Origin: a virus
DNA: 41,955 nt
Virus record (IMG/VR): IMGVR_UViG_3300033816_000498
Span: 1 to 41,955 of that record
Reading direction: 5' to 3' (one strand)
A model generated the notes under the pieces. That model was not told where the DNA came from, did no database searches, and worked only from the letters and a program-made list of their open reading frames with translations. The position numbers were made by a program, and so were the translations under genes. This document shows positions 1 through 41,955 of this stretch, one piece after another. The first letter of the stretch is position 1; each line of letters starts with the position of its first letter.

Positions 1-2
1 CA

Positions 3-767
3 GAGCCTACAGAGGAACCAACTGAAGAACCTACACCAGAACCATCTCCAGAGCCTACAGTAGACCCTACAGATGAGCCTACACCTGAACCTACCCCAGA
101 GGTTACACCAGATCCAGAACCAACTGAGGAGCCAGTTGTAGAGCCTACTGAAGAACCTACCCCAGAACCTTCACCAGAACCTGGACCAGATCCAGAACCA
201 GAAGATAATCCTTGGACTGAACCAGATGTAGAAATCAAAGATGAAGTATTAGAAGCCCTCATTCCTGAAAAGGGAACTGGTACATCAGAAGATTTATCTG
301 GAGTTATTGCTAACCTTACAAGCAAAGATAATAAGTTAGTTACTCTTTCCCCTGAACAAATTACAGCAGTAAGTCAAACACTCAAAGCATTGACGCAAGA
401 AGCAAAAGTAGAAGTTGCAGAAGACCTTGGTATTAAGCCGTCAGAAGTTGCACAGATTGCTGAGCAGATGAAGTCTAACCCAGCACTTGCAGAAGCATTT
501 GTTGAGTTCTCAGATAGAGCAGGGGATGCAGGAGAAACCCCAATGCCATTTACATTAGCAGATGCAGTAACAGAAGTACAGACAGAAGCATTTTTAGCAG
601 ATCCACTTGGTGCAGTATTTGAAGTGGATGTTACAGAACTCCTATCTAATTTCTCTGAATTAGGTATGGACATGACAGACGATCAGAGAGAAAAAGCCCA
701 AGAAGTCATTATCCCAGTAATCATTGTTTCACAGATTGCAAACGTAATGATTGGGATGAGGAGGTAA
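3..767 (+). CDS. Pro/Glu/Thr-rich virion or adhesin-like protein, C-terminal part
   Basis: The reading frame is open from the window edge, so the N-terminus is missing. The first ~70 residues are a stalk of repeated E-P-T-P-E-P and E-E-P-T units, typical of extended linkers in surface-exposed phage or wall proteins. A ~180-residue acidic, mostly helical-looking tail follows and ends in a short hydrophobic stretch (IIPVIIVSQIANVMIG) and MRR. No catalytic motif is visible. It sits directly before two small membrane proteins with no gap, so it is probably the last gene of a structural (tail/fibre) block. The exact role is unknown. Confidence 0.75.
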   Translation, partial: EPTEEPTEEPTPEPSPEPTVDPTDEPTPEPTPEVTPDPEPTEEPVVEPTEEPTPEPSPEPGPDPEPEDNPWTEPDVEIKDEVLEALIPEKGTGTSEDLSGVIANLTSKDNKLVTLSPEQITAVSQTLKALTQEAKVEVAEDLGIKPSEVAQIAEQMKSNPALAEAFVEFSDRAGDAGETPMPFTLADAVTEVQTEAFLADPLGAVFEVDVTELLSNFSELGMDMTDDQREKAQEVIIPVIIVSQIANVMIGMRR

Positions 768-768
768 T

Positions 769-975
769 ATGAAAATAATCAAAAAGGTTGTGAAGGGATT
801 CTTCACATGGCTTAAAGATGCAGGGGTGGAAGTAATTGCACAGGCCTTTACTCTCCTTGGCTTCTTCATCGCATGGCTAACTTTGACGGGATCAGCAAGA
901 GACATTGTTGGTATTGCAGTACTTGCAACTACGGTAATCTGGCTTATTACAATCCCACTAAGAAAGGAGGACTAA
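769..975 (+). CDS. Small two-TM membrane protein, holin-like candidate
   Basis: This 68-residue protein has a basic N-terminus (MKIIKKVVKG), two hydrophobic segments (about residues 22-40 and 45-63) separated by a short polar turn, and a charged tail RKED. The ATG follows the preceding stop by one base, and the GAGGAGG ribosome site lies inside the end of that gene, so the two are co-translated. Size and topology fit a class II holin or an accessory lysis membrane protein, but the CHAP endolysin is 4.4 kb away and there is no sequence proof. Confidence 0.6.
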   Translation: MKIIKKVVKGFFTWLKDAGVEVIAQAFTLLGFFIAWLTLTGSARDIVGIAVLATTVIWLITIPLRKED

Positions 976-977
976 AT

Positions 978-1262
978 ATGGCAACTAAAAAGGTAGTAGA
1001 GCCTCCTAAGAAGGAGCACCCACAAAAGGCAATCACTAATATCTTGATGCGTATAGTAGCAGTGTTTGCTGCTTCTGGTCTATCAGTACTTGGTGCTGGA
1101 GCAGTTGTTGGAATTGACACAGTTCAGGCAGTGTTCTTAGCAGGACTATTAGGCGTAGCAACAGTCATTGAAAGACTGGCAAGGGCTTTTTTGGACGATG
1201 GAAAACTCACATTGGCAGAGATCAATGATGCGTTTAAAACGGTAGATAAAAAGGCTAATTAG
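978..1262 (+). CDS. Small membrane protein, holin-like candidate
   Basis: This 94-residue protein has a Lys/Pro-rich cytosolic N-terminus, two Ala/Gly/Val-rich hydrophobic segments (about 23-44 and 47-65) and a charged C-terminus resembling a short EF-hand-like acidic turn (DDGKLTLAEINDAF). The start was set at ATG 978, just after a strong AAAGGAGG site, rather than further upstream in the same frame. It follows the 769-975 gene by 2 bases. The pair looks like a two-component membrane (holin/antiholin-type) module; function is inferred from topology only. Confidence 0.65.
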   Translation: MATKKVVEPPKKEHPQKAITNILMRIVAVFAASGLSVLGAGAVVGIDTVQAVFLAGLLGVATVIERLARAFLDDGKLTLAEINDAFKTVDKKAN

Positions 1263-1278
1263 TCATTATTGACGGTAG

Positions 1279-1308
1279 TTGACAGCCCTCTCTGGGCAAT
1301 GGTATACT
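1279..1308 (+). promoter_or_regulatory. Sigma70-type promoter upstream of the HslV-like gene
   Basis: TTGACA at 1279-1284 and TATACT at 1303-1308 are separated by 18 nt. The predicted start is near 1315, about 25 nt upstream of the ATG, and GGAGAGGG serves as ribosome site. A 9-bp inverted repeat (AGCCCTCTC at 1284-1292 and GAGAGGGCT at 1326-1334) links the -35 box with the ribosome site. Confidence 0.75.
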
Positions 1309-1339
1309 TGAGTATCACCTATCTGGAGAGGGCTTTGTC

Positions 1340-1864
1340 ATGACCTGTATTGCTGTAGTAAAACATGAAGATAAAATCTACATGGCTGGAGATCGTGGAG
1401 CATCAGACGATGGTACTATTCTAGCACTTGATGCACCAAAGGTTTGGAAGATAGGTCCTTATCTTATTGGCTATGCTGGATCAATGGACGGAGAAAGAAT
1501 CCGTTTTAACTTTAAGCCAAGTGCCCCTAACATTAAAGATACAGATAAGTTTATGCAGACAAGGTTTATTAAAGAACTCAAAGAATTTTATAATGAATTC
1601 TGGGTTGACACATCCAAAGACGGAGATCTTGGTTTGATTATTGCAGTTCGTGGAGAGATTTACGAACATAGTTCTGGAGACATGTCTTTATCTAAGTATA
1701 TGCTGCCTTATCTTGCTATGGGATCTGGAGCAGAGTATGCCTATGGGGTTTTATATGCAACAGATAAGCAGAAAAATGCAAGAAATAGAGTAGTCCAAGC
1801 AGTTAATGCTGCAATTAAATTTAACCCATCTTGTATGGGCCCAGTTGACGTAGTAAGCCTTTAG
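1340..1864 (+). CDS. Proteasome/HslV-like Ntn hydrolase
   Basis: This 174-residue protein is about the length of HslV. Removal of Met1 would expose Thr2, the N-terminal nucleophile of the proteasome-beta/HslV family. Counting Thr2 as Thr1, an Asp falls at 17 (MAGDRG) and a Lys at 33 (APKVWKI), exactly the T1/D17/K33 triad of this family. GSGAEYAYGVLYA near residue 130 matches the conserved Gly-Ser-Gly region of HslV. It has its own promoter. No HslU, ClpX or other unfoldase partner is in the window, so it would act alone, with a host ATPase, or on small peptides. Family membership is fairly sure; the substrate is unknown. Confidence 0.82.
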   Translation: MTCIAVVKHEDKIYMAGDRGASDDGTILALDAPKVWKIGPYLIGYAGSMDGERIRFNFKPSAPNIKDTDKFMQTRFIKELKEFYNEFWVDTSKDGDLGLIIAVRGEIYEHSSGDMSLSKYMLPYLAMGSGAEYAYGVLYATDKQKNARNRVVQAVNAAIKFNPSCMGPVDVVSL

Positions 1865-1873
1865 TAGTATACT
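1845..1873 (+). promoter_or_regulatory. Leaderless promoter
   Basis: TTGACG at 1845-1850, a 17-nt spacer and TATACT at 1868-1873 are followed after exactly 6 nt by ATG 1880. Transcription should start at or next to the start codon. Confidence 0.75.
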
Positions 1874-1879
1874 TATTAT

Positions 1880-2098
1880 ATGAGCGAAGAATTTGAAGAG
1901 ATACTAAAAGATATTAAGAACATTGAGTCAGACTTTGACGAGTTTGAGATCTGGCTTGAAAATGGAATTGAGCGGGGATGGATAACTGAACCGTTCTGTA
2001 ATACTCATGAAGGAGATCCCTACATGACAGATGAAGAAGCAGCAGAATGGGAAGAAGGCGGAGACCCATGCCAAGTGGTTTTAAAAATCAAACAATAA
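1880..2098 (+). CDS. Small acidic protein, unknown
   Basis: This 72-residue, very acidic protein is rich in E/D and W (EEFEEILKDI, DEEAAEWEEGG). No family is recognised. There is no Shine-Dalgarno sequence; the ATG lies 6 nt after TATACT, so the mRNA should be leaderless. It precedes the secreted protease gene by 20 nt and may be co-transcribed with it. Confidence 0.7.
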   Translation: MSEEFEEILKDIKNIESDFDEFEIWLENGIERGWITEPFCNTHEGDPYMTDEEAAEWEEGGDPCQVVLKIKQ

Positions 2099-2118
2099 CA
2101 ACAAACAAGGAGAATAAA

Positions 2119-2994
2119 ATGAAGAAAGCACTACTAGCAATACTATCAATTGCAATTGCATTTACAGCAGTTGCCCCAGCACAAGCACAGGATGAGAGAG
2201 TCTTAGCAATCATTGACTCTGCCATTAACTCAAATAACTTTCCATCAATAATTCATGAAGTTTGTTTTACAACAGTAAAGAGCATGTCATGCCCTAATGG
2301 TCAGTTGTTTATGGAAGGACCAACGGCAGCATCAGCGCCATGGCCAATGCATAAGAATAAGACAACTTTTGACCTAAACAATGCGACATTCCATGGTGAT
2401 GCTATGGTTAAGTCCGCCTTGACAGTAAATCCAAACTTAAAGATTGTATTTATTCGATTTAACGATGTCACAACTCTTGGAAACTCACGAGGAGATGCAA
2501 AAGCCCTGGCCTTGGCATTTGATTGGGTATCAAAGAATGCATCTAAGTACAGCATCGATGCTCTTTCAGTAAGTCAGTCCTCAGTAAGTGCAGGAAATCT
2601 TGCACTGTGTACAAGAGATACAGTTACCATTAATGCAGTAGCATCATTGAGTGCTAACAACATTCCAGTTTTTGTTGCAACTGGCAATGACCGTCGAACA
2701 GATGTTATCGGATTTCCATCATGCGTTAATGGTGTAATTCCTGTTGGAGCACTTGCAAATGCAACTCAACTTGAAAGAGCAACCAATACAGGACCTGGCC
2801 TTGCGATGGTTTCACCTGGTAAGGTAAGCATCACAAAGTATAATGGGTCTCCAACAGATACTGCTGGAAGTTCTGTAGCAACTGTAGTTTCTGCAGCATC
2901 CTATGTAAATCGCAACACCTTTAAAACTTTTGGAGAGTATCTATCATCTCTTCCAAAGATTTTAATTGGTACAGCATCATACATTCGTAACTAA
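2119..2994 (+). CDS. Secreted subtilisin-like serine protease (S8)
   Basis: This 291-residue protein has a classic signal peptide (MKK, hydrophobic core, A-Q-A at about residue 23). The S8 motifs appear in order: catalytic Asp33 in AIIDSA, His92 in HGDAMV, the oxyanion Asn in ATGND, and Ser252 in DTAGSSVA, corresponding to GTSMA. Two pairs of Cys may form disulfides. There is no clear propeptide, and the mature enzyme would be a compact catalytic domain. ATG 2119 was chosen because it follows AAGGAG and starts the signal peptide. A phage protease exported by the host could attack surface proteins or help release; that role is inference. Confidence 0.85.
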   Translation: MKKALLAILSIAIAFTAVAPAQAQDERVLAIIDSAINSNNFPSIIHEVCFTTVKSMSCPNGQLFMEGPTAASAPWPMHKNKTTFDLNNATFHGDAMVKSALTVNPNLKIVFIRFNDVTTLGNSRGDAKALALAFDWVSKNASKYSIDALSVSQSSVSAGNLALCTRDTVTINAVASLSANNIPVFVATGNDRRTDVIGFPSCVNGVIPVGALANATQLERATNTGPGLAMVSPGKVSITKYNGSPTDTAGSSVATVVSAASYVNRNTFKTFGEYLSSLPKILIGTASYIRN

Positions 2995-3029
2995 ATAATA
3001 GTCCTAGGTATGACTTTAAACTGCCCCAT

Positions 3030-3102
3030 TGCCCTATAACTCAGTTGGTAGAGTGCCGAACTGTTAATTCGGATGTCCCTGGATCGAGGCCAGGTGGGGC
3101 AG
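3030..3102 (+). tRNA. tRNA-Asn (GUU)
   Basis: The cloverleaf folds by hand: acceptor TGCCCTA/TGGGGCA, D stem ACTC/GAGT around AGTTGGTA, anticodon stem CCGAA/TTCGG with loop CTGTTAA (anticodon GTT), and T stem CCTGG/CCAGG with loop ATCGAGG. The discriminator is G and no CCA is encoded. Confidence 0.9.
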
Positions 3103-3113
3103 CAAGGATAGTG

Positions 3114-3119
3114 TATAAT
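3114..3119 (+). promoter_or_regulatory. -10 element for the oxygenase gene
   Basis: TATAAT lies 11 nt after the tRNA end and 43 nt before ATG 3163, which has a GGGAGA ribosome site. No convincing -35 is seen, since that position falls in the tRNA T arm. Confidence 0.5.
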
Positions 3120-3162
3120 TGTTATAGCAATATCCAGCAATACAGAATAAGGGAGATAAACA

Positions 3163-3828
3163 ATGTTAAACACCAATGGTCCTGACACACAAAGTAACAG
3201 ACCACATAAGTTTTTTGAAAGATATCTAGATAATGATTTAGATGAACTTGCTAAGTTTTTAGAAGTAAAGTACCAACTAATTAAGGACGCACAACTTCGT
3301 GGTGTAAGCACAATGGAAAATGACGAAGGATTCTGGTTAGAGTCTGGAAGTTTGTCAACTGTAAAATGGAGAGAGTACAATGTGTTTCAACTTTATCATC
3401 CTTCTCTGCATAAGTTATACTCAGAATTATCAAATACAGTTAAAGAGGCATGTCTTTATTACGGAGTAGATTTTGAAAAACAACAATATTATGTTCAAGG
3501 TTGGTTTAATATTAATGAAGCAGGAAATGGAAAACTGAACTGGCATGATCATGGTGCTCCAGGGGCTCCTAATTTTCATGGATACTATTGTGTAAAGGCT
3601 GAACCATCAACCACCTATTACAGACTTTTTGGTGATCCAAACAAAGAAGTTGCAAACCATAATATTGACAATAGGATGATTGTTTCAGAAATGGGTCATC
3701 CACACGCCCAGGGTGATTGGGACTGGCCTGGATCAAGAATTACAGTTGCTTATGATATTCAGCCTCTAAGGTCTTTGCTGAATGCTGGTAAGCATACGAT
3801 AGAACAGCATTGGATACCATTGCTTTAA
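3163..3828 (+). CDS. 2OG-Fe(II) oxygenase (PF13759-like)
   Basis: This 221-residue protein has an iron site visible as NWHDHGAP (H-x-H/D region) near residue 125, a second His in GHPHAQGDWDW near 187, and an Arg for 2-oxoglutarate in SRITVAYDI. This layout fits the putative 2OG-Fe(II) oxygenase family common in cyanophages and aquatic phages. It differs from the P4H-like copies elsewhere in the window, which have Y-x-N-D-D-Y-x-G-G. The substrate is unknown. It is followed by a 28-residue peptide gene and a carbamoyltransferase, possibly one transcription unit. Confidence 0.8.
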   Translation: MLNTNGPDTQSNRPHKFFERYLDNDLDELAKFLEVKYQLIKDAQLRGVSTMENDEGFWLESGSLSTVKWREYNVFQLYHPSLHKLYSELSNTVKEACLYYGVDFEKQQYYVQGWFNINEAGNGKLNWHDHGAPGAPNFHGYYCVKAEPSTTYYRLFGDPNKEVANHNIDNRMIVSEMGHPHAQGDWDWPGSRITVAYDIQPLRSLLNAGKHTIEQHWIPLL

Positions 3829-3829
3829 A

Positions 3830-3916
3830 ATGAAAAAAATAATTAAAGTTATAAGGTACTACATTATTAAAAGAAGAATTAAAAAAAGTTCTACAGATAA
3901 TGACTATATTTATTAG
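3830..3916 (+). CDS. 28-residue basic peptide
   Basis: The start MKKIIKVIRYYIIKRR is strongly basic and amphipathic, and the tail is polar. It begins one base after the oxygenase stop and ends 11 nt before the carbamoyltransferase. No family is recognised. It could be real by position, but a spurious short frame cannot be excluded. Confidence 0.4.
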   Translation: MKKIIKVIRYYIIKRRIKKSSTDNDYIY

Positions 3917-3927
3917 TTTGGAGATCA

Positions 3928-5361
3928 ATGCTAATATTAGGTATTAATGAAACCACTCATGACGCATCAGTCTCTTTAATTAAAGACGGCGAGATACTTT
4001 TTGCAGGGCATGCAGAAAGATACAGTAAGAAAAAAAATGATTGGTTTACTAACAAGGAACTAATTAAAGATGCTCTGCAATACGGGTATCCAGATAAAAT
4101 TGCATACTATGAAAAGCCTTTACTTAAGAAACTTAGAGTAAAGACTAAGGGTGGATTCGGTGGCGACAGTCCTTGGTTTGAGTCTACAGAATTAGGGAAT
4201 CTGCCAAGAAAGAACTTTGGACATCACTATTCTCATGCAGCAGCAGGGTACTATACAAGTTCATTTAATGATGCCTGTATTGTGGTACTTGATGCAATTG
4301 GTGAATTCAATACCTCAACAATATGGGTTGGTGAAGGTGACAAGGTTAAACTTAAATATAAGCAAAACTATCCAGTTAGTTTTGGATTATTCTATTCAGC
4401 CTTCACTCAATTAATTGGTCTTATGCCAAATCAAGAAGAATATATTATGATGGGTATGGCAGCCTATGGTGACTGGAAGAAACATTATCTAAAAGTTAAT
4501 AAATATTTTGAGTCAACATCACACCAAAAATATAACTTTCACAAGGGTATTCATGATTGGGGAGTTATAGAAAATGATCAGGACAGGTTTGACATTGCAG
4601 CAGCAGTTCAATATGTTTATGAAAGAAGACTGTTAGAGTTTATGTCGTATGCTAAGTCAATTACTGGTAAGAACAACTTAGTATTTATGGGTGGTTGTGC
4701 CCTTAACTCTTCAGCAAACACATCTCTATGGAATATTTTTGATATGATTTGGATTATGCCTAACCCAGGAGACGCTGGTAGTTCTTTGGGTGCAGCAGCA
4801 GCCTTGTACGGAAAGCACCTTGACTGGAAGACTCCATATCTTGGCTATGATCTTGGAGGAGAGTATCCTGTTCAGCAAATTGTGGACGGTATACTAAAAG
4901 ATGGAATCGTAGCAGTAGCAACAGGAAGAGCAGAGTACGGACCAAGAGCACTAGGAAATAGAAGTATCCTTGCAGACCCAAGAGATCCACTAATTAAAGA
5001 CAAAGTTAATTTAATTAAACAGAGAGAACTCTTTAGACCATTTGCTCCAGTAGTTATGGAAGAGTGTGCCTCTAAATGGTTTGATATGGACTTTACAAGC
5101 CCATATATGCAGTATACGGTCAAGTGCCTTCAGCCTGAGAAGATACCTTCTGTTGTCCATGCAGATGGAACATCAAGAGTTCAGACTGTAAATAAAAATC
5201 AGCACCGTGGGCTCTGGAGAGCAATCAATAAATTTTATCTTGAAACTGGTGTGCCAGTCTTACTAAACACTAGTCTTAATATAAAAGGTCAACCACTTCT
5301 TAATGATGAAATTGATATTATTAAGTGGGAAAAGGAATACAATTTCAAGATCTGTAGGTAG
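3928..5361 (+). CDS. NodU/TobZ-type carbamoyltransferase
   Basis: This 477-residue protein has the N-terminal Kae1-like ATPase half: LGINETTHDASVSL, the HHYSHAAAGY metal/ATP motif near residue 95, LDAIGEFNT, MGMAAYG and GGCALNSS. The C-terminal half has YGPRALGNRSILADPR, RELFRPFAPVV and LLNTSLNIKGQPL. All landmarks of the carbamoyl-phosphate-dependent O-carbamoyltransferase family are present, and it is somewhat shorter than NodU (~550). Relatives carbamoylate sugars, antibiotics or, in some viruses, hydroxymethylated DNA bases. No base hydroxymethylase or glycan target is identifiable here, so the acceptor is open. Its ribosome site is TTTGGAG. Confidence 0.9.
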   Translation: MLILGINETTHDASVSLIKDGEILFAGHAERYSKKKNDWFTNKELIKDALQYGYPDKIAYYEKPLLKKLRVKTKGGFGGDSPWFESTELGNLPRKNFGHHYSHAAAGYYTSSFNDACIVVLDAIGEFNTSTIWVGEGDKVKLKYKQNYPVSFGLFYSAFTQLIGLMPNQEEYIMMGMAAYGDWKKHYLKVNKYFESTSHQKYNFHKGIHDWGVIENDQDRFDIAAAVQYVYERRLLEFMSYAKSITGKNNLVFMGGCALNSSANTSLWNIFDMIWIMPNPGDAGSSLGAAAALYGKHLDWKTPYLGYDLGGEYPVQQIVDGILKDGIVAVATGRAEYGPRALGNRSILADPRDPLIKDKVNLIKQRELFRPFAPVVMEECASKWFDMDFTSPYMQYTVKCLQPEKIPSVVHADGTSRVQTVNKNQHRGLWRAINKFYLETGVPVLLNTSLNIKGQPLLNDEIDIIKWEKEYNFKICR

Positions 5362-5365
5362 GTGC

Positions 5366-5371
5366 TATAAT
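5366..5371 (+). promoter_or_regulatory. Extended -10 promoter for the endolysin
   Basis: TGC-TATAAT lies directly behind the carbamoyltransferase stop. A ~20-nt leader with AAAAAGGAGG then leads to ATG 5398. No good -35 is visible, as is usual for extended -10 promoters. Confidence 0.6.
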
Positions 5372-5397
5372 AGTATAAGAGAAAAAGGAGGCCACAC

Positions 5398-6051
5398 ATG
5401 GCAGCAAAAGGTAGTCTAGAAGCAATCATAGAGATTGCAAAGAAAGAAGTGGGCACAATCGAAGGCCCAAAGGATAATGAAACAAAGTACGGTGCATGGA
5501 TCAAGGTAAACTTTCAACCATGGTGCCAGTCATTTGTTTCTTGGTGTGCATTTACTTCGGGAGTAAAATCATTCCCTAAGTCTGCATCAACAGTCCAAGC
5601 AGCAGATTGGTTTAAGAAGAATGAACGTTGGTCAGATGCTCGTAATGATGATCCAACTCCAGGAGACTGGATTTATTTTGATTTCCCAGATGACGGTGTA
5701 AATCGTATTTCGCATGTTGGTCTTTGCATTAAGAACAATGGCGATGGAACTATTCAGGTTATTGAAGGAAACACTTCAGGAACTGCAAAGGGAGACCAGC
5801 GCAACGGCGGAATGTGCGTAGAGAAGACTCGTGCATATGTAAAGAATAACAAGAAGAAGTTAGTGAATGCTGTAGTTGGTTGGGGTCGTCCAGTATACAC
5901 TGGCGAAGAAAATGCTCCATTACTAAACAAGGTGGCAGCAACCGCAACAACACCAGCAAAGGCCACATCAGCAGATGCTGCGAAGAAGTCTGCAAAGCCT
6001 ACTACAAAGAAGTCTTCTGGTGGCGGAGGAAAGGGTAGTGTGGCCCTATAA
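5398..6051 (+). CDS. CHAP-domain endolysin
   Basis: This 217-residue protein has a CHAP amidase/endopeptidase domain over about residues 8-165: Cys43 in PWCQSFVSW, His106 in RISHVGLC and the acidic partner in IEGNTS. This is the Cys-His-Glu/Asn triad that cleaves peptidoglycan. The remaining ~45 residues are a low-complexity Ala/Lys/Thr/Ser linker ending in SGGGGKGSVAL, with no recognisable wall-binding repeat. There is no signal peptide, so export depends on a holin. It has a strong ribosome site (AAAGGAGG). The next gene begins on its stop codon, coupling lysin and membrane protein. Confidence 0.88.
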   Translation: MAAKGSLEAIIEIAKKEVGTIEGPKDNETKYGAWIKVNFQPWCQSFVSWCAFTSGVKSFPKSASTVQAADWFKKNERWSDARNDDPTPGDWIYFDFPDDGVNRISHVGLCIKNNGDGTIQVIEGNTSGTAKGDQRNGGMCVEKTRAYVKNNKKKLVNAVVGWGRPVYTGEENAPLLNKVAATATTPAKATSADAAKKSAKPTTKKSSGGGGKGSVAL

Positions 6052-6251
6052 TGGAATCAACCAAAAGAACACTACTTAAGACAGCAAGTTGGGAAACATT
6101 TCATCTTGTTGGTGTCGCTGGAGTAATATATCTGTTTACTGGTGAGTGGGAGTATGCAAGTCTTGGTGCTCTCATTTATATTGGATGGGAAGCACTTGGC
6201 TATTTCTTGCATGAAAGAGTATGGGTTAAGTTTGGAAAGAGTGTAAAATAA
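6051..6251 (+). CDS. DUF2061 membrane protein
   Basis: This 66-residue protein has two membrane segments (about 17-30 and 36-52) and the DUF2061 signature K-x-x-S-W-E near the N-terminus and FLHERVW near the C-terminus. Its ATG overlaps the endolysin stop (TAATG), and it overlaps the next tiny gene the same way. The position next to the endolysin could mean a lysis role. A second DUF2061 copy lies at 9500-9703 next to an APS kinase fusion, the usual bacterial neighbourhood of this family. Confidence 0.75.
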   Translation: MESTKRTLLKTASWETFHLVGVAGVIYLFTGEWEYASLGALIYIGWEALGYFLHERVWVKFGKSVK

Positions 6252-6361
6252 TGCGTATTAAAATAATTAGAGCAGTGGTTAAACTACTTGGTTATGAGTG
6301 GGGTGGAGATAAACTCAATGCTCCTATCTGGACTGTAAAAGAAAAGAAAAACAAGAAGTAG
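6251..6361 (+). CDS. 36-residue basic protein
   Basis: MRIKIIRAVVKLLGYEWGG followed by a Lys-rich tail. Start and stop are both tightly coupled: TAATG overlap upstream, and the stop is 2 nt from the next ATG. This supports a real gene of unknown function. Confidence 0.55.
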   Translation: MRIKIIRAVVKLLGYEWGGDKLNAPIWTVKEKKNKK

Positions 6362-6363
6362 TT

Positions 6364-6978
6364 ATGACAACACAGGTGTCTCTAACAAAGCCAACATATT
6401 TGGCGGGTGGATCAGTTGCAGTATATGAAAATGCTTGGGAAGATGGATATACAACAATTAATGACATCATTAAAATGACAAAAGATATTTCATTAAATGT
6501 AAAATTTTTTCCTTCACAGACAAACGCTGATCCTCTGAACACTCGTGAACAATCAATACGAACTAGCCATAGTCTATCAATAAGTCGATATGCAATTTTT
6601 AACAAAAAAATGCAATCTATTAATGATAAATGCTATAGTTTAATTTCTTCAGCAGTTGAGAACTACAAAGAAATTTTTAAAATAGAGCAAGAAATAAAGA
6701 ATACAGAGCCATACACCCTTTTAAGATATTCTGGTGGAGAACAGTACGGCTTTCACTATGATGGTGGAACGGGCAGCAAAAGAAGTATCTCTGTTTTAAT
6801 ATACTTAAATGATGATTACGAAGGCGGAGAAATTGAGTTTCCAAACTTTAATTTAAAAATTAAACCAAAGGCAGGAACGCTAATGTTATTCCCATCAAAC
6901 TATGCATATGGCCACATTGCTCATCCAGTAACTTCTGGAACAAAGTATGTTGTAGTGACATGGCTACACGATAGGTAA
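6364..6978 (+). CDS. 2OG-Fe(II) oxygenase, prolyl-4-hydroxylase type
   Basis: This 204-residue protein has its double-stranded beta-helix core in the C-terminal 75 residues: His131 and Asp133 in FHYDGG, the LNDDYEGGEIEFP hairpin, IKPKAGTLMLFPS, His187 in AHPV and Lys194 as the 2-oxoglutarate anchor. The N-terminal ~120 residues are less conserved and may set substrate choice. It is one of eight 2OG domains in the window. It has a weak ribosome site and is likely translated by coupling from the upstream tiny gene. Confidence 0.85.
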   Translation: MTTQVSLTKPTYLAGGSVAVYENAWEDGYTTINDIIKMTKDISLNVKFFPSQTNADPLNTREQSIRTSHSLSISRYAIFNKKMQSINDKCYSLISSAVENYKEIFKIEQEIKNTEPYTLLRYSGGEQYGFHYDGGTGSKRSISVLIYLNDDYEGGEIEFPNFNLKIKPKAGTLMLFPSNYAYGHIAHPVTSGTKYVVVTWLHDR

Positions 6979-6982
6979 ATAA

Positions 6983-7168
6983 ATGGCAATATATGAATAT
7001 GACTGTATGTCTTGTGCAAAAAGATATACAAAAGAAAGATCAATAAAGGACTCTGACCCAGGATATAGTTGTTTAGTCTGTAATTCTTCGTTAGTTCGTG
7101 TATACTCTAGTGTTGGAGCAGTATTTAATGGAAGTGGATTTTATTCCACAGAAAATAGGAAAAAATGA
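6983..7168 (+). CDS. FmdB-like zinc ribbon protein
   Basis: This 61-residue protein begins with IYEYDCMSCAKRYTK and has a second CLVCNSS knuckle, the layout of the FmdB/CxxC-CxxC-SSSS regulatory zinc ribbon family. The C-terminus GSGFYSTENRKK also fits that family. Its stop overlaps the next ATG by 4 nt, indicating translational coupling. The role in phages is unknown. Confidence 0.8.
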   Translation: MAIYEYDCMSCAKRYTKERSIKDSDPGYSCLVCNSSLVRVYSSVGAVFNGSGFYSTENRKK

Positions 7169-7779
7169 TAACAAGTATTCCAGAAGGACAAATATGTCAA
7201 GCGTTTGATCCAAGAATGATTAAAGATGAAAAAGCACTCAAAATGCACAATACAAATGAGCAGCCAAACACCTCCTGTTTAGCACCAGCATACGTTTATG
7301 TAGAAGGAAAACATGGGAAAAAATTCTTGTGTGACGGTCACTACTATTATGAGTTATACATGAATAGAATTTGTTATTCAGCCCCAAATCATTCTGTGAG
7401 AGAAATTTCACAATTTATAATAGATGAAACAGAAAGAGTTAAAGAAACTTTTGCAAAAAATGTAACAAGTACAGAAACATTTGGTCACGAATGCTCTCTC
7501 ACTAATTATTTTAACTTAGGTGGTAGCGGTTGCACTGCTGATGCTTTGGTAAAAGTAAACCCTATCAGGGTTCCTGTTGGGAAAATAAACTTTACCTCAA
7601 CAGTAGACAGAGAAAATCTTTCAGCAGATATTTTTTATTGTAACTTTCATTATAGAAGAACTTATTATAGATACGTAAGTAATGGTCTTGTGTTTGAAGA
7701 TTATCATAAAGTGTTAGACGAAAGATATAGAATGACCATGACACTTGCTGAAGAGGCAGCAAGACTTAAATACGTATAA
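7165..7779 (+). CDS. Two-module zinc-binding protein, paralogue 1
   Basis: This 204-residue protein starts with MITSIPEGQICQAFDP. Two modules of the pattern C-x(3-6)-A-x-V...F-x-C-x-x-H can be seen: TSCLAPAYVYVEG ending FLCDGHYYYE, and GCTADALVKV ending FYCNFHYRR. These resemble the single module of the DUF7455-like protein at 8446-8688, so the protein looks like a tandem duplication of that metal-binding unit. It shares the start, ERVKETFAKNVTSTET and the C-terminal LDERYRMT with the next gene. Function is unknown. Confidence 0.75.
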   Translation: MITSIPEGQICQAFDPRMIKDEKALKMHNTNEQPNTSCLAPAYVYVEGKHGKKFLCDGHYYYELYMNRICYSAPNHSVREISQFIIDETERVKETFAKNVTSTETFGHECSLTNYFNLGGSGCTADALVKVNPIRVPVGKINFTSTVDRENLSADIFYCNFHYRRTYYRYVSNGLVFEDYHKVLDERYRMTMTLAEEAARLKYV

Positions 7780-7789
7780 AGAAAATAAA

Positions 7790-8362
7790 ATGATAACAAG
7801 TATTCCAGAAGGGCAGATCTGTCAAGCATTTGATCCAATGATGATAATGCCAGAAAAAACATCACACATTACAAAATTTTTAAAAAAGCCTAGCACATCT
7901 TGTGTCGCTCCAGCATATGTATACATTGAAGGAACACACGGAAATAAGTTTCTATGTGATTATCATTATCATTATGAAAAATTTAATGGAAACTATATTG
8001 ACTATAGTGAGAATGGATTAATTGATAAAAGAGAGATAGTCCTTATTGATGAAAGAGAAAGAGTTAAAGAAACTTTTGCAAAAAATGTAACAAGTACAGA
8101 AACCACAGGGAAAACCTGTTTCCTAGGAAGCGATAGCGGAAGAACAACTAATACATCAAATAACTGTATTGCAGAAGCACTTGTTAAAGCAACAGACAAG
8201 AATGGCAATCCTGTGTTTTTTTGTAATTTTCATTTTAGAAAAATTTATTACAGGTATGCCAGCAATGGCGAAAACTATGAAGATTTTTATGAGATTCTAG
8301 ATGAAAGATACAGAATGACCAGCACAATTATTGAAGAATCCCTAAACCTAAAGTGCATATAG
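7790..8362 (+). CDS. Two-module zinc-binding protein, paralogue 2
   Basis: This 190-residue paralogue of the preceding gene has identical landmarks: MITSIPEGQICQAFDP, FLCDYHYHYE, ERVKETFAKNVTSTET and NCIAEALVKATD ending FFCNFHFRK. ATG 7790 was chosen because it starts the conserved block. It lies 10 nt after the previous stop. The shared ERVKETF block is nearly identical in DNA too, pointing to a fairly recent tandem duplication. Confidence 0.75.
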   Translation: MITSIPEGQICQAFDPMMIMPEKTSHITKFLKKPSTSCVAPAYVYIEGTHGNKFLCDYHYHYEKFNGNYIDYSENGLIDKREIVLIDERERVKETFAKNVTSTETTGKTCFLGSDSGRTTNTSNNCIAEALVKATDKNGNPVFFCNFHFRKIYYRYASNGENYEDFYEILDERYRMTSTIIEESLNLKCI

Positions 8363-8365
8363 CCT

Positions 8366-8394
8366 TTGACAAATTGCCTAATCTGGTGTATAAT
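8366..8394 (+). promoter_or_regulatory. Sigma70-type promoter
   Basis: TTGACA at 8366-8371 and TATAAT at 8389-8394 are separated by 17 nt. The start lies ~8400, giving a ~45-nt leader with AGGAG before ATG 8446. It likely drives the zinc module/APS kinase/DUF2061/SNase unit. Confidence 0.8.
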
Positions 8395-8445
8395 TAAAGA
8401 TGTAGTAAAATTTTATTCAACTATCAATCAAAATAGGAGTACAAT

Positions 8446-8688
8446 ATGTTTACAATGATTAAGGATGAAGTAAAGCAAGAGTGGCAACTATCCCCAAAAG
8501 ATCGCTGCGACAGATGCAACGCAGAAGCCCTGGTCCAGGTTACTGGAATAAGTGGAGATCTGTTATTCTGTGGACACCACTACAACAAGATCATGGCTAT
8601 CCCAGATGGATACAACAGCATGATGGCTTTTATGATTAGTATTGTTGATGAACGGGAAAAGTTAGACAAGGACAGGCTAAAAGACTAA
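8446..8688 (+). CDS. DUF7455-like zinc protein
   Basis: This 80-residue protein has a core CDRCNAEALVQV ... LLFCGHHYNKI, a treble-clef-like C-x2-C ... C-x2-H-H metal site that I know from small actinobacterial DUF7455 proteins. Polar helical flanks end in REKLDKDRLKD. It has its own promoter and AGGAG site, and the next gene starts 1 nt after its stop. Confidence 0.75.
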   Translation: MFTMIKDEVKQEWQLSPKDRCDRCNAEALVQVTGISGDLLFCGHHYNKIMAIPDGYNSMMAFMISIVDEREKLDKDRLKD

Positions 8689-8689
8689 A

Positions 8690-9451
8690 ATGATTATTCA
8701 AATTATTGGACTACCTGGTTCTGGCAAAACAGAACTAGCAAAGTCACTAAAAGAACGCATTAACGCTATTCATCTTAATGCAGATGAGGTTCGTGCAACA
8801 GTTAATTCAGACCTTGGGTTTACACCAGAGGATCGAATTGAGCAAGCACGACGCATGGGAGAAATGGCAAGACTCATATCCAAGCAAGGCGTTGCTCCAG
8901 TAATCGTTGACTTTGTATGTCCTACAGATTTAACTCGTGCAGCATTTGGGAAGCCAGACATCTTGGTATTCATGGATACAATTGCTGAGGGTAGATTTGA
9001 AGATACGAATAAAATGTTTGAACGACCAACCAATGCAGATGTTTTTTTCATTAGTCACAACTTAGATGCAGAAGCAAAGGCATCTCACATCATTGATAAG
9101 TTTAGTCTTCATGATTGGTCTGCACCTACAACTCTCATGCTGGGTAGGTATCAGCCTTGGCACGAAGGTCACCACGCCCTTTACAAAGAGGCTGGTAGGA
9201 GAACTGAGCAAGTGCTTCTTGGAGTCCGTAATACCTACAACACAAGTGAGAAAGATCCACTTAAGTTTGATCAGGTAAAAGAGTATATTGCCAAAGATGA
9301 ATTTATGGATGGTGCATTAGTATTAAGACTACCTAACATTACTAACATTGTATATGGCAGAGATGTCGGATATAAGATTGAACAAGTAGATTTGGGGGCA
9401 GACATTCATGCTATATCGGCTACGCAAAAACGTAAAGAGATGGGTATCTAA
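8690..9451 (+). CDS. APS-kinase-like P-loop kinase fused to nucleotidylyltransferase
   Basis: This 253-residue protein has two domains. Residues 1-150 carry a P-loop GLPGSGKTELA, then HLNADEVRATVNSDLGF and GVAPVIVDFVCPT, closest to CysC adenylylsulfate kinase. Residues ~152-253 carry LGRYQPWHEGHHALY (the HxGH motif of NMNAT/cytidylyltransferase and ATP-sulfurylase-type enzymes) and a C-terminal ISATQKRKEM in place of the usual S/T-x-x-R. A bifunctional product, for example activated sulfate or another nucleotide-activated group, is plausible. The DUF2061 gene 48 nt downstream repeats the bacterial cysC-DUF2061 association. Two sulfotransferases occur at 24-29 kb. Confidence 0.8.
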   Translation: MIIQIIGLPGSGKTELAKSLKERINAIHLNADEVRATVNSDLGFTPEDRIEQARRMGEMARLISKQGVAPVIVDFVCPTDLTRAAFGKPDILVFMDTIAEGRFEDTNKMFERPTNADVFFISHNLDAEAKASHIIDKFSLHDWSAPTTLMLGRYQPWHEGHHALYKEAGRRTEQVLLGVRNTYNTSEKDPLKFDQVKEYIAKDEFMDGALVLRLPNITNIVYGRDVGYKIEQVDLGADIHAISATQKRKEMGI

Positions 9452-9499
9452 GGTTTGGAACATAATCAGTAAAGGTCCTAAAAATATGGAGTGGCCAGC

Positions 9500-9703
9500 A
9501 TGAATGTATCTAAACAAAGATCAGCACTAAAGGCTATTACCTGGCGTATAATTGGAACAGCAGATACATTTGCTATTGCTTGGCTTATAACCAAAGAGCC
9601 AGTTACAGCAGGCGCAATCGCAAGTTTCGAGGTAGTTACAAAAACAATCCTTTATTACTTCCATGAGCGTGGTTGGAATAAAGTTAAATGGGGGAGAAAA
9701 TAA
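9500..9703 (+). CDS. DUF2061 membrane protein
   Basis: This 67-residue protein has the complete DUF2061 pattern: KAITWRIIGTADTF, a membrane segment, a GAIASFEVVTKTILYYFHERGW segment and WGRK. ATG 9500 follows GGAGTGG. The stop overlaps the SNase start (TAATG). In bacteria this family sits by sulfate-activation genes; here it follows the APS-kinase fusion, which supports a membrane-side role in the same process. Confidence 0.85.
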   Translation: MNVSKQRSALKAITWRIIGTADTFAIAWLITKEPVTAGAIASFEVVTKTILYYFHERGWNKVKWGRK

Positions 9704-10110
9704 TGTTTGAATATTATGTAAAGAAAGTAACAAAGGTCGTTGATGGAGATACCATTGATGTCGATATTGATTTAGGGTTTGACATTTCTTTTAGTTCAAG
9801 AGTCAGACTGGCTGGAATTGATACACCTGAGTCTCGTACAGCAGACAAGGCTGAAAAGGCTTTAGGGCTGGAAGCAAAGGCTTATTTGAAGGCTGCCATT
9901 GAGAGTGCTAAGTCTGTAGTTATTAAGACAGAGAAGATGAACTCGTCTGAAAAGTTTGGTCGTATTCTTGGTTGGGTTTATCTTGATGGAGACACCGTTT
10001 CTATTAATGATAAGATGATCAATGATGGACATGCTTGGGGATACATGGGAGAAACAAAGGTCAAAGATTTTGACGCTTTGAAGAAGGCCAGAGCAAAGTC
10101 TGGAAAGTGA
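9703..10110 (+). CDS. SNase-like (thermonuclease) nuclease
   Basis: This 135-residue protein contains the staphylococcal nuclease core: VVDGDTIDVDID (Asp for calcium), RVRLAGIDTPES (Arg and the Asp-x-Pro-Glu motif), KFGRILGWVYLDG (second Arg) and INDGHAWGY. There is no signal peptide, so it acts in the cytosol, perhaps in host DNA/RNA degradation or DNA processing. ATG 9703 was chosen for its GGGGAG site and TAATG overlap with the upstream gene. Confidence 0.88.
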   Translation: MFEYYVKKVTKVVDGDTIDVDIDLGFDISFSSRVRLAGIDTPESRTADKAEKALGLEAKAYLKAAIESAKSVVIKTEKMNSSEKFGRILGWVYLDGDTVSINDKMINDGHAWGYMGETKVKDFDALKKARAKSGK

Positions 10111-10676
10111 TGACAGATTTTAAAATAAATGTAGTAGAAAATTTTATAACTTTAGAAGATGCCGACACACTTGTAAGTTATATAAAAAATAACTGTTTAG
10201 ATAAAAACAAATTTTATGTACCCCTAAGACATAGAATTGAGAATAAGGTAAGGTATGAGTCACACATACCAGAACGAAACACATTCTCAGATCACTCAGA
10301 AGTACTACATTTATTAAAAAAATACTCTGATAAATTTTTACTAGAGTGTAATCTTTTTTTTAAAGATAGTGAAGAGATATACCTAGCATCACTTTTTATG
10401 CTAATGTTGGGACCAGAAAGCATTCTTACGGAGCATGCAGACAACCATAAGGGGGCAGAGCATTTATTTAGAAGCGGGATTATTTATTTAAATGAAGATT
10501 TTGATGGAGGATATTTAAATTTTCCACATAGAAATCTTACAATTAAGCCAAAAAGGTTAAGTCTTGTTATTTTTGAGTCTACAGAGGTACACAAGATCAC
10601 TGAGGTTTTATCTGGTGTAAGAATGTCAATGCCTATTTGGGCAACGAACATAAAAGAAAAAGAAATATCCTATTAA
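10110..10676 (+). CDS. 2OG-Fe(II) oxygenase, P4H type
   Basis: This 188-residue protein has iron ligands in LTEHADNHKG (His, Asp) and VHKITEV (His), the hairpin LNEDFDGGYLNFPHRN, IKPKRLSLVIFES, and Arg in GVRMSMPIW. ATG 10110 overlaps the SNase stop (TGATG); a GTG 3 nt earlier is possible. It is more divergent than the 12.9-14 kb pair. Substrate unknown. Confidence 0.82.
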   Translation: MTDFKINVVENFITLEDADTLVSYIKNNCLDKNKFYVPLRHRIENKVRYESHIPERNTFSDHSEVLHLLKKYSDKFLLECNLFFKDSEEIYLASLFMLMLGPESILTEHADNHKGAEHLFRSGIIYLNEDFDGGYLNFPHRNLTIKPKRLSLVIFESTEVHKITEVLSGVRMSMPIWATNIKEKEISY

Positions 10677-10710
10677 GTTCAAAGAATGTCAAAGAGAGGT
10701 TGATTAAATA

Positions 10711-10932
10711 ATGAGCGCAAAAAGCGAGGCATTGGTAGAGCATTTAATTATGCAAGGGGCTATTGAGATGGCTGGTATTGATGACAAGGGAGAGATGCTT
10801 TATTCTATTACCGATAAACTTGAAGTAGTTAGTCCAGAACTATATTCAGAACTAACCGAACAATATAAGCACCACATGTTTCAAATGATAAAACAAGGTC
10901 CTAAAGCCATGAACTGGAGACTAAGAGTTTAA
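10711..10932 (+). CDS. Small hypothetical protein
   Basis: This 73-residue, mostly helical protein starts MSAKSEALVEHLIMQGAIEMAG and contains ITDKLEVVSPELYSELTEQY. No family name can be given. It is preceded by AAAGAGAGG. The residue pattern (regular helices, no low complexity) supports a real small protein. Confidence 0.65.
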   Translation: MSAKSEALVEHLIMQGAIEMAGIDDKGEMLYSITDKLEVVSPELYSELTEQYKHHMFQMIKQGPKAMNWRLRV

Positions 10933-10955
10933 ACAAATAGCGTTTATCAATTTGT

Positions 10956-10984
10956 TTTACATTCTGCGAGAAAAGTGATACAAT
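10956..10984 (+). promoter_or_regulatory. Sigma70-type promoter with extended -10
   Basis: TTTACA at 10956-10961, a 17-nt spacer and TACAAT at 10979-10984 preceded by TGA. The start is ~10991 and GGGGG lies before ATG 11003. It should drive the 11.0-14.0 kb cluster. Confidence 0.75.
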
Positions 10985-11002
10985 GGTTACTTGGGGGTAT
11001 TT

Positions 11003-11416
11003 ATGAACAACTTGTACGGAGCATTGGCTTTAACTGTTCCTTTATTATTAATAATAGGATATGTAGTATTCTTTAAAAATAAAACAGTTTATGAGCCTAT
11101 GATGACTCAGGCTATGATTCATAATCAATACTCTAAGCAAAAAAAATATATTGAAAAAATAAACAAAAAAAGTCAATCAAAAATTCGTCAAGAAAAAGAA
11201 AATGTTAAAGTAATTATTGTTGAAGATACTGCTTATTGGATAAAGGACAATGCTTTTTATACAGCACCAATGGTAGATGACCTGATTAGCAAAGATTCTG
11301 CTGTACAAGTTGACACAAGCAACATGGATAGGGTACAATTAGACAAGATGTTGTTCATATTAGACAAACTAAGAGAAGGGATAAGCAATGATAGTAGGGG
11401 TGCAGGGAACGCCTAG
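11003..11416 (+). CDS. Membrane-anchored protein, unknown
   Basis: This 137-residue protein has an N-terminal membrane segment (about residues 5-24), then a long Lys/Gln-rich helical region and a small C-terminal domain containing VIIVEDTAYWIKDNAFYTAP. The start was set at ATG 11003 behind GGGGG. It overlaps the next gene by 29 nt. Predicted N-out/C-in or N-in/C-out is undecidable by eye. Confidence 0.65.
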   Translation: MNNLYGALALTVPLLLIIGYVVFFKNKTVYEPMMTQAMIHNQYSKQKKYIEKINKKSQSKIRQEKENVKVIIVEDTAYWIKDNAFYTAPMVDDLISKDSAVQVDTSNMDRVQLDKMLFILDKLREGISNDSRGAGNA

Positions 11417-11738
11417 TTTCAATAACTATAACATTTTTCTTAGAGCAATGGCAGTTGCCTTATCTGAACTAGAAGAAAGTGAAAAAGATTTTTACTTGTA
11501 TACGGCTGGTCCAGGAAACATTAGCGCAATGGCATCTGAGTTTGTTAATCTTTCTGAAAGAGGAATGAAGTCTAGAGGAAAGACTATCAAGTTATTCAGA
11601 GTTACACCTGAATGGATTGAAGAAAACATAGACAGTTTTAATCATTTTGCTTTTGTTTCTAATCCAAAAGAGCAGGCTTCTCGAATAGTAAATTTATCAA
11701 GATCAAAAAACATCAACACAAACGTATATAACTTCTAA
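11388..11738 (+). CDS. SLOG/YpsA-like nucleotide-binding protein
   Basis: This 116-residue protein has an N-terminal strand MIVGVQGTPSF, then a helix, then FYLYTAGPGNISAMASEF near residue 45 and GKTIKLFRVTP. This is the Rossmann-like layout of the SLOG superfamily (DUF2493/YpsA branch), in which a Gly-x-Gly-x-x-S/A turn binds a nucleotide ligand. SLOG proteins often serve in nucleotide signalling or phage-host conflict. The match is by pattern only, hence moderate confidence. It is co-transcribed with WhiB downstream. Confidence 0.5.
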   Translation: MIVGVQGTPSFNNYNIFLRAMAVALSELEESEKDFYLYTAGPGNISAMASEFVNLSERGMKSRGKTIKLFRVTPEWIEENIDSFNHFAFVSNPKEQASRIVNLSRSKNINTNVYNF

Positions 11739-11750
11739 GGAGTACACACA

Positions 11751-11963
11751 ATGGTATCAATCAGTTCTCTTGAACAAATGGAAGCAATTGTTTCCAAGAG
11801 CAGCAACCTTTCCTGGGATGGATGGGATGTTGTAGAGATGACAAGGTCAGATAAGGCCTTTACATCAAAGCAAGGAGCATTAAAAAATAATGCTTGGCAC
11901 TTAAAAAAGATTTTTGTCGTTTCTAGAACTGGATGGGAAATACCTGACAAGTATGTAAGGTAG
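11751..11963 (+). CDS. Small hypothetical protein upstream of WhiB
   Basis: This 70-residue protein starts MVSISSLEQMEAIVSKSSNLSW, followed by WDGWDVVEMTRSDKAF and HLKKIFVVSRTGWEIP. No family name is known to me. AAGGAG precedes ATG, and the WhiB start is one base after its stop. The close spacing suggests joint expression with the regulator. Confidence 0.65.
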   Translation: MVSISSLEQMEAIVSKSSNLSWDGWDVVEMTRSDKAFTSKQGALKNNAWHLKKIFVVSRTGWEIPDKYVR

Positions 11964-11964
11964 C

Positions 11965-12246
11965 ATGAATAGGTATGAGTGGAAAGATGATGCTGCATGC
12001 TTGGACTATGACACAAATGTATTCTTTGACAAGTACGAAGAAGATGAACTTCTAAGACCTGCAGTAGACCTAATGTGTTCTAATTGTTCTGTAAGAAAAG
12101 AGTGCTTTTCTGTAGGAATATCTGGGAAAGAATGGGGAGTTTGGGGTGGTGTATACTTGGAAAATGGAGAAGTCTCTAAAGAGTTTTCTAGCCACAAGAG
12201 TAAGACTGACTGGGGAAAAACTTGGCAGTCGTTAACAATGGAGTAA
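11965..12246 (+). CDS. WhiB-family [4Fe-4S] regulator
   Basis: This 93-residue protein has four conserved cysteines: Cys12 (DDAACLD), Cys38 and Cys41 (LMCSNCSV) and Cys47 (RKECFS). The turn GVWGGVYLENGE follows. This is the full Wbl signature: iron-sulfur cluster, then the G-[VI]-W-G-G beta-turn that contacts sigma factor. WhiB proteins are almost restricted to actinobacteria and their phages, so this is one of the best host markers in the window. Mycobacteriophage WhiB homologues are known regulators of host WhiB functions; here the target is unknown. Confidence 0.9.
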   Translation: MNRYEWKDDAACLDYDTNVFFDKYEEDELLRPAVDLMCSNCSVRKECFSVGISGKEWGVWGGVYLENGEVSKEFSSHKSKTDWGKTWQSLTME

Positions 12247-12247
12247 T

Positions 12248-12487
12248 ATGTATACAGACCAAATGAGAAGAGCGTTCAGATCATTGCACTGCCCCAAGGG
12301 GTTTTCTTTACAGATCATTGACAATGATAGTTTCATTACTGTAAAAGCAAAAGAAAAAGACTTTATGTCTTTAGAAACAGTTGAACTTAAAAAGCAGGCT
12401 GTAGAGTATATGATCCGTGTTAAAAAAGCACTAGAAGATAATGGAGCGATTGTTCTATTAGTAAGAGAGGGTGGAAAAGAACTATGA
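12248..12487 (+). CDS. Small hypothetical protein
   Basis: This 79-residue alpha/beta protein starts MYTDQMRRAFRSLHCPKGF, with FITVKAKEKDFMSL and a long C-terminal helix EYMIRVKKALEDNGA. It starts 1 nt after the WhiB stop and overlaps the next gene by 4 nt (ATGA). No family recognised. Confidence 0.6.
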   Translation: MYTDQMRRAFRSLHCPKGFSLQIIDNDSFITVKAKEKDFMSLETVELKKQAVEYMIRVKKALEDNGAIVLLVREGGKEL

Positions 12488-12891
12488 TTGAGTTAATTTT
12501 TATATGTATCTTGTCTTCTTTAACCTTGCTTTTCTTATCCCTATATGTTCTACAAAAAAGGGCTAACAAGGCTCTTATCGCTAAAACTTTAGAGGCTTTG
12601 TTGATGCAGCAATTAACCAGTAATATAAACAAAACAGACAAAGATCAGTCTAATGAGGATTTTTTGAAATTTGTTTCAGATTCTCGTGATTGGGCATACC
12701 AATATATAGAAGAGGTTCAAAAAGGATTAGATAATTTTATTACTGATATTGAGCCTGAGATATCCTACTTTGATGAATATGGGGTGGTCGGATCAGCCTA
12801 CCCACACTACCACTCAATGAAGAAAATTTCAGGAGCATATAAAGAATTAAAGAAACTACTGCCAGAAGATTATGGTAGAATAGATACATGA
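12484..12891 (+). CDS. Membrane-anchored helical protein, unknown
   Basis: This 135-residue protein has an N-terminal membrane helix (residues ~2-22), then a soluble helical domain with DWAYQYIEEVQKGLDNF. It overlaps its neighbours on both sides by 4 nt (ATGA), so it is part of a translationally coupled set ending in two oxygenases. Confidence 0.6.
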   Translation: MIELIFICILSSLTLLFLSLYVLQKRANKALIAKTLEALLMQQLTSNINKTDKDQSNEDFLKFVSDSRDWAYQYIEEVQKGLDNFITDIEPEISYFDEYGVVGSAYPHYHSMKKISGAYKELKKLLPEDYGRIDT

Positions 12892-13490
12892 TTAAAAGTC
12901 CTTCAGAAAAAGATGAGATATATTTAGCAAATGTTGCAAAAATAGGAAACTCTACAGACAATATACAGTATATAGAAAAAGTTTTGTCCGAAGAAGAGCA
13001 CACAAATCTTCTTAATTACGTAAAAAATGCCAGATCTTGGGAAAAGCAACCATGGGAAGCCATAACTATTGAATCAGAAAGTTTGCCTGAAGAAATTCTC
13101 ACAACACTAAATAAAGTATTTCAACTTGTTTATAAAAAGTCTGTAGAACTTTATAATGTGGATATTAATCCTTTTCATAAGTCTGCAATACATCTGGTTA
13201 AGTTTGTAAAGGGTTTTTCTTTAGATCCTCATGTGGACACCCTTTCGTCTGAGGGTAATCATATTGCTTCAGTATATTATATTAACGACGACTATACTGG
13301 TGGAGAAATCAACTTCCCAGACCATAAGTTACAAATTAAACCAAAACCTAATAGTTTAATAATTTTCCCTGGAAATGAAAATTATTTGCACGAAGTGCTT
13401 GAAATTGTAGACAATGACAGATATAGTTCAGCCATGTGGTTTCAATTTACTGGCTCCAGTTTTAACAAAAAAGCAGAATGGTATAATTAA
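12888..13490 (+). CDS. 2OG-Fe(II) oxygenase, P4H type (tandem copy 1)
   Basis: This 200-residue protein has iron ligands in LDPHVDTLS (His, Asp) and LHEVLEI (His), the hairpin INDDYTGGEINFPDH, IKPKPNSLIIFPG and Arg in DRYSSAMWF. It is a clear paralogue of the following gene: both share GNS-x-DNI near the N-terminus, LS-EEH and QPW. The start overlaps the previous stop. Confidence 0.85.
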   Translation: MIKSPSEKDEIYLANVAKIGNSTDNIQYIEKVLSEEEHTNLLNYVKNARSWEKQPWEAITIESESLPEEILTTLNKVFQLVYKKSVELYNVDINPFHKSAIHLVKFVKGFSLDPHVDTLSSEGNHIASVYYINDDYTGGEINFPDHKLQIKPKPNSLIIFPGNENYLHEVLEIVDNDRYSSAMWFQFTGSSFNKKAEWYN

Positions 13491-13493
13491 TAT

Positions 13494-14048
13494 ATGACAA
13501 ATAAAAACTTAGGAAACTCTGTAGACAATATAAAAATCACAGAAAATGTTTTATCTAAAGAAGAGCATAAGCAACTACTTGACTATGCTATTAATATAGA
13601 TTCTTGGAATGTTCAGCCTTGGGGAGTTCAAACATTTTCACCAGAAAAAATGCCAAAAGAAATTTCTAAAATTCTGGATAAGGTTTTTATGCTTGCTTAT
13701 CAAAAATGTATAGACTCCTACAATGTAGAACTTTATTCTTTTGAAAATGAAAGAACGCCTTTAGTTAAATTTGAAAAAAATTATAAAATGAACGAGCATG
13801 CAGATACCGCAGGAGATTTTGCAGTTATATACTATCTTAACGATGATTATGATGGAGGAGAAATAAACTTTATGGATCATAACCTAAAGATTAAGCCAAA
13901 GTCTAACAGTTTTATTACCTTCCCTAGCAATTCAGACTACTGGCATGAGGTGCTTGAAAATACTTTAAAAGAAAGGTATTCTGCTACTCAATGGTTTAAG
14001 TATGCTGGATCCAGTGTGCAAAGACCAGCACTAGGTTTAGTCAGATGA
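13494..14048 (+). CDS. 2OG-Fe(II) oxygenase, P4H type (tandem copy 2)
   Basis: This 184-residue protein has iron ligands in MNEHADTAGD (His, Asp) and YWHEVLEN (His), the hairpin LNDDYDGGEINFMDH, IKPKSNSFITFPS and Arg in ERYSATQWF. It lies 3 nt after its paralogue. The N-terminal halves are as similar as the cores, so the whole gene was duplicated. Confidence 0.85.
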   Translation: MTNKNLGNSVDNIKITENVLSKEEHKQLLDYAINIDSWNVQPWGVQTFSPEKMPKEISKILDKVFMLAYQKCIDSYNVELYSFENERTPLVKFEKNYKMNEHADTAGDFAVIYYLNDDYDGGEINFMDHNLKIKPKSNSFITFPSNSDYWHEVLENTLKERYSATQWFKYAGSSVQRPALGLVR

Positions 14049-14197
14049 TAACTTTTAAGTCATACGAAGATCTAGAGCACATTGCTTTTTATTATTGTCA
14101 TGTGCTAGATTGTAAACTTGAAGCAGAAAAATTATATGCAACCGAAACACAGATTAGAGATGTCTGTATAAATCATTATACAGAACTAACAAAGTAA
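14045..14197 (+). CDS. 50-residue hypothetical protein
   Basis: Begins MITFKSYEDLEHIAFYYCH and overlaps the oxygenase stop by 4 nt (ATGA). It contains two Cys-His spots but no clear metal site. Coupling supports translation; function unknown. Confidence 0.55.
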   Translation: MITFKSYEDLEHIAFYYCHVLDCKLEAEKLYATETQIRDVCINHYTELTK

Positions 14198-14214
14198 TAT
14201 CCTAGGAGGAAAAA

Positions 14215-14514
14215 ATGAACGAACAAATCAAAGCAGTACTAGCGTCATATGGAAGATCAGTTCTTGGTGCAGCAACAGCGTTGTATGCATCTGGAGTAAC
14301 AGATCCACAGACACTTGCATACTCATTACTTGGTGCGCTTGTACCAGTTGTATTGAGAGCAGCCAACCCTTCAGACACAGCATTCGGAAGAATGCCTTCA
14401 GTTGAAGAGGTTGATAAGGCAGTTAAGTCTGCAAAGGTTGTTAAGAAGACCGCAAAGAAGGCTCCTGTAAAGAAGTCATCAGGTGGCGGAAGAACAAATA
14501 GCCAAGTAAAGTAA
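14215..14514 (+). CDS. Holin-like membrane protein
   Basis: This 99-residue protein has an amphipathic start, a hydrophobic hairpin (about residues 12-27 and 33-49: VLGAATALYASGV, LLGALVPVVLRAA) and a Lys/Ala-rich tail ending KKSSGGGRTNSQVK. The tail resembles that of the CHAP endolysin (KKSSGGGGKGSVAL), an unusual shared C-terminus that might reflect a common partner or export-related role. It has a strong AGGAGG ribosome site and sits before a terminator-like hairpin. Confidence 0.65.
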   Translation: MNEQIKAVLASYGRSVLGAATALYASGVTDPQTLAYSLLGALVPVVLRAANPSDTAFGRMPSVEEVDKAVKSAKVVKKTAKKAPVKKSSGGGRTNSQVK

Positions 14515-14528
14515 TTTTGCTATAGACT

Positions 14529-14560
14529 AGCAGGCTTGTTATTTAGCAGGCCTGCTTTTC
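14529..14560. terminator. Probable terminator between convergent genes
   Basis: AGCAGGC (14529-14535) pairs with GCCTGCT (14550-14556) around a 14-nt loop, followed by TTTTC-TATTT on the + strand. It lies between the holin-like gene and the convergent methyltransferase gene. Confidence 0.6.
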
Positions 14561-14567
14561 TATTTCA

Positions 14568-15242
14568 TTACGAGTTTCTTTTAATATATATATCATGAAA
14601 CCCAAGATTATGCAAAACTAATGCATCAACAGACCAGTTTGTATTAAAGTGTAAAAATTCATTTACGCTTTGGTATATACCGACATGGCCTTCATACATT
14701 AGACTATCATAATTTATATAAGAGGTTAATCCTATAACCCCACCAACATTAACTAATTTTGCTGAATCTGATATTAGTTTTCTTGTCATAAGTCTTTCTC
14801 TTCCGATGTCTAAAAGTATAAGGTCATACCTTTTATTTAAAATAGGAAGCACATCTATCGCATCTCCCTTTATAGTATTTACATTGGGGTAGTGAGAAAA
14901 TTTATTTTTTATATGTTCTTCGTGAGTTATTGACTTATCTTCTGGAGCGTTGCCACCTGGGTGTAAAACTCCAGGAGCGTTATTGTACCAATCTAAAAGA
15001 TCTGCACTTGTAGCATTTGTCTGGCCTATAAAAATATCAGCAGAGTTACCCCATCCAACACCAACTTCTAAATATACTATATTTTTATTTAAAGTTTTTG
15101 CGTATTCATATTTTGAAGTAAAGATTCTCGCATTATTTAGTTGATTTTGAGATATAGGTCTTGCTATTTCTATTTCATTATACCCATATTCTTTTTCTTC
15201 ATGATACTCTAATGGACCCTTTATAACTTTGTGACTATTCAT
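14568..15242 (-). CDS. Class I SAM-dependent methyltransferase
   Basis: This 224-residue protein has motif I IVYLEVGVGWGNSADIF near residue 56, an acidic motif II region, IKGDAIDVLP and the motif IV strand YDLILLDIG, then GGVIGLTSY. This is the Methyltransf_24-like layout seen in glycan- and small-molecule-modifying enzymes. It is the only - strand gene in a long + strand region and diverges from a cupin gene over a 40-nt spacer. The ATG is 6 nt after TATAAT, so it is leaderless. Confidence 0.75.
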   Translation of the reverse strand: MNSHKVIKGPLEYHEEKEYGYNEIEIARPISQNQLNNARIFTSKYEYAKTLNKNIVYLEVGVGWGNSADIFIGQTNATSADLLDWYNNAPGVLHPGGNAPEDKSITHEEHIKNKFSHYPNVNTIKGDAIDVLPILNKRYDLILLDIGRERLMTRKLISDSAKLVNVGGVIGLTSYINYDSLMYEGHVGIYQSVNEFLHFNTNWSVDALVLHNLGFHDIYIKRNS

Positions 15243-15248
15243 ATTTTA

Positions 15249-15276
15249 ATTATACCATATGGGGATATGCTATAAT
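15249..15276. promoter_or_regulatory. Bidirectional leaderless promoter
   Basis: A - strand TATAAT (plus-strand ATTATA 15249-15254) lies 6 nt before the methyltransferase ATG (15242). A + strand TGC-TATAAT (15271-15276) lies 6 nt before the cupin ATG (15283). The two -10 boxes are back to back, 16 nt apart. Confidence 0.8.
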
Positions 15277-15282
15277 TTAAGT

Positions 15283-15897
15283 ATGACCAAAATAACAAAG
15301 AATGACCTAATATTGGCAACAGAACAAAAAAGAATTCATGTATCAAGAAATTTTCTTACAAAGACTCCTTCTTGGTCAGACATATCAGATATATATGATT
15401 TAGATAAAAAGGTAGTGCATATGTCTTTTGGATCATTTCAGGCACAAGAAAAAGAAATTATATTCTATTATTACAAAGATATACTCCATAGAATCAATGA
15501 AGTTTATAAAGGGTACTTTCTTTTTGGTATGGTAATAGTGCATTTTATAAATAGAAATAATAATATTATTGGTGATCCCGATTGTTTAAGTTTGTTTAAC
15601 AGGTTTCGTGAAAACAACCCTAAAAAAATTCCAGATAATATTACTATTAAAGATCATGGGATAGATGGAGATTTTTGGAATCCTAAAGTACACTTTGATA
15701 GAGAAAACAGGTTCTTTGTACAAGGTGGTGGACAAAGCCTATGGAGACTTTTTGATGATTCAGAAAATTTGATTGATGCAATTATCTTAAACCCAGGTGA
15801 CCTAGCATATATTCCAAAAGGTGTAAGGCACAGTGTTGAGTCTGTAGGTCCAAGACACTCAATAAGTATAGCCTTTTCTGATGAACCTGTGCTATAA
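15283..15897 (+). CDS. Cupin/JmjC-like oxygenase, paralogue 1
   Basis: This 204-residue protein has a core WNPKVHFDRENRFFVQG (His and Asp of a metal site), GQSLWRLF, then LNPGDLAYIPKGVRHSVES (the second cupin motif with His) and GPRHSISIAF. This is the double-stranded beta-helix seen in Cupin_4/JmjC-type Fe(II) enzymes. The start is ATG 15283, 6 nt behind TATAAT. It is a close relative of 16897-17538; the two bracket Hsp20, the RNA locus and HNH. Confidence 0.7.
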   Translation: MTKITKNDLILATEQKRIHVSRNFLTKTPSWSDISDIYDLDKKVVHMSFGSFQAQEKEIIFYYYKDILHRINEVYKGYFLFGMVIVHFINRNNNIIGDPDCLSLFNRFRENNPKKIPDNITIKDHGIDGDFWNPKVHFDRENRFFVQGGGQSLWRLFDDSENLIDAIILNPGDLAYIPKGVRHSVESVGPRHSISIAFSDEPVL

Positions 15898-15898
15898 T
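15893..15898 (+). promoter_or_regulatory. Extended -10 promoter for Hsp20
   Basis: TGTGC-TATAAT overlaps the end of the cupin gene. The start is ~15905, giving a ~50-nt leader before ATG 15956. The leader contains CCTGCCC and GGGGGG blocks that can pair, and a GAAAGGGG ribosome site. Confidence 0.6.
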
Positions 15899-15955
15899 AT
15901 TAATACCTGCCCAAATGGGGGGTAAATTAACTTATTCGCTTGAAAGGGGAATAAC

Positions 15956-16360
15956 ATGGTAAAAACAGCACTGGATCTTTTTAATGATCCTTTTTTCAAC
16001 ACCTTCTCAAATTTTCAGAAGGTAACAACAACAACAAACTATCCACCTTATAACCAGATTAAACTAAATGATAAAGAATATATTCTTTCATTTGCTTTGG
16101 CTGGATTCTCTAAGGATGATGTCTCAGTATCGCTAGACAATCGCAAACTTACAATCAAGGGCGAAAAGCAGGATGCTGAGTTACCAGAGGGTGCAGAGTA
16201 TCTACACAAGGGAATTGCTGCTCGCAAGTTTACAGATATCTTTACCCTTCCTGAGTTCGTTGAAGTTATTGGGGCTGAATTTAAAGATGGTATCTTAGAT
16301 GTCAAACTTGAAAAGCAGATCCCAGAAGACAAACTTCCAAAGACTATTGAAATTCAGTAG
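15956..16360 (+). CDS. Small heat-shock protein Hsp20
   Basis: This 134-residue protein has an N-terminal arm with FNDPFFNTFSNF, an alpha-crystallin domain from ~residue 30 (YILSFALAGFSKDDVSVSLDN, LTIKGEK, FTDIFTLPEFVEV) and the terminal GILDVKLEK and KTIEIQ (the I-x-I anchor). It is an ATP-independent holdase. Hsp20 is a recurrent auxiliary gene of cyanophages and other aquatic phages, probably supporting virion assembly. Confidence 0.92.
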   Translation: MVKTALDLFNDPFFNTFSNFQKVTTTTNYPPYNQIKLNDKEYILSFALAGFSKDDVSVSLDNRKLTIKGEKQDAELPEGAEYLHKGIAARKFTDIFTLPEFVEVIGAEFKDGILDVKLEKQIPEDKLPKTIEIQ

Positions 16361-16366
16361 TATAAT
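16361..16366 (+). promoter_or_regulatory. -10 element of the RNA locus
   Basis: TATAAT overlaps the two bases after the Hsp20 stop; a transcript would begin near 16373. No protein start with a ribosome site follows for 230 nt. Confidence 0.55.
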
Positions 16367-16372
16367 GGATAA

Positions 16373-16476
16373 CATTCCGTCATGATACATGCAGTTGCTT
16401 TTAGCAACCTTATTGCTGAGTACGGATAAGCCAGGGTCGCACCCTGGGAGACCTGAGCAAGTCTATAAACTGCTCC
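16373..16476 (+). ncRNA. Putative structured RNA with pseudoknot
   Basis: Within ~100 non-coding nt there are: TCCGT (16376-16380)/ACGGA (16422-16426), hairpin GTTGCT/AGCAAC (16394-16408), perfect hairpin CCAGGGT-CGC-ACCCTGG (16431-16447), and AGAC (16449-16452)/GTCT (16461-16464) whose loop segment GAGCA (16455-16459) pairs with TGCTC (16471-16475), an H-type pseudoknot. Known RNA classes (tRNA, tmRNA, group I intron core) do not fit. 3' end uncertain; it may be continuous with the next element. Confidence 0.55.
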
Positions 16477-16498
16477 ATTGACATGCTACAATATAATT

Positions 16499-16582
16499 GT
16501 CCCACACAGGACCTTAGTGATGGATTAGTTACCCATTGGATAGAGACCGTGGCGCAAGTCAGGTGAATTGCCTGTGTGGGAC
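16499..16582 (+). ncRNA. Putative 84-nt structured RNA closed by a 12-bp helix
   Basis: GTCCCACACAGG (16499-16510) is perfectly complementary to CCTGTGTGGGAC (16571-16582). Inside, ACCT (16511-16514)/AGGT (16561-16564) extends the helix, and GATGG/CCATT forms a hairpin. TGC-TACAAT just upstream (ending 16490) would start transcription near the 5' end of the helix. The HNH gene begins 28 nt downstream from its own promoter. Function unknown. Confidence 0.6.
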
Positions 16583-16609
16583 CTAATATTTTGCGGTATA
16601 ATAATAACA

Positions 16610-16876
16610 ATGACTGACAAAGAGTTAGACCATTATAATAAGCAGCAGTATAAGAAGATGCTTGCTAAGATAAAAGAGGATTCTGGCTGTGTGGACTGTG
16701 GTGTTGGTAACCACATAATCCTAGACTTTGATCACATAAGAGATAAGAAGTACAATATATCCAGAATGATACACGATGGTTTTTCATGGAAGGCTATTAA
16801 AAAAGAGATTGAAAAGTGTGAGGTGGTTTGTGCTAACTGCCACAGGATAAGGACACATTATCGTTTAAATGGCTAA
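16610..16876 (+). CDS. HNH endonuclease
   Basis: This 88-residue protein has a zinc-finger HNH fold: CVDCG, then LDFDHIRDKKYNIS (the first H with D), GFSWKAIKKEIEKCEVVCANCHRIRTHYR (C-x2-C and the C-terminal H). It is the short, freestanding type often found as a selfish gene in phages. ATG 16610 lies 7 nt after TATAAT (16597-16602), so it is leaderless. The adjacent structured RNA raises the question whether they form a mobile unit. Confidence 0.85.
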   Translation: MTDKELDHYNKQQYKKMLAKIKEDSGCVDCGVGNHIILDFDHIRDKKYNISRMIHDGFSWKAIKKEIEKCEVVCANCHRIRTHYRLNG

Positions 16877-16896
16877 GAGTATGCTATAATTTTTAC

Positions 16897-17538
16897 ATGA
16901 CACTAATTACAAAAGAAGACCTGATCTCTGCTACGAAACAAAGAAGACTGCATGTTGTAGAAAATTTTTATAAAGATTTTCCTTCCTGGAAAGATATAGA
17001 TGGTTTTTATGATAGTGCAAAAGAAACTGGAACTATAGACTATAACTCTTTTGGCACTATGGTTATTGAAAAGGATACAAGAGTTTTAGAATATTACAAA
17101 AAAGCAGTAGCAGATATTTCTTTGTATCATAATGGACATGTAATTTTTTCAATGATGATCATTCATTTCATAAATAGAAACAGGAATACGATGGCAGATA
17201 AGAATCTAGCCAACCTTTTTTCAAAATTTGTTAAAGATAATTCTAAAAAGATTCCAAAAGAACTTACAGTTCATGATTATGGGGTGGACGGATGGCCAAC
17301 TGAGTCTTGGGATCCTGAAGTTCACTCAGACCAGCAAGACAGATTTTTTATTCAGGGTAGCGGACAAAGTCTGTGGAAAATTTTTCATGAAAATAAAGAT
17401 TTAAACTATGAAGTATTATTAAGTGAAGGAGATGCAGCCTATATACCAAAAGGGGTTGTCCATAGTGTTGAGTCCATGTGCCCAAGACATTCTGTAAGCA
17501 TAGCCTTTTCTGACGACCCAGAGATTGCCCAGGCTTAG
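16897..17538 (+). CDS. Cupin/JmjC-like oxygenase, paralogue 2
   Basis: This 213-residue protein has the same landmarks as 15283-15897: a start of the form MTLITKEDLISATKQRR, WDPEVHSDQQDRFFIQG, GQSLWKIF, LSEGDAAYIPKGVVHSVES and PRHSVSIAFSDDP. His and Asp ligands are kept. It is leaderless: TGC-TATAAT at 16885-16890, then 6 nt, then ATG. The pair arose by duplication followed by insertion of Hsp20, RNA and HNH, or the latter genes moved in between. Confidence 0.7.
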   Translation: MTLITKEDLISATKQRRLHVVENFYKDFPSWKDIDGFYDSAKETGTIDYNSFGTMVIEKDTRVLEYYKKAVADISLYHNGHVIFSMMIIHFINRNRNTMADKNLANLFSKFVKDNSKKIPKELTVHDYGVDGWPTESWDPEVHSDQQDRFFIQGSGQSLWKIFHENKDLNYEVLLSEGDAAYIPKGVVHSVESMCPRHSVSIAFSDDPEIAQA

Positions 17539-17563
17539 TTTTAAGGCATGCTATAATAGTTAT

Positions 17564-18544
17564 ATGCTAAAAGAAGGCGACTTTGTCATGGGATCAACCT
17601 CTGAGGGGGTTGTACATGGTGTTATAGAGCACATCATGAACGAAGGTGGGATACTTGGTACCCCTGGATCAGAATATTCCTTAGTCTCAATGCCACCAGA
17701 AAATCCAGCAATGTCAGTCAGAATACATAAAGAAGAAAACGGTACATGGAAGCCAACAGCATACAGTATTGGCATGATGTACAAGGATGCTGAAAAAGCA
17801 GATATGGATAATCACACAATGGATTCAGAAACAGCAATGGCAATGTACGATTCACAGATGGGCAAGTCGTACAAGGAAGAAGAAGAAAAGATTAAAAAAG
17901 AATATGAGGGTTGTGGCTGTCCAATGTGTAAAGAACTAAATGTTGCATGCGAAGAATGCCCACAGTGTCAGGCTGGAGAAATGAAATCAGATTGTTGTGC
18001 TAATGTAAACAAGCAAGCACCTTGCTGGGATGGTTATGTACAGCGTGGTATGAAGCCAGGTGCAAATGGTAGACCAGTTCCTAATTGTGTGCCTGATGCA
18101 AAAGCAGATGATCTATTTGAAGATGATGACACAGTTGAATATGAAACAGATTCAGTATCAAAGGCTGAAGGCTACTCACCACCAGCAGGAGCAAGATCTG
18201 CTGCTCGTAGAGCAATTAAGTTTAAAGAAGATGGTAAAGCAACTGGTGCAGGAACTGCAGTTGGTTGGACTCGTGCAGGGCAGTTAGCAAGAGGAGAAAC
18301 TATTTCTCTTAGTACTGTCAAGAGAATGTATTCATACTTCTCACGCCATGAGGTAGATAAGAAGGGCAAGGACTGGGGTAACTCAGCAAATCCTTCTAAC
18401 GGTTACATCATGTGGTTAGCATGGGGTGGAGACGCAGGTTTCTCGTGGTCGAGAGGAATCGTTAATCGTGAAAAAGATAAGGCTTTGTTTGCTGATTTTG
18501 GCAAGGACTACACAAAGGTACAAACAGAAAGACACTCACTATAA
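17564..18544 (+). CDS. Cys-rich phage protein with C-terminal phage-associated module
   Basis: This 326-residue protein has an N-terminal small-barrel-like region (LKEGDFVMGSTSEGVVHG), an acidic middle, a Cys cluster near residue 115-150 (CGCPMCKE, CEECPQC, DCC) likely to bind zinc, a YVQRGMKPGANGRPVPNCVP segment, and a C-terminal domain with PPAGARSAARRAI, GTAVGWTRAGQLARGE, STVKRMYSYFSRHEVDK and YIMWLAWGGDAGFSWS. I know the last domain from phage capsid, protease and portal-linked proteins, where its job is unclear. Leaderless: TATAAT 17552-17557, 6 nt, ATG. Confidence 0.65.
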   Translation: MLKEGDFVMGSTSEGVVHGVIEHIMNEGGILGTPGSEYSLVSMPPENPAMSVRIHKEENGTWKPTAYSIGMMYKDAEKADMDNHTMDSETAMAMYDSQMGKSYKEEEEKIKKEYEGCGCPMCKELNVACEECPQCQAGEMKSDCCANVNKQAPCWDGYVQRGMKPGANGRPVPNCVPDAKADDLFEDDDTVEYETDSVSKAEGYSPPAGARSAARRAIKFKEDGKATGAGTAVGWTRAGQLARGETISLSTVKRMYSYFSRHEVDKKGKDWGNSANPSNGYIMWLAWGGDAGFSWSRGIVNREKDKALFADFGKDYTKVQTERHSL

Positions 18545-18672
18545 TGCCAAAGAAAAAAGCAACAGCGTTTAATCCTATTCAGATTAAAGATGGATGGATT
18601 GTTAGACTGTATAAAGATGGTAGAGTTAAGTCTAAGATAGCACCATACGAACCAAAGAATCCTAAAAAGTAG
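18544..18672 (+). CDS. 42-residue basic protein
   Basis: MPKKKATAFNPIQIKDGWIV followed by RLYKDGRVKSKIAPYEP. Its ATG overlaps the upstream stop (TAATG), and a beta-hairpin (DGWIVRLYKDGRV) is apparent. Its end overlaps the end of the convergent SGNH gene by 11 nt. Confidence 0.65.
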   Translation: MPKKKATAFNPIQIKDGWIVRLYKDGRVKSKIAPYEPKNPKK

Positions 18673-19696
18673 AGTACCCCTTAAATAATTCTGCTACGTG
18701 GTGTTGAAAATGAATTCCAGGATGTGGTGAGAAATTAAGTATTTTATCATAACTATAAACAACATCAGAACCTTGTTCCCAAGAAGGATGATCAACAAGT
18801 TTAGAATTATGTGATAAATTACAAAAACTAGTTGGAAATTTGCCATCGTCTGTGTGATAGTTATCAAACTCATCATCAGCAAACTTTATATAATTTTTTA
18901 GTTTAAAATTAGGAATTTTAACTAAAACATCCATTAACGCAGAACTTGCATTGTCCCATGTTGACCAATAAAAGTCTATTCCATGTGAATAACAAAAATT
19001 TTGTATTAGTGATATTGATTCAATAGAGTCAGATATCAACTGATGTGGTGAAAAAACATTTTCCATGTAAGGTAAACTTTTTTCTTTTGAATTAAAAAAA
19101 AGAGAATAATTTTGTTTTTTAAAAAACATTTCTTTTCTAGTACGATTATAAACGATCAAAGGTTTAAAAGAAATCTGCCGATCCCTTTCTTCTTGTTTCC
19201 TTGGATCTATACTTTTGGTGTTATAATAAAAATCTGCATCTGATATTAAACTAGTTCTAAAAAATGGAGGAAATAGCGCAAAAATAGTTTTTGGTTTATT
19301 ATATTTTGAAACATATTTAACTATTAATTCAGATGCTTGTCTTATTGTAATACCAGGAACCCCTAAATTCAAAACATCTTGGTTTATTTCTGAACTTAAA
19401 ATACTTGGCCAAGTTCCGCTTTCTGGCACCCCAACACCAAAGGTGTAAGAACATCCTACAGCAATAATTTTAGCATCTTTTTTTAAGTTACCACGAAATC
19501 CCAACTCATTAATTGTATAATCATTGACTTCGTCGACTTGATTTACAGGACTATAAAATCCTTTAAGATCAAATGGGTTGTCCTGGTTTGGTAAAAAACA
19601 AGAGAGTTGTTGTGTGTCTGTAAAATTATTAAGTATGTAATTACTTTTTTGATAATTTTCATAAACATTTAAAATATTTTTATTCGATAAATCCAT
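18662..19696 (-). CDS. SGNH/GDSL-like hydrolase, paralogue 1
   Basis: This 344-residue protein has block I IIAVGCSYTFGVGVPESGTW near residue 78 (Gly-Cys-Ser in place of Gly-Asp-Ser, Ser nucleophile), LNLGVPGITIRQ (oxyanion Gly/Asn region), STWDNASS, and block V SPHPGIHFQHHVAELF with His. The usual block V Asp two residues before His is Ser here. There is no signal peptide, so it is cytosolic or virion-bound. Such GCSxTxG proteins act as esterases or acyl/deacetylases on glycans. Leaderless: TATAAT 6 nt before ATG. Confidence 0.75.
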   Translation of the reverse strand: MDLSNKNILNVYENYQKSNYILNNFTDTQQLSCFLPNQDNPFDLKGFYSPVNQVDEVNDYTINELGFRGNLKKDAKIIAVGCSYTFGVGVPESGTWPSILSSEINQDVLNLGVPGITIRQASELIVKYVSKYNKPKTIFALFPPFFRTSLISDADFYYNTKSIDPRKQEERDRQISFKPLIVYNRTRKEMFFKKQNYSLFFNSKEKSLPYMENVFSPHQLISDSIESISLIQNFCYSHGIDFYWSTWDNASSALMDVLVKIPNFKLKNYIKFADDEFDNYHTDDGKFPTSFCNLSHNSKLVDHPSWEQGSDVVYSYDKILNFSPHPGIHFQHHVAELFKGYSTF

Positions 19697-19721
19697 TTTA
19701 TAATTATATCATCTTGTTGTG

Positions 19722-19794
19722 TACCCCTGGCAAGAATCGAACTTGCGACGCATGGCTTAGAAGTCCATCGTTCTGTCCACTGAACTACAGAGGT
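19722..19794 (-). tRNA. tRNA-Arg (UCU)
   Basis: Minus-strand cloverleaf: acceptor ACCTCTG/CAGGGGT, D stem GTTC/GAAC, anticodon loop CTTCTAA (TCT) on stem ATGGA/GCCAT with a 31-39 A-G mismatch, T arm GCAAG-TTCGATT-CTTGC, discriminator A. UCU reads AGA, a common codon in this AT-rich genome. Confidence 0.9.
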
Positions 19795-19798
19795 ATGG

Positions 19799-19869
19799 AG
19801 CGAGTGACCAGAATCGAACTGGCACTACCAACTTGGAAGGATGGTGCACTACCATTATGCAACACTCGC
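19799..19869 (-). tRNA. tRNA-Gly (UCC)
   Basis: Minus-strand cloverleaf: acceptor GCGAGTG/CACTCGC (7 perfect pairs), D stem GCAT/GTGC, anticodon stem CCATC/GTTGG (one T-T mismatch) with loop CTTCCAA (TCC), T arm GCCAG-TTCGATT-CTGGT. It lies 4 nt from tRNA-Arg. UCC reads GGA, the preferred Gly codon here. Confidence 0.9.
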
Positions 19870-19873
19870 TTTG

Positions 19874-19948
19874 TACACCAGGTAGGACTTGAACCTACGA
19901 ATAGCCGAATTATGAGTTCGGTGCCTTAACCAACTTGGCTACTGGTGC
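19874..19948 (-). tRNA. tRNA with CAU anticodon (Met, or Ile2 if lysidinylated)
   Basis: Minus-strand cloverleaf: acceptor GCACCAG/CTGGTGT, D arm GCC...GGC with AAGTTGGTTAA, anticodon stem CCGAA/TTCGG with loop CTCATAA, T arm GTAGG-TTCAAGT-CCTAC, discriminator A. CAU could be elongator Met or, after TilS modification, Ile for AUA codons. A paired 1-72 makes initiator tRNA unlikely. Confidence 0.88.
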
Positions 19949-19954
19949 TAGTCC

Positions 19955-20098
19955 TTATGATATGAGTATGCCAAAAAGTGTTCCTATGACAAAGGAGCCA
20001 AGGGCAACGGTTGAGTAGTAATATCTCTTCATATGCTCTTTGATAATGTAACGCTTTAGATCTTTTGATATTTCTTTTAAGTCGTCAGGATAAACCAT
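19955..20098 (-). CDS. 47-residue membrane protein
   Basis: MVYPDDLKEISKDLKRYIIK is followed by a C-terminal membrane helix YSTVALGSFVIGTLFGILIS, so the protein is tail-anchored. It lies immediately upstream of the tRNA cluster on the same strand. Unknown function. Confidence 0.55.
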   Translation of the reverse strand: MVYPDDLKEISKDLKRYIIKEHMKRYYYSTVALGSFVIGTLFGILIS

Positions 20099-20112
20099 CG
20101 AACACAACCTTT

Positions 20113-20274
20113 CTATCGATTAATTACTGATAAGGCCCCAGAGATTATCTGCTGTCTAATAAATTCTTGCCTGCGTTCAAACTTTGACAGATGCGTCTTG
20201 TCTTGTATTCTTTTCTTATTTTTATTTGCTCTTTTGATCTTGTGTTGAGATACTTTATTGTTTGATTTTTTCAT
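20113..20274 (-). CDS. 53-residue highly basic protein
   Basis: A start rich in Lys/Asn/Arg (MKKSNNKVSQHKIKRANKNK) and a helical C-terminus FERRQEFIRQQIISGAL suggest nucleic-acid binding. The start overlaps the stop of the zinc protein upstream by 4 nt (ATGA). Confidence 0.55.
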   Translation of the reverse strand: MKKSNNKVSQHKIKRANKNKKRIQDKTHLSKFERRQEFIRQQIISGALSVINR

Positions 20275-20408
20275 TTTGATCCCTGATCTTCTGCTACATT
20301 GTCACATGGACAAATAATTGATTCTGGAAGTTCGTGCACTCTTGTTATGATCGTAATCATTGTTTCACAAGAAGAACACTTGTAAATCTTTTTTACTCTT
20401 TTATTCAT
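20271..20408 (-). CDS. 45-residue zinc-ribbon protein
   Basis: Two C-x2-C knuckles (KCSSCE and ICPCD) frame a short beta region (MITIITRVHELPESI). Leaderless: TATGAT (plus 20415-20420), 6 nt, ATG. Unknown function. Confidence 0.6.
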   Translation of the reverse strand: MNKRVKKIYKCSSCETMITIITRVHELPESIICPCDNVAEDQGSK

Positions 20409-20439
20409 AGTCTAATCATACCATTCTCTGTGGTGGAAG

Positions 20440-20889
20440 TCAATTCTTATTACCGTCCCAAGTTCCTATTTTTTTTGTAGGAATGTCGTGGTCTTCCCAC
20501 AACCTTATCACATTAGGATTATCATCAACAGCATAGGTAACATCCCATAGTTTATTTATATTATCAAGCATGTCTTTCTTTGCTTCGTAATCTGGTCTAT
20601 TGTCATCGTCTGCCCTCATAAACAACCCATGAGATCTAATGTTATTCTTAGCAAGCCACATAGACGTCAGCCCACGATACTTTTCTTTACGAGATGTGAC
20701 AACCAGGATAGAGTGTCCATCACTAACAGAATTATTTAGCATCTCAACAACCTCTACATTTGGCAGGGCATCTATAGAAGCCTCATGAAAGGCGTTGTAG
20801 TCCCTATTAGAGCCACGAACATAGTGCAGGTATGGATCTACATTGGCTAGGGTTCCATCTACATCATATATGTGTGCTGTTGGTTTCAT
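20440..20889 (-). CDS. HAD-superfamily phosphatase (PNKP 3'-phosphatase type)
   Basis: This 149-residue protein has motif I IYDVDGTLANVD (nucleophile and acid Asp), motif II SILVVTSRKEKYRG with Thr/Ser, Lys in YEAKKDML, and motif IV YAVDDNPNVIRLW (double Asp). The short cap and the TSRKEKYR pattern resemble the phosphatase half of T4 polynucleotide kinase, a nucleic-acid end-healing enzyme, but no kinase half is attached. Leaderless: TATACT, 6 nt, ATG. Confidence 0.8.
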   Translation of the reverse strand: MKPTAHIYDVDGTLANVDPYLHYVRGSNRDYNAFHEASIDALPNVEVVEMLNNSVSDGHSILVVTSRKEKYRGLTSMWLAKNNIRSHGLFMRADDDNRPDYEAKKDMLDNINKLWDVTYAVDDNPNVIRLWEDHDIPTKKIGTWDGNKN

Positions 20890-20941
20890 TTTTTAAGTAT
20901 ACCTTAGATTTTTAGATTTGTCAAATAAAGGTTTGTTGATT

Positions 20942-21955
20942 TTATTTATCTTTATCATTATATAAATTGTAAAAAAAATCTGCAATGTGCTCTTGAATGT
21001 GTATCCCTGGGTGAGTATTTTTAAATGTTTTTTCTCCATTTATAAAAGCATAATCAGAACCTATATTCCAAGATGGATGATTTTTAAACTCGTGTTCATG
21101 GGTATGAGGACTACAAACAGAGTCTACTAGTTCACCAAGGCCCTTATTATAATATAGGCTAGGAGAGTATAAAGATGTAAAATTTTTTAATTTAAAATTT
21201 TCCATTTTGCTTAATTCGTCTAAAATATAAGAACTTGGTGAGTGCCAAGTTGTCCAATATAGTTTTATGTTGTTTGATAAACAAAATGATTCTAAAATAT
21301 AGATAAGGTTTAAGGAATTTAGAATTAATTGATGTGGAGAAGTATAATCTTCTATATATTTTTGATTTTCTACTTCCATAAAAAATGATCTATTATCTTT
21401 AACTATAGTTGGGTTAGAGTATATATATTCTAGGCTATCTCTTGTTCCCATGTCTCCTCTATTGACTTTTGATTTATAAAATTCTTTATCTACTACAACC
21501 ATACTTCTAAAAAAATCTGGCATTAAACAAAAAATTTCTTTTGGCATTTTGTTGGTCATACAATATTGAATAATATTAGTACAAATGCTTTCTACTGAGG
21601 CTCCAGGACTGCCCAAGTTTGTGACACTTTTGTTAATTTTTTTTCCTAGTAATTCTGTCCACATTCCGAATTCTGGAACACCAAGACCAAAGGTTATGGA
21701 GCAACCAGATGCAAAGATTTCTGAATCTTCATCAATCTTTCCTCTGCAACCAATAGAATTTGTTTCATATGTATTGACTTCATCAATTGTTTCCACAACA
21801 TTGTCTTTAAAATTACGCTGAGAACTCACAATATCTTTACGAAATGGCTTATGCAGCCCAACCTCTTTTGTATTTGAAAAAAACTTTTTTAAATACCAAC
21901 TGTTTTCGTAATTTGATTTATAAAAACTTAAAATATCTCTTGTTAAAAATTTCAT
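20942..21955 (-). CDS. SGNH/GDSL-like hydrolase, paralogue 2
   Basis: This 337-residue protein has block I EIFASGCSITFGLGVPEFGMW, NLGSPGASVES, LYWTTWHSPSSY and block V NTHPGIHIQEHIADFF; the block V Asp position is Asn. It shares with paralogue 3 a stretch of identical protein (PKEIFCLMPDFFRSMVVVDK and onward) encoded by 102 identical nucleotides (21452-21553). TATAAT lies 5 nt before the ATG (leaderless). Likely cytosolic; substrate unknown. Confidence 0.75.
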   Translation of the reverse strand: MKFLTRDILSFYKSNYENSWYLKKFFSNTKEVGLHKPFRKDIVSSQRNFKDNVVETIDEVNTYETNSIGCRGKIDEDSEIFASGCSITFGLGVPEFGMWTELLGKKINKSVTNLGSPGASVESICTNIIQYCMTNKMPKEIFCLMPDFFRSMVVVDKEFYKSKVNRGDMGTRDSLEYIYSNPTIVKDNRSFFMEVENQKYIEDYTSPHQLILNSLNLIYILESFCLSNNIKLYWTTWHSPSSYILDELSKMENFKLKNFTSLYSPSLYYNKGLGELVDSVCSPHTHEHEFKNHPSWNIGSDYAFINGEKTFKNTHPGIHIQEHIADFFYNLYNDKDK

Positions 21956-21998
21956 AATTAATTATATCATAAAAAGAAAAATTTGGTATAAGTCCTTG

Positions 21999-22088
21999 TC
22001 AGTCTTGATTTACCTTGTATGTCATAATAAAATAGCATGCCACATAGCCAGCAATAAATGCTGGGACTAAAAAAAATAAACTAATCAT
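21999..22088 (-). CDS. 29-residue single-TM peptide
   Basis: MISLFFLVPAFIAGYVACYF then a short polar tail: one membrane helix. The start overlaps the stop of the upstream gene by 4 nt (ATGA), supporting translation. Confidence 0.5.
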   Translation of the reverse strand: MISLFFLVPAFIAGYVACYFIMTYKVNQD

Positions 22089-22258
22089 TCGAAATCCACC
22101 TGCCTCTCAAAAATAGTAGTCATATAATTATCTTCTCCCCTTGCAATCTTTGCTGCCTCTATACGCATACCTAAAGCATTTGTAACTGATGGTTCAATAG
22201 GTATGGCCTCTATAGCCCTTGCAATTTCTTCTCGCAAGATCATATCGTCTATACTCAT
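22085..22258 (-). CDS. 57-residue helical protein
   Basis: MSIDDMILREEIARAIEAIP and a second helix (LGMRIEAAKIARGED). ATGA overlaps at both ends place it in a six-gene coupled operon running 23075 to 21999. No family recognised. Confidence 0.6.
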   Translation of the reverse strand: MSIDDMILREEIARAIEAIPIEPSVTNALGMRIEAAKIARGEDNYMTTIFERQVDFE

Positions 22259-22575
22259 TCTTTATCCTCCCAATATGCTTTCCCAAACTCATCATAGTCA
22301 TCCCAGCCAGAGTCAGACATGTCAATCTTAATCTTATCTAACTCTTCTTTCCAAGACTTCATATCTATGGTGTAATAAGTTCCCCACCACTCGTAAGGCT
22401 TATTAAGGTACTTCCACATAAATGCGTGGTATTTATAGAGAAAACCATACTCTTCATCTTCATCCATATTAACACACTTAACAATATGGTTGCCAGCAAA
22501 CTCTCCACATATATTTCCTATCCATCGTAATGGAAGTATTTTAGTTCTTTCTGTCTTGGTTGAATGATTTATCAT
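22255..22575 (-). CDS. Trp/Tyr-rich hypothetical protein
   Basis: This 106-residue acidic protein contains LPLRWIGNICGEFAGNH, FLYKYHAFMWKYLNKPYEWW and SDSGWDDYDEFGKAYWEDKE. The start is uncertain: ATG 22575 was chosen because upstream sequence in this frame is covered by two other small genes in a second frame. No family recognised. Confidence 0.6.
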   Translation of the reverse strand: MINHSTKTERTKILPLRWIGNICGEFAGNHIVKCVNMDEDEEYGFLYKYHAFMWKYLNKPYEWWGTYYTIDMKSWKEELDKIKIDMSDSGWDDYDEFGKAYWEDKE

Positions 22576-22666
22576 CTTTTTCCCACACCTTCTTTCCATC
22601 CTTATAAACTGGCCAATAGCCCAATGCTCTCCAGTCCATCTTCGTAATCTTAGGCTCTCTTGGCAT
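22541..22666 (-). CDS. 41-residue basic protein
   Basis: MPREPKITKMDWRALGYWPV followed by YKDGKKVWEKDDKSF. It overlaps the preceding gene by 17 nt and the following by 35 nt. Composition (W, K, D in a hairpin pattern) looks coding rather than shadow. Confidence 0.5.
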   Translation of the reverse strand: MPREPKITKMDWRALGYWPVYKDGKKVWEKDDKSFNQDRKN

Positions 22667-22757
22667 TTACACACCAGACCTTTCCATCCGACATTGTTTG
22701 GTGAGAATTCCAAAACCATTCTGATTCTTTAGATAGTCCACAGACATTGCATGTCAT
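22650..22757 (-). CDS. 35-residue zinc-knuckle protein
   Basis: MTCNVCGLSKESEWFW, then a second Cys near the end (VWCVNAKRA). The start overlaps the upstream stop by ATGA. It has a single C-x2-C plus His/Cys, a possible small metal site. Confidence 0.5.
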   Translation of the reverse strand: MTCNVCGLSKESEWFWNSHQTMSDGKVWCVNAKRA

Positions 22758-22876
22758 TGTCTATGCCGTTTCTTATTTCCAAACCTAGACTTAACTTCAG
22801 CCTTAGCCTGATTTACAATGGCGTTCGTAATGTCTTCAACACTAAACTCTTGATCGAAGTTTTGTTCAGTATCCAT
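22754..22876 (-). CDS. 40-residue hypothetical protein
   Basis: MDTEQNFDQEFSVEDITNAI, then a basic helix with KSRFGNKKRHRQ. It overlaps neighbours at both ends, part of the same coupled operon. Confidence 0.5.
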   Translation of the reverse strand: MDTEQNFDQEFSVEDITNAIVNQAKAEVKSRFGNKKRHRQ

Positions 22877-23075
22877 TAAGGCACTCGTTTCTTGTGTGGT
22901 ATAGGCGTATCTTAGTTAAAATTTTGCGGGATGGAGCAAACAACTCTTCCTTACAACATCCACACTTCATATACCATTCTTTAGAAAAGAAATCATACAC
23001 AGCACCCTTAGCGTTAGCATACTTCTTGGCGACAAAGGTTTGAAATGGATCGGGTATATCGTAATGTCTAGGCAT
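22866..23075 (-). CDS. Small Cys-containing protein
   Basis: This 69-residue protein runs MPRHYDIPDPFQTFVAKKYA, EWYMKCGCCKEELFAPSR and a final RNECLNGY. The C-G-C-C cluster with a distal Cys may bind zinc. ATG 23075 was chosen for GGAGACGAG upstream. It overlaps the membrane protein gene by 8 nt. Confidence 0.55.
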   Translation of the reverse strand: MPRHYDIPDPFQTFVAKKYANAKGAVYDFFSKEWYMKCGCCKEELFAPSRKILTKIRLYHTRNECLNGY

Positions 23076-23298
23076 CTCGTCTCCAGTGTAGGTAAGATCT
23101 AATATAAACAGCACCGTAGGCTACTGCTGCAAAGATAAACCCGTATTGGTCTGTTACTAAAGCATAGGCTATCCACAAGCACTCATTGAACAATAGTACG
23201 AACCATCCCCATAGAGTCTTGCGACCTACAAAGTAAATACCAGATACGCCAATGCAGGCAAGCACCCAGTGTGCGTAATCAGCAATCCATTGAATCAT
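23068..23298 (-). CDS. Three-TM membrane protein (PnuC-like fragment?)
   Basis: This 76-residue protein has three hydrophobic segments with Trp/Gly at their ends (HWVLACIGVSGIYFVG, LWGWFVLLFNECLWIAYAL, GFIFAAVAYGAVYIRS) and a basic tail. The W-G-W-F...N-x-x-W pattern recalls part of PnuC transporters, but the length is far below that family's. Leaderless: TATACT (plus 23305-23310), 6 nt, ATG 23298; an in-frame upstream ATG is rejected for that reason. Confidence 0.6.
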   Translation of the reverse strand: MIQWIADYAHWVLACIGVSGIYFVGRKTLWGWFVLLFNECLWIAYALVTDQYGFIFAAVAYGAVYIRSYLHWRRDA

Positions 23299-23329
23299 AT
23301 ATTTAGTATATCCTAAACTGAGCAAAAAG

Positions 23330-24334
23330 TCAAACTATTGTATTATTTTGACTATATCGGCTATAAAAAAAATCTGCCACATGCTGATGAAAATGAATTC
23401 CTGGGTGATATTCTTTTGGCGCTTTTTTATAATTTATAACAGAATAGTCAGATCCTTTTGACCAGCACAAATGATCCTTAAATTCAGATTCGTGAAATAA
23501 ATCACAATGTTTCTCTATATTATCTCTAAAACTATCTGATTTGCTAAACATTATAAAAGGTAAAAAATTTTTTAATTTGAAGTCTTTTAACTTTACTAAT
23601 TCTTCCATAATTAAAGAACTCGGCCTATGCCAAGTTGTCCAATATAATTTTATATTATTTGATAAACAAAATGATTCTAAGATATAAATATCATCTATAG
23701 CATCTAAAATTAATTGGTGTGGGGAAGTCGAGTCTTCTATATATTTTTGATCTTTTATTTGCATAAAAATATGATTTTCATAATACATAAGGCTAGGACT
23801 ACAGTAGGTTAGTTCTAAAATCTCAGACTCTTTAAGGTCTCCTCTATTGACTTTTGATTTATAAAATTCTTTATCTACTACAACCATACTTCTAAAAAAA
23901 TCTGGCATTAAACAAAAAATTTCTTTTGGCATTTTGTTATTCATACAATATCGAATAGTATTATGACAAATAGTTCGTACGGATGCTCCAGGGTTTCCTA
24001 GATTCATAACATTCTTATTGATTTTATCATTTAAAATGTTCGTCCATCTTCCATTTTCTGGAACACCAATACCAAAAGTTATAGAGCAACCAGAGGCTAA
24101 AAAATCTGCATCTTTATAAACTTCTCCACGAAGACCAATTTCATTGATTTCATATGTGTTGTCCTCATCAACTGTAGATATAAAAGCATTTTCGTTTGAT
24201 TTATTATCAACAACTCCCACCTGATATGAATCATATCGTCCCACATGGCCCGTACCTGTAAAATATTTATTTAGGTATCTACTATTTTTGCTGTTATTTT
24301 TATAAAAATGTAGAATGTCTTCTGTTAAATACAT
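23330..24334 (-). CDS. SGNH/GDSL-like hydrolase, paralogue 3
   Basis: This 334-residue protein has block I FLASGCSITFGIGVPENGRW, NLGNPGASVRT, LYWTTWHRPSS and block V EYHPGIHFHQHVADFF; the block V Asp position is Glu. It is closest to paralogue 2. It lies 12 nt after the sulfotransferase gene on the same strand with no promoter of its own, so sulfotransferase and hydrolase are probably made together, suggesting a shared substrate. Confidence 0.75.
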   Translation of the reverse strand: MYLTEDILHFYKNNSKNSRYLNKYFTGTGHVGRYDSYQVGVVDNKSNENAFISTVDEDNTYEINEIGLRGEVYKDADFLASGCSITFGIGVPENGRWTNILNDKINKNVMNLGNPGASVRTICHNTIRYCMNNKMPKEIFCLMPDFFRSMVVVDKEFYKSKVNRGDLKESEILELTYCSPSLMYYENHIFMQIKDQKYIEDSTSPHQLILDAIDDIYILESFCLSNNIKLYWTTWHRPSSLIMEELVKLKDFKLKNFLPFIMFSKSDSFRDNIEKHCDLFHESEFKDHLCWSKGSDYSVINYKKAPKEYHPGIHFHQHVADFFYSRYSQNNTIV

Positions 24335-24346
24335 CTTAGAACTCTG

Positions 24347-24862
24347 TCACAGATCAATTCTTTTTGATAATAGTTTTGTATATGGACCATAACAATCCTC
24401 TATATCATTTATATCAAAATGCTTTTCATTATACTTTTGAGAGATTTTGCTTGATCTTAAATATGTGTTTTCTTTATTGTCTTCTGTTATAGGCACAGGG
24501 ATGTCTAATGGATCTATATCAAAGTTAAGATCACTGCAAATCCTTGATAATACTTTCTCTGGAAATTCTACCAGATCTTCATACTTAATAACAATGTCTG
24601 CATTTTTATATAAAAAGTTACACATATCCCGATACTCGTTATTGTATCTTTTGCTATAATCTTCATCTGGGTGATAATGCTTTCTCATGGTCACATGAGA
24701 GTGAATAGATTCAAAAGGATCTCGTACAACAGTTATAATAAACCTATCAGGCTTCTCTGGAATATGAAAATATTTTATATCTTTCCTACAGTTATTTAGT
24801 AGCAAATTTGACAGGTAGTTTGCCCCAGATCTAGGATATGTAACAATTACTATATTTGACAT
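24347..24862 (-). CDS. PAPS-dependent sulfotransferase
   Basis: This 171-residue protein has the 5'-phosphosulfate loop IVTYPRSGANYLSNLL at residues 7-22 and the 3'-phosphate motif ITVVRDPFESIHSH near 48; a later IKYEDLVEFPE matches the family. It is shorter than typical cytosolic sulfotransferases (~250) but both PAPS-binding elements are intact. It transfers sulfate to a hydroxyl or amine acceptor; the acceptor is unknown. It sits between a small zinc protein and SGNH paralogue 3. Confidence 0.85.
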   Translation of the reverse strand: MSNIVIVTYPRSGANYLSNLLLNNCRKDIKYFHIPEKPDRFIITVVRDPFESIHSHVTMRKHYHPDEDYSKRYNNEYRDMCNFLYKNADIVIKYEDLVEFPEKVLSRICSDLNFDIDPLDIPVPITEDNKENTYLRSSKISQKYNEKHFDINDIEDCYGPYTKLLSKRIDL

Positions 24863-24863
24863 A

Positions 24864-24989
24864 TTATGATATAAGACCCATAGAGAGATGATCTAAACAA
24901 ACATCTGCAACAATATAGTCAGAGTGATCTACAACTATGTCGTAATGAGTTGCATCTTTATTGCAAAAAAAACACTTAGATTTTTCCAT
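24864..24989 (-). CDS. 41-residue zinc-binding protein
   Basis: MEKSKCFFCNKDATHYDIVV ... VADVCLDHLSMG: one C-x2-C and one C-x2-H, the DUF7455-like single module again in minimal form. Leaderless: TATAAT (plus 24996-25001), 6 nt, ATG. It heads the sulfotransferase/SGNH operon. Confidence 0.65.
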   Translation of the reverse strand: MEKSKCFFCNKDATHYDIVVDHSDYIVADVCLDHLSMGLIS

Positions 24990-25004
24990 TTAATAATTAT
25001 ACCA

Positions 25005-26432
25005 TTAAACAAAATCAAACCATATTGGCATAATGTATCTTGAGCCATTTGCTGGGCCAACATGGTACCAATAATGAGGATTCCCAGGGAATAGAATTAG
25101 ATCACCAGCCTTTGGCTTAAGGGATAGTCCTTGATTAAAAAATGACAAACCACCACCATCGTAGTCATCATTCAAATAAACCCATCCTGCTAAATGGTTT
25201 GAGTCTTTATGACCCATATCATCTATTGGAATAGTTTGACTATTATTATGAACCCATTGAGCAAAACGAGAATTTCTTGGTTTTAGTTTTACATTAAATT
25301 CTTTTTCTACGATAGACTGAATACCAGGGATATATCTTTCTGAATACCTGAGTGAATCGTAATATAATAAAGACAGTGTAGGATTTCCAGAATCGTCTGG
25401 TTGCAAGGGACGATTATTACTTGTCTCTGTATTATTTATAAGTCCTATAATATGGTCACATTCTTCTTTGCTTAAATAATTATTAAATACTTTTACATTT
25501 CTAGGATCACTTCCGATATTATTAAAGTTTTGTACCGTTAGGTCAGAGTAACCTATTACATTTCCTTCAGGCACTACAATATCATTAAAGTTTTTTACCA
25601 TATCTAGCAACTTGCTAATATCTTCTTGATCAGTATGAATCATAAAGTCATAAATGCCAAACTTCTCAGACAGGTTTCTTATTTGTGCAACAACATCGAC
25701 TAACTTTCCTTTTATTAAGTGGTTTTGTTGTCTAACTGGTGCATTCTTGTCATACTTAACATGCTTTTCATCGTCTGGATGGGTAGTAATAAGTGGGTCA
25801 ATAATGACTATTGGCTTTACCTTATCCAGATCAATCTTTTTAAACTGGTCCTTAAACAATAGGTTGTCATCAACATATATATATTCGCAATGTTTGTTTG
25901 CTATACCAATTGTTGTATCTGAAGAGCCAACAACTGCCATGTGGGTTTTGTGCTCATGGGCACTCATTAAATTCATAAATTTGTCCATCCAAACTGCAGA
26001 GATGGCAACCCTTTTTGCAAGAGTGTCAATAAGTGAAGGGTCGTGCATATAGTGGTCTATAACTATCTTCTCAGACTTGTCGTTTCCTTCATCACCCCAT
26101 CTTCCAGAAACTAGGTTTACGCCAATTCTTCCAGGTGCAAACTTATTTAACGTGTCAACAATCTTAGCAGCATAGTCAGGACTTGTTCCATATGCTGGCA
26201 GGGCAATTGTCATAATCAGTTGATTTGTTTTTTGTAATGCTTCTTGTATAACTAATGAAAAATCAATACCTCCTGGGCCATAGGGAAGTAAAACAGATTT
26301 AACGTTAGCACCATCTAGTTCTTGTGCCATAGAAAGAATTCCCTTAAGGTCTAGGTTCTCAATGCTATCGTTTATCTGCCAGTGTCTTCTCCACATCCAG
26401 TGAAATGTTATAGGCTTATTGGTATTATCCAT
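25005..26432 (-). CDS. SsuD-like flavin monooxygenase fused to 2OG-Fe(II) oxygenase
   Basis: This 475-residue protein has two domains. Residues ~1-310 follow the luciferase-like/SsuD monooxygenase pattern: GANVKSVLLPYGPGGID, LIMTIALPAYGTSPDYAA, FAPGRIGVNLVSGRWGDE and MAVVGSSDTTIGIANKHCEY. Residues ~325-475 are a P4H-type oxygenase: VFNNYLSKEECDHI, MGHKDSNHLAG (His, Asp), LNDDYDGGGLSFF, LKPKAGDLILFPG, YHVGPA (His) and Arg in SRYIMPIWF. There is no stop or frameshift between them. The first would use reduced flavin and O2, the second Fe(II), O2 and 2-oxoglutarate: two consecutive oxidations in one polypeptide. It overlaps the 26425-26676 gene by 8 nt. Confidence 0.82.
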   Translation of the reverse strand: MDNTNKPITFHWMWRRHWQINDSIENLDLKGILSMAQELDGANVKSVLLPYGPGGIDFSLVIQEALQKTNQLIMTIALPAYGTSPDYAAKIVDTLNKFAPGRIGVNLVSGRWGDEGNDKSEKIVIDHYMHDPSLIDTLAKRVAISAVWMDKFMNLMSAHEHKTHMAVVGSSDTTIGIANKHCEYIYVDDNLLFKDQFKKIDLDKVKPIVIIDPLITTHPDDEKHVKYDKNAPVRQQNHLIKGKLVDVVAQIRNLSEKFGIYDFMIHTDQEDISKLLDMVKNFNDIVVPEGNVIGYSDLTVQNFNNIGSDPRNVKVFNNYLSKEECDHIIGLINNTETSNNRPLQPDDSGNPTLSLLYYDSLRYSERYIPGIQSIVEKEFNVKLKPRNSRFAQWVHNNSQTIPIDDMGHKDSNHLAGWVYLNDDYDGGGLSFFNQGLSLKPKAGDLILFPGNPHYWYHVGPANGSRYIMPIWFDFV

Positions 26433-26676
26433 TTTTTATTACTCTTCCCTTTGTTTTAAACCAAGAACCTATCTTAGCCTTTGCAACTTTGCTTCTTAAA
26501 AGTTCTCCAAATGTTTCATGAGATACGTCTGATCCAAGATATTCTTGTCCTGTTTCAAGGTCAATCAACTTCCACTTACCTGGTGCTTTTGTATGCAAAA
26601 TTAAATCAATTGGATAATCGTAATCATTGACCTCAGAACCATCTAGAAGTTTTCTTTTTTTCATGTCATCTGTCAT
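26425..26676 (-). CDS. Small hypothetical protein
   Basis: This 83-residue protein contains KRKLLDGSEVNDYDYPIDLI, GKWKLIDLETGQEYLGSD and a basic C-terminus FKTKGRVIKNG. It sits between the 2OG oxygenase and the fusion enzyme, overlapping the latter, so it is part of the three-gene leaderless operon that starts at 27292. An alternative start is Met5. No family name known to me. Confidence 0.6.
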   Translation of the reverse strand: MTDDMKKRKLLDGSEVNDYDYPIDLILHTKAPGKWKLIDLETGQEYLGSDVSHETFGELLRSKVAKAKIGSWFKTKGRVIKNG

Positions 26677-26677
26677 T

Positions 26678-27292
26678 TTAAACTACCGTAAACCAAATAG
26701 GCAGAGTGTATCTATCACCAGATAAAACCTCTTTAACTTCATGAGCGTAGTGCATATTCCCAGGGAATACGACTAAGTCACCAGTCTTTGGCTTAATACA
26801 AACATCATGTGTTTCAAACTTAATCTCTCCACCCTCATAGTTATCATTTAAATAAATAATAATTGGTAAGTGGTTTTCTGTTACATATCCAAGGTCATCC
26901 ACATGTGTGTTTAAGTAAGATCCAGTCTCCCAGTGAACAACGCCCAAGAATTCTTCTTTTTCTGCTATCTCAATATCTTCTAAGTTGTATGCTTTTTTTA
27001 TTTCATCTTTAACTCTGCCTATAAGATTGGACTTATCTGGCAGACCATCATACTTACGCATGTAGGTTAATGGCTCTCCATTAGGACCTTTTTGAGAAAC
27101 AAAACGGTGAGAGTGTCTATCTTCTAGACCATCCATAAGATAAGATATTTCTTCTTGTGTTAAAAAATTAGGAATAGTTATAATGTTTTCTGCAGAGTTT
27201 CCTAATTTATTTAAAAATTTGTGATATGACTCAGTTCTTTCGATTGAGTCAGGATTATTTCCTACTGGCTTGTTGTTGATGGCATATGACAT
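26678..27292 (-). CDS. 2OG-Fe(II) oxygenase, P4H type
   Basis: This 204-residue protein has iron ligands in LNTHVDDLG (His, Asp) and YAHEVKEV (His), the hairpin LNDNYEGGEIKFETH, IKPKTGDLVVFPG and Arg in DRYTLPIWF. It is closest to the C-terminal half of the fusion protein encoded two genes downstream (FPGN-x-HY and LPIWF/MPIWF), so the fused domain probably derives from such a stand-alone enzyme. Leaderless: TATAAT (plus 27299-27304), 6 nt, ATG. Confidence 0.87.
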   Translation of the reverse strand: MSYAINNKPVGNNPDSIERTESYHKFLNKLGNSAENIITIPNFLTQEEISYLMDGLEDRHSHRFVSQKGPNGEPLTYMRKYDGLPDKSNLIGRVKDEIKKAYNLEDIEIAEKEEFLGVVHWETGSYLNTHVDDLGYVTENHLPIIIYLNDNYEGGEIKFETHDVCIKPKTGDLVVFPGNMHYAHEVKEVLSGDRYTLPIWFTVV

Positions 27293-27307
27293 ATAACTAT
27301 TATACCA

Positions 27308-27400
27308 TCAATCAGATATGCAGATATTACAGACAAATGGTTCGTCGCTTGTCTGAGGGTATAGTTCGTCGCATTGAGTACAGGCTATCCTGTAGGCCAT
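27308..27400 (-). CDS. 30-residue zinc-ribbon peptide
   Basis: MAYRIACTQCDELYPQTSDE then FVCNICISD: two C-x2-C knuckles in 30 residues. The upstream TATAGC-N6-ATG could be a weak leaderless promoter. It lies within the promoter-proximal region of the 2OG oxygenase operon. Confidence 0.5.
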   Translation of the reverse strand: MAYRIACTQCDELYPQTSDEPFVCNICISD

Positions 27401-27510
27401 AAATTTGCTATATGATGAATCCAGTTTATTCACGGATATATTTTATCATATACTCTTTAAAGTTCGGCGCAAAATAGAAGTTCTACACCTCCCTATGCCC
27501 TATACGGGCA

Positions 27511-27615
27511 CTATGGTTTACAATCCTTCATATGCTTGTATAGACTTTCGTGAGCAAAACCTTTTCTAAAATCCCACTCTTTCTTGCAGACAGGACAGAC
27601 TATAGTTCTACTCAT
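27511..27615 (-). CDS. 34-residue zinc-finger peptide
   Basis: MSRTIVCPVCKKEWDF ... HESLYKHMKDCKP: C-x2-C followed by H-x3-C, a C2HC-type finger. It overlaps the upstream small gene by 8 nt. The ~110 nt downstream of it (27401-27510) carries no gene I can support. Confidence 0.55.
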   Translation of the reverse strand: MSRTIVCPVCKKEWDFRKGFAHESLYKHMKDCKP

Positions 27616-27700
27616 CTATCCCCTTTTCCCAGATTAATCCACATTTAGTACACATAATTCCTGGCTCTCGCATATACCAGGTATGGCTACATTTTTCCAT
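27608..27700 (-). CDS. 30-residue zinc-ribbon peptide
   Basis: MEKCSHTWYMREPGIMCTKC then GLIWEKGIDE: C-x2-H and C-x2-C, a minimal zinc ribbon. It is placed immediately after the 27701-27910 gene and overlaps the next one. Confidence 0.55.
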   Translation of the reverse strand: MEKCSHTWYMREPGIMCTKCGLIWEKGIDE

Positions 27701-27910
27701 TTACTTCCAAACAAATGTTAGGATTGTTTCAGCAAACTCTGGATGATTCTTAGCCAACTTATTAAGTTCGGCATTATACTTTCTTTTGCTTCCATAGTTT
27801 CTGGCTCGCTCAAGATTTTTAAGTATGCTGGCTGCCTCTGGACCAAGGTTGACTTTTTCTGGTTTTACAAATGATCTTTGGGCTAAAGCCCCTGCTCTAG
27901 ATGACTTCAT
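27701..27910 (-). CDS. 69-residue basic protein
   Basis: MKSSRAGALAQRSFVKPEKV, then a helical Arg/Lys/Asn region (LERARNYGSKRKYNAELNKL) and ETILTFVWK. It may bind nucleic acid. Leaderless: TATGAT (plus 27917-27922), 6 nt, ATG; it diverges from a GIY-YIG gene. Confidence 0.6.
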   Translation of the reverse strand: MKSSRAGALAQRSFVKPEKVNLGPEAASILKNLERARNYGSKRKYNAELNKLAKNHPEFAETILTFVWK

Positions 27911-27916
27911 ATCTAA

Positions 27917-27952
27917 ATCATATCAGAAATTGCGGGGGAAGTCAAGTATAAT
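27917..27952. promoter_or_regulatory. Bidirectional leaderless promoter
   Basis: A - strand TATGAT at 27917-27922 lies 6 nt from ATG 27910, and a + strand TATAAT at 27947-27952 lies 6 nt from ATG 27959. The whole divergent control region is 48 nt. Confidence 0.75.
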
Positions 27953-27958
27953 AGACTA

Positions 27959-28273
27959 ATGACCCTATTATATATACTATACAGTCCTGTGTATAAGGCT
28001 GTCAAAATAGGTATATCAGATGTAAGCGGAAGAAGGTTTGCAAGCCATAGGACCAAAGGTTGGATATTGATTAAGTATTGGTGGTTTTCCGAACGGGATA
28101 AAGCAAGATCAGTAGAAACCCTAGTAGTAAGAACACTCACCAATAAGCATGGACACTATCTAACTAAGGCAGATATGCCACAAGGGGGTTATACGGAGAC
28201 ATTTGATGCATCTAAGATAACTCGAAGAGGTTTGATCCATATGGTCAATAGGGCTATAAAGGAGTGTTCGTAA
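27959..28273 (+). CDS. GIY-YIG/T5orf172-type nuclease-like protein
   Basis: This 104-residue protein begins LLYILYSPVYKAVKIGIS, with Y-I-L near the start and VKIGIS in place of the GIY half. A conserved Arg follows (GRRFASHRTKGW), and the C-terminal GGYTETF is typical of the T5orf172/MUG113 branch. These single-domain enzymes are often mobile or involved in DNA nicking. It is one of two + strand genes in a - strand region. Confidence 0.7.
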   Translation: MTLLYILYSPVYKAVKIGISDVSGRRFASHRTKGWILIKYWWFSERDKARSVETLVVRTLTNKHGHYLTKADMPQGGYTETFDASKITRRGLIHMVNRAIKECS

Positions 28274-28291
28274 TCTTTATTTGCCGTGGTT

Positions 28292-28378
28292 TTATCCACC
28301 CATACGGATTTGTTGTAGATAGGCCATATAGTTTAGAAAGATGAATAGGCCAAGCATCATAATGAGAAAAGGTTTCAT
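28292..28378 (-). CDS. 28-residue single-TM peptide
   Basis: MKPFLIMMLGLFIFLNYMAY followed by LQQIRMGG: one membrane helix, positively charged tail. Leaderless: TATAAT (plus 28385-28390), 6 nt, ATG. The clear promoter makes a real gene likely despite its size. Confidence 0.6.
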   Translation of the reverse strand: MKPFLIMMLGLFIFLNYMAYLQQIRMGG

Positions 28379-28394
28379 GGTTTAATTATAGCAG

Positions 28395-28958
28395 TTAGAT
28401 AGCCTTAGTCAAGAACTTATGGTAAATCTGATATGTCCTTGTAAGGTCTTGTTGTTCGACTATTTTTCTTATTCTGTCGTACTCTTTGAAATTTTTACTA
28501 GATGCTAAATAATTCCTATGTGGCATGTCTGTGACATTGCTCTTGTATCTGGGTTCAATTATCTCAAGTGACATTTTTTCTGCTATCTTTGTTATTGTTT
28601 CAAGTGGTGAATCTGTCAAAGACTCATACTTTACTATAATATCAAATCTGTCAACGAGGGCTATATCATTTTGACCAAACCAGTCACCAAAGCAGTACTT
28701 CTCTGGTTCGGCTAGAAACCTCTCAAGACTTCCCTCATAGTATAGAGCGTCCATAGCCACATAAGAGGATATAAAGTCTACTGGGTCTCTTACTATCGTT
28801 ATCATTTTGTTATCTTGTAGATGATGATATTTCTTGACATATACCCCTGTGTGCTGCTCAATTCTATCTTGAAGATAGTGAGAGCCTGTCCTAGGAACTG
28901 TTACCAGAGAATACTCTGAAGTTGGATTCTTAACCTTTGTGTTTGGCTTATATTCCAT
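28395..28958 (-). CDS. Sulfotransferase-like protein
   Basis: This 187-residue protein has the PAPS loop SLVTVPRTGSHYLQDR near residue 18 and the 3'-phosphate motif ITIVRDPVDFISSY near 55, with IVKYESLTDSPLE later. It is a homologue of the 24347-24862 sulfotransferase (both end in a Y-x-K/K-L-L/F-L-T tail region) but clearly diverged. Leaderless: TGC-TATTAT, 6 nt, ATG; it shares a 37-nt divergent promoter with a 2OG oxygenase. Confidence 0.8.
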   Translation of the reverse strand: MEYKPNTKVKNPTSEYSLVTVPRTGSHYLQDRIEQHTGVYVKKYHHLQDNKMITIVRDPVDFISSYVAMDALYYEGSLERFLAEPEKYCFGDWFGQNDIALVDRFDIIVKYESLTDSPLETITKIAEKMSLEIIEPRYKSNVTDMPHRNYLASSKNFKEYDRIRKIVEQQDLTRTYQIYHKFLTKAI

Positions 28959-28964
28959 ATGTCT

Positions 28965-28989
28965 ATAATAGCATATCCTGTGCTATACT
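28965..28989. promoter_or_regulatory. Bidirectional leaderless promoter
   Basis: A - strand TATTAT (28965-28970) lies 6 nt from ATG 28958, and a + strand TATACT (28984-28989) lies 6 nt from GTG 28996. Both are preceded by TGC (extended -10), so this is a compact symmetrical element. Confidence 0.75.
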
Positions 28990-28995
28990 TTTTAT

Positions 28996-29538
28996 GTGAA
29001 AATCTTTGACAATGGGCTAAGTAAAGAGTTATGTTCAGATATATTTGATTGGGCTACATCCTACTATTATGGAGTCAAGGATTTACATCCCCTTGGATTT
29101 CCAAACCCTATCACCACAAAGACCAATGCCTCTTGGGATCCTCAAATTGTCAAAGACAGTTCTCCAGTGATAATCTATTTTCCACCTGATGAGATTATTC
29201 AAAAAATAAAAGAAGAGTTTATAGAGTTAAATGTTGCTAGTGCAGATGAGGCTTTGCAGATAATGGTTTACTTATGGACTCCAGGATCATACATACCATT
29301 GCATAGTGATGGCTTTGCTCAAACAGATAGGAAGGTGTTTACATCTTATGTTAACCCTCAATGGTCACTTGAGGATGGTGGAACCTTTAACTATTTGGAT
29401 AAGGATGCCAAAGAGTGGAAAGTGTTAGTTCCTTCTCAGGGATTGTTAGTCTATAACGACAATAATGAACAACACTATACAACCCCTGTGAACAAGGGAA
29501 GGCTTCGGATCTCCCTTCAAATATTTACAAGAACATAG
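28996..29538 (+). CDS. 2OG-Fe(II) oxygenase
   Basis: This 180-residue protein has iron ligands in IPLHSDGFA (His, Asp) and EQHYTTPV (His), Arg in RLRISLQIF, and DGGTFNYLD in the hairpin position. It belongs to a different subgroup from the LNDDYxGG copies. The start codon is GTG, 6 nt behind TATACT; an ATG 2 nt earlier is out of frame. Its stop lies 1 nt before the first DnaA box. Confidence 0.82.
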   Translation: MKIFDNGLSKELCSDIFDWATSYYYGVKDLHPLGFPNPITTKTNASWDPQIVKDSSPVIIYFPPDEIIQKIKEEFIELNVASADEALQIMVYLWTPGSYIPLHSDGFAQTDRKVFTSYVNPQWSLEDGGTFNYLDKDAKEWKVLVPSQGLLVYNDNNEQHYTTPVNKGRLRISLQIFTRT

Positions 29539-29591
29539 TTATCCACAGGTTCTTAGCCTTTACTTAATGAGTTATCCACAAGTTATCCACA
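29539..29591 (+). other. Cluster of three DnaA boxes (candidate origin)
   Basis: Perfect TTATCCACA boxes at 29539-29547, 29572-29580 and 29583-29591, all in the same orientation, with AT-rich sequence downstream (29592-29622). The non-coding stretch 29539-29955 (~415 nt) also holds tandem repeats, CAAACCT repeats and a terminator; I see no gene in it. Confidence 0.65.
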
Positions 29592-29628
29592 GATTAATCT
29601 TACTGATTATATTATTAGACAGTCTAGA

Positions 29629-29658
29629 AGTGGAGTAAAGTGGAGGATAGTGGAGTAT
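29629..29658 (+). repeat. 3 x 10-bp tandem repeat
   Basis: AGTGGAGTAA, AGTGGAGGAT and AGTGGAGTAT follow each other without gaps. The 10-bp period places copies on one face of the helix, as in iterons. Confidence 0.65.
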
Positions 29659-29837
29659 AGAGCCCTTTTATAGATGGCGTCGTAATCTCACTGGGGCCAA
29701 ACCTCACATCTCCAAACCTTCAAACCTCATACCACATATGCTCGATATTGTCAAACCTCATATCCCATTGTAAGGTTTGGGCATTATACATGCAAAACCT
29801 TGGTTTGTCAAGTCCTTGTATGCATGATTTTGCCCAT

Positions 29838-29862
29838 AAAAAATCTCCCAAAACCAGGGAGA
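29838..29862 (-). terminator. Intrinsic terminator
   Basis: Read on the - strand: TCTCCC, loop TGGTTTT, GGGAGA, then six T. It lies ~95 nt after the stop of the 29956-30228 gene and would end leftward transcription before the DnaA cluster. Confidence 0.8.
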
Positions 29863-29955
29863 AATTTGCCACAATCGTAATCTTATTTTGAAAAACCTTT
29901 ATCAAATATTTAAGAAACCAGGATAAAAGGTTTGTTATTCTATAGGGGTTATTTG

Positions 29956-30228
29956 TTATGGGGTTTGGTCTTGATCCCCTGGGATTTCGCCATCGGCGAA
30001 GGTGCCACTAACAGGATTATCAGTCATCGTTTGATTATAAACATTGCCCAATTGCTTGCCAATCTGATTTGCGTTTAGTCCCTCCAAAAAATCGGGGGTA
30101 AATGAAAAGAAAGGAGACAAACCAATTTTATGGGTAATAGATACAAAACCATTCCACATAGAATCGGAGAATGCTTGATATCCTTTAGGATCATTCTTAG
30201 CATATGCAGCAAAGTGTCTTGGGGTCAT
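29956..30228 (-). CDS. Small acidic hypothetical protein
   Basis: This 90-residue protein contains MTPRHFAAYAKNDPKGYQAF and IGLSPFFSFTPDFLEGL, with a Gly/Asp/Pro tail GEIPGDQDQTP. ATG 30228 was chosen over an upstream ATG because TATAAT ends 6 nt before it. It is flanked on both sides by AGGTTTG/CAAACCT repeats and followed by a terminator, a single-gene unit inside the putative origin region. Confidence 0.65.
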   Translation of the reverse strand: MTPRHFAAYAKNDPKGYQAFSDSMWNGFVSITHKIGLSPFFSFTPDFLEGLNANQIGKQLGNVYNQTMTDNPVSGTFADGEIPGDQDQTP

Positions 30229-30426
30229 AGATATATTATACACCTGATATGAAGGTTTGACATATAAAGGTTTGTATGGTATAAGCCAGGTTTGGGGAAA
30301 AGATTTGCTTCATCGTAATATGTCCAGGTTTGGGGAAAAATTTTTGATCGTTCGTAATGATGTTTTGAAAAACCTAGATGTCTGGTTTGTCCGATATGTC
30401 TGGTGGGCGCCCCCGCAGGGGCCAGA

Positions 30427-30720
30427 TTACTCTAGCGTGTTTTTCTTTTGGTATGCTAGTTCTAGAACTGTGTCTAGGTTAATGGTAGGCAATAGGTCTA
30501 CCTCTTGCTCTGTAACATCAATTAGTTTAAACAACATCTGAATGGTTTCATCAACATAGTCCTCACCTAGTGGTGTTAGAGCAGGTACCAAACCTTCTGC
30601 CACTACATAGGACAATGGCAAACCAATGTCGTTGTATTCCATAAATACGGAGAAGTTGTCATCCTCTCGATAGTCAATCCATAGTTGACCTAACATGCCT
30701 GTCTTATCTGCGTAGTCCAT
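30427..30720 (-). CDS. Hypothetical acidic protein
   Basis: This 97-residue acidic protein contains MLGQLWIDYREDDNFSVFME, LPLSYVVAEGLVPALTPLGE and VDETIQMLFKLIDVTEQEVD. It overlaps the upstream gene by 17 nt. Regular alternation of strand and helix suggests a folded domain; no family recognised. Confidence 0.6.
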   Translation of the reverse strand: MDYADKTGMLGQLWIDYREDDNFSVFMEYNDIGLPLSYVVAEGLVPALTPLGEDYVDETIQMLFKLIDVTEQEVDLLPTINLDTVLELAYQKKNTLE

Positions 30721-30940
30721 TTGCGGGTCCTTTCATCTCTAACATAAGTTTATCATACTCTTCCATAGATGTCAAACTCAAAACCTCTAGTCTGTGGTAG
30801 TTAATCAAGGGTAGGTTTCTTACCATGTAGTATCCTACTCTTTCTAAGTCTACCGCAAAATCTTGGGTAAGGAGTCTGCCTAACTGCTCTGCCATACGGG
30901 TTTCTTTATTGTGCGTTGGTTTTCGTACTGAATAAGCCAT
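30704..30940 (-). CDS. Hypothetical protein
   Basis: This 78-residue helical protein starts MAYSVRKPTHNKETRMAEQL, with LLTQDFAVDLERVGYYMVRN. AGAGGAGAT precedes the ATG, with a TACAAT -10 about 20 nt upstream. First gene of a two-gene operon. Confidence 0.6.
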   Translation of the reverse strand: MAYSVRKPTHNKETRMAEQLGRLLTQDFAVDLERVGYYMVRNLPLINYHRLEVLSLTSMEEYDKLMLEMKGPANGLRR

Positions 30941-31016
30941 AGGTATCTCCTCTGTTCTATTGTATCAAAAAGTAGGGGGAAGGGCAAGCCCCACGCCAGC
31001 CCCTCCCACCTTATTA

Positions 31017-31040
31017 ATCTAGGGGACCCACTCCCTAGAT
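31017..31040 (-). terminator. Hairpin at operon end
   Basis: ATCTAGGG (31017-31024) and CCCTAGAT (31033-31040) form a perfect 8-bp stem with an 8-nt loop, overlapping the stop of the 31035-31403 gene. No clean T-run follows on the - strand, so it may also protect a 3' end. Confidence 0.5.
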
Positions 31041-31403
31041 CTGCTCAACTAAAACTTTAGGAATGTAGGCATTGATAAACATTTGCCAGTCAACCTGTAG
31101 TTCCTTGCCTGCCTCATAGATAGTTTCCTTGGCAACATCGATAACTACCGTCGTCTCACCTAGTTCAAAGTTGGTGCCCTTGATAGCATAAATTCCAAAC
31201 CCTGTCTCTTCAAGCACGGAGTCTTGGATAAGATAACTAATCATCATACGGTTGAAGTAGGCATAGTCTTTCCACCTAGGCTTTGAATGCTGCAGGGCCA
31301 TTGCTAGGTCCCGTTGCCATTCTGTCTCACCCCAGTGGCTATATAGAACTACGTGTGCTTCATCCTCGACGTCTTTAAATACAAAGTTAATACGTGCTCC
31401 CAT
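31035..31403 (-). CDS. Hypothetical actinophage-type protein
   Basis: This 122-residue protein contains RINFVFKDVEDEAHVVLYSH, WGETEWQRDLAMAL and FNRMMISYLIQDSVLEETGF. I recall such V-L-Y-S-H-W-G-E proteins from actinophage early regions, without a known function. Last gene of the coupled 33081-31035 operon. Confidence 0.65.
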   Translation of the reverse strand: MGARINFVFKDVEDEAHVVLYSHWGETEWQRDLAMALQHSKPRWKDYAYFNRMMISYLIQDSVLEETGFGIYAIKGTNFELGETTVVIDVAKETIYEAGKELQVDWQMFINAYIPKVLVEQI

Positions 31404-31549
31404 TAGTTTTCTTCCTTCCAGGATACAATTGATAGTTGGCTTAATATTTCATTGCAGAGGTCCTCTTCATTATCTGATTCAGCCTCGTATCTAAATGTCA
31501 TGTAATCACCAGTGGGTTCAAAGATGATTTCTACTTTGTATTCGTTCAT
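31403..31549 (-). CDS. 48-residue hypothetical protein
   Basis: MNEYKVEIIFEPTGDYMTFR, EAESDNEEDLCNEIL: a beta-beta-alpha pattern typical of small phage proteins. ATG 31549 overlaps the upstream stop (ATGA); an upstream in-frame start would run into that gene. Confidence 0.6.
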   Translation of the reverse strand: MNEYKVEIIFEPTGDYMTFRYEAESDNEEDLCNEILSQLSIVSWKEEN

Positions 31550-31731
31550 TTGTTTGCTCCGATTCCTTTTGATGCTAGGTAGGTTTTCCAATTTTTACTA
31601 GTGATGTCAAACTCATCAGGAGTACGACACTCAGGACAAATGCCAAGTGCTATGTAGCCAGCATTTTCTATAAACCATAAGTTGTCGCTATCGTAACTAT
31701 CTGAACATCGTGGGCATACATATTCGGTCAT
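31546..31731 (-). CDS. Zinc-ribbon protein
   Basis: This 61-residue protein carries YVCPRCSDSYDSDNLWF and LGICPECRTPDEFD, a complete two-knuckle zinc ribbon, and then a short helix (KTYLASKGIGANK). ATG 31731 overlaps the preceding stop (ATGA). Confidence 0.65.
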   Translation of the reverse strand: MTEYVCPRCSDSYDSDNLWFIENAGYIALGICPECRTPDEFDITSKNWKTYLASKGIGANK

Positions 31732-32099
31732 ACATTTATTCCTTCGCATAGTGGGTCGTGGGGTAGTTCTTCATCAAGTATATCACCACAGAAATCACAT
31801 GTCAAGTCAGGCTCAGCCACCTGTATCTGAATGGTCAGACCATCAGGGCACGGTACCTCAGTGACAAAGTATCCTAATCTATTTACAAATCCCCAGCCAT
31901 TCCAGATATAGAGGCCTCCATCGTCCCCATCCCCAAACATCCAGATGTTGGCAGGGGATTGAGACTTAACAAACTCTACCTCACTACCATAGGTCTCAAA
32001 CATAATACCGTCAAAGGATGCATTAGTGTCAAGATGATTATCTATAGGCTTGTAAGTGGCTTCCCACTCTTCCATGGTCATCTCAATAAAGTTACCCAT
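31728..32099 (-). CDS. Hypothetical protein with C-terminal Cys motif
   Basis: This 123-residue protein contains MTMEEWEATYKPIDNHLDTN, IWMFGDGDDGGLYIWNGWG and a C-terminal CDFCGDILDEELPHDPLC (zinc-ribbon-like). ATG 32099 overlaps the upstream gene by 8 nt. Function unknown. Confidence 0.6.
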   Translation of the reverse strand: MGNFIEMTMEEWEATYKPIDNHLDTNASFDGIMFETYGSEVEFVKSQSPANIWMFGDGDDGGLYIWNGWGFVNRLGYFVTEVPCPDGLTIQIQVAEPDLTCDFCGDILDEELPHDPLCEGINV

Positions 32100-32358
32100 T
32101 GTTTTTAATCCTATCACTGATAGCAAAGGCTAGGCCATATGTTAGTTGGTATACTTCTACATAAGCGTCAAGCATACCCTCTAGATGTAGACGGTCTACG
32201 GTTTGGTCATACTGCTCATTCTCATGGTCAGTATACTCAGCCAATGCTTGCTCGGTTTGATACATAAGGTTTTTTAGTTCCCCATGTAGAATGTTTGTAC
32301 CTGATTCACCTAAGTCAATCAGTTTTTGTAGTCGTGGGTCAAGTTGTGTTGTTGTCAT
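32092..32358 (-). CDS. Helical acidic protein, paralogue A
   Basis: This 88-residue protein contains ELKNLMYQTEQALAEYTDHE and MLDAYVEVYQLTYGLAFA. The motif YTDHENEQYDQ resembles YTDYDNDEYRS in the next upstream gene, and both end in a helix around the same spacing, so they look like paralogues. Confidence 0.6.
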   Translation of the reverse strand: MTTTQLDPRLQKLIDLGESGTNILHGELKNLMYQTEQALAEYTDHENEQYDQTVDRLHLEGMLDAYVEVYQLTYGLAFAISDRIKNNG

Positions 32359-32360
32359 AG

Positions 32361-32564
32361 TTATATTGTAGCCTCTAGCACTGACAAAAAGTGGTAGCAG
32401 GCAAGAATCTGTCCATTGGTTGAGATATCCTCTATTTCTAAAGAACGATACTCGTCATTATCATAGTCAGTATAAGTATCCATTTTGGCTTGTAGTTCCT
32501 CAGAGTCTTGCTCCAAGGACAGCAGGTGCAGTCTTACATATTCTTCGAATGTATTTAGGTCCAT
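32361..32564 (-). CDS. Helical acidic protein, paralogue B
   Basis: This 67-residue protein contains EEYVRLHLLSLEQDSEELQA, then YTDYDNDEYRSLE and GQILACYHFLSVLEATI. It lies 2 nt from paralogue A. Two such short coiled helices could dimerise; function unknown. Confidence 0.6.
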   Translation of the reverse strand: MDLNTFEEYVRLHLLSLEQDSEELQAKMDTYTDYDNDEYRSLEIEDISTNGQILACYHFLSVLEATI

Positions 32565-32567
32565 ATA

Positions 32568-32768
32568 TTAATTATACGGGTTCGTGTTGATTTTTACAAC
32601 TTCACGGGGTGTGACTTCCATCACAGGTTGATACGCAGGGGATGAGCCAATACCAATAACCATTCCTCTGGCGCAAATACAGTCAGGATCTACCCTTGGT
32701 ATCTCCAGGGCAGTGACCTCAATAAGAGCATCACAGTTAGTACATACATAGTCATGCTTAGTCCACAT
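32568..32768 (-). CDS. Cys-containing hypothetical protein
   Basis: This 66-residue protein contains YVCTNCDALIEVTALEIPRV, then DPDCICARGM: C-x2-C and C-x-C, a zinc-ribbon-like site, with a beta-rich tail (EVTPREVVKIN). TAATG overlap with the upstream gene. Confidence 0.6.
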   Translation of the reverse strand: MWTKHDYVCTNCDALIEVTALEIPRVDPDCICARGMVIGIGSSPAYQPVMEVTPREVVKINTNPYN

Positions 32769-32917
32769 TAGTCAAAATACCCCTCTGCCCATAGGCCATC
32801 TAGGAAGTCTGCTGTCTTTTCTAATGCCTTCTCAGTAGGCAGTCCTTTAGAATCATAAAGAGCCTTAGTAACAACAGCCCTCATGTCCTCTAGATCTTCT
32901 ATTGTATAGCCTAGCAT
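32768..32917 (-). CDS. 49-residue helical protein
   Basis: MLGYTIEDLEDMRAVVTKAL, then KALEKTADFLDGLWAEGYFD. TAATG overlaps at both ends. Unknown function; the coupling is strong support for expression. Confidence 0.6.
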   Translation of the reverse strand: MLGYTIEDLEDMRAVVTKALYDSKGLPTEKALEKTADFLDGLWAEGYFD

Positions 32918-33081
32918 TATTCTACCTCTATCCCAGCATAAAGTGCTATAGTGTTTAGTGTAGTATGGATATGGCAGTCACATGCCTCCCCACCCATATT
33001 TTCTTCAAACTCTAGGTGAGAGTAGTTGCTTTCGTATATTTCATTTATGAGGTCGTTTATAGTATTCATGGTTTGGGTCAT
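32917..33081 (-). CDS. 54-residue hypothetical protein, first gene of operon
   Basis: MTQTMNTINDLINEIYESNY, then GGEACDCHIHTTLNTIALYA. Leaderless: TACAAT (plus 33088-33093), 6 nt, ATG. It heads a nine-gene overlapping operon to 31035. Confidence 0.65.
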   Translation of the reverse strand: MTQTMNTINDLINEIYESNYSHLEFEENMGGEACDCHIHTTLNTIALYAGIEVE

Positions 33082-33182
33082 AGATTAATTGTAGCAAAGA
33101 TATGGGAAAAAATCAAATCTATCGTAAAGAAATTTCGGGAAAAATATCACTCTATCGTAATTAAGTTTTAACAAAAATCTCA

Positions 33183-33198
33183 TGTGACCTAGATCACA
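33183..33198. promoter_or_regulatory. CRP/GlxR-type palindrome
   Basis: TGTGACCTAGATCACA is a perfect TGTGA-N6-TCACA palindrome and fits the actinobacterial GlxR form TGTGA-NNTANN-TCACA. It lies ~95 nt upstream of the leaderless -10 at 33088-33093 and touches GGGGCGCCCC. The rest of 33082-33243 holds two ATCGTAA copies and no gene. Confidence 0.7.
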
Positions 33199-33199
33199 G

Positions 33200-33209
33200 G
33201 GGGCGCCCC
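33200..33209. repeat. GGGGCGCCCC palindrome
   Basis: A 10-bp perfect palindrome 1 nt from the CRP-type site and 34 nt from the tRNA-Asp end. Copies recur at 34525 and 39914, with shorter forms at 30405 and 36325. Confidence 0.6.
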
Positions 33210-33243
33210 GATTTTTATGCATTGCGTTGCATATTTATACTTG

Positions 33244-33317
33244 CGATCCGTACGGGACTTGAACCCGTGACCTCTACCGTGACAGGGTAGCGAACTAACC
33301 AACTATTCTAACGGACC
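33244..33317 (-). tRNA. tRNA-Asp (GUC)
   Basis: Minus-strand cloverleaf: acceptor GGTCCGT/ACGGATC, anticodon stem CTACC/GGTAG with loop CTGTCAC (GTC), T arm CACGGG-TTCAAGT-CCCGT, discriminator G. It lies between the DUF932 gene and the next early operon, isolated from the other tRNAs. Confidence 0.92.
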
Positions 33318-33320
33318 ATG

Positions 33321-33347
33321 TGAGCAGTTTTTGCATCCACTTGCTCA
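33321..33347. repeat. TGAGCA/TGCTCA hairpin
   Basis: A 6-bp inverted repeat with a 15-nt loop between the DUF932 stop and tRNA-Asp. It is one of five similar hairpins at gene ends. Confidence 0.5.
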
Positions 33348-33371
33348 GGTGGCATTTATTTATTTTTTTAT

Positions 33372-34385
33372 TTATGCGTTAGTTAATTCACGCACAATTT
33401 TTAGTAAGCGATTTTTTTCTGCATTGATAGCAGGGTCAAAACCACTTGCAGATGCAAGGATTGATTCGTTAGAACCACCACGAGCAGAACGGTGCCAATC
33501 TAAACGCTCAGTAAGTGCATTGAAAGCACCCCACGCATTACCAGCAATCATTCCGTTAAACTCGCCTGTGTAGATGTCATTGATAACATCAACCTTGTTT
33601 TCCCACTTCTTGAAAGCACCCTTAGAATCCTTTTCAGGCTTTGGGTATGCAGCAAGAATGATGTCGTTAAACATCTTAGCAGAAACTTCTTGTTGAATCA
33701 TAGCGTTAGCCATGAGGTCAAAAGAATCCATGTACTTATGAGCAAGCCCAAGAGTTTCACGAGCAACGGCAACCTTACCAGATGCTGTCTGTGTGTGGCG
33801 AATCTTGAAAGATTGCTTGACACCATTCTTCTTGCGTGTAGTGTTAAGTGCAAGATTAAGAGTGTTAGCACATACAACACGAACAGGTGTAATAGATGCT
33901 TGAATAGCGATTGAGCCGTCATGTGATGTGTTGATAAGTAAATAAGTCTTTACCTTATCTGCAACACCATTAGGGTCAAGAATTGTTTCACGCTCTAGTG
34001 CTAAAGCACCGAACACGACACGACCACCCTTGATTGAGCCAGCCGTTTCCCAACGACCTCCACCATCAAGAATGTTATCACCGAATGAGAATAAATCTTC
34101 ATTCTGCATTACATGATAACGCTCACCAACGACACCAAGAATGTCGGTCTGAGAGTTATCGGTAGGGTTAGTGCGAAGAACATATTGGTAGTTCTTGTCG
34201 CTTGTTAGATGTGAGGGGGTATCCAAATCTTCCAGACGAACATTCCAATTATTTAGATTGGCAGCAGCAAGCATTTCGCTTGTTGTTTTTTCTTCTGTGA
34301 ATACGGTACCCAATCCATGCCAAGCAGGTTCACGGAAAGATGCAAAAGATGCCTTACCGTTTTGTGTTTCTAGGTCATGTGCCAT
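33372..34385 (-). CDS. DUF932 (phage/plasmid-like TIGR03299) protein
   Basis: This 337-residue protein carries the family landmarks: REPAWHGLGTVFTEEKTTSE, YHVMQNEDLFSFGDNILDGG, YLLINTSHDGSIAIQASITP, VRVVCANTLNLAL and HRSARGGSNESILASA at the C-terminus. It is widespread on phages and plasmids; the molecular function is not established. It has a strong AGGAGAAAA ribosome site and is a single-gene unit under an N11 promoter, which suggests high early expression. Confidence 0.92.
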   Translation of the reverse strand: MAHDLETQNGKASFASFREPAWHGLGTVFTEEKTTSEMLAAANLNNWNVRLEDLDTPSHLTSDKNYQYVLRTNPTDNSQTDILGVVGERYHVMQNEDLFSFGDNILDGGGRWETAGSIKGGRVVFGALALERETILDPNGVADKVKTYLLINTSHDGSIAIQASITPVRVVCANTLNLALNTTRKKNGVKQSFKIRHTQTASGKVAVARETLGLAHKYMDSFDLMANAMIQQEVSAKMFNDIILAAYPKPEKDSKGAFKKWENKVDVINDIYTGEFNGMIAGNAWGAFNALTERLDWHRSARGGSNESILASASGFDPAINAEKNRLLKIVRELTNA

Positions 34386-34418
34386 GAGTTTTCTCCTTTT
34401 TGTTGTTGTTGAATTTTA

Positions 34419-34441
34419 AGTATAGCAGGATAGACTGACAA
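34419..34441 (-). promoter_or_regulatory. N11-class promoter upstream of DUF932
   Basis: Read on the - strand: TTGTCA (plus 34436-34441), 11 nt, TATACT (plus 34419-34424) preceded by TGC. A TTGCAT at a canonical 17-nt distance also exists, so a standard -35 is an alternative here. Confidence 0.65.
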
Positions 34442-34524
34442 ATGCAAATCGGGATAGTTAAGCATGGACAAATCGGACATTTCGTAAAAGATCACCCCTA
34501 AGCATCGGCGTGTCGACTTGACAG

Positions 34525-34534
34525 GGGGCGCCCC
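34525..34534. repeat. GGGGCGCCCC palindrome
   Basis: Perfect 10-bp palindrome in the DUF932 upstream region, flanked by AAAATTTT on the right. Confidence 0.6.
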
Positions 34535-34554
34535 AAAATTTTGAGGGAAGAGAG

Positions 34555-34575
34555 GAGCAGTTTTAAAACATGCTC
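34555..34575. repeat. GAGCA/TGCTC hairpin
   Basis: GAGCA (34555-34559) and TGCTC (34571-34575) around GTTTTAAAACA, followed by AGG. It lies 3' of the 34597-35013 gene. Confidence 0.5.
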
Positions 34576-34596
34576 AGGTTTATTAGTAGCCCCCTA

Positions 34597-35013
34597 CTAA
34601 ATTTCTATACGGTCAACACTGGATGATAAGTAAGTTACTTCTTCACCATATGAGACTGAATCAAAATCAATATCATGAATTAGATTCTGTGCACTCTCTT
34701 CATCACGTGCATTTACTGTAATTGAATACTGAACTGTAACTTCTAGTTCAAATTCTTTTGACAATTCAAATCCGCAAATGTCTGCAATTTCTTGTGCAGT
34801 AGACTCATCGATTGTTCCGTGCTCCATTGCTTCCAAGGTCCACTCTTGCATTTCATTACGCATACGGTTACGCTCTGCAGCCTCGCCATATGAGCGTTGG
34901 GTTACCTTTTGGATGTGCTCTTCAAGTTGCTGAATGCGTTCTTTATTTTGCACAAGAGTGGTTTCTAAAAACTCTCGTGTCATGTAGTGATTGTCGATTA
35001 CTGGCTGGTCCAT
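34597..35013 (-). CDS. Coiled-coil hypothetical protein
   Basis: This 138-residue protein starts MDQPVIDNHYM, followed by a long coiled-coil-like helix (TTLVQNKERIQQLEEHIQKV) and a beta-rich C-terminal part (FELEVTVQYSITVNARDEES). ATG 35013 follows AAAGAGG. An ACT-like or ferredoxin-like fold is possible for the C-terminus. Single-gene unit under an N11 promoter. Confidence 0.65.
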   Translation of the reverse strand: MDQPVIDNHYMTREFLETTLVQNKERIQQLEEHIQKVTQRSYGEAAERNRMRNEMQEWTLEAMEHGTIDESTAQEIADICGFELSKEFELEVTVQYSITVNARDEESAQNLIHDIDFDSVSYGEEVTYLSSSVDRIEI

Positions 35014-35044
35014 GGGGGCCTCTTTCTGTTTGTTGGTTAATTTA

Positions 35045-35067
35045 ATTGTACTGTAGTGCACTGACAA
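35045..35067 (-). promoter_or_regulatory. N11-class promoter
   Basis: TTGTCA (plus 35062-35067), 11 nt, TACAAT (plus 35045-35050). This is the only copy without the TG extension. Leader of ~30 nt to ATG 35013. Confidence 0.65.
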
Positions 35068-35149
35068 ATTAGGTGCCACTCCCCCAGGGGACTTTAGCCA
35101 AATGAATGGATTGGATCCATAGTCTTGGATTGAACCAGGGGGAGAGGCG

Positions 35150-35172
35150 TGAGCAGTTTAGCGACATACTCA
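35150..35172. repeat. TGAG/CTCA hairpin (imperfect GAGCA type)
   Basis: TGAGCAGTTT...TACTCAGG: same element as at 34555 with one stem mismatch. It lies 3' of the 35190-35612 gene. Confidence 0.4.
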
Positions 35173-35189
35173 GGTCGTTTATTATCTAA

Positions 35190-35612
35190 TTATAGATAAC
35201 GGGCAACGGCTTGATAAGTTGATGTAGAAACTGTTTCCTCATCTGTCATCTTTAGTATGCGAATAGCGTTAGAGATTTCCTCTTTCTGCTCACGATAGTT
35301 ATAGACAGACATTGACTCAAAATCCTTTACAGGCTCTTTAGGCAAGTCTGCTTCTGATACTGTTAGGTCGAAGTCAATGTTTAACTGATTATTCCATGAA
35401 CGGAAGTTTGTACGGAAGTTTTCAGCCTTCTTGATGTTGGCAATAGCATAAGCAGTAACTTCCTTCTTATACTTTTCCATAGCCTTTTGGTGCTTTGCTT
35501 CGTTGGCTTCTTGTGATGTGTAGTCAAGTTCTAACTTAGCAAGTGCTTGCTCTAGTGCCTTGATTACCTTTGGTGTTGCGATTTTAACTGAGATTGCTTT
35601 CTGTCGTGCCAT
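35190..35612 (-). CDS. Helical hypothetical phage protein
   Basis: This 140-residue protein is strongly helical: VIKALEQALAKLELDYTSQE, KHQKAMEKYKKEV, then DFDLTVSEADLP and REQKEEISNAIRILKMTDEE. Basic N-terminus. AAGGAA precedes ATG. I see similar proteins in actinophage early regions but have no function for them. Confidence 0.65.
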   Translation of the reverse strand: MARQKAISVKIATPKVIKALEQALAKLELDYTSQEANEAKHQKAMEKYKKEVTAYAIANIKKAENFRTNFRSWNNQLNIDFDLTVSEADLPKEPVKDFESMSVYNYREQKEEISNAIRILKMTDEETVSTSTYQAVARYL

Positions 35613-35651
35613 TGGGTCTGTTCCTTTTCTTTTAGTTTGTTAGGGGGTTGG

Positions 35652-35677
35652 TGAGCCTTTTTTCACTATCATGCTCA
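35652..35677. repeat. TGAGC/GCTCA hairpin
   Basis: TGAGC (35652-35656) and GCTCA (35673-35677), followed by GGATAC. It lies 3' of the 35734-35901 gene. Confidence 0.45.
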
Positions 35678-35733
35678 GGATACTTCTCGCCCCTTATTTA
35701 TAGTGCCTGTACGCCCGACACTTAGTAATTAGA

Positions 35734-35901
35734 TTACTTAGCCGTCCAAGTTGTGTAACGAACTGAACCATTTACATCTAACTTAACACGAACTGATTGT
35801 CCGTTTGGGTTAGGTGTGATTTCTGTGATTGTTCCTGTTACCTTTGACTTCTGTGTTGTGTAGAGGTCTCCGACTTTGTATGTTGCTGTTGCTACTGACA
35901 T
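35734..35901 (-). CDS. Small beta-barrel (KOW/SH3-like) protein, copy 1
   Basis: This 55-residue protein contains YKVGDLYTTQKSKVTGTITE, then VRVKLDVNGSVRYTTW. Successive beta strands with a G-D-L-Y turn suggest an SH3/KOW-like barrel. It shares its pattern with the next gene (GDLFTTSKTGVTGRI). A sigma70-like promoter (TTGACA, 18 nt, TATACT at plus 35944-35973) precedes it. Confidence 0.6.
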   Translation of the reverse strand: MSVATATYKVGDLYTTQKSKVTGTITEITPNPNGQSVRVKLDVNGSVRYTTWTAK

Positions 35902-35943
35902 TGTATTTCCTTTTCTGTTAGAGGGTTGTTTTCGTTATACCTA

Positions 35944-35973
35944 AGTATAACATTTTGCTTGTAAAAATGTCAA
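35944..35973 (-). promoter_or_regulatory. Sigma70-type promoter
   Basis: TTGACA (plus 35968-35973), 18-nt spacer, TATACT (plus 35944-35949). The -35 is one arm of TGTCA-N10-TGACA with its partner at 35983-35987, a possible operator. Confidence 0.6.
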
Positions 35974-36004
35974 ATCGAAATCTGACATTTCTCACATTTT
36001 GAGA

Positions 36005-36175
36005 TTACTTAGATGTCTTGACCATAGCCAGACGGCGTGAGCCATTTGCTAGGACGAGTGAAACTCTAGTAACCTTATTAGACATTGGCTCGAAACCTGC
36101 GATACGACCTGTAACGCCTGTCTTGCTTGTTGTGAACAAGTCACCAATTTGGTATGTGTATCCGTGTAGTGTCAT
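36005..36175 (-). CDS. Small beta-barrel (KOW/SH3-like) protein, copy 2
   Basis: This 56-residue protein contains YTYQIGDLFTTSKTGVTGRI, then VTRVSLVLANGSRRLAMV. A paralogue of the downstream gene 35734-35901. ATG 36175 was chosen after AAAGG; the open frame upstream lacks coding character. Confidence 0.6.
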   Translation of the reverse strand: MTLHGYTYQIGDLFTTSKTGVTGRIAGFEPMSNKVTRVSLVLANGSRRLAMVKTSK

Positions 36176-36268
36176 TTGGGTCTTGCCTTTCGTTGTGGGG
36201 GTTAATTGCTTATAGTATAATTTTAGCAGAAAAATGTCATAAATACAAATTTTGGTGACATTTTTGTG

Positions 36269-36284
36269 TGTGTCCTTAATCACA
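36269..36284. promoter_or_regulatory. CRP-type palindrome (one mismatch)
   Basis: TGTGTCCTTAATCACA: the right half is perfect and the left half has T for A. It lies ~95 nt upstream of ATG 36175. Nearby 36325-36332 is GGGCGCCC. Confidence 0.45.
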
Positions 36285-36355
36285 TTTTTTATGCGTGTCG
36301 TGACTTGACAAATGACTGGTCAGGGGGCGCCCTGCATTTTTCGCAGGGGACTTAG

Positions 36356-36427
36356 TTAACTACCAGAACTACCACCAATAGATAATAAAATAATTATTAT
36401 CATTAGTAAATAGAACCAATTACTCAT
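36356..36427 (-). CDS. 23-residue hydrophobic peptide
   Basis: MSNWFYLLMIIIILLSIGGS plus SGS: a single membrane helix. The ATG directly follows the gp88-like stop. Tiny but well placed. Confidence 0.45.
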   Translation of the reverse strand: MSNWFYLLMIIIILLSIGGSSGS

Positions 36428-37153
36428 TTATTTTTTACTCGCACTAAATATGATATCACTCTTAGAGTATACACAAAGTGAGCAAGAAACGCAAGCCGAG
36501 CCCTGCTTAGAAATAAGTGGAATCTGTTTATTATTTTCAGGACACTTAGCAGCAGGTCGTCCGATCATTTCTTTTACATCTGCCTGGCCAATAGCAAAAT
36601 TCTTAGCAAGGTATGCCATGCGTATGCCACTATTAATTTTTAGATCTACGGCAGTTTTAACATTCTCACTATCTGCAGAGAAATACAATGATAGATTATC
36701 TACATCCTTAAGGATAAGTGCAGCACTCTTCACACGTGTGTATACCCAGAATTGAATATCGGGGTGCTTATCAATAACTATCTTCCAGGCATATGTATAA
36801 GTATCATTAAAGAAATCGCCGTCCCAGTGGATACGGAATAACTTAGGTGCGTCTTTCTTATCACAGTCATTCTTAAAATCAATGATCATTTCATTAAGTA
36901 AACGGACCATGGTTTCACCGTCTGCGTCTTTTAGCAGATCCCAATTGTGTAGTAGGTTAGCCTTTACTCCTTTGAAGAGTTTTTCAAGTTTTCCTGCATA
37001 GCATACACTTTCACAAACGCTAGTGGCACCAGGGCACGAGAAAGCCTTTCCAGCAGGTAGTCCAAATGTGTTAGCGATTGTTGCGGTTTTTCCATTAGGT
37101 GAGACGGCATTAGCGACCTTTCTGTCAAATGATCTTTTTAGTTTAGTAGTCAA
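36428..37153 (-). CDS. gp88-like phage protein
   Basis: This 241-residue protein has GLPAGKAFSCPGATSVCESVCYAGK near residue 31-55 (three Cys), RIHWDGDFFNDTY, WVYTRVKSA, LYFSADSENV, and a Cys-rich end (AKCPENNKQIP, GSACVSCSLC). This is the Gene-product-88 family seen in phages and plasmids; the cysteines suggest a metal or iron-sulfur centre, with activity not established to my knowledge. It is downstream of a small zinc protein with an 11-nt overlap. Confidence 0.85.
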   Translation of the reverse strand: MTTKLKRSFDRKVANAVSPNGKTATIANTFGLPAGKAFSCPGATSVCESVCYAGKLEKLFKGVKANLLHNWDLLKDADGETMVRLLNEMIIDFKNDCDKKDAPKLFRIHWDGDFFNDTYTYAWKIVIDKHPDIQFWVYTRVKSAALILKDVDNLSLYFSADSENVKTAVDLKINSGIRMAYLAKNFAIGQADVKEMIGRPAAKCPENNKQIPLISKQGSACVSCSLCVYSKSDIIFSASKK

Positions 37154-37310
37154 GGCCTAGGCTCATTTCTAGTGCGATGTCTTCGTTATAGGTTGCAGAC
37201 ATTTCTTCAAGCAAGCAATGTGTGCACTTATCTTCATAGTCATCAACGGCATTTTCTTTGCATGAAGGGCAGGTGGTTGCGTAGTACTCATCTAGTGCGT
37301 AGTCGTTCAT
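37143..37310 (-). CDS. Zinc-ribbon protein
   Basis: This 55-residue protein carries TTCPSCKENAVDDYEDKCTHC, a compact zinc ribbon, then an acidic helical tail. ATG 37310 overlaps the preceding stop (ATGA). It overlaps the gp88-like gene, so the two are probably translated together. Confidence 0.65.
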   Translation of the reverse strand: MNDYALDEYYATTCPSCKENAVDDYEDKCTHCLLEEMSATYNEDIALEMSLGLDY

Positions 37311-37456
37311 AGGGGGTCTCCTTTGTATTTCTTTAATTGTATCATTTCGGACTGACATTTCCTACGGTTGTAGGATTTCTTTGAAGGCACGGCTGAGGCA
37401 GCATTAGAACGCCTTAGTTCCATGAGTCTGCGTAATTCTTCAGGTGTTTTCTTCAT
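37307..37456 (-). CDS. 49-residue basic protein
   Basis: MKKTPEELRRLMELRRSNAA, then PSKKSYNRRKCQSEMIQLKK: helical and strongly basic, perhaps nucleic-acid binding. Leaderless: TAAGAT, 6 nt, ATG. The N11 promoter for the next gene lies inside its 3' end. Confidence 0.55.
   Translation of the reverse strand: MKKTPEELRRLMELRRSNAASAVPSKKSYNRRKCQSEMIQLKKYKGDPL
37336..37358 (-). promoter_or_regulatory. N11-class promoter inside the upstream gene
   Basis: ATGTCA (plus 37353-37358), 11 nt, TACAAT (plus 37336-37341) preceded by TGA. Leader ~20 nt with AAAGGAG to ATG 37310. Confidence 0.65.
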
Positions 37457-37462
37457 AAGTTA

Positions 37463-37492
37463 ATCTTAGCAGACTTATGGTAAAAATGTCAA
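37463..37492 (-). promoter_or_regulatory. Sigma70-type leaderless promoter
   Basis: TTGACA (plus 37487-37492), 18 nt, TAAGAT (plus 37463-37468), 6 nt, ATG 37456. Confidence 0.7.
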
Positions 37493-37502
37493 ATCTTCAT
37501 CG

Positions 37503-37518
37503 TGTGATTAAAATCACA
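37503..37518. promoter_or_regulatory. CRP-type palindrome
   Basis: TGTGATTAAAATCACA, perfect TGTGA-N6-TCACA. It lies 10 nt upstream of the -35 of the leaderless promoter at 37463-37492, a classic activator position (centre ~-55). Confidence 0.7.
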
Positions 37519-37604
37519 AAAATTTTTCCCAGCCAAAAATTCGGGGAAATAAAACGCTTCTTCTTAAAGAAATTAGAATAGGGTTACTGACGAGTAGGCT
37601 AGAG

Positions 37605-37624
37605 TTATCCACAGGTTATCCCCA
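37605..37624 (+). other. DnaA box pair
   Basis: TTATCCACA at 37605-37613 and TTATCCCCA at 37616-37624, same orientation. Confidence 0.5.
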
Positions 37625-37651
37625 GACACACCCGAACGGGGCGGTCCAAAA

Positions 37652-37675
37652 TTTGCAGATTTTTAGATCTGCAAA
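37652..37675 (-). terminator. Intrinsic terminator
   Basis: TTTGCAGAT and ATCTGCAAA form a perfect 9-bp stem with loop of 6; on the - strand TTTT follows. It lies just after the stop of the 37683-37772 gene. Confidence 0.7.
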
Positions 37676-37682
37676 ATTGGTT

Positions 37683-37772
37683 TTATTCTTTTTCTATTTC
37701 ATCTAATAGTTCCCAAAGTACTGGCTCTAATTGTTTAGCAACTAAATCTAATTTTTCTTGTAGTGTTTTCAT
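37683..37772 (-). CDS. 29-residue helical peptide
   Basis: MKTLQEKLDLVAKQLEPVLW then ELLDEIEKE: one amphipathic helix. ATG directly follows the upstream stop; a terminator follows. Confidence 0.5.
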   Translation of the reverse strand: MKTLQEKLDLVAKQLEPVLWELLDEIEKE

Positions 37773-37967
37773 TTATTTAACCAACCCTTCAAACCATTGT
37801 GAGTATCCACCATTAAAGTAGACCTCATCTCCATTAGCATTAACAAGTGTTGCAGTGATTGATTCTAAATCATCATTGACATAGACAACCTCTTTAACAA
37901 GATAGTTTGTATCGTTAGCAATGAATAGTTTGCCAACATTAGTTTTATTGATTAGTGATAGTGACAT
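37773..37967 (-). CDS. Small beta-rich protein
   Basis: This 64-residue protein contains INKTNVGKLFIANDTNYLVK, then LESITATLVNANGDEVYFNG. Resembles the small-barrel proteins at 35.7-36.2 kb in pattern (VGKLF, strand pairs). TAATG overlap with the upstream gene. Confidence 0.6.
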   Translation of the reverse strand: MSLSLINKTNVGKLFIANDTNYLVKEVVYVNDDLESITATLVNANGDEVYFNGGYSQWFEGLVK

Positions 37968-38113
37968 TAGTTTTCTACTTTCTTTAGTTCGTGATTATTA
38001 TTAAGGGGACGACTGCTATTAGAGAACATAGCCTCAATAACTGCCTTATCTTTTATTGATTGAGCAATTCTTTTTTCTTGTTGCTCTTTTAGTATTCTGT
38101 TATAAGTATCCAT
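37967..38113 (-). CDS. 48-residue helical protein
   Basis: MDTYNRILKEQQEKRIAQSI, then KDKAVIEAMFSNSS. Gln/Lys-rich helix. TAATG overlap with the downstream gene. Confidence 0.55.
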   Translation of the reverse strand: MDTYNRILKEQQEKRIAQSIKDKAVIEAMFSNSSRPLNNNHELKKVEN

Positions 38114-38144
38114 TTATTATGAACCTTTCTTTTAGTTAATTTTC

Positions 38145-38282
38145 TTACAGAGTTTCTAGGTAGAAACCTGTTTGGCAAGTAGGGCAGATTGGACCCTGCT
38201 CCTCGCCATCAATAGAAACCACTTCATTAGTGCACTTGTCGCACCATAGTAGTTCGTTTACATTTATTGAGTAAGTCATCAT
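38145..38282 (-). CDS. 45-residue zinc-ribbon protein
   Basis: WCDKCTNEVVSIDGEEQGPI then CPTCQTGFYLETL, a minimal zinc ribbon. ATG 38282 follows AAGGAG; a second ATG is adjacent. Confidence 0.6.
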   Translation of the reverse strand: MMTYSINVNELLWCDKCTNEVVSIDGEEQGPICPTCQTGFYLETL

Positions 38283-38335
38283 TTTGATAACTCCTTTCTT
38301 TCTTAGTGAGAGTTTCTCACTTTCTTTATACTGAA

Positions 38336-38358
38336 AGTCTACCATGGGGGACTGACAA
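38336..38358 (-). promoter_or_regulatory. N11-class promoter
   Basis: TTGTCA (plus 38353-38358), 11 nt (GTCCCCCATGG), TAGACT (plus 38336-38341). Leader ~47 nt to ATG 38282. Confidence 0.7.
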
Positions 38359-38396
38359 ATTAGCCTGTTTTTCGGGCGTGTCGGAAAACTATTTTT

Positions 38397-38412
38397 TGTG
38401 ATAAGCATCACA
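38397..38412. promoter_or_regulatory. CRP-type palindrome
   Basis: TGTGATAAGCATCACA, perfect TGTGA-N6-TCACA, centred ~75 nt upstream of the predicted start of the 38282 operon. Confidence 0.7.
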
Positions 38413-38416
38413 TGAC

Positions 38417-38437
38417 TTATCCACAGAGTTATCCACA
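38417..38437 (+). other. DnaA box pair
   Basis: Perfect TTATCCACA at 38417-38425 and 38429-38437, immediately next to the CRP-type palindrome. Confidence 0.5.
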
Positions 38438-38467
38438 GGGACCGCCCCCATTTTTCAGGGAATTTAT

Positions 38468-38713
38468 TTATTCAACATCGTCATCTAAAAAAACATACAA
38501 CGGAATTAAATCAGTGTAAGCAAATTGAATTATTTCTCTTTCACCAAATTCATTTTCGGTTTGTATGTCATAGTTATCGCCAGTAGAATCACTTTCAATA
38601 AAAAGAATCTCAACAATGTCATCTCCCGTTTTTATTAAATCACCAAGCATCAATTGATCTGGCGTTAGATTATCTGCGTGTATTAAATCCATAGCAATCA
38701 TTGTATCAGACAT
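38468..38713 (-). CDS. Acidic hypothetical protein
   Basis: This 81-residue acidic protein contains LTPDQLMLGDLIKTGDDIVE and EIIQFAYTDLIPLYVFLDDD. L-G-D-L-I plus strands suggests another small barrel. It abuts the next upstream gene with no gap. Confidence 0.6.
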   Translation of the reverse strand: MSDTMIAMDLIHADNLTPDQLMLGDLIKTGDDIVEILFIESDSTGDNYDIQTENEFGEREIIQFAYTDLIPLYVFLDDDVE

Positions 38714-38986
38714 TTAGTCCTCACTTTCTGGCAACCAAAAAGATAAGTGGTGCTGCTCAATTATTGCCCATGCTGGTGCATGGCTCATGCCCTTATAAAA
38801 TACGCCTTCAGGCATAGCAATAAATTTATCATAGTCCTCATCATAGTATGCATCAATAGCATCAATGCAAGGCTGAACCATGCTTAGTGGTACGGGTGGA
38901 TAGTGATTACCCTGTAAGTGATAAGCAATCTGAGTTTCTAAGTCAAGCACTGAGTCCTGTATTCCTAACGCTGTAACACTTCCCAT
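38714..38986 (-). CDS. Hypothetical actinophage-type protein
   Basis: This 90-residue protein contains GNHYPPVPLSMVQPCIDAID, then FYKGMSHAPAWAIIEQHHLS. The H-Y-P-P-V-P...C-x-x-A-I-D-A signature is one I know from actinophage early proteins. Function unknown. Confidence 0.7.
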   Translation of the reverse strand: MGSVTALGIQDSVLDLETQIAYHLQGNHYPPVPLSMVQPCIDAIDAYYDEDYDKFIAMPEGVFYKGMSHAPAWAIIEQHHLSFWLPESED

Positions 38987-39205
38987 TTACTTACCCCCTA
39001 CAATTTCACTGCGATACAAAATCTTTGTATGCATTTTTCCACTAGGCTCTGATAGATTAACTGTTCTGTATTCCATAGCATCTCCGTGGTCTACAAAACT
39101 ATTAAAGACATTTACTGCATCAAGTGCATTTGAGTAACGACCAACCCATTGAGGGCTAGTGCTACTATCGTTATTGCTAGTTACTGAGTATAGGTATTCG
39201 TTCAT
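38987..39205 (-). CDS. Hypothetical protein
   Basis: This 72-residue protein contains NEYLYSVTSNNDSSTSPQWV, then ALDAVNVFNSFVDHGDAMEY. It is directly adjacent to its neighbour, with TAATG overlap upstream. Confidence 0.6.
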   Translation of the reverse strand: MNEYLYSVTSNNDSSTSPQWVGRYSNALDAVNVFNSFVDHGDAMEYRTVNLSEPSGKMHTKILYRSEIVGGK

Positions 39206-39357
39206 TAGTTATTCTCCTTAGTGATAAATAATTGGTGTGGGTTGCAATCGCAAGACTCTGTATCAAAGTCTGTTTCATTTCCAAAGTATAACCAACCTGT
39301 ACCATAGCATAGGTCACAAGTAGTTATTTCTGTGTATAGTGTTTTCATCATAGCCAT
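39205..39357 (-). CDS. DnaJ-like zinc-finger protein
   Basis: This 50-residue protein contains TTCDLCYGTGWLYFGNETDF, then SCDCNPHQLF: C-x2-C-x-G-x-G plus C-x-C, half of a DnaJ-type cysteine repeat. TAATG overlaps at both ends. Confidence 0.6.
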   Translation of the reverse strand: MAMMKTLYTEITTCDLCYGTGWLYFGNETDFDTESCDCNPHQLFITKENN

Positions 39358-39479
39358 TAGATAGCCCCTTCCTGAAATAAACCTATTTCTAGGTCTAGCA
39401 ATTCTTTATCTGTTGCCTGAGACAAGTCTATCCAACCTGCCCCCTCATTGTCAATTCTAAAAATCTCTATGTATCCCAT
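39357..39479 (-). CDS. 40-residue acidic protein
   Basis: MGYIEIFRIDNEGAGWIDLS followed by QATDKELLDLEIGLF. TAATG overlap with the next gene; starts 2 nt after the 39482-39691 gene ends. Confidence 0.55.
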   Translation of the reverse strand: MGYIEIFRIDNEGAGWIDLSQATDKELLDLEIGLFQEGAI

Positions 39480-39481
39480 TA

Positions 39482-39691
39482 CTAGTCTCCAATTCTTACT
39501 GCTAGGACACGATAAGTATCCTTTAAGTTAAGTGGGGCTGAGTAGTGGGGACGAACCTGAACAAGATAACTTTCGCAACCCTCATACCATACATCAGACT
39601 TTTCGGCTGAGATAATTTCTCCCTTTAGTGTGCGAGAGTGATAAGTTTTTCCTACAAGTAGGTTTTCTATTGTATAGACATTTGCTGACAT
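39482..39691 (-). CDS. Small beta-rich protein
   Basis: This 69-residue protein contains IENLLVGKTYHSRTLKGEII, then YLVQVRPHYSAPLNLKDTYR. Barrel-like strand pattern similar to other small proteins of this region. First gene of a six-gene operon under an N11 promoter, with an AGAGG ribosome site. Confidence 0.6.
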   Translation of the reverse strand: MSANVYTIENLLVGKTYHSRTLKGEIISAEKSDVWYEGCESYLVQVRPHYSAPLNLKDTYRVLAVRIGD

Positions 39692-39723
39692 TTGCCAACC
39701 TCTTTCTTTTTGTTGATAATTCT

Positions 39724-39746
39724 ATCCTATCATGGGGGTCTGACAT
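39724..39746 (-). promoter_or_regulatory. N11-class promoter
   Basis: ATGTCA (plus 39741-39746), 11 nt (GACCCCCATGA), TAGGAT (plus 39724-39729). Confidence 0.7.
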
Positions 39747-39877
39747 TTTCGGTTAGACACGCCGTAAGCGAATAGACTTTCTTTTATTTATTTTTTCTTA
39801 CTATGTAAGTCTAGCCTATTAGACATAAATTATCAAGTTACTAGGGAGTAAGTCCAAATAGTGAGACGCTTAGACCA

Positions 39878-39893
39878 TGTGATAAAACTCACA
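39878..39893. promoter_or_regulatory. CRP-type palindrome
   Basis: TGTGATAAAACTCACA, perfect TGTGA-N6-TCACA, ~165 nt upstream of the N11 promoter start. The 39692-39966 spacer has no gene. Confidence 0.6.
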
Positions 39894-39913
39894 GCGTGGC
39901 GACACGCCCGAAC

Positions 39914-39923
39914 GGGGCGCCCC
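39914..39923. repeat. GGGGCGCCCC palindrome
   Basis: Perfect 10-bp palindrome 20 nt from the CRP-type site and preceded by CCCGAAC. Confidence 0.6.
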
Positions 39924-39933
39924 AAAAAATTGG

Positions 39934-39954
39934 GAGCAGTTTTAGATCTTGCTC
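39934..39954. repeat. GAGCA/TGCTC hairpin
   Basis: GAGCA (39934-39938) and TGCTC (39950-39954) around GTTTTAGATCT, followed by AGG. It lies 3' of the 39967-40161 gene. Confidence 0.5.
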
Positions 39955-39966
39955 AGGATTTTATTT

Positions 39967-40161
39967 TTATTTTAGCGTTGCAAGAAATTCTTGCGAATCC
40001 ATACACGCATCAAAAAATTTCTGTTCATCAAATCTTGGATTGTCAGAAGCAAACCACTCACTGAATTCAAAAATTAAATCTTGAAAATCACCAGAGTCGA
40101 TTGTGTTAGAAAACTTTTGAAGAATTTTTGCAGTTTCTACATAGTCCTTGCGTGTCATCAT
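39967..40161 (-). CDS. Actinophage-type small protein
   Basis: This 64-residue protein contains MTRKDYVETAKILQKFSNTI, then FEFSEWFASDNPRFDEQKFF. The TRKDY...DNPRFD signature recurs in actinophages in my memory, with no assigned function. Two ATGs in tandem; the first overlaps the upstream stop. Confidence 0.7.
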   Translation of the reverse strand: MMTRKDYVETAKILQKFSNTIDSGDFQDLIFEFSEWFASDNPRFDEQKFFDACMDSQEFLATLK

Positions 40162-40367
40162 TATGCAACCACCTTAAGAATTGCATAGGACCCGTTTTTG
40201 TTGATGTCCTCAATTGTTGGAAGTAGTGCAGGCACAAGCAGTTCCTTTAGCATACCTTCAAGCATAGCAATTAAGTCTGCATGAGGAATAGCAAGGGCCT
40301 GTTTTGCAATTGGATGTGTTTCGTCAAATTCTGTAACGAAGTTTAGAGAGTGTTTGATTTCTACCAT
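40161..40367 (-). CDS. Helical hypothetical protein
   Basis: This 68-residue protein contains MVEIKHSLNFVTEFDETHPI and IPHADLIAMLEGMLKELLVP. ATG 40367 was chosen: the longer upstream frame overlaps another gene and lacks coding character. Overlaps the next gene by 1 nt. Confidence 0.6.
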   Translation of the reverse strand: MVEIKHSLNFVTEFDETHPIAKQALAIPHADLIAMLEGMLKELLVPALLPTIEDINKNGSYAILKVVA

Positions 40368-40389
40368 TTTTTTTAGTTTTCCTATTCTT

Positions 40390-40587
40390 TTAGTTTGAGT
40401 AAACGAGAGTCGATGTGCCACGAAGTGTGCCACTAATTCCGAGAGTATCGCAAGCAACCTTGACAGATACGCCAACAGGTAATTGTGTTGGATAAGTTGA
40501 GATGAATTGAGCAACAGCACCTTTTGAGGGTAGGCTGATTGTTTTGACAGAACCATTAAAGGTTTCTAGTTTTACAGTGTATGACAT
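40390..40587 (-). CDS. Beta-rich small protein
   Basis: This 65-residue protein contains MSYTVKLETFNGSVKTISLP, then PTQLPVGVSVKVACDTLGIS. First gene of the operon under the 40620-40642 promoter; AAGGATG is upstream of ATG 40587. Confidence 0.6.
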   Translation of the reverse strand: MSYTVKLETFNGSVKTISLPSKGAVAQFISTYPTQLPVGVSVKVACDTLGISGTLRGTSTLVYSN

Positions 40588-40619
40588 GGATGTCATCCTT
40601 TCGTTAAGTTGATAAGACT

Positions 40620-40642
40620 ATCTTACCATTGGGGGCTGACAT
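40620..40642 (-). promoter_or_regulatory. N11-class promoter
   Basis: ATGTCA (plus 40637-40642), 11 nt (GCCCCCAATGG), TAAGAT (plus 40620-40625). Confidence 0.7.
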
Positions 40643-40669
40643 TTTTGCCACTTATTTGCTAAGGCTCAC

Positions 40670-40685
40670 TGTGATACTGGTCACA
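40670..40685. promoter_or_regulatory. CRP-type palindrome
   Basis: TGTGATACTGGTCACA, perfect TGTGA-N6-TCACA, centred ~65 nt upstream of the predicted start. It sits between two 20-nt direct repeats (40652-40671 and 40687-40706, TTATTTGCTWAGGCTCAYTG). Confidence 0.75.
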
Positions 40686-40799
40686 TTTATTTGCTTAGGC
40701 TCATTGGCTAAACTGTCAATATTTAATTGTTATAGTAGAATACTACACTAAAAATCTCAAAAAGTCAAGTTTAGACACGGACAAAACGGACATTTTTGA

Positions 40800-40815
40800 T
40801 GTGATTTGCGTCACA
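40800..40815. promoter_or_regulatory. CRP-type palindrome
   Basis: TGTGATTTGCGTCACA, perfect TGTGA-N6-TCACA, followed by GGGGGCGCTC. Second site in the same intergenic region; 40588-40846 contains no gene. Confidence 0.65.
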
Positions 40816-40846
40816 GGGGGCGCTCTTTTTTTTGCAGGGTATTTAC

Positions 40847-40936
40847 TTATTCAGTCACGAATAAATAAAACCCATAGCCTAAACAGATCATAGAAAACCA
40901 AAACAAAGCATTACCATTTACAAAAAAGTCAATCAT
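40847..40936 (-). CDS. 29-residue single-TM peptide
   Basis: MIDFFVNGNALFWFSMICLG then YGFYLFVTE: one membrane helix. Starts 4 nt after the stop of the upstream gene. Confidence 0.5.
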   Translation of the reverse strand: MIDFFVNGNALFWFSMICLGYGFYLFVTE

Positions 40937-40940
40937 TTAT

Positions 40941-41078
40941 TTATCCTTCAATTTCTCTATAGTCAATTACATGAAAGTCTAATTGTCTTTCTAATGGCAT
41001 AGCCTTTAGCCAAGAATAAGCAGACTCAAAATCATCTGCCTCAACATCTACAAATAACTCAAAATTAAATACTGGCAT
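40941..41078 (-). CDS. 45-residue acidic protein
   Basis: MPVFNFELFVDVEADDFESA, then YSWLKAMPLERQLDFHVIDY: beta-alpha-beta layout. ATG 41078 follows AAGGAGGAAAAC and overlaps the upstream stop. Confidence 0.6.
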   Translation of the reverse strand: MPVFNFELFVDVEADDFESAYSWLKAMPLERQLDFHVIDYREIEG

Positions 41079-41239
41079 TAGTTTTCCTCCTTTTCTTTTA
41101 GCATTCCAAGAATTAACTCTAATTGTTTTGTGGTTAATAGTCCTTGTGCACAACCCCAAGCAAAAGCCAAATCCATTTCGCCATAGTGTTTTTTAGCAAG
41201 AACTTTTATTTCTTGTGCAATTTCAAAATTAGTTTTCAT
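41078..41239 (-). CDS. 53-residue helical protein
   Basis: MKTNFEIAQEIKVLAKKHYG, then AFAWGCAQGLLTTKQLELIL. TAATG overlaps at both ends. No family recognised. Confidence 0.6.
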   Translation of the reverse strand: MKTNFEIAQEIKVLAKKHYGEMDLAFAWGCAQGLLTTKQLELILGMLKEKEEN

Positions 41240-41349
41240 TATTTGTATTCTCCTTTCGAGATAAGTTCATCTAGCATTTTTGCTAGTGGGTCTATCTGCT
41301 CGTCTGCAAGATAGTTTTCTAATTCTAGGTTTTTTACAAAGTCTCTCAT
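41239..41349 (-). CDS. 36-residue acidic helical peptide
   Basis: MRDFVKNLELENYLADEQID then PLAKMLDELISKGEYK. TAATG/ATGA overlaps both neighbours. Confidence 0.55.
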   Translation of the reverse strand: MRDFVKNLELENYLADEQIDPLAKMLDELISKGEYK

Positions 41350-41525
41350 TTAGAAACCTTCCAATCTGACCACATTGGTAGTCTTTCTGGGTCAGTATCA
41401 TTATACCAACGCTCAATGTTTTGTTCACAATCTTGGCAGAAAGTAAATTGCTCATCTCCTACATTTGAGATAGCAGATTTCATTGGATTGTGCTCTACGC
41501 ACTTTTTATTTTCTAGTGTTATCAT
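41346..41525 (-). CDS. Zinc-binding small protein
   Basis: This 59-residue protein contains NKKCVEHNPMKSAI and FTFCQDCEQNIERWY: C-x2-H plus C-x2-C. ATG 41525 follows AAAGG. Confidence 0.6.
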   Translation of the reverse strand: MITLENKKCVEHNPMKSAISNVGDEQFTFCQDCEQNIERWYNDTDPERLPMWSDWKVSK

Positions 41526-41593
41526 TTTTGACAACCTTTCTTTTTTTTGTTAGTTAATTTTATTTTATTAAGTTTTTTGTTTTCTCTAATTAC

Positions 41594-41758
41594 TTAGAGA
41601 GAACGACCACATTGTGAGTGGTAGCAAGTGCCATCTGTTTTGCAGATGTCGTGAATTGTAGCAGGTGCTAATACAACCTGTCCACATTGGCAGAGGTTCA
41701 TTAACCCCTGTGGGTAGTCGCTAAGTGTTGCGACTCTTGCAAAGATTGAGTTTGTCAT
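41594..41758 (-). CDS. Cys-rich 54-residue protein
   Basis: MTNSIFARVATLSDYPQGLM, NLCQCGQVVLAPATIHDIC, then GTCYHSQCGRSL: five Cys and two His, likely one zinc site. First gene behind the 41812-41834 promoter. Confidence 0.6.
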   Translation of the reverse strand: MTNSIFARVATLSDYPQGLMNLCQCGQVVLAPATIHDICKTDGTCYHSQCGRSL

Positions 41759-41811
41759 TTCTGACTCCTTTCTTGTTAAATAACCTTTATTTAACTTTCT
41801 TTATACTAGTA

Positions 41812-41834
41812 AGTATAGCAGGGGGGTCTGACAA
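41812..41834 (-). promoter_or_regulatory. N11-class promoter
   Basis: TTGTCA (plus 41829-41834), 11 nt (GACCCCCCTGC), TATACT (plus 41812-41817). Leader ~47 nt to ATG 41758 with AAAGGAG. Confidence 0.7.
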
Positions 41835-41882
41835 ATTGAGGGGTATAAATAGGGCAATTCGGACATTGTGATGTAGCACACA

Positions 41883-41898
41883 TGTGATCTACACCACA
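41883..41898. promoter_or_regulatory. CRP-type palindrome (one mismatch)
   Basis: TGTGATCTACACCACA: the left half is perfect, the right half CCACA. Overlapping half-sites lie just left (TGTGATGTAGCACA at 41867-41880). Followed by GGGGGGCGC. Confidence 0.5.
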
Positions 41899-41899
41899 G

Positions 41900-41955
41900 G
41901 GGGGCGCTATATAGGGGGGTGCCTATATAGGGGGGGGTGTATATAGGGGGGGTAT
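41900..41955 (+). repeat. G-run/TATATA tandem repeat at window end
   Basis: About three units of CTATATA followed by 6-8 G and a TG step, running to the last base. It has four G-runs of 6 or more, so it could form a G-quadruplex, and it could be a difficult assembly end. Nothing coding is seen. Confidence 0.6.

Follow-up and report, generated by a model that had tools for sequence, protein, structure and literature searches.

The locus and its neighbours

The window, i.e. the whole stretch of 41,955 nucleotides of the IMG/VR virus record IMGVR_UViG_3300033816_000498 that was analysed, carries a gene for a predicted exported subtilisin-like protease between the gene of a small acidic protein and a tRNA gene. 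The place that the protease occupies, from the stop codon of the acidic gene to, usually, the tRNA-Asn gene, is here called the slot. The features of the region are:

978..1262, + strand: holin-like membrane protein of the lysis region (phrog_443 holin, E=0.0028)
1340..1864, + strand: HslV-like (proteasome-type) peptidase, a conserved upstream neighbour outside the slot
1845..1873, + strand: sigma-70 type promoter, TTGACG-17-TATACT, 6 nt 5' of the ATG at 1880; a leaderless mRNA is predicted
1880..2098, + strand: acidic protein, left anchor of the slot; 72 aa, pI 4.05; predicted helix and small domain with a CxxH...C motif
2109..2113, + strand: Shine-Dalgarno-like sequence AGGAG, 5' of the subtilase start codon
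2119..2994, + strand: exported subtilisin-like serine protease, the cargo of the slot; 291 aa, predicted signal peptide at about residues 1-23; D33, H92, N190, S252
3030..3103, + strand: tRNA-Asn(GTT), right edge of the slot, 35 nt after the subtilase in the window; here related loci become alike again in DNA sequence
3928-5361: carbamoyltransferase
5398..6051, + strand: CHAP-domain endolysin (Pfam, PHROG)

The earlier note had placed the protease in a phage late region, and a terminase, a holin-like gene and a CHAP endolysin are indeed found nearby; in related contigs the terminase large subunit and the holin-like gene are upstream and the endolysin is downstream. The proximity to lysis genes is circumstantial, since varied genes (carbamoyltransferase, 2OG oxygenases) lie between. 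The product of 978..1262 also matches phrog_26427 "nuclease" at 2e-25, a doubtful name. The HslV-like Ntn peptidase at 1340-1864 (MTCIA start) is a second, intracellular protease that accompanies the slot in nearly all cases (44-99% identity); distant relatives of it are found in Salmonella phages, Vibrio phages and others.

Elsewhere the phage carries an APS-kinase-like gene. The products of 6364-6978, 10107-10676, 12888-14048 and 26678-27292 resemble 2OG-Fe(II) oxygenases, and Pfam confirms 6364-6978 only. The adjacent genes 7165-7779 and 7745-8362 both carry MITSIPEGQICQAFDP near their starts, probably as the result of a tandem duplication. The three genes at 18662-19696, 20942-21955 and 23330-24334 (- strand) encode proteins of roughly 334-344 aa whose N-termini are alike, and these may be paralogues.

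The window also contains a whiB gene at 11965-12246 (PF02467, E=7.7e-11), as expected of an actinobacteriophage. Such genes have been used as a marker of actinobacterial hosts for freshwater actinophages (PMC6802176), so WhiB points to a host of this kind. Several slot proteins share a secretory N-terminal repeat (YTCIKSGKKLVW-like) that is present in 83 of 101 genomes of one order, mostly of 1-2 Mb; in a class-wide sample it occurs in 6 of 118 genomes, all six from that same genome-reduced order. The hosts are presumed, from these sequence markers, to belong to this actinobacterial order, which would correspond to 'Ca. Nanopelagicales' (PMC10202952).

A subtilase without a propeptide

The open reading frame at 2119-2994 is real, and the earlier assignment of its product to the S8 subtilases is supported by Pfam, PHROG and the predicted fold. 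Peptidase_S8 (PF00082) matches it with E=4.6e-6 (26.6 bits, against a gathering cut-off of 21.8) and PHROG 3677 "protease" with 5.9e-10; among proteins of solved structure, intracellular subtilisins come closest (best 7xr8, 1.4e-7). The AlphaFold model, with a mean pLDDT of 90, has the alpha/beta fold of subtilisins and aligns to sphericase, BPN' and an intracellular subtilisin at Z ~25, and to many subtilisins at Z 24-25.

The catalytic residues had been named correctly. D33, H92, N190 and S252 are invariant in 29 aligned relatives, which reach down to about 24% identity, and so are M1-K2-K3, G189 and the cysteines C58 and C202. The triad stands in the D-[ST], H-G and G-[TS]-S contexts of the S8 family, together with the oxyanion Asn. 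Among 120 distinct S8 loci there is no substitution in the catalytic columns where these are covered (D in 115, H in 120, N in 118 and S in 118); the 7 sequences that miss a column are trimmed by the chosen start codon (5) or lie at a contig end (2). Further, dN/dS between relatives is about 0.1-0.2, indicating purifying selection. The alignments support a catalytically intact subtilase at 2119-2994.

The signal-peptide pattern (K-K, a hydrophobic stretch, AxA) is conserved among the 29 aligned subtilases, and it is solely from this pattern that we infer export. The apparent lack of a propeptide holds up as well. The catalytic Asp is residue 33 of the precursor here and residue 31-35 in all 115 S8 sequences that show this column, which leaves no room for a propeptide; an I9-type propeptide would place about 70 residues between the signal peptide and the catalytic domain. 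The model aligns from the start of mature subtilisin, its residue 25 corresponding to subtilisin residue 24, and the N-terminal arm is short.

A similar layout is seen in cells. Cellular S8 relatives from actinobacterial genomes of 0.7-1.8 Mb have a signal peptide followed directly by the catalytic domain, also with the propeptide absent, and no acidic gene is found within about 1.5 kb on either side of them. The phage subtilase profile matches these propeptide-less proteins with E-values down to 2e-51, and homologues with signal peptides are found in 23 of 296 genomes of the presumed host order. A scan of bacterial genomes with two short subtilase patterns gave distant matches only, and the search of the class and order was more productive. 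In a tree, the phage S8 proteins form two separate clades, neither of them nested within cellular sequences.

The statement that secreted subtilases are rare in phages has to be qualified: no match was found in 50,697 isolate phage records, but one scan of IMG/VR gave at least 76 loci. The acidic protein has no match in isolate phages either, so for this gene pair there is no cultured representative or annotation to draw on.

The acidic protein and its promoter

The gene at 1880-2098 is real too, and the very acidic 72-residue protein (22 D/E, 5 K/R) described before has hundreds of relatives, 389 stretches in one scan. In 30 diverse members W25, G29, C40, T42, H43, G45, Y48, M49, E52, W57, G60-G61-D62-P63-C64 and V67 are invariant. 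The predicted model, mostly confident, consists of a long helix and a small C-x2-H...C domain, and the protein may bind metal through C40, H43 and C64. It matches no Pfam family; a Foldseek search against PDB gave no convincing structural relative, which concerns the match list of that search only. Neither sequence nor model contains a signal peptide, so the acidic protein would remain cytoplasmic while the enzyme is exported.

The size, the charge and the proteasome-type neighbour had suggested a Pup-like (ubiquitin-like) tag. We rejected this, as the C-terminal GGE/GGQ is lacking and a helix with a motif domain is predicted. The family is absent from 395 genomes of the presumed host class, a set without a positive control, and found once in 296 genomes of the presumed host order; it is therefore essentially phage-borne. 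A second acidic type of 67 aa (MNHSHEDLSPEEQEF...CCHVIRL; L022, L181 and others) substitutes for the 72-aa type before the same subtilase clade.

That one leaderless promoter serves both the acidic gene and the subtilase gene had been proposed from the window, and the architecture, on which the proposal is based, proves to be conserved. The motif TTGAC(A/G)-17-TATA(C/A)T-6-ATG is present in 155 of 185 distinct upstream regions of acidic genes, compared with 10 of 1537 control ORFs. In the 155 the spacer is 17 nt in 154, and the gap between the -10 box and the ATG is 6 nt in 149. An SD-like motif precedes 98 of 120 subtilase starts, versus 9 of 185 acidic genes. The promoter is retained in several phages whose gene before the acidic gene is not hslV-like, hence it is not a by-product of that coding sequence. 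This arrangement supports co-transcription of the subtilase with the acidic gene.

The promoter is found at 146 of 154 loci with exported cargo but at only 9 of 31 without (Fisher p=4e-15, a value inflated by the relatedness of the loci). At seven loci (L252, L258, L261, L273, L292, L324 and L255) a tRNA-Thr follows 7-13 nt after the acidic gene. Here the -10 box, where seen, abuts or nearly abuts the ATG, and the promoter may therefore serve the tRNA instead.

One slot with exchangeable cargo

To describe what lies behind the acidic gene we anchored a census on it, taking the best 80 loci of each scan, which gave 185 distinct loci. As these share ancestry, the counts below do not represent independent events. 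The slot contains an S8 subtilase in 120 loci, another exported protease in 23, another exported protein in at least 11, and no exported gene in about 31.

The 23 other proteases include 6 that are trypsin-like with TAAHC (Pfam Trypsin 1e-8 in L094 and 8e-6 in L181) and 16 with HExxH. By family, metzincin-like cargo (HExxHxxxxxH or a related HExxH) is seen in 7 loci, peptidase-MA-like cargo in 8 (PF13485 at 1.4e-6 in L271, below its cut-off) and a further HExxH family in 2. In L257, where the acidic gene ends at 3674, the peptidase-MA-like cargo has HGATH for HExxH; the motif Glu is lost and the protein is possibly inactive. The exported proteins of the remaining group, at least 11, belong to no known enzyme family. 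Since such non-proteases also occupy the slot, its common theme may be "exported" and not "proteolysis". In L286, L219, L232, L242, L243, L239, L244 and L322, which carry cargo of this kind, it is often followed by tRNA-Gly, -Glu or -Thr and not by tRNA-Asn.

The flanks stay constant while the cargo is swapped: for many swapped cargos the HslV-like protein is 82-95% and the CHAP endolysin 79-95% identical. For example, a locus with metalloprotease cargo (L149) is 94% identical to the window in the HslV-like protein, 88% in the carbamoyltransferase and 95% in the CHAP endolysin.

The edges of the slot are sharp. Of the S8 loci that could be assessed, 94 of 111 have a tRNA-Asn no more than 2.6 kb after the acidic gene, as do 14 of 21 loci with another protease; most often it lies 5-40 nt past the cargo stop codon. 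When the trypsin-like locus L275 is compared with the S8 locus L025, DNA identity is 88% right to the end of the acidic gene, the cargos are unrelated, and identity is again 96% in the tRNA-Asn and 90% in later genes. The same borders are seen between L221 and L211. These edges suggest that cargo is exchanged by recombination at the flanks, which would involve the conserved acidic gene on one side and the tRNA or the sequence downstream on the other. In L291 and L309 the tRNA-Asn follows only 4-11 nt after the acidic stop codon, and both borders align to the S8-bearing L152; read from these alignments, the two are empty alleles. The cargo is thus dispensable in some relatives. As the aligned loci show, the predicted subtilase is the cargo of a slot that in related phages is filled by unrelated exported proteases, by other exported proteins, or by nothing.

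What the slot may do

Our preferred reading, in which we place about even confidence, is that the slot is an accessory locus of the phage for late extracellular proteolysis, probably freeing progeny from the host surface. The leaderless promoter would drive a single mRNA with the acidic protein first and the SD-led protease second. The protease would leave the cell via Sec and, without a propeptide, fold active once outside the membrane. Late in infection it would cleave host outer-surface proteins, and this might aid the holin and the endolysin in freeing progeny, or keep released virions off debris. The acidic protein would act in the cytoplasm, independent of the cargo. What counts for these phages, it seems, is that proteins are cut outside the cell, more than which enzyme cuts them.

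The main rival is superinfection exclusion, where exported proteases would shave protein receptors from the infected cell, from neighbours or from debris, and swaps of protease class would track receptor types. We consider this unlikely, though a serious candidate: the export pattern and the intact active sites are compatible with it, rapid exchange of cargo beside constant neighbours is what an arms race would produce, and some phages dispense with the cargo; broad-specificity folds such as subtilisin and trypsin, however, would cut more than the receptor. Roles in nutrition or in the virion are less likely. The phage could make its host secrete proteases and so raise the supply of peptides during infection, and both the signal-peptide-bearing homologues in the presumed host order and the other metabolic genes of the phage (APS-kinase-like, carbamoyltransferase) would agree with this. 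However, enzymes secreted in open water benefit neighbours, and in the tree the two phage subtilase clades stand apart from the cellular sequences, so that we find the idea improbable. It is more improbable still that the subtilase acts as a protease of the virion or of its maturation, with the hydrophobic N-terminus anchoring it in a membrane or being lost during assembly. Phage tail sheaths do contain subtilase-like folds (PMC13118943, PMC9004378), but the sheath domain is described as lacking the triad (PMC13118943), which is invariant here, and the AxA signal-peptide pattern is conserved here.

The alternative that we find hardly credible is the one proposed in the earlier note for the acidic protein, namely a dedicated inhibitor of the subtilase or a substitute for its intramolecular chaperone. 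The predicted common mRNA and the opposite charges (pI 4.05, against 8.9 for the subtilase) speak for it, and the search for the gene pair in other phages was borne out in so far as the acidic gene precedes every subtilase locus found. The reverse is not true. The same acidic family precedes trypsin-like enzymes and metalloproteases of several kinds that take the subtilase's place, and it is retained where no exported gene follows, even where a tRNA comes directly after its stop codon; on 11 contigs (up to 105 kb) whose acidic gene has no exported neighbour, no S8 gene was found anywhere. A dedicated partner should occur only with its protease and co-vary with it, yet the distance correlation with the subtilase is r=0.29 for the acidic protein, against 0.50 for the CHAP endolysin and 0.35 for the HslV-like protein. 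Between L183 and L117 the subtilases are 92% and the HslV-like proteins 99% identical, but the acidic proteins only 54%; judging by such pairs, the acidic protein is swapped independently of the subtilase. The cellular homologues, with neither propeptide nor acidic partner, and the lack of a signal peptide on the acidic protein also argue against the idea.

Late extracellular proteolysis remains the reading we prefer, and a wider version of it can be proposed tentatively. An exchangeable locus for extracellular proteolysis might be a general late-infection component in phages of genome-reduced freshwater actinobacteria, with unrelated folds convergently recruited because surface cutting is needed for escape or for blocking superinfection; the acidic protein might then be a conserved late regulator, its gene supplying the leaderless start.

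Comparison with known systems

What makes the locus interesting is not so much the subtilase itself as that unrelated exported proteases have converged on one slot. The presence of subtilases, trypsin-like enzymes and metalloproteases in the same place points to a shared need for proteolysis beyond the membrane. The hosts appear to be among the most common bacteria of lakes, and how their phages leave or defend cells is little understood. Further, the slot provides a natural collection of secreted, predicted propeptide-less subtilases. With its empty alleles and exact edges it also allows the exchange of cassettes next to a tRNA gene to be observed directly in metagenomes.

The phage enzyme resembles the subtilisins (PF00082; intracellular subtilisins, BPN') in fold (Z ~25), in Asp/His/Ser and in the oxyanion Asn. 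It differs in having a signal peptide without a propeptide, in its short N-terminus, in being phage-borne and in an identity of about 20%. With the propeptide-less S8 proteins of genome-reduced actinobacteria (e.g. L332, L339-L352) it shares the order of signal peptide and catalytic domain; these are, in contrast, cellular, lack the acidic gene and the slot, and lie on separate branches of the tree.

Freshwater actinophages described before are marked by WhiB like this phage (PMC6802176, PMC10202952). The words protease and peptidase are absent from the main text of PMC6802176, and the part of PMC10202952 considered mentions genes degrading host cell wall, proteins and DNA and names no protease. 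In the open-licence literature we found no report of a slot of this kind.

Accessory ("moron"-type) cassettes of phages and variable loci beside tRNA genes have their own promoter, variable cargo, conserved flanks and empty alleles. The slot is like them in its own promoter, in its variable cargo between conserved flanks and in being empty in some relatives. Unlike them, its type of cargo is constrained, mostly to exported proteases of several folds, and a fixed small gene at the left anchor provides the predicted leaderless start.

Follow-up and report, generated by a model that had tools for sequence, protein, structure and literature searches.

Known sites for host regulators in phage promoters

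The closest known kind of system is that of the NtcA sites in cyanophages. T4-like cyanophages carry from 1 to 16 predicted NtcA sites per genome, with a mean of 8.9 over 16 genomes (PMC3037559). To judge from the available part of that account, both cases involve phage genomes with many predicted sites for a host regulator of the CRP family, and 2OG-Fe(II) oxygenase genes occur in both groups. The sites described here differ in sequence (TGTGA-N6-TCACA and not GTA-N8-TAC) and in the phages that carry them, which are actinophages. Almost all of these sites also fall within a single region; they show helical phasing and in part accompany a PafBC-like core promoter, whereas the available part of the cyanophage account makes no mention of phasing (PMC3037559). 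An NtcA site of the cyanophage type was rejected because of the sequence TGTGA-N6-TCACA and because a WhiB-family gene points to actinobacteria.

Cyanophage Pho boxes, which are bound by host PhoB in gel shift, are likewise sites for a host nutrient regulator in phage promoters, among them those of a DNA polymerase and a UvsX-like gene (PMC10976474). The sites presented here are predicted, and the Pho-box system, as far as the available part of its description goes, relies on a two-component phosphate-stress regulator and has no CRP-family array. On the host side, GlxR of C. glutamicum regulates globally and has 209 mapped sites (PMC3917453). The accessible descriptions of the GlxR and M. tuberculosis CRP regulons indicate the same type of palindrome and the same CRP family, but those regulons comprise host genes, while here phage promoters carry the sites in a sharper positional series. 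Mycobacteriophage stoperators are asymmetric sites of a phage repressor; they were rejected as a match since the sites here consist of inverted-repeat half-sites with promoter phasing.

A cluster of CRP/GlxR-type palindromes

The window, i.e., the whole analyzed stretch of 41,955 nt, contains seven perfect TGTGA-N6-TCACA palindromes (starting at 32610, 33183, 37503, 38397, 39878, 40670 and 40800; none before 32.6 kb), compared with 0.05 expected from dinucleotide shuffles; at least seven were reached in none of 100 shuffles. The original prediction had named the last six together with the one-mismatch sites at 36269 and 41883, and all eight lie exactly where it had placed them, at a density that is indeed far above chance. 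Its remark that none had been noticed in the left 33 kb is off by one, the perfect site at 32610 having been missed. Its description of all sites as intergenic does not hold for this same site, which lies inside ORF 32568-32768; the palindromes at 38397 and 39878 each overlap a GTG-started ORF on mechanical ORF calling only, and these two ORFs are taken to be over-extended or spurious. One-mismatch sites occur at 35981, 36269, 41867 and 41883 in the right part and at 7397, 18853 and 23491 in the left part. When up to two mismatches are allowed, the 32 sites of the window are at chance level (26 expected).

The 6-bp spacer is fixed across the phage group. In 80 homologous viral loci (1.31 Mb), 409 perfect palindromes were found at N6 versus 0-12 at each of the spacings 0-5 and 7-12, and TGTGA-N6-TCACA is, by its sequence, a CRP/GlxR-type operator. 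Single-mismatch variants that keep the phase mostly affect the inner base of the half-site (TGTGG, TGTGT, ACACA; 59/94). The central dinucleotide of 354 sites is TA in 69, AA in 85 and TT in 66, and a GlxR-like central TA was discarded as a diagnostic feature because it is a mild preference only (69/354) and not decisive.

The density check across whole genomes that had been proposed with the original prediction was run in three large relatives (108,863, 118,809 and 111,870 bases). It confirmed the clustering: 9/9, 7/7 and 7/8 perfect sites, respectively, fall in one region of approximately 8-14 kb, the eighth site of the third relative lying about 9 kb outside. Thus, 23 of the 24 perfect sites are located in one presumed early region, a count that joins sites at both record ends in two of the three relatives and assumes circularly permuted records. 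Named phages are absent among the near matches of the right part of the window and of three unrelated loci. The nearest named relatives include Streptomyces phage Jay2Jay, with a DUF932 protein of 52% identity; DUF932 is a marker of the phage group and is encoded in the window at 33372-34385 (minus strand; Pfam E 2.9e-47). This distant relative, one phage of many, has neither a perfect site nor a promoter peak at N11, and the idea of a trait common to the nearest named relatives was rejected accordingly.

Helical phasing upstream of predicted promoters

Eight window sites, six of them perfect, are spaced in steps of 10 bp, with centers between -53.5 and -85.5 relative to predicted starts, all on the minus strand. 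Starts were predicted from sequence: +1 was set 12 bases from where the -10 begins, and in three promoters this position coincides exactly with the A of ATG, as expected of leaderless transcripts.

The first step (-53.5/-54.5) is occupied by two perfect palindromes. The one at 32610-32625, in the 3' end of ORF 32568-32768, is centered at about -53.5 of a predicted sigma70 promoter (TTGTAA-N17-TATAAT, 32571-32599) that serves ORF 32361-32564; the -10 of this promoter runs into the end of the ORF upstream, and the predicted +1 is the A of ATG (leaderless). The other, at 37503-37518, lies at about -54.5 of the predicted promoter 37463-37492 (TTGACA-N18-TAAGAT), where the predicted +1 also coincides with the A of an ATG. 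At the second step (-63.5/-64.5) are the one-mismatch site 36269-36284, at about -63.5 of the predicted promoter 36220-36248 (TTGTAT-N17-TAAAAT), and the perfect palindrome 40670-40685, at about -64.5 of a predicted RecA-NDp/PafBC-like promoter (ATGTCAGCCCCCAATGGTAAGAT, 40620-40642) upstream of ORF 40390-40596. The third step (-74.5/-75.5) holds the perfect palindromes 40800-40815, at about -74.5 of the predicted promoter 40740-40768 (TTGACT-N17-TAGTAT), and 38397-38412, at about -75.5 of the predicted RecA-NDp/PafBC-like promoter 38336-38358 (TTGTCAGTCCCCCATGGTAGACT, of the TTGTCAG-N10-TANNNT form). DnaA boxes at 38417 and 38429 are situated just upstream of the latter site in the sense of transcription. 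The fourth step (-84.5/-85.5) comprises the perfect palindrome 39878-39893, at about -84.5 of the predicted promoter 39808-39836 (TTGATA-N17-TAGACT), and the one-mismatch site 41883-41898, at about -85.5 of the predicted RecA-NDp/PafBC-like promoter 41812-41834 (TTGTCAGACCCCCCTGCTATACT).

Three sites on the same strand are off register. The perfect palindrome 33183-33198, which adjoins a GGGGCGCCCC palindrome, is centered at about -109.5 of the nearest predicted promoter (33088-33116), outside the close series. The one-mismatch site 41867-41882 abuts the site at 41883 and lies at about -69.5, half a turn off, and the one-mismatch site 35981-35996 lies at about -51.5 of a predicted TTGACA-N18-TATACT promoter, some 2 bp off the series. 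The common register is tight for the eight fitting sites (R=0.94), with R=0.78 for the seven perfect sites and R=0.58 for all eleven near-perfect ones.

The same periodicity is found throughout the group. After dereplication, the gaps between site and TGTCAG-N10-TANNNT promoter have maxima at 28, 38 and 48/49 (n=183; R=0.73 for a period of 10.5 bp; some loci were drawn from a pattern restricted to gaps 22-52). For loci chosen by homology plus the window, dereplication at four thresholds leaves n=63 down to 15 and gives R values of 0.59-0.63 (p-values 2.8e-10 to 4e-3). DnaA boxes at these positions show no phasing (R=0.18 with n=53 and R=0.20 with n=38, versus R=0.70 with n=173 for the CRP sites), and the half-turn class (gaps 33/34) is minor with 11 of 196 pairs. 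By sequence, the geometry is that of class-I-like CRP-dependent promoters, in which the site precedes the core promoter and keeps to one face of the helix. The class-I series of E. coli CRP runs at -61.5, -71.5, -82.5 and -92.5; the window register (-54, -64, -75, -85) is about 3 bp away and hence does not match that of E. coli. Mapped CRP sites of M. tuberculosis cluster between -60 and -40, e.g., at -55.5, -57.5 and -58.5, in the available part of that study (PMC4117774).

The same layout in unrelated phages

Among all viral contigs, a palindrome followed at a gap of 9-11 by a TTGACA promoter occurs in at least 120 stretches, compared with 32 at gap 14-16, 107 at gap 19-21 and eight for an N7 palindrome at gap 9-11. 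Dereplication leaves 65 (among the matches listed), 19, 62 and seven stretches, respectively. The off-phase gap 14-16 exceeds the N7 control (32 versus 8 stretches). When the six stretches already present in another set are subtracted, 114 gap-10 loci are obtained, 51 of which have no protein detectably in common with the phage group of the window among the matches listed. WhiB is encoded by 24 of 50 of these unrelated contigs (50 of the 51 loci; L338 omitted) versus 5 of 39 controls that are unmatched for length and habitat (Fisher p=5e-4); the remaining 26, some of them short, are without WhiB. The controls comprise 8/8 N7 loci and 31/32 gap-14-16 loci (L306 omitted) and are unfiltered for kinship to the phage group.

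Two 'Ca. Planktophila' phage isolates, LanE43-AprE7 and AprF5, each have two perfect palindromes, compared with 0.07 and 0.09 expected. The automatic promoter pattern finds nothing near these palindromes, and two of the four can be placed by eye on promoters with weak cores.

The window itself encodes a WhiB-family protein (11965-12246, plus strand), a marker of an actinobacterial host, and its host would therefore be a freshwater actinobacterium, perhaps of the 'Ca. Nanopelagicales'. A MAG named Chitinophaga was rejected as a host clue, since the one matching contig in the genome scan probably comes from a phage and was placed there by mistake. Phages of freshwater actinobacteria are abundant and, to our knowledge, their gene control has been little studied; the site-bearing group appears to represent widespread freshwater phages that infect actinobacteria.

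Which protein reads the sites

We propose as the likely reading that the palindromes are predicted sites for the host's own CRP/GlxR-type regulator and function as class-I-like activators of early promoters. Since unrelated phages have the same site layout, these phages probably rely on a master regulator of the host for turning on their earliest genes. A CRP dimer would sit on one face of the helix, whole turns above the -10, and bring the host RNA polymerase to early promoters that are weak or atypical; as bound CRP would recruit polymerase, early phage transcription would follow host CRP activity. The genes downstream of the sites would be early genes, the recognizing protein the actinobacterial CRP/GlxR of the host, the effect activation instead of repression, and the signal cAMP or the carbon state. 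The original prediction of CRP/GlxR-type operators tied to early operons is thus strengthened by the exclusive N6 spacing, the helical phasing upstream of predicted promoters and the lack of a match to the cNMP-binding domain in the viral records examined, as well as by the layout in unrelated phages, about half of them with WhiB, and the above-chance palindromes of the Planktophila isolates.

Its further suggestions, a phage-carried CRP mimic or titration of the host protein, fared less well. A phage-encoded DNA-binding protein with CRP-like specificity that binds the sites and times early transcription is an unlikely alternative, even if most scanned early proteins are small and without a family match above the cut-off and a small winged-helix protein could escape Pfam. 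Unrelated phages with the same palindrome and distance would each need the same regulator. Moreover, a cNMP-binding domain, and with it a CRP-family gene elsewhere in the phage, was found in 0/15 viral records of the group and 0/50 unrelated ones (possibly fragments), while the same search detects it in 10 of 14 known genomes, that of C. glutamicum among them. Sigma, CRP or WYL families gave no match at E<=1e-6 among 81 of the 87 listed proteins of one relative (at least 100 aa, excluding five proteins that cross piece borders; the six not covered are the two longest and another four at L084 16341-19158).

Repression is within the abilities of the CRP family, and the sites might be operators that, for instance, hold early genes off under some host state. 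We consider this very unlikely: each of the ten window sites for which a promoter is listed lies upstream of the -10 and none over it, eight of them stand in a helical series typical of activation, and this series upstream of promoters is also family-wide. In addition, upstream CRP sites in M. tuberculosis tend towards activation in the available part of that work (PMC4117774). A decoy array that titrates host CRP and rewires host metabolism instead of phage promoters is highly improbable as well. The window and each of the three large relatives offer 7-9 perfect sites on a genome that gets copied, but titration needs no phased placement at single promoters, which argues for promoter control and against titration as the main role; M. 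tuberculosis CRP is also reported to be in several-fold excess over its mapped sites (PMC4117774, as far as available). Chance or a compositional artefact, to which only the two-mismatch count would conform, is refuted by the counts of perfect palindromes in the window and at N6 in the homologous loci.

If host CRP/GlxR indeed activates these promoters, host cAMP signaling would be a common infection switch in freshwater actinobacterial phages, unrelated ones included, and the positional series would show, as an evolutionary record, the positions from which an actinobacterial CRP is able to activate.

PafBC-like core promoters

Three of the eight promoters of the window series have cores of the TTGTCA-N11-TAnnnT type, with the spacing of the published actinobacterial PafBC promoter. 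In the 80 loci, TTGTCA precedes TAnnnT 413 times at N11 versus 11-105 times at the spacings 6-10 and 12-16. The RecA-NDp promoter motif is given as tTGTCRgtg-8 nt-TAnnnT (PMC5656591); the phage loci have the same TTGTCR element and 11-bp spacing to the -10. They differ in that the gtg is retained only in part, its first G being fixed by our search pattern and followed by T in 49% and then G in 29%. The TGTCAG-N10 form is rare in unrelated loci (3 of 72 listed) and absent from the Planktophila isolates AprE7 and AprF5.

PafBC is activated by single-stranded DNA. The cores suggest that the phages may use this host activator of the DNA-damage response for their early transcription, of which we noticed no report in the partly available literature on PafBC and phage promoters. 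A more tentative possibility is that early promoters are combined sensors, with host CRP/GlxR, PafBC and DnaA jointly setting early transcription: the phased upstream CRP/GlxR site would report the metabolic state and PafBC, via TTGTCA-N11-TAnnnT, that of damage or replication, and the DnaA boxes of these regions would contribute a replication signal. Among 174 dereplicated PafBC-like promoters, 99 are without a CRP-like site within 110 bp. The DUF932 gene is preceded by a TTGTCAG-N10-TATACT promoter (from 34441) without a nearby perfect CRP palindrome in the window, and a gene for a GP88 family protein (36428-37153, minus strand; Pfam E 4.7e-53) lies in the same region as the sites.

CRP-type sites in the window and its phage group

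The exact pattern TGTGA-N6-TCACA occurs seven times in the window, a viral record of 41,955 bases, with all ten fixed bases intact (32610, 33183, 37503, 38397, 39878, 40670 and 40800), whereas dinucleotide shuffles hold 0.05 such sites on average and none of 100 shuffles reached seven. Four one-mismatch sites (35981, 36269, 41867 and 41883) lie in the same region; the number of window sites with up to two mismatches is at chance level, and thus the signal resides in the near-perfect sites. The original prediction had listed six of the perfect sites together with 36269 and 41883 and had placed the array far above chance, all of which holds. It had also noticed no site in the left 33 kb and taken all sites to be intergenic; both statements fail at 32610, a perfect site that was overlooked and that falls within the ORF 32568-32768.

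We call the site-bearing region early because of how its genes are oriented, their small size and the density of promoters. Besides a DUF932 and a GP88 protein, it encodes numerous small proteins with no family match. A WhiB protein, known as a marker of actinobacterial phages (PMC10202952; excerpts of PMC6802176), is encoded in the window and in all seven large relatives tested. The DUF932 query gave 399 relatives in viral contigs, 80 loci of which (1.31 Mb) were retained. Named relatives are distant, the best DUF932 match (52.5% identity) being to Streptomyces phages of the Jay2Jay kind. The contig L081, assigned to a MAG labelled Chitinophaga pinensis, also encodes part of a WhiB resembling the phage protein (64% identity over 42 residues); this is the sole WhiB match in that MAG, and L081 is probably a misplaced phage contig.

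Across the 80 loci, 409 palindromes have spacing 6 versus 0-12 at each of the spacings 0-5 and 7-12, and TGTGA ranks first of all palindromic 5-mers at spacing 6 (runner-up: 75). Of the 24 perfect sites in three relatives of 108 kb or more, 23 fall within one region of about 8-14 kb, provided that two of the records are read across their ends. Only one of 354 dereplicated CRP sites of related loci is a perfect 16-base palindrome, with about 13 expected from the product of expected column matches; perfect symmetry is possibly avoided at these sites.

Two core promoter types and helical phasing

Two core promoter types lie downstream of the CRP-type sites. The sigma70 type consists of TTGACA, TTGTAA and similar elements, a spacer of 17 or 18 bp and TAnnnT, with a gap of mostly 9 or 10 between palindrome and -35. 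The second type is TTGTCA-N11-TAnnnT: on both strands of the 80 loci, TTGTCA and TAnnnT are combined 413 times at N11 versus 11-105 times at spacings 6-10 and 12-16, and 214 times at N17, the ordinary sigma70 spacing. Scanned as TGTCAG-N10-TAnnnT, it is strand-biased in related loci (614 on the DUF932 strand, 47 on the opposite one). Element and spacing agree with the RecA-independent DNA-damage motif tTGTCRgtg-8 nt-TAnnnT (excerpts of PMC5656591), later linked to PafBC (excerpts of PMC6789036 and PMC8223512), which is activated by single-stranded DNA and acts through sigma adaptation (excerpts of PMC11804915). By motif and spacing, the N11 phage promoters match as PafBC-like candidates. Among 174 dereplicated N11 promoters, 49 have a perfect palindrome and 26 a one-mismatch site within 110 bp, while 99 have no CRP-like site within that distance; the reversed pattern gave none. 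In related loci, TGTCC elements concentrate 31-33 and 39-40 bp ahead of the TGTCAG of N11 promoters; the window form is ATGTCCG, e.g., near 41858.

The gap from palindrome to TGTCAG-N10-TAnnnT peaks at 28, 38 and 48/49 (196 dereplicated pairs), with a Rayleigh R of 0.73 at 10.5 bp for the 183 pairs with gaps up to 75; the 196-pair set includes loci retrieved with a pattern that allowed only gaps of 22-52. With homology-chosen loci and the window only, R is 0.59, 0.63, 0.62 and 0.61 (n = 63, 31, 19 and 15) at four increasingly strict dereplication levels. In the comparison of elements against promoters, R is 0.70 for CRP sites (n = 173) and, in the same promoter set, 0.27 for TGTCC elements (n = 102), while DnaA boxes in that set are unphased (R = 0.18, n = 53; R = 0.20, n = 38).

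In the window, with +1 placed 12 bases from the start of the -10, predicted centres form a phased series: -53.5 (32610), -54.5 (37503), -63.5 (36269), -64.5 (40670), -74.5 (40800), -75.5 (38397), -84.5 (39878) and -85.5 (41883). Outside it are 33183 (-109.5), 41867 (-69.5) and 35981 (-51.5). R is 0.94 for the eight in series, 0.78 for the seven perfect sites and 0.58 for all eleven near-perfect ones, figures that are somewhat free because the better -35 was chosen where several promoter patterns occurred at one site; the family-wide test is independent of that choice. For sites 32610, 33183 and 37503, the predicted start falls on the A of an ATG (32564, 33081 and 37456, respectively), which suggests leaderless early transcripts there.

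Origin of the regulator

That the phage carries its own CRP mimic, as the original prediction had considered, finds no support, the cNMP_binding domain being present in none of the 15 viral records searched, one of which is the window. A pattern scan of viral contigs found the palindrome at a gap of 9-11 from a TTGACA promoter in at least 120 stretches, at 14-16 in 32 and at 19-21 in 107, with eight for an N7 palindrome control at 9-11; after dereplication these become 65, 19, 62 and 7. The gap is exactly 10 in 53 of the 65, among the matches listed. Palindromes paired with N11 promoters occur in at least 120 stretches (N7 control: 2), and 117 of 120 such loci, among the matches listed, encode proteins related to those of one relative from the group. 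Of 114 new gap-10 loci, among the matches listed, 51 have no protein in common (E<=1e-8) with the right part of the window or with that same relative. WhiB is encoded in 24 of 50 of these contigs versus 5 of 39 control contigs (Fisher p=5e-4), cNMP_binding in none of the 50, and the N11 promoter is rare (3 of 72 loci listed). Since these phages, for which no relation was detected, have site and position in common and no common regulator gene was found among them, the pattern suggests that the hosts supply the regulator.

The best reading is that host CRP/GlxR would bind the palindromes and activate the early promoters from upstream in a class-I-like manner. The class-I register of E. coli differs from that predicted here. 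Mapped M. tuberculosis CRP sites concentrate at -60 to -40 (e.g., -55.5, -57.5 and -58.5), upstream sites being reported as consistent with activation (excerpts of PMC4117774). Dependence of the phage promoters on cAMP is inferred from the protein family; as cAMP changes binding about twofold for M. tuberculosis CRP (excerpts of PMC4005916) versus about 100-fold for GlxR (excerpts of PMC7026483), the signal may vary between hosts. Phage promoters read by host regulators are already known as a kind, given the predicted sites for NtcA, a CRP-family regulator of the host, in T4-like cyanophages (excerpts of PMC3037559) and the binding of host PhoB to cyanophage promoters (excerpts of PMC10976474). 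As far as our searches show, a CRP array in actinophages is new, as are the phasing of its sites, their reappearance in unrelated phages and their combination with a damage-type core promoter; the matches listed from the open-licence literature, in the text available, contained no earlier report of such an array.

'Ca. Planktophila' strain LanE-43 is the isolation host of two phages, LanE43-AprE7 (OX376640) and LanE43-AprF5 (OX376641). Each has two perfect palindromes (0.07 and 0.09 expected, respectively), while the spacings 0-5 and 7-12 yield none. The automatic promoter pattern had no match near them. Two of the four sites were placed by eye against weak cores, at -74.5 of TTGACT-N17-GAGATT in AprE7 and at -53.5 of TCAAAA-N17-TAGAGT in AprF5. 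Neither the DnaA box TTATCCACA nor a TGTCAG-N10 promoter was found in the two genomes, which are recorded as 'Caudovirales sp. ct2KA10' with neither host nor annotation.

Other elements near the sites

At 29539-29660, AGTGGAG repeats and an AT-rich stretch accompany three DnaA boxes (29539, 29572 and 29583); this block, a candidate DnaA-dependent replication origin, recurs in three relatives of 108 kb or more. DnaA boxes of the form TTATCCACA (37605, 38417, 38429 and related loci) are enriched about 30-fold in the 80 loci (420 versus 13.5 expected from base composition); for 150 of the 420, a perfect CRP palindrome is no further than 150 bp away, but the boxes show no phasing to promoters. The motif GGCGTGTCG (34507, 38375, 39900 and related loci) occurs 221 times in the 80 loci versus 2.3 expected on the same basis, and its opposite strand includes GACAC, reminiscent of a WhiA motif. 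TTACGATAG elements are repeated at 33090-33170, between site 33183 and the nearest predicted promoter, and also in related loci. At the contig end (41899-41952), a G-rich TATATAGG unit forms a tandem repeat.
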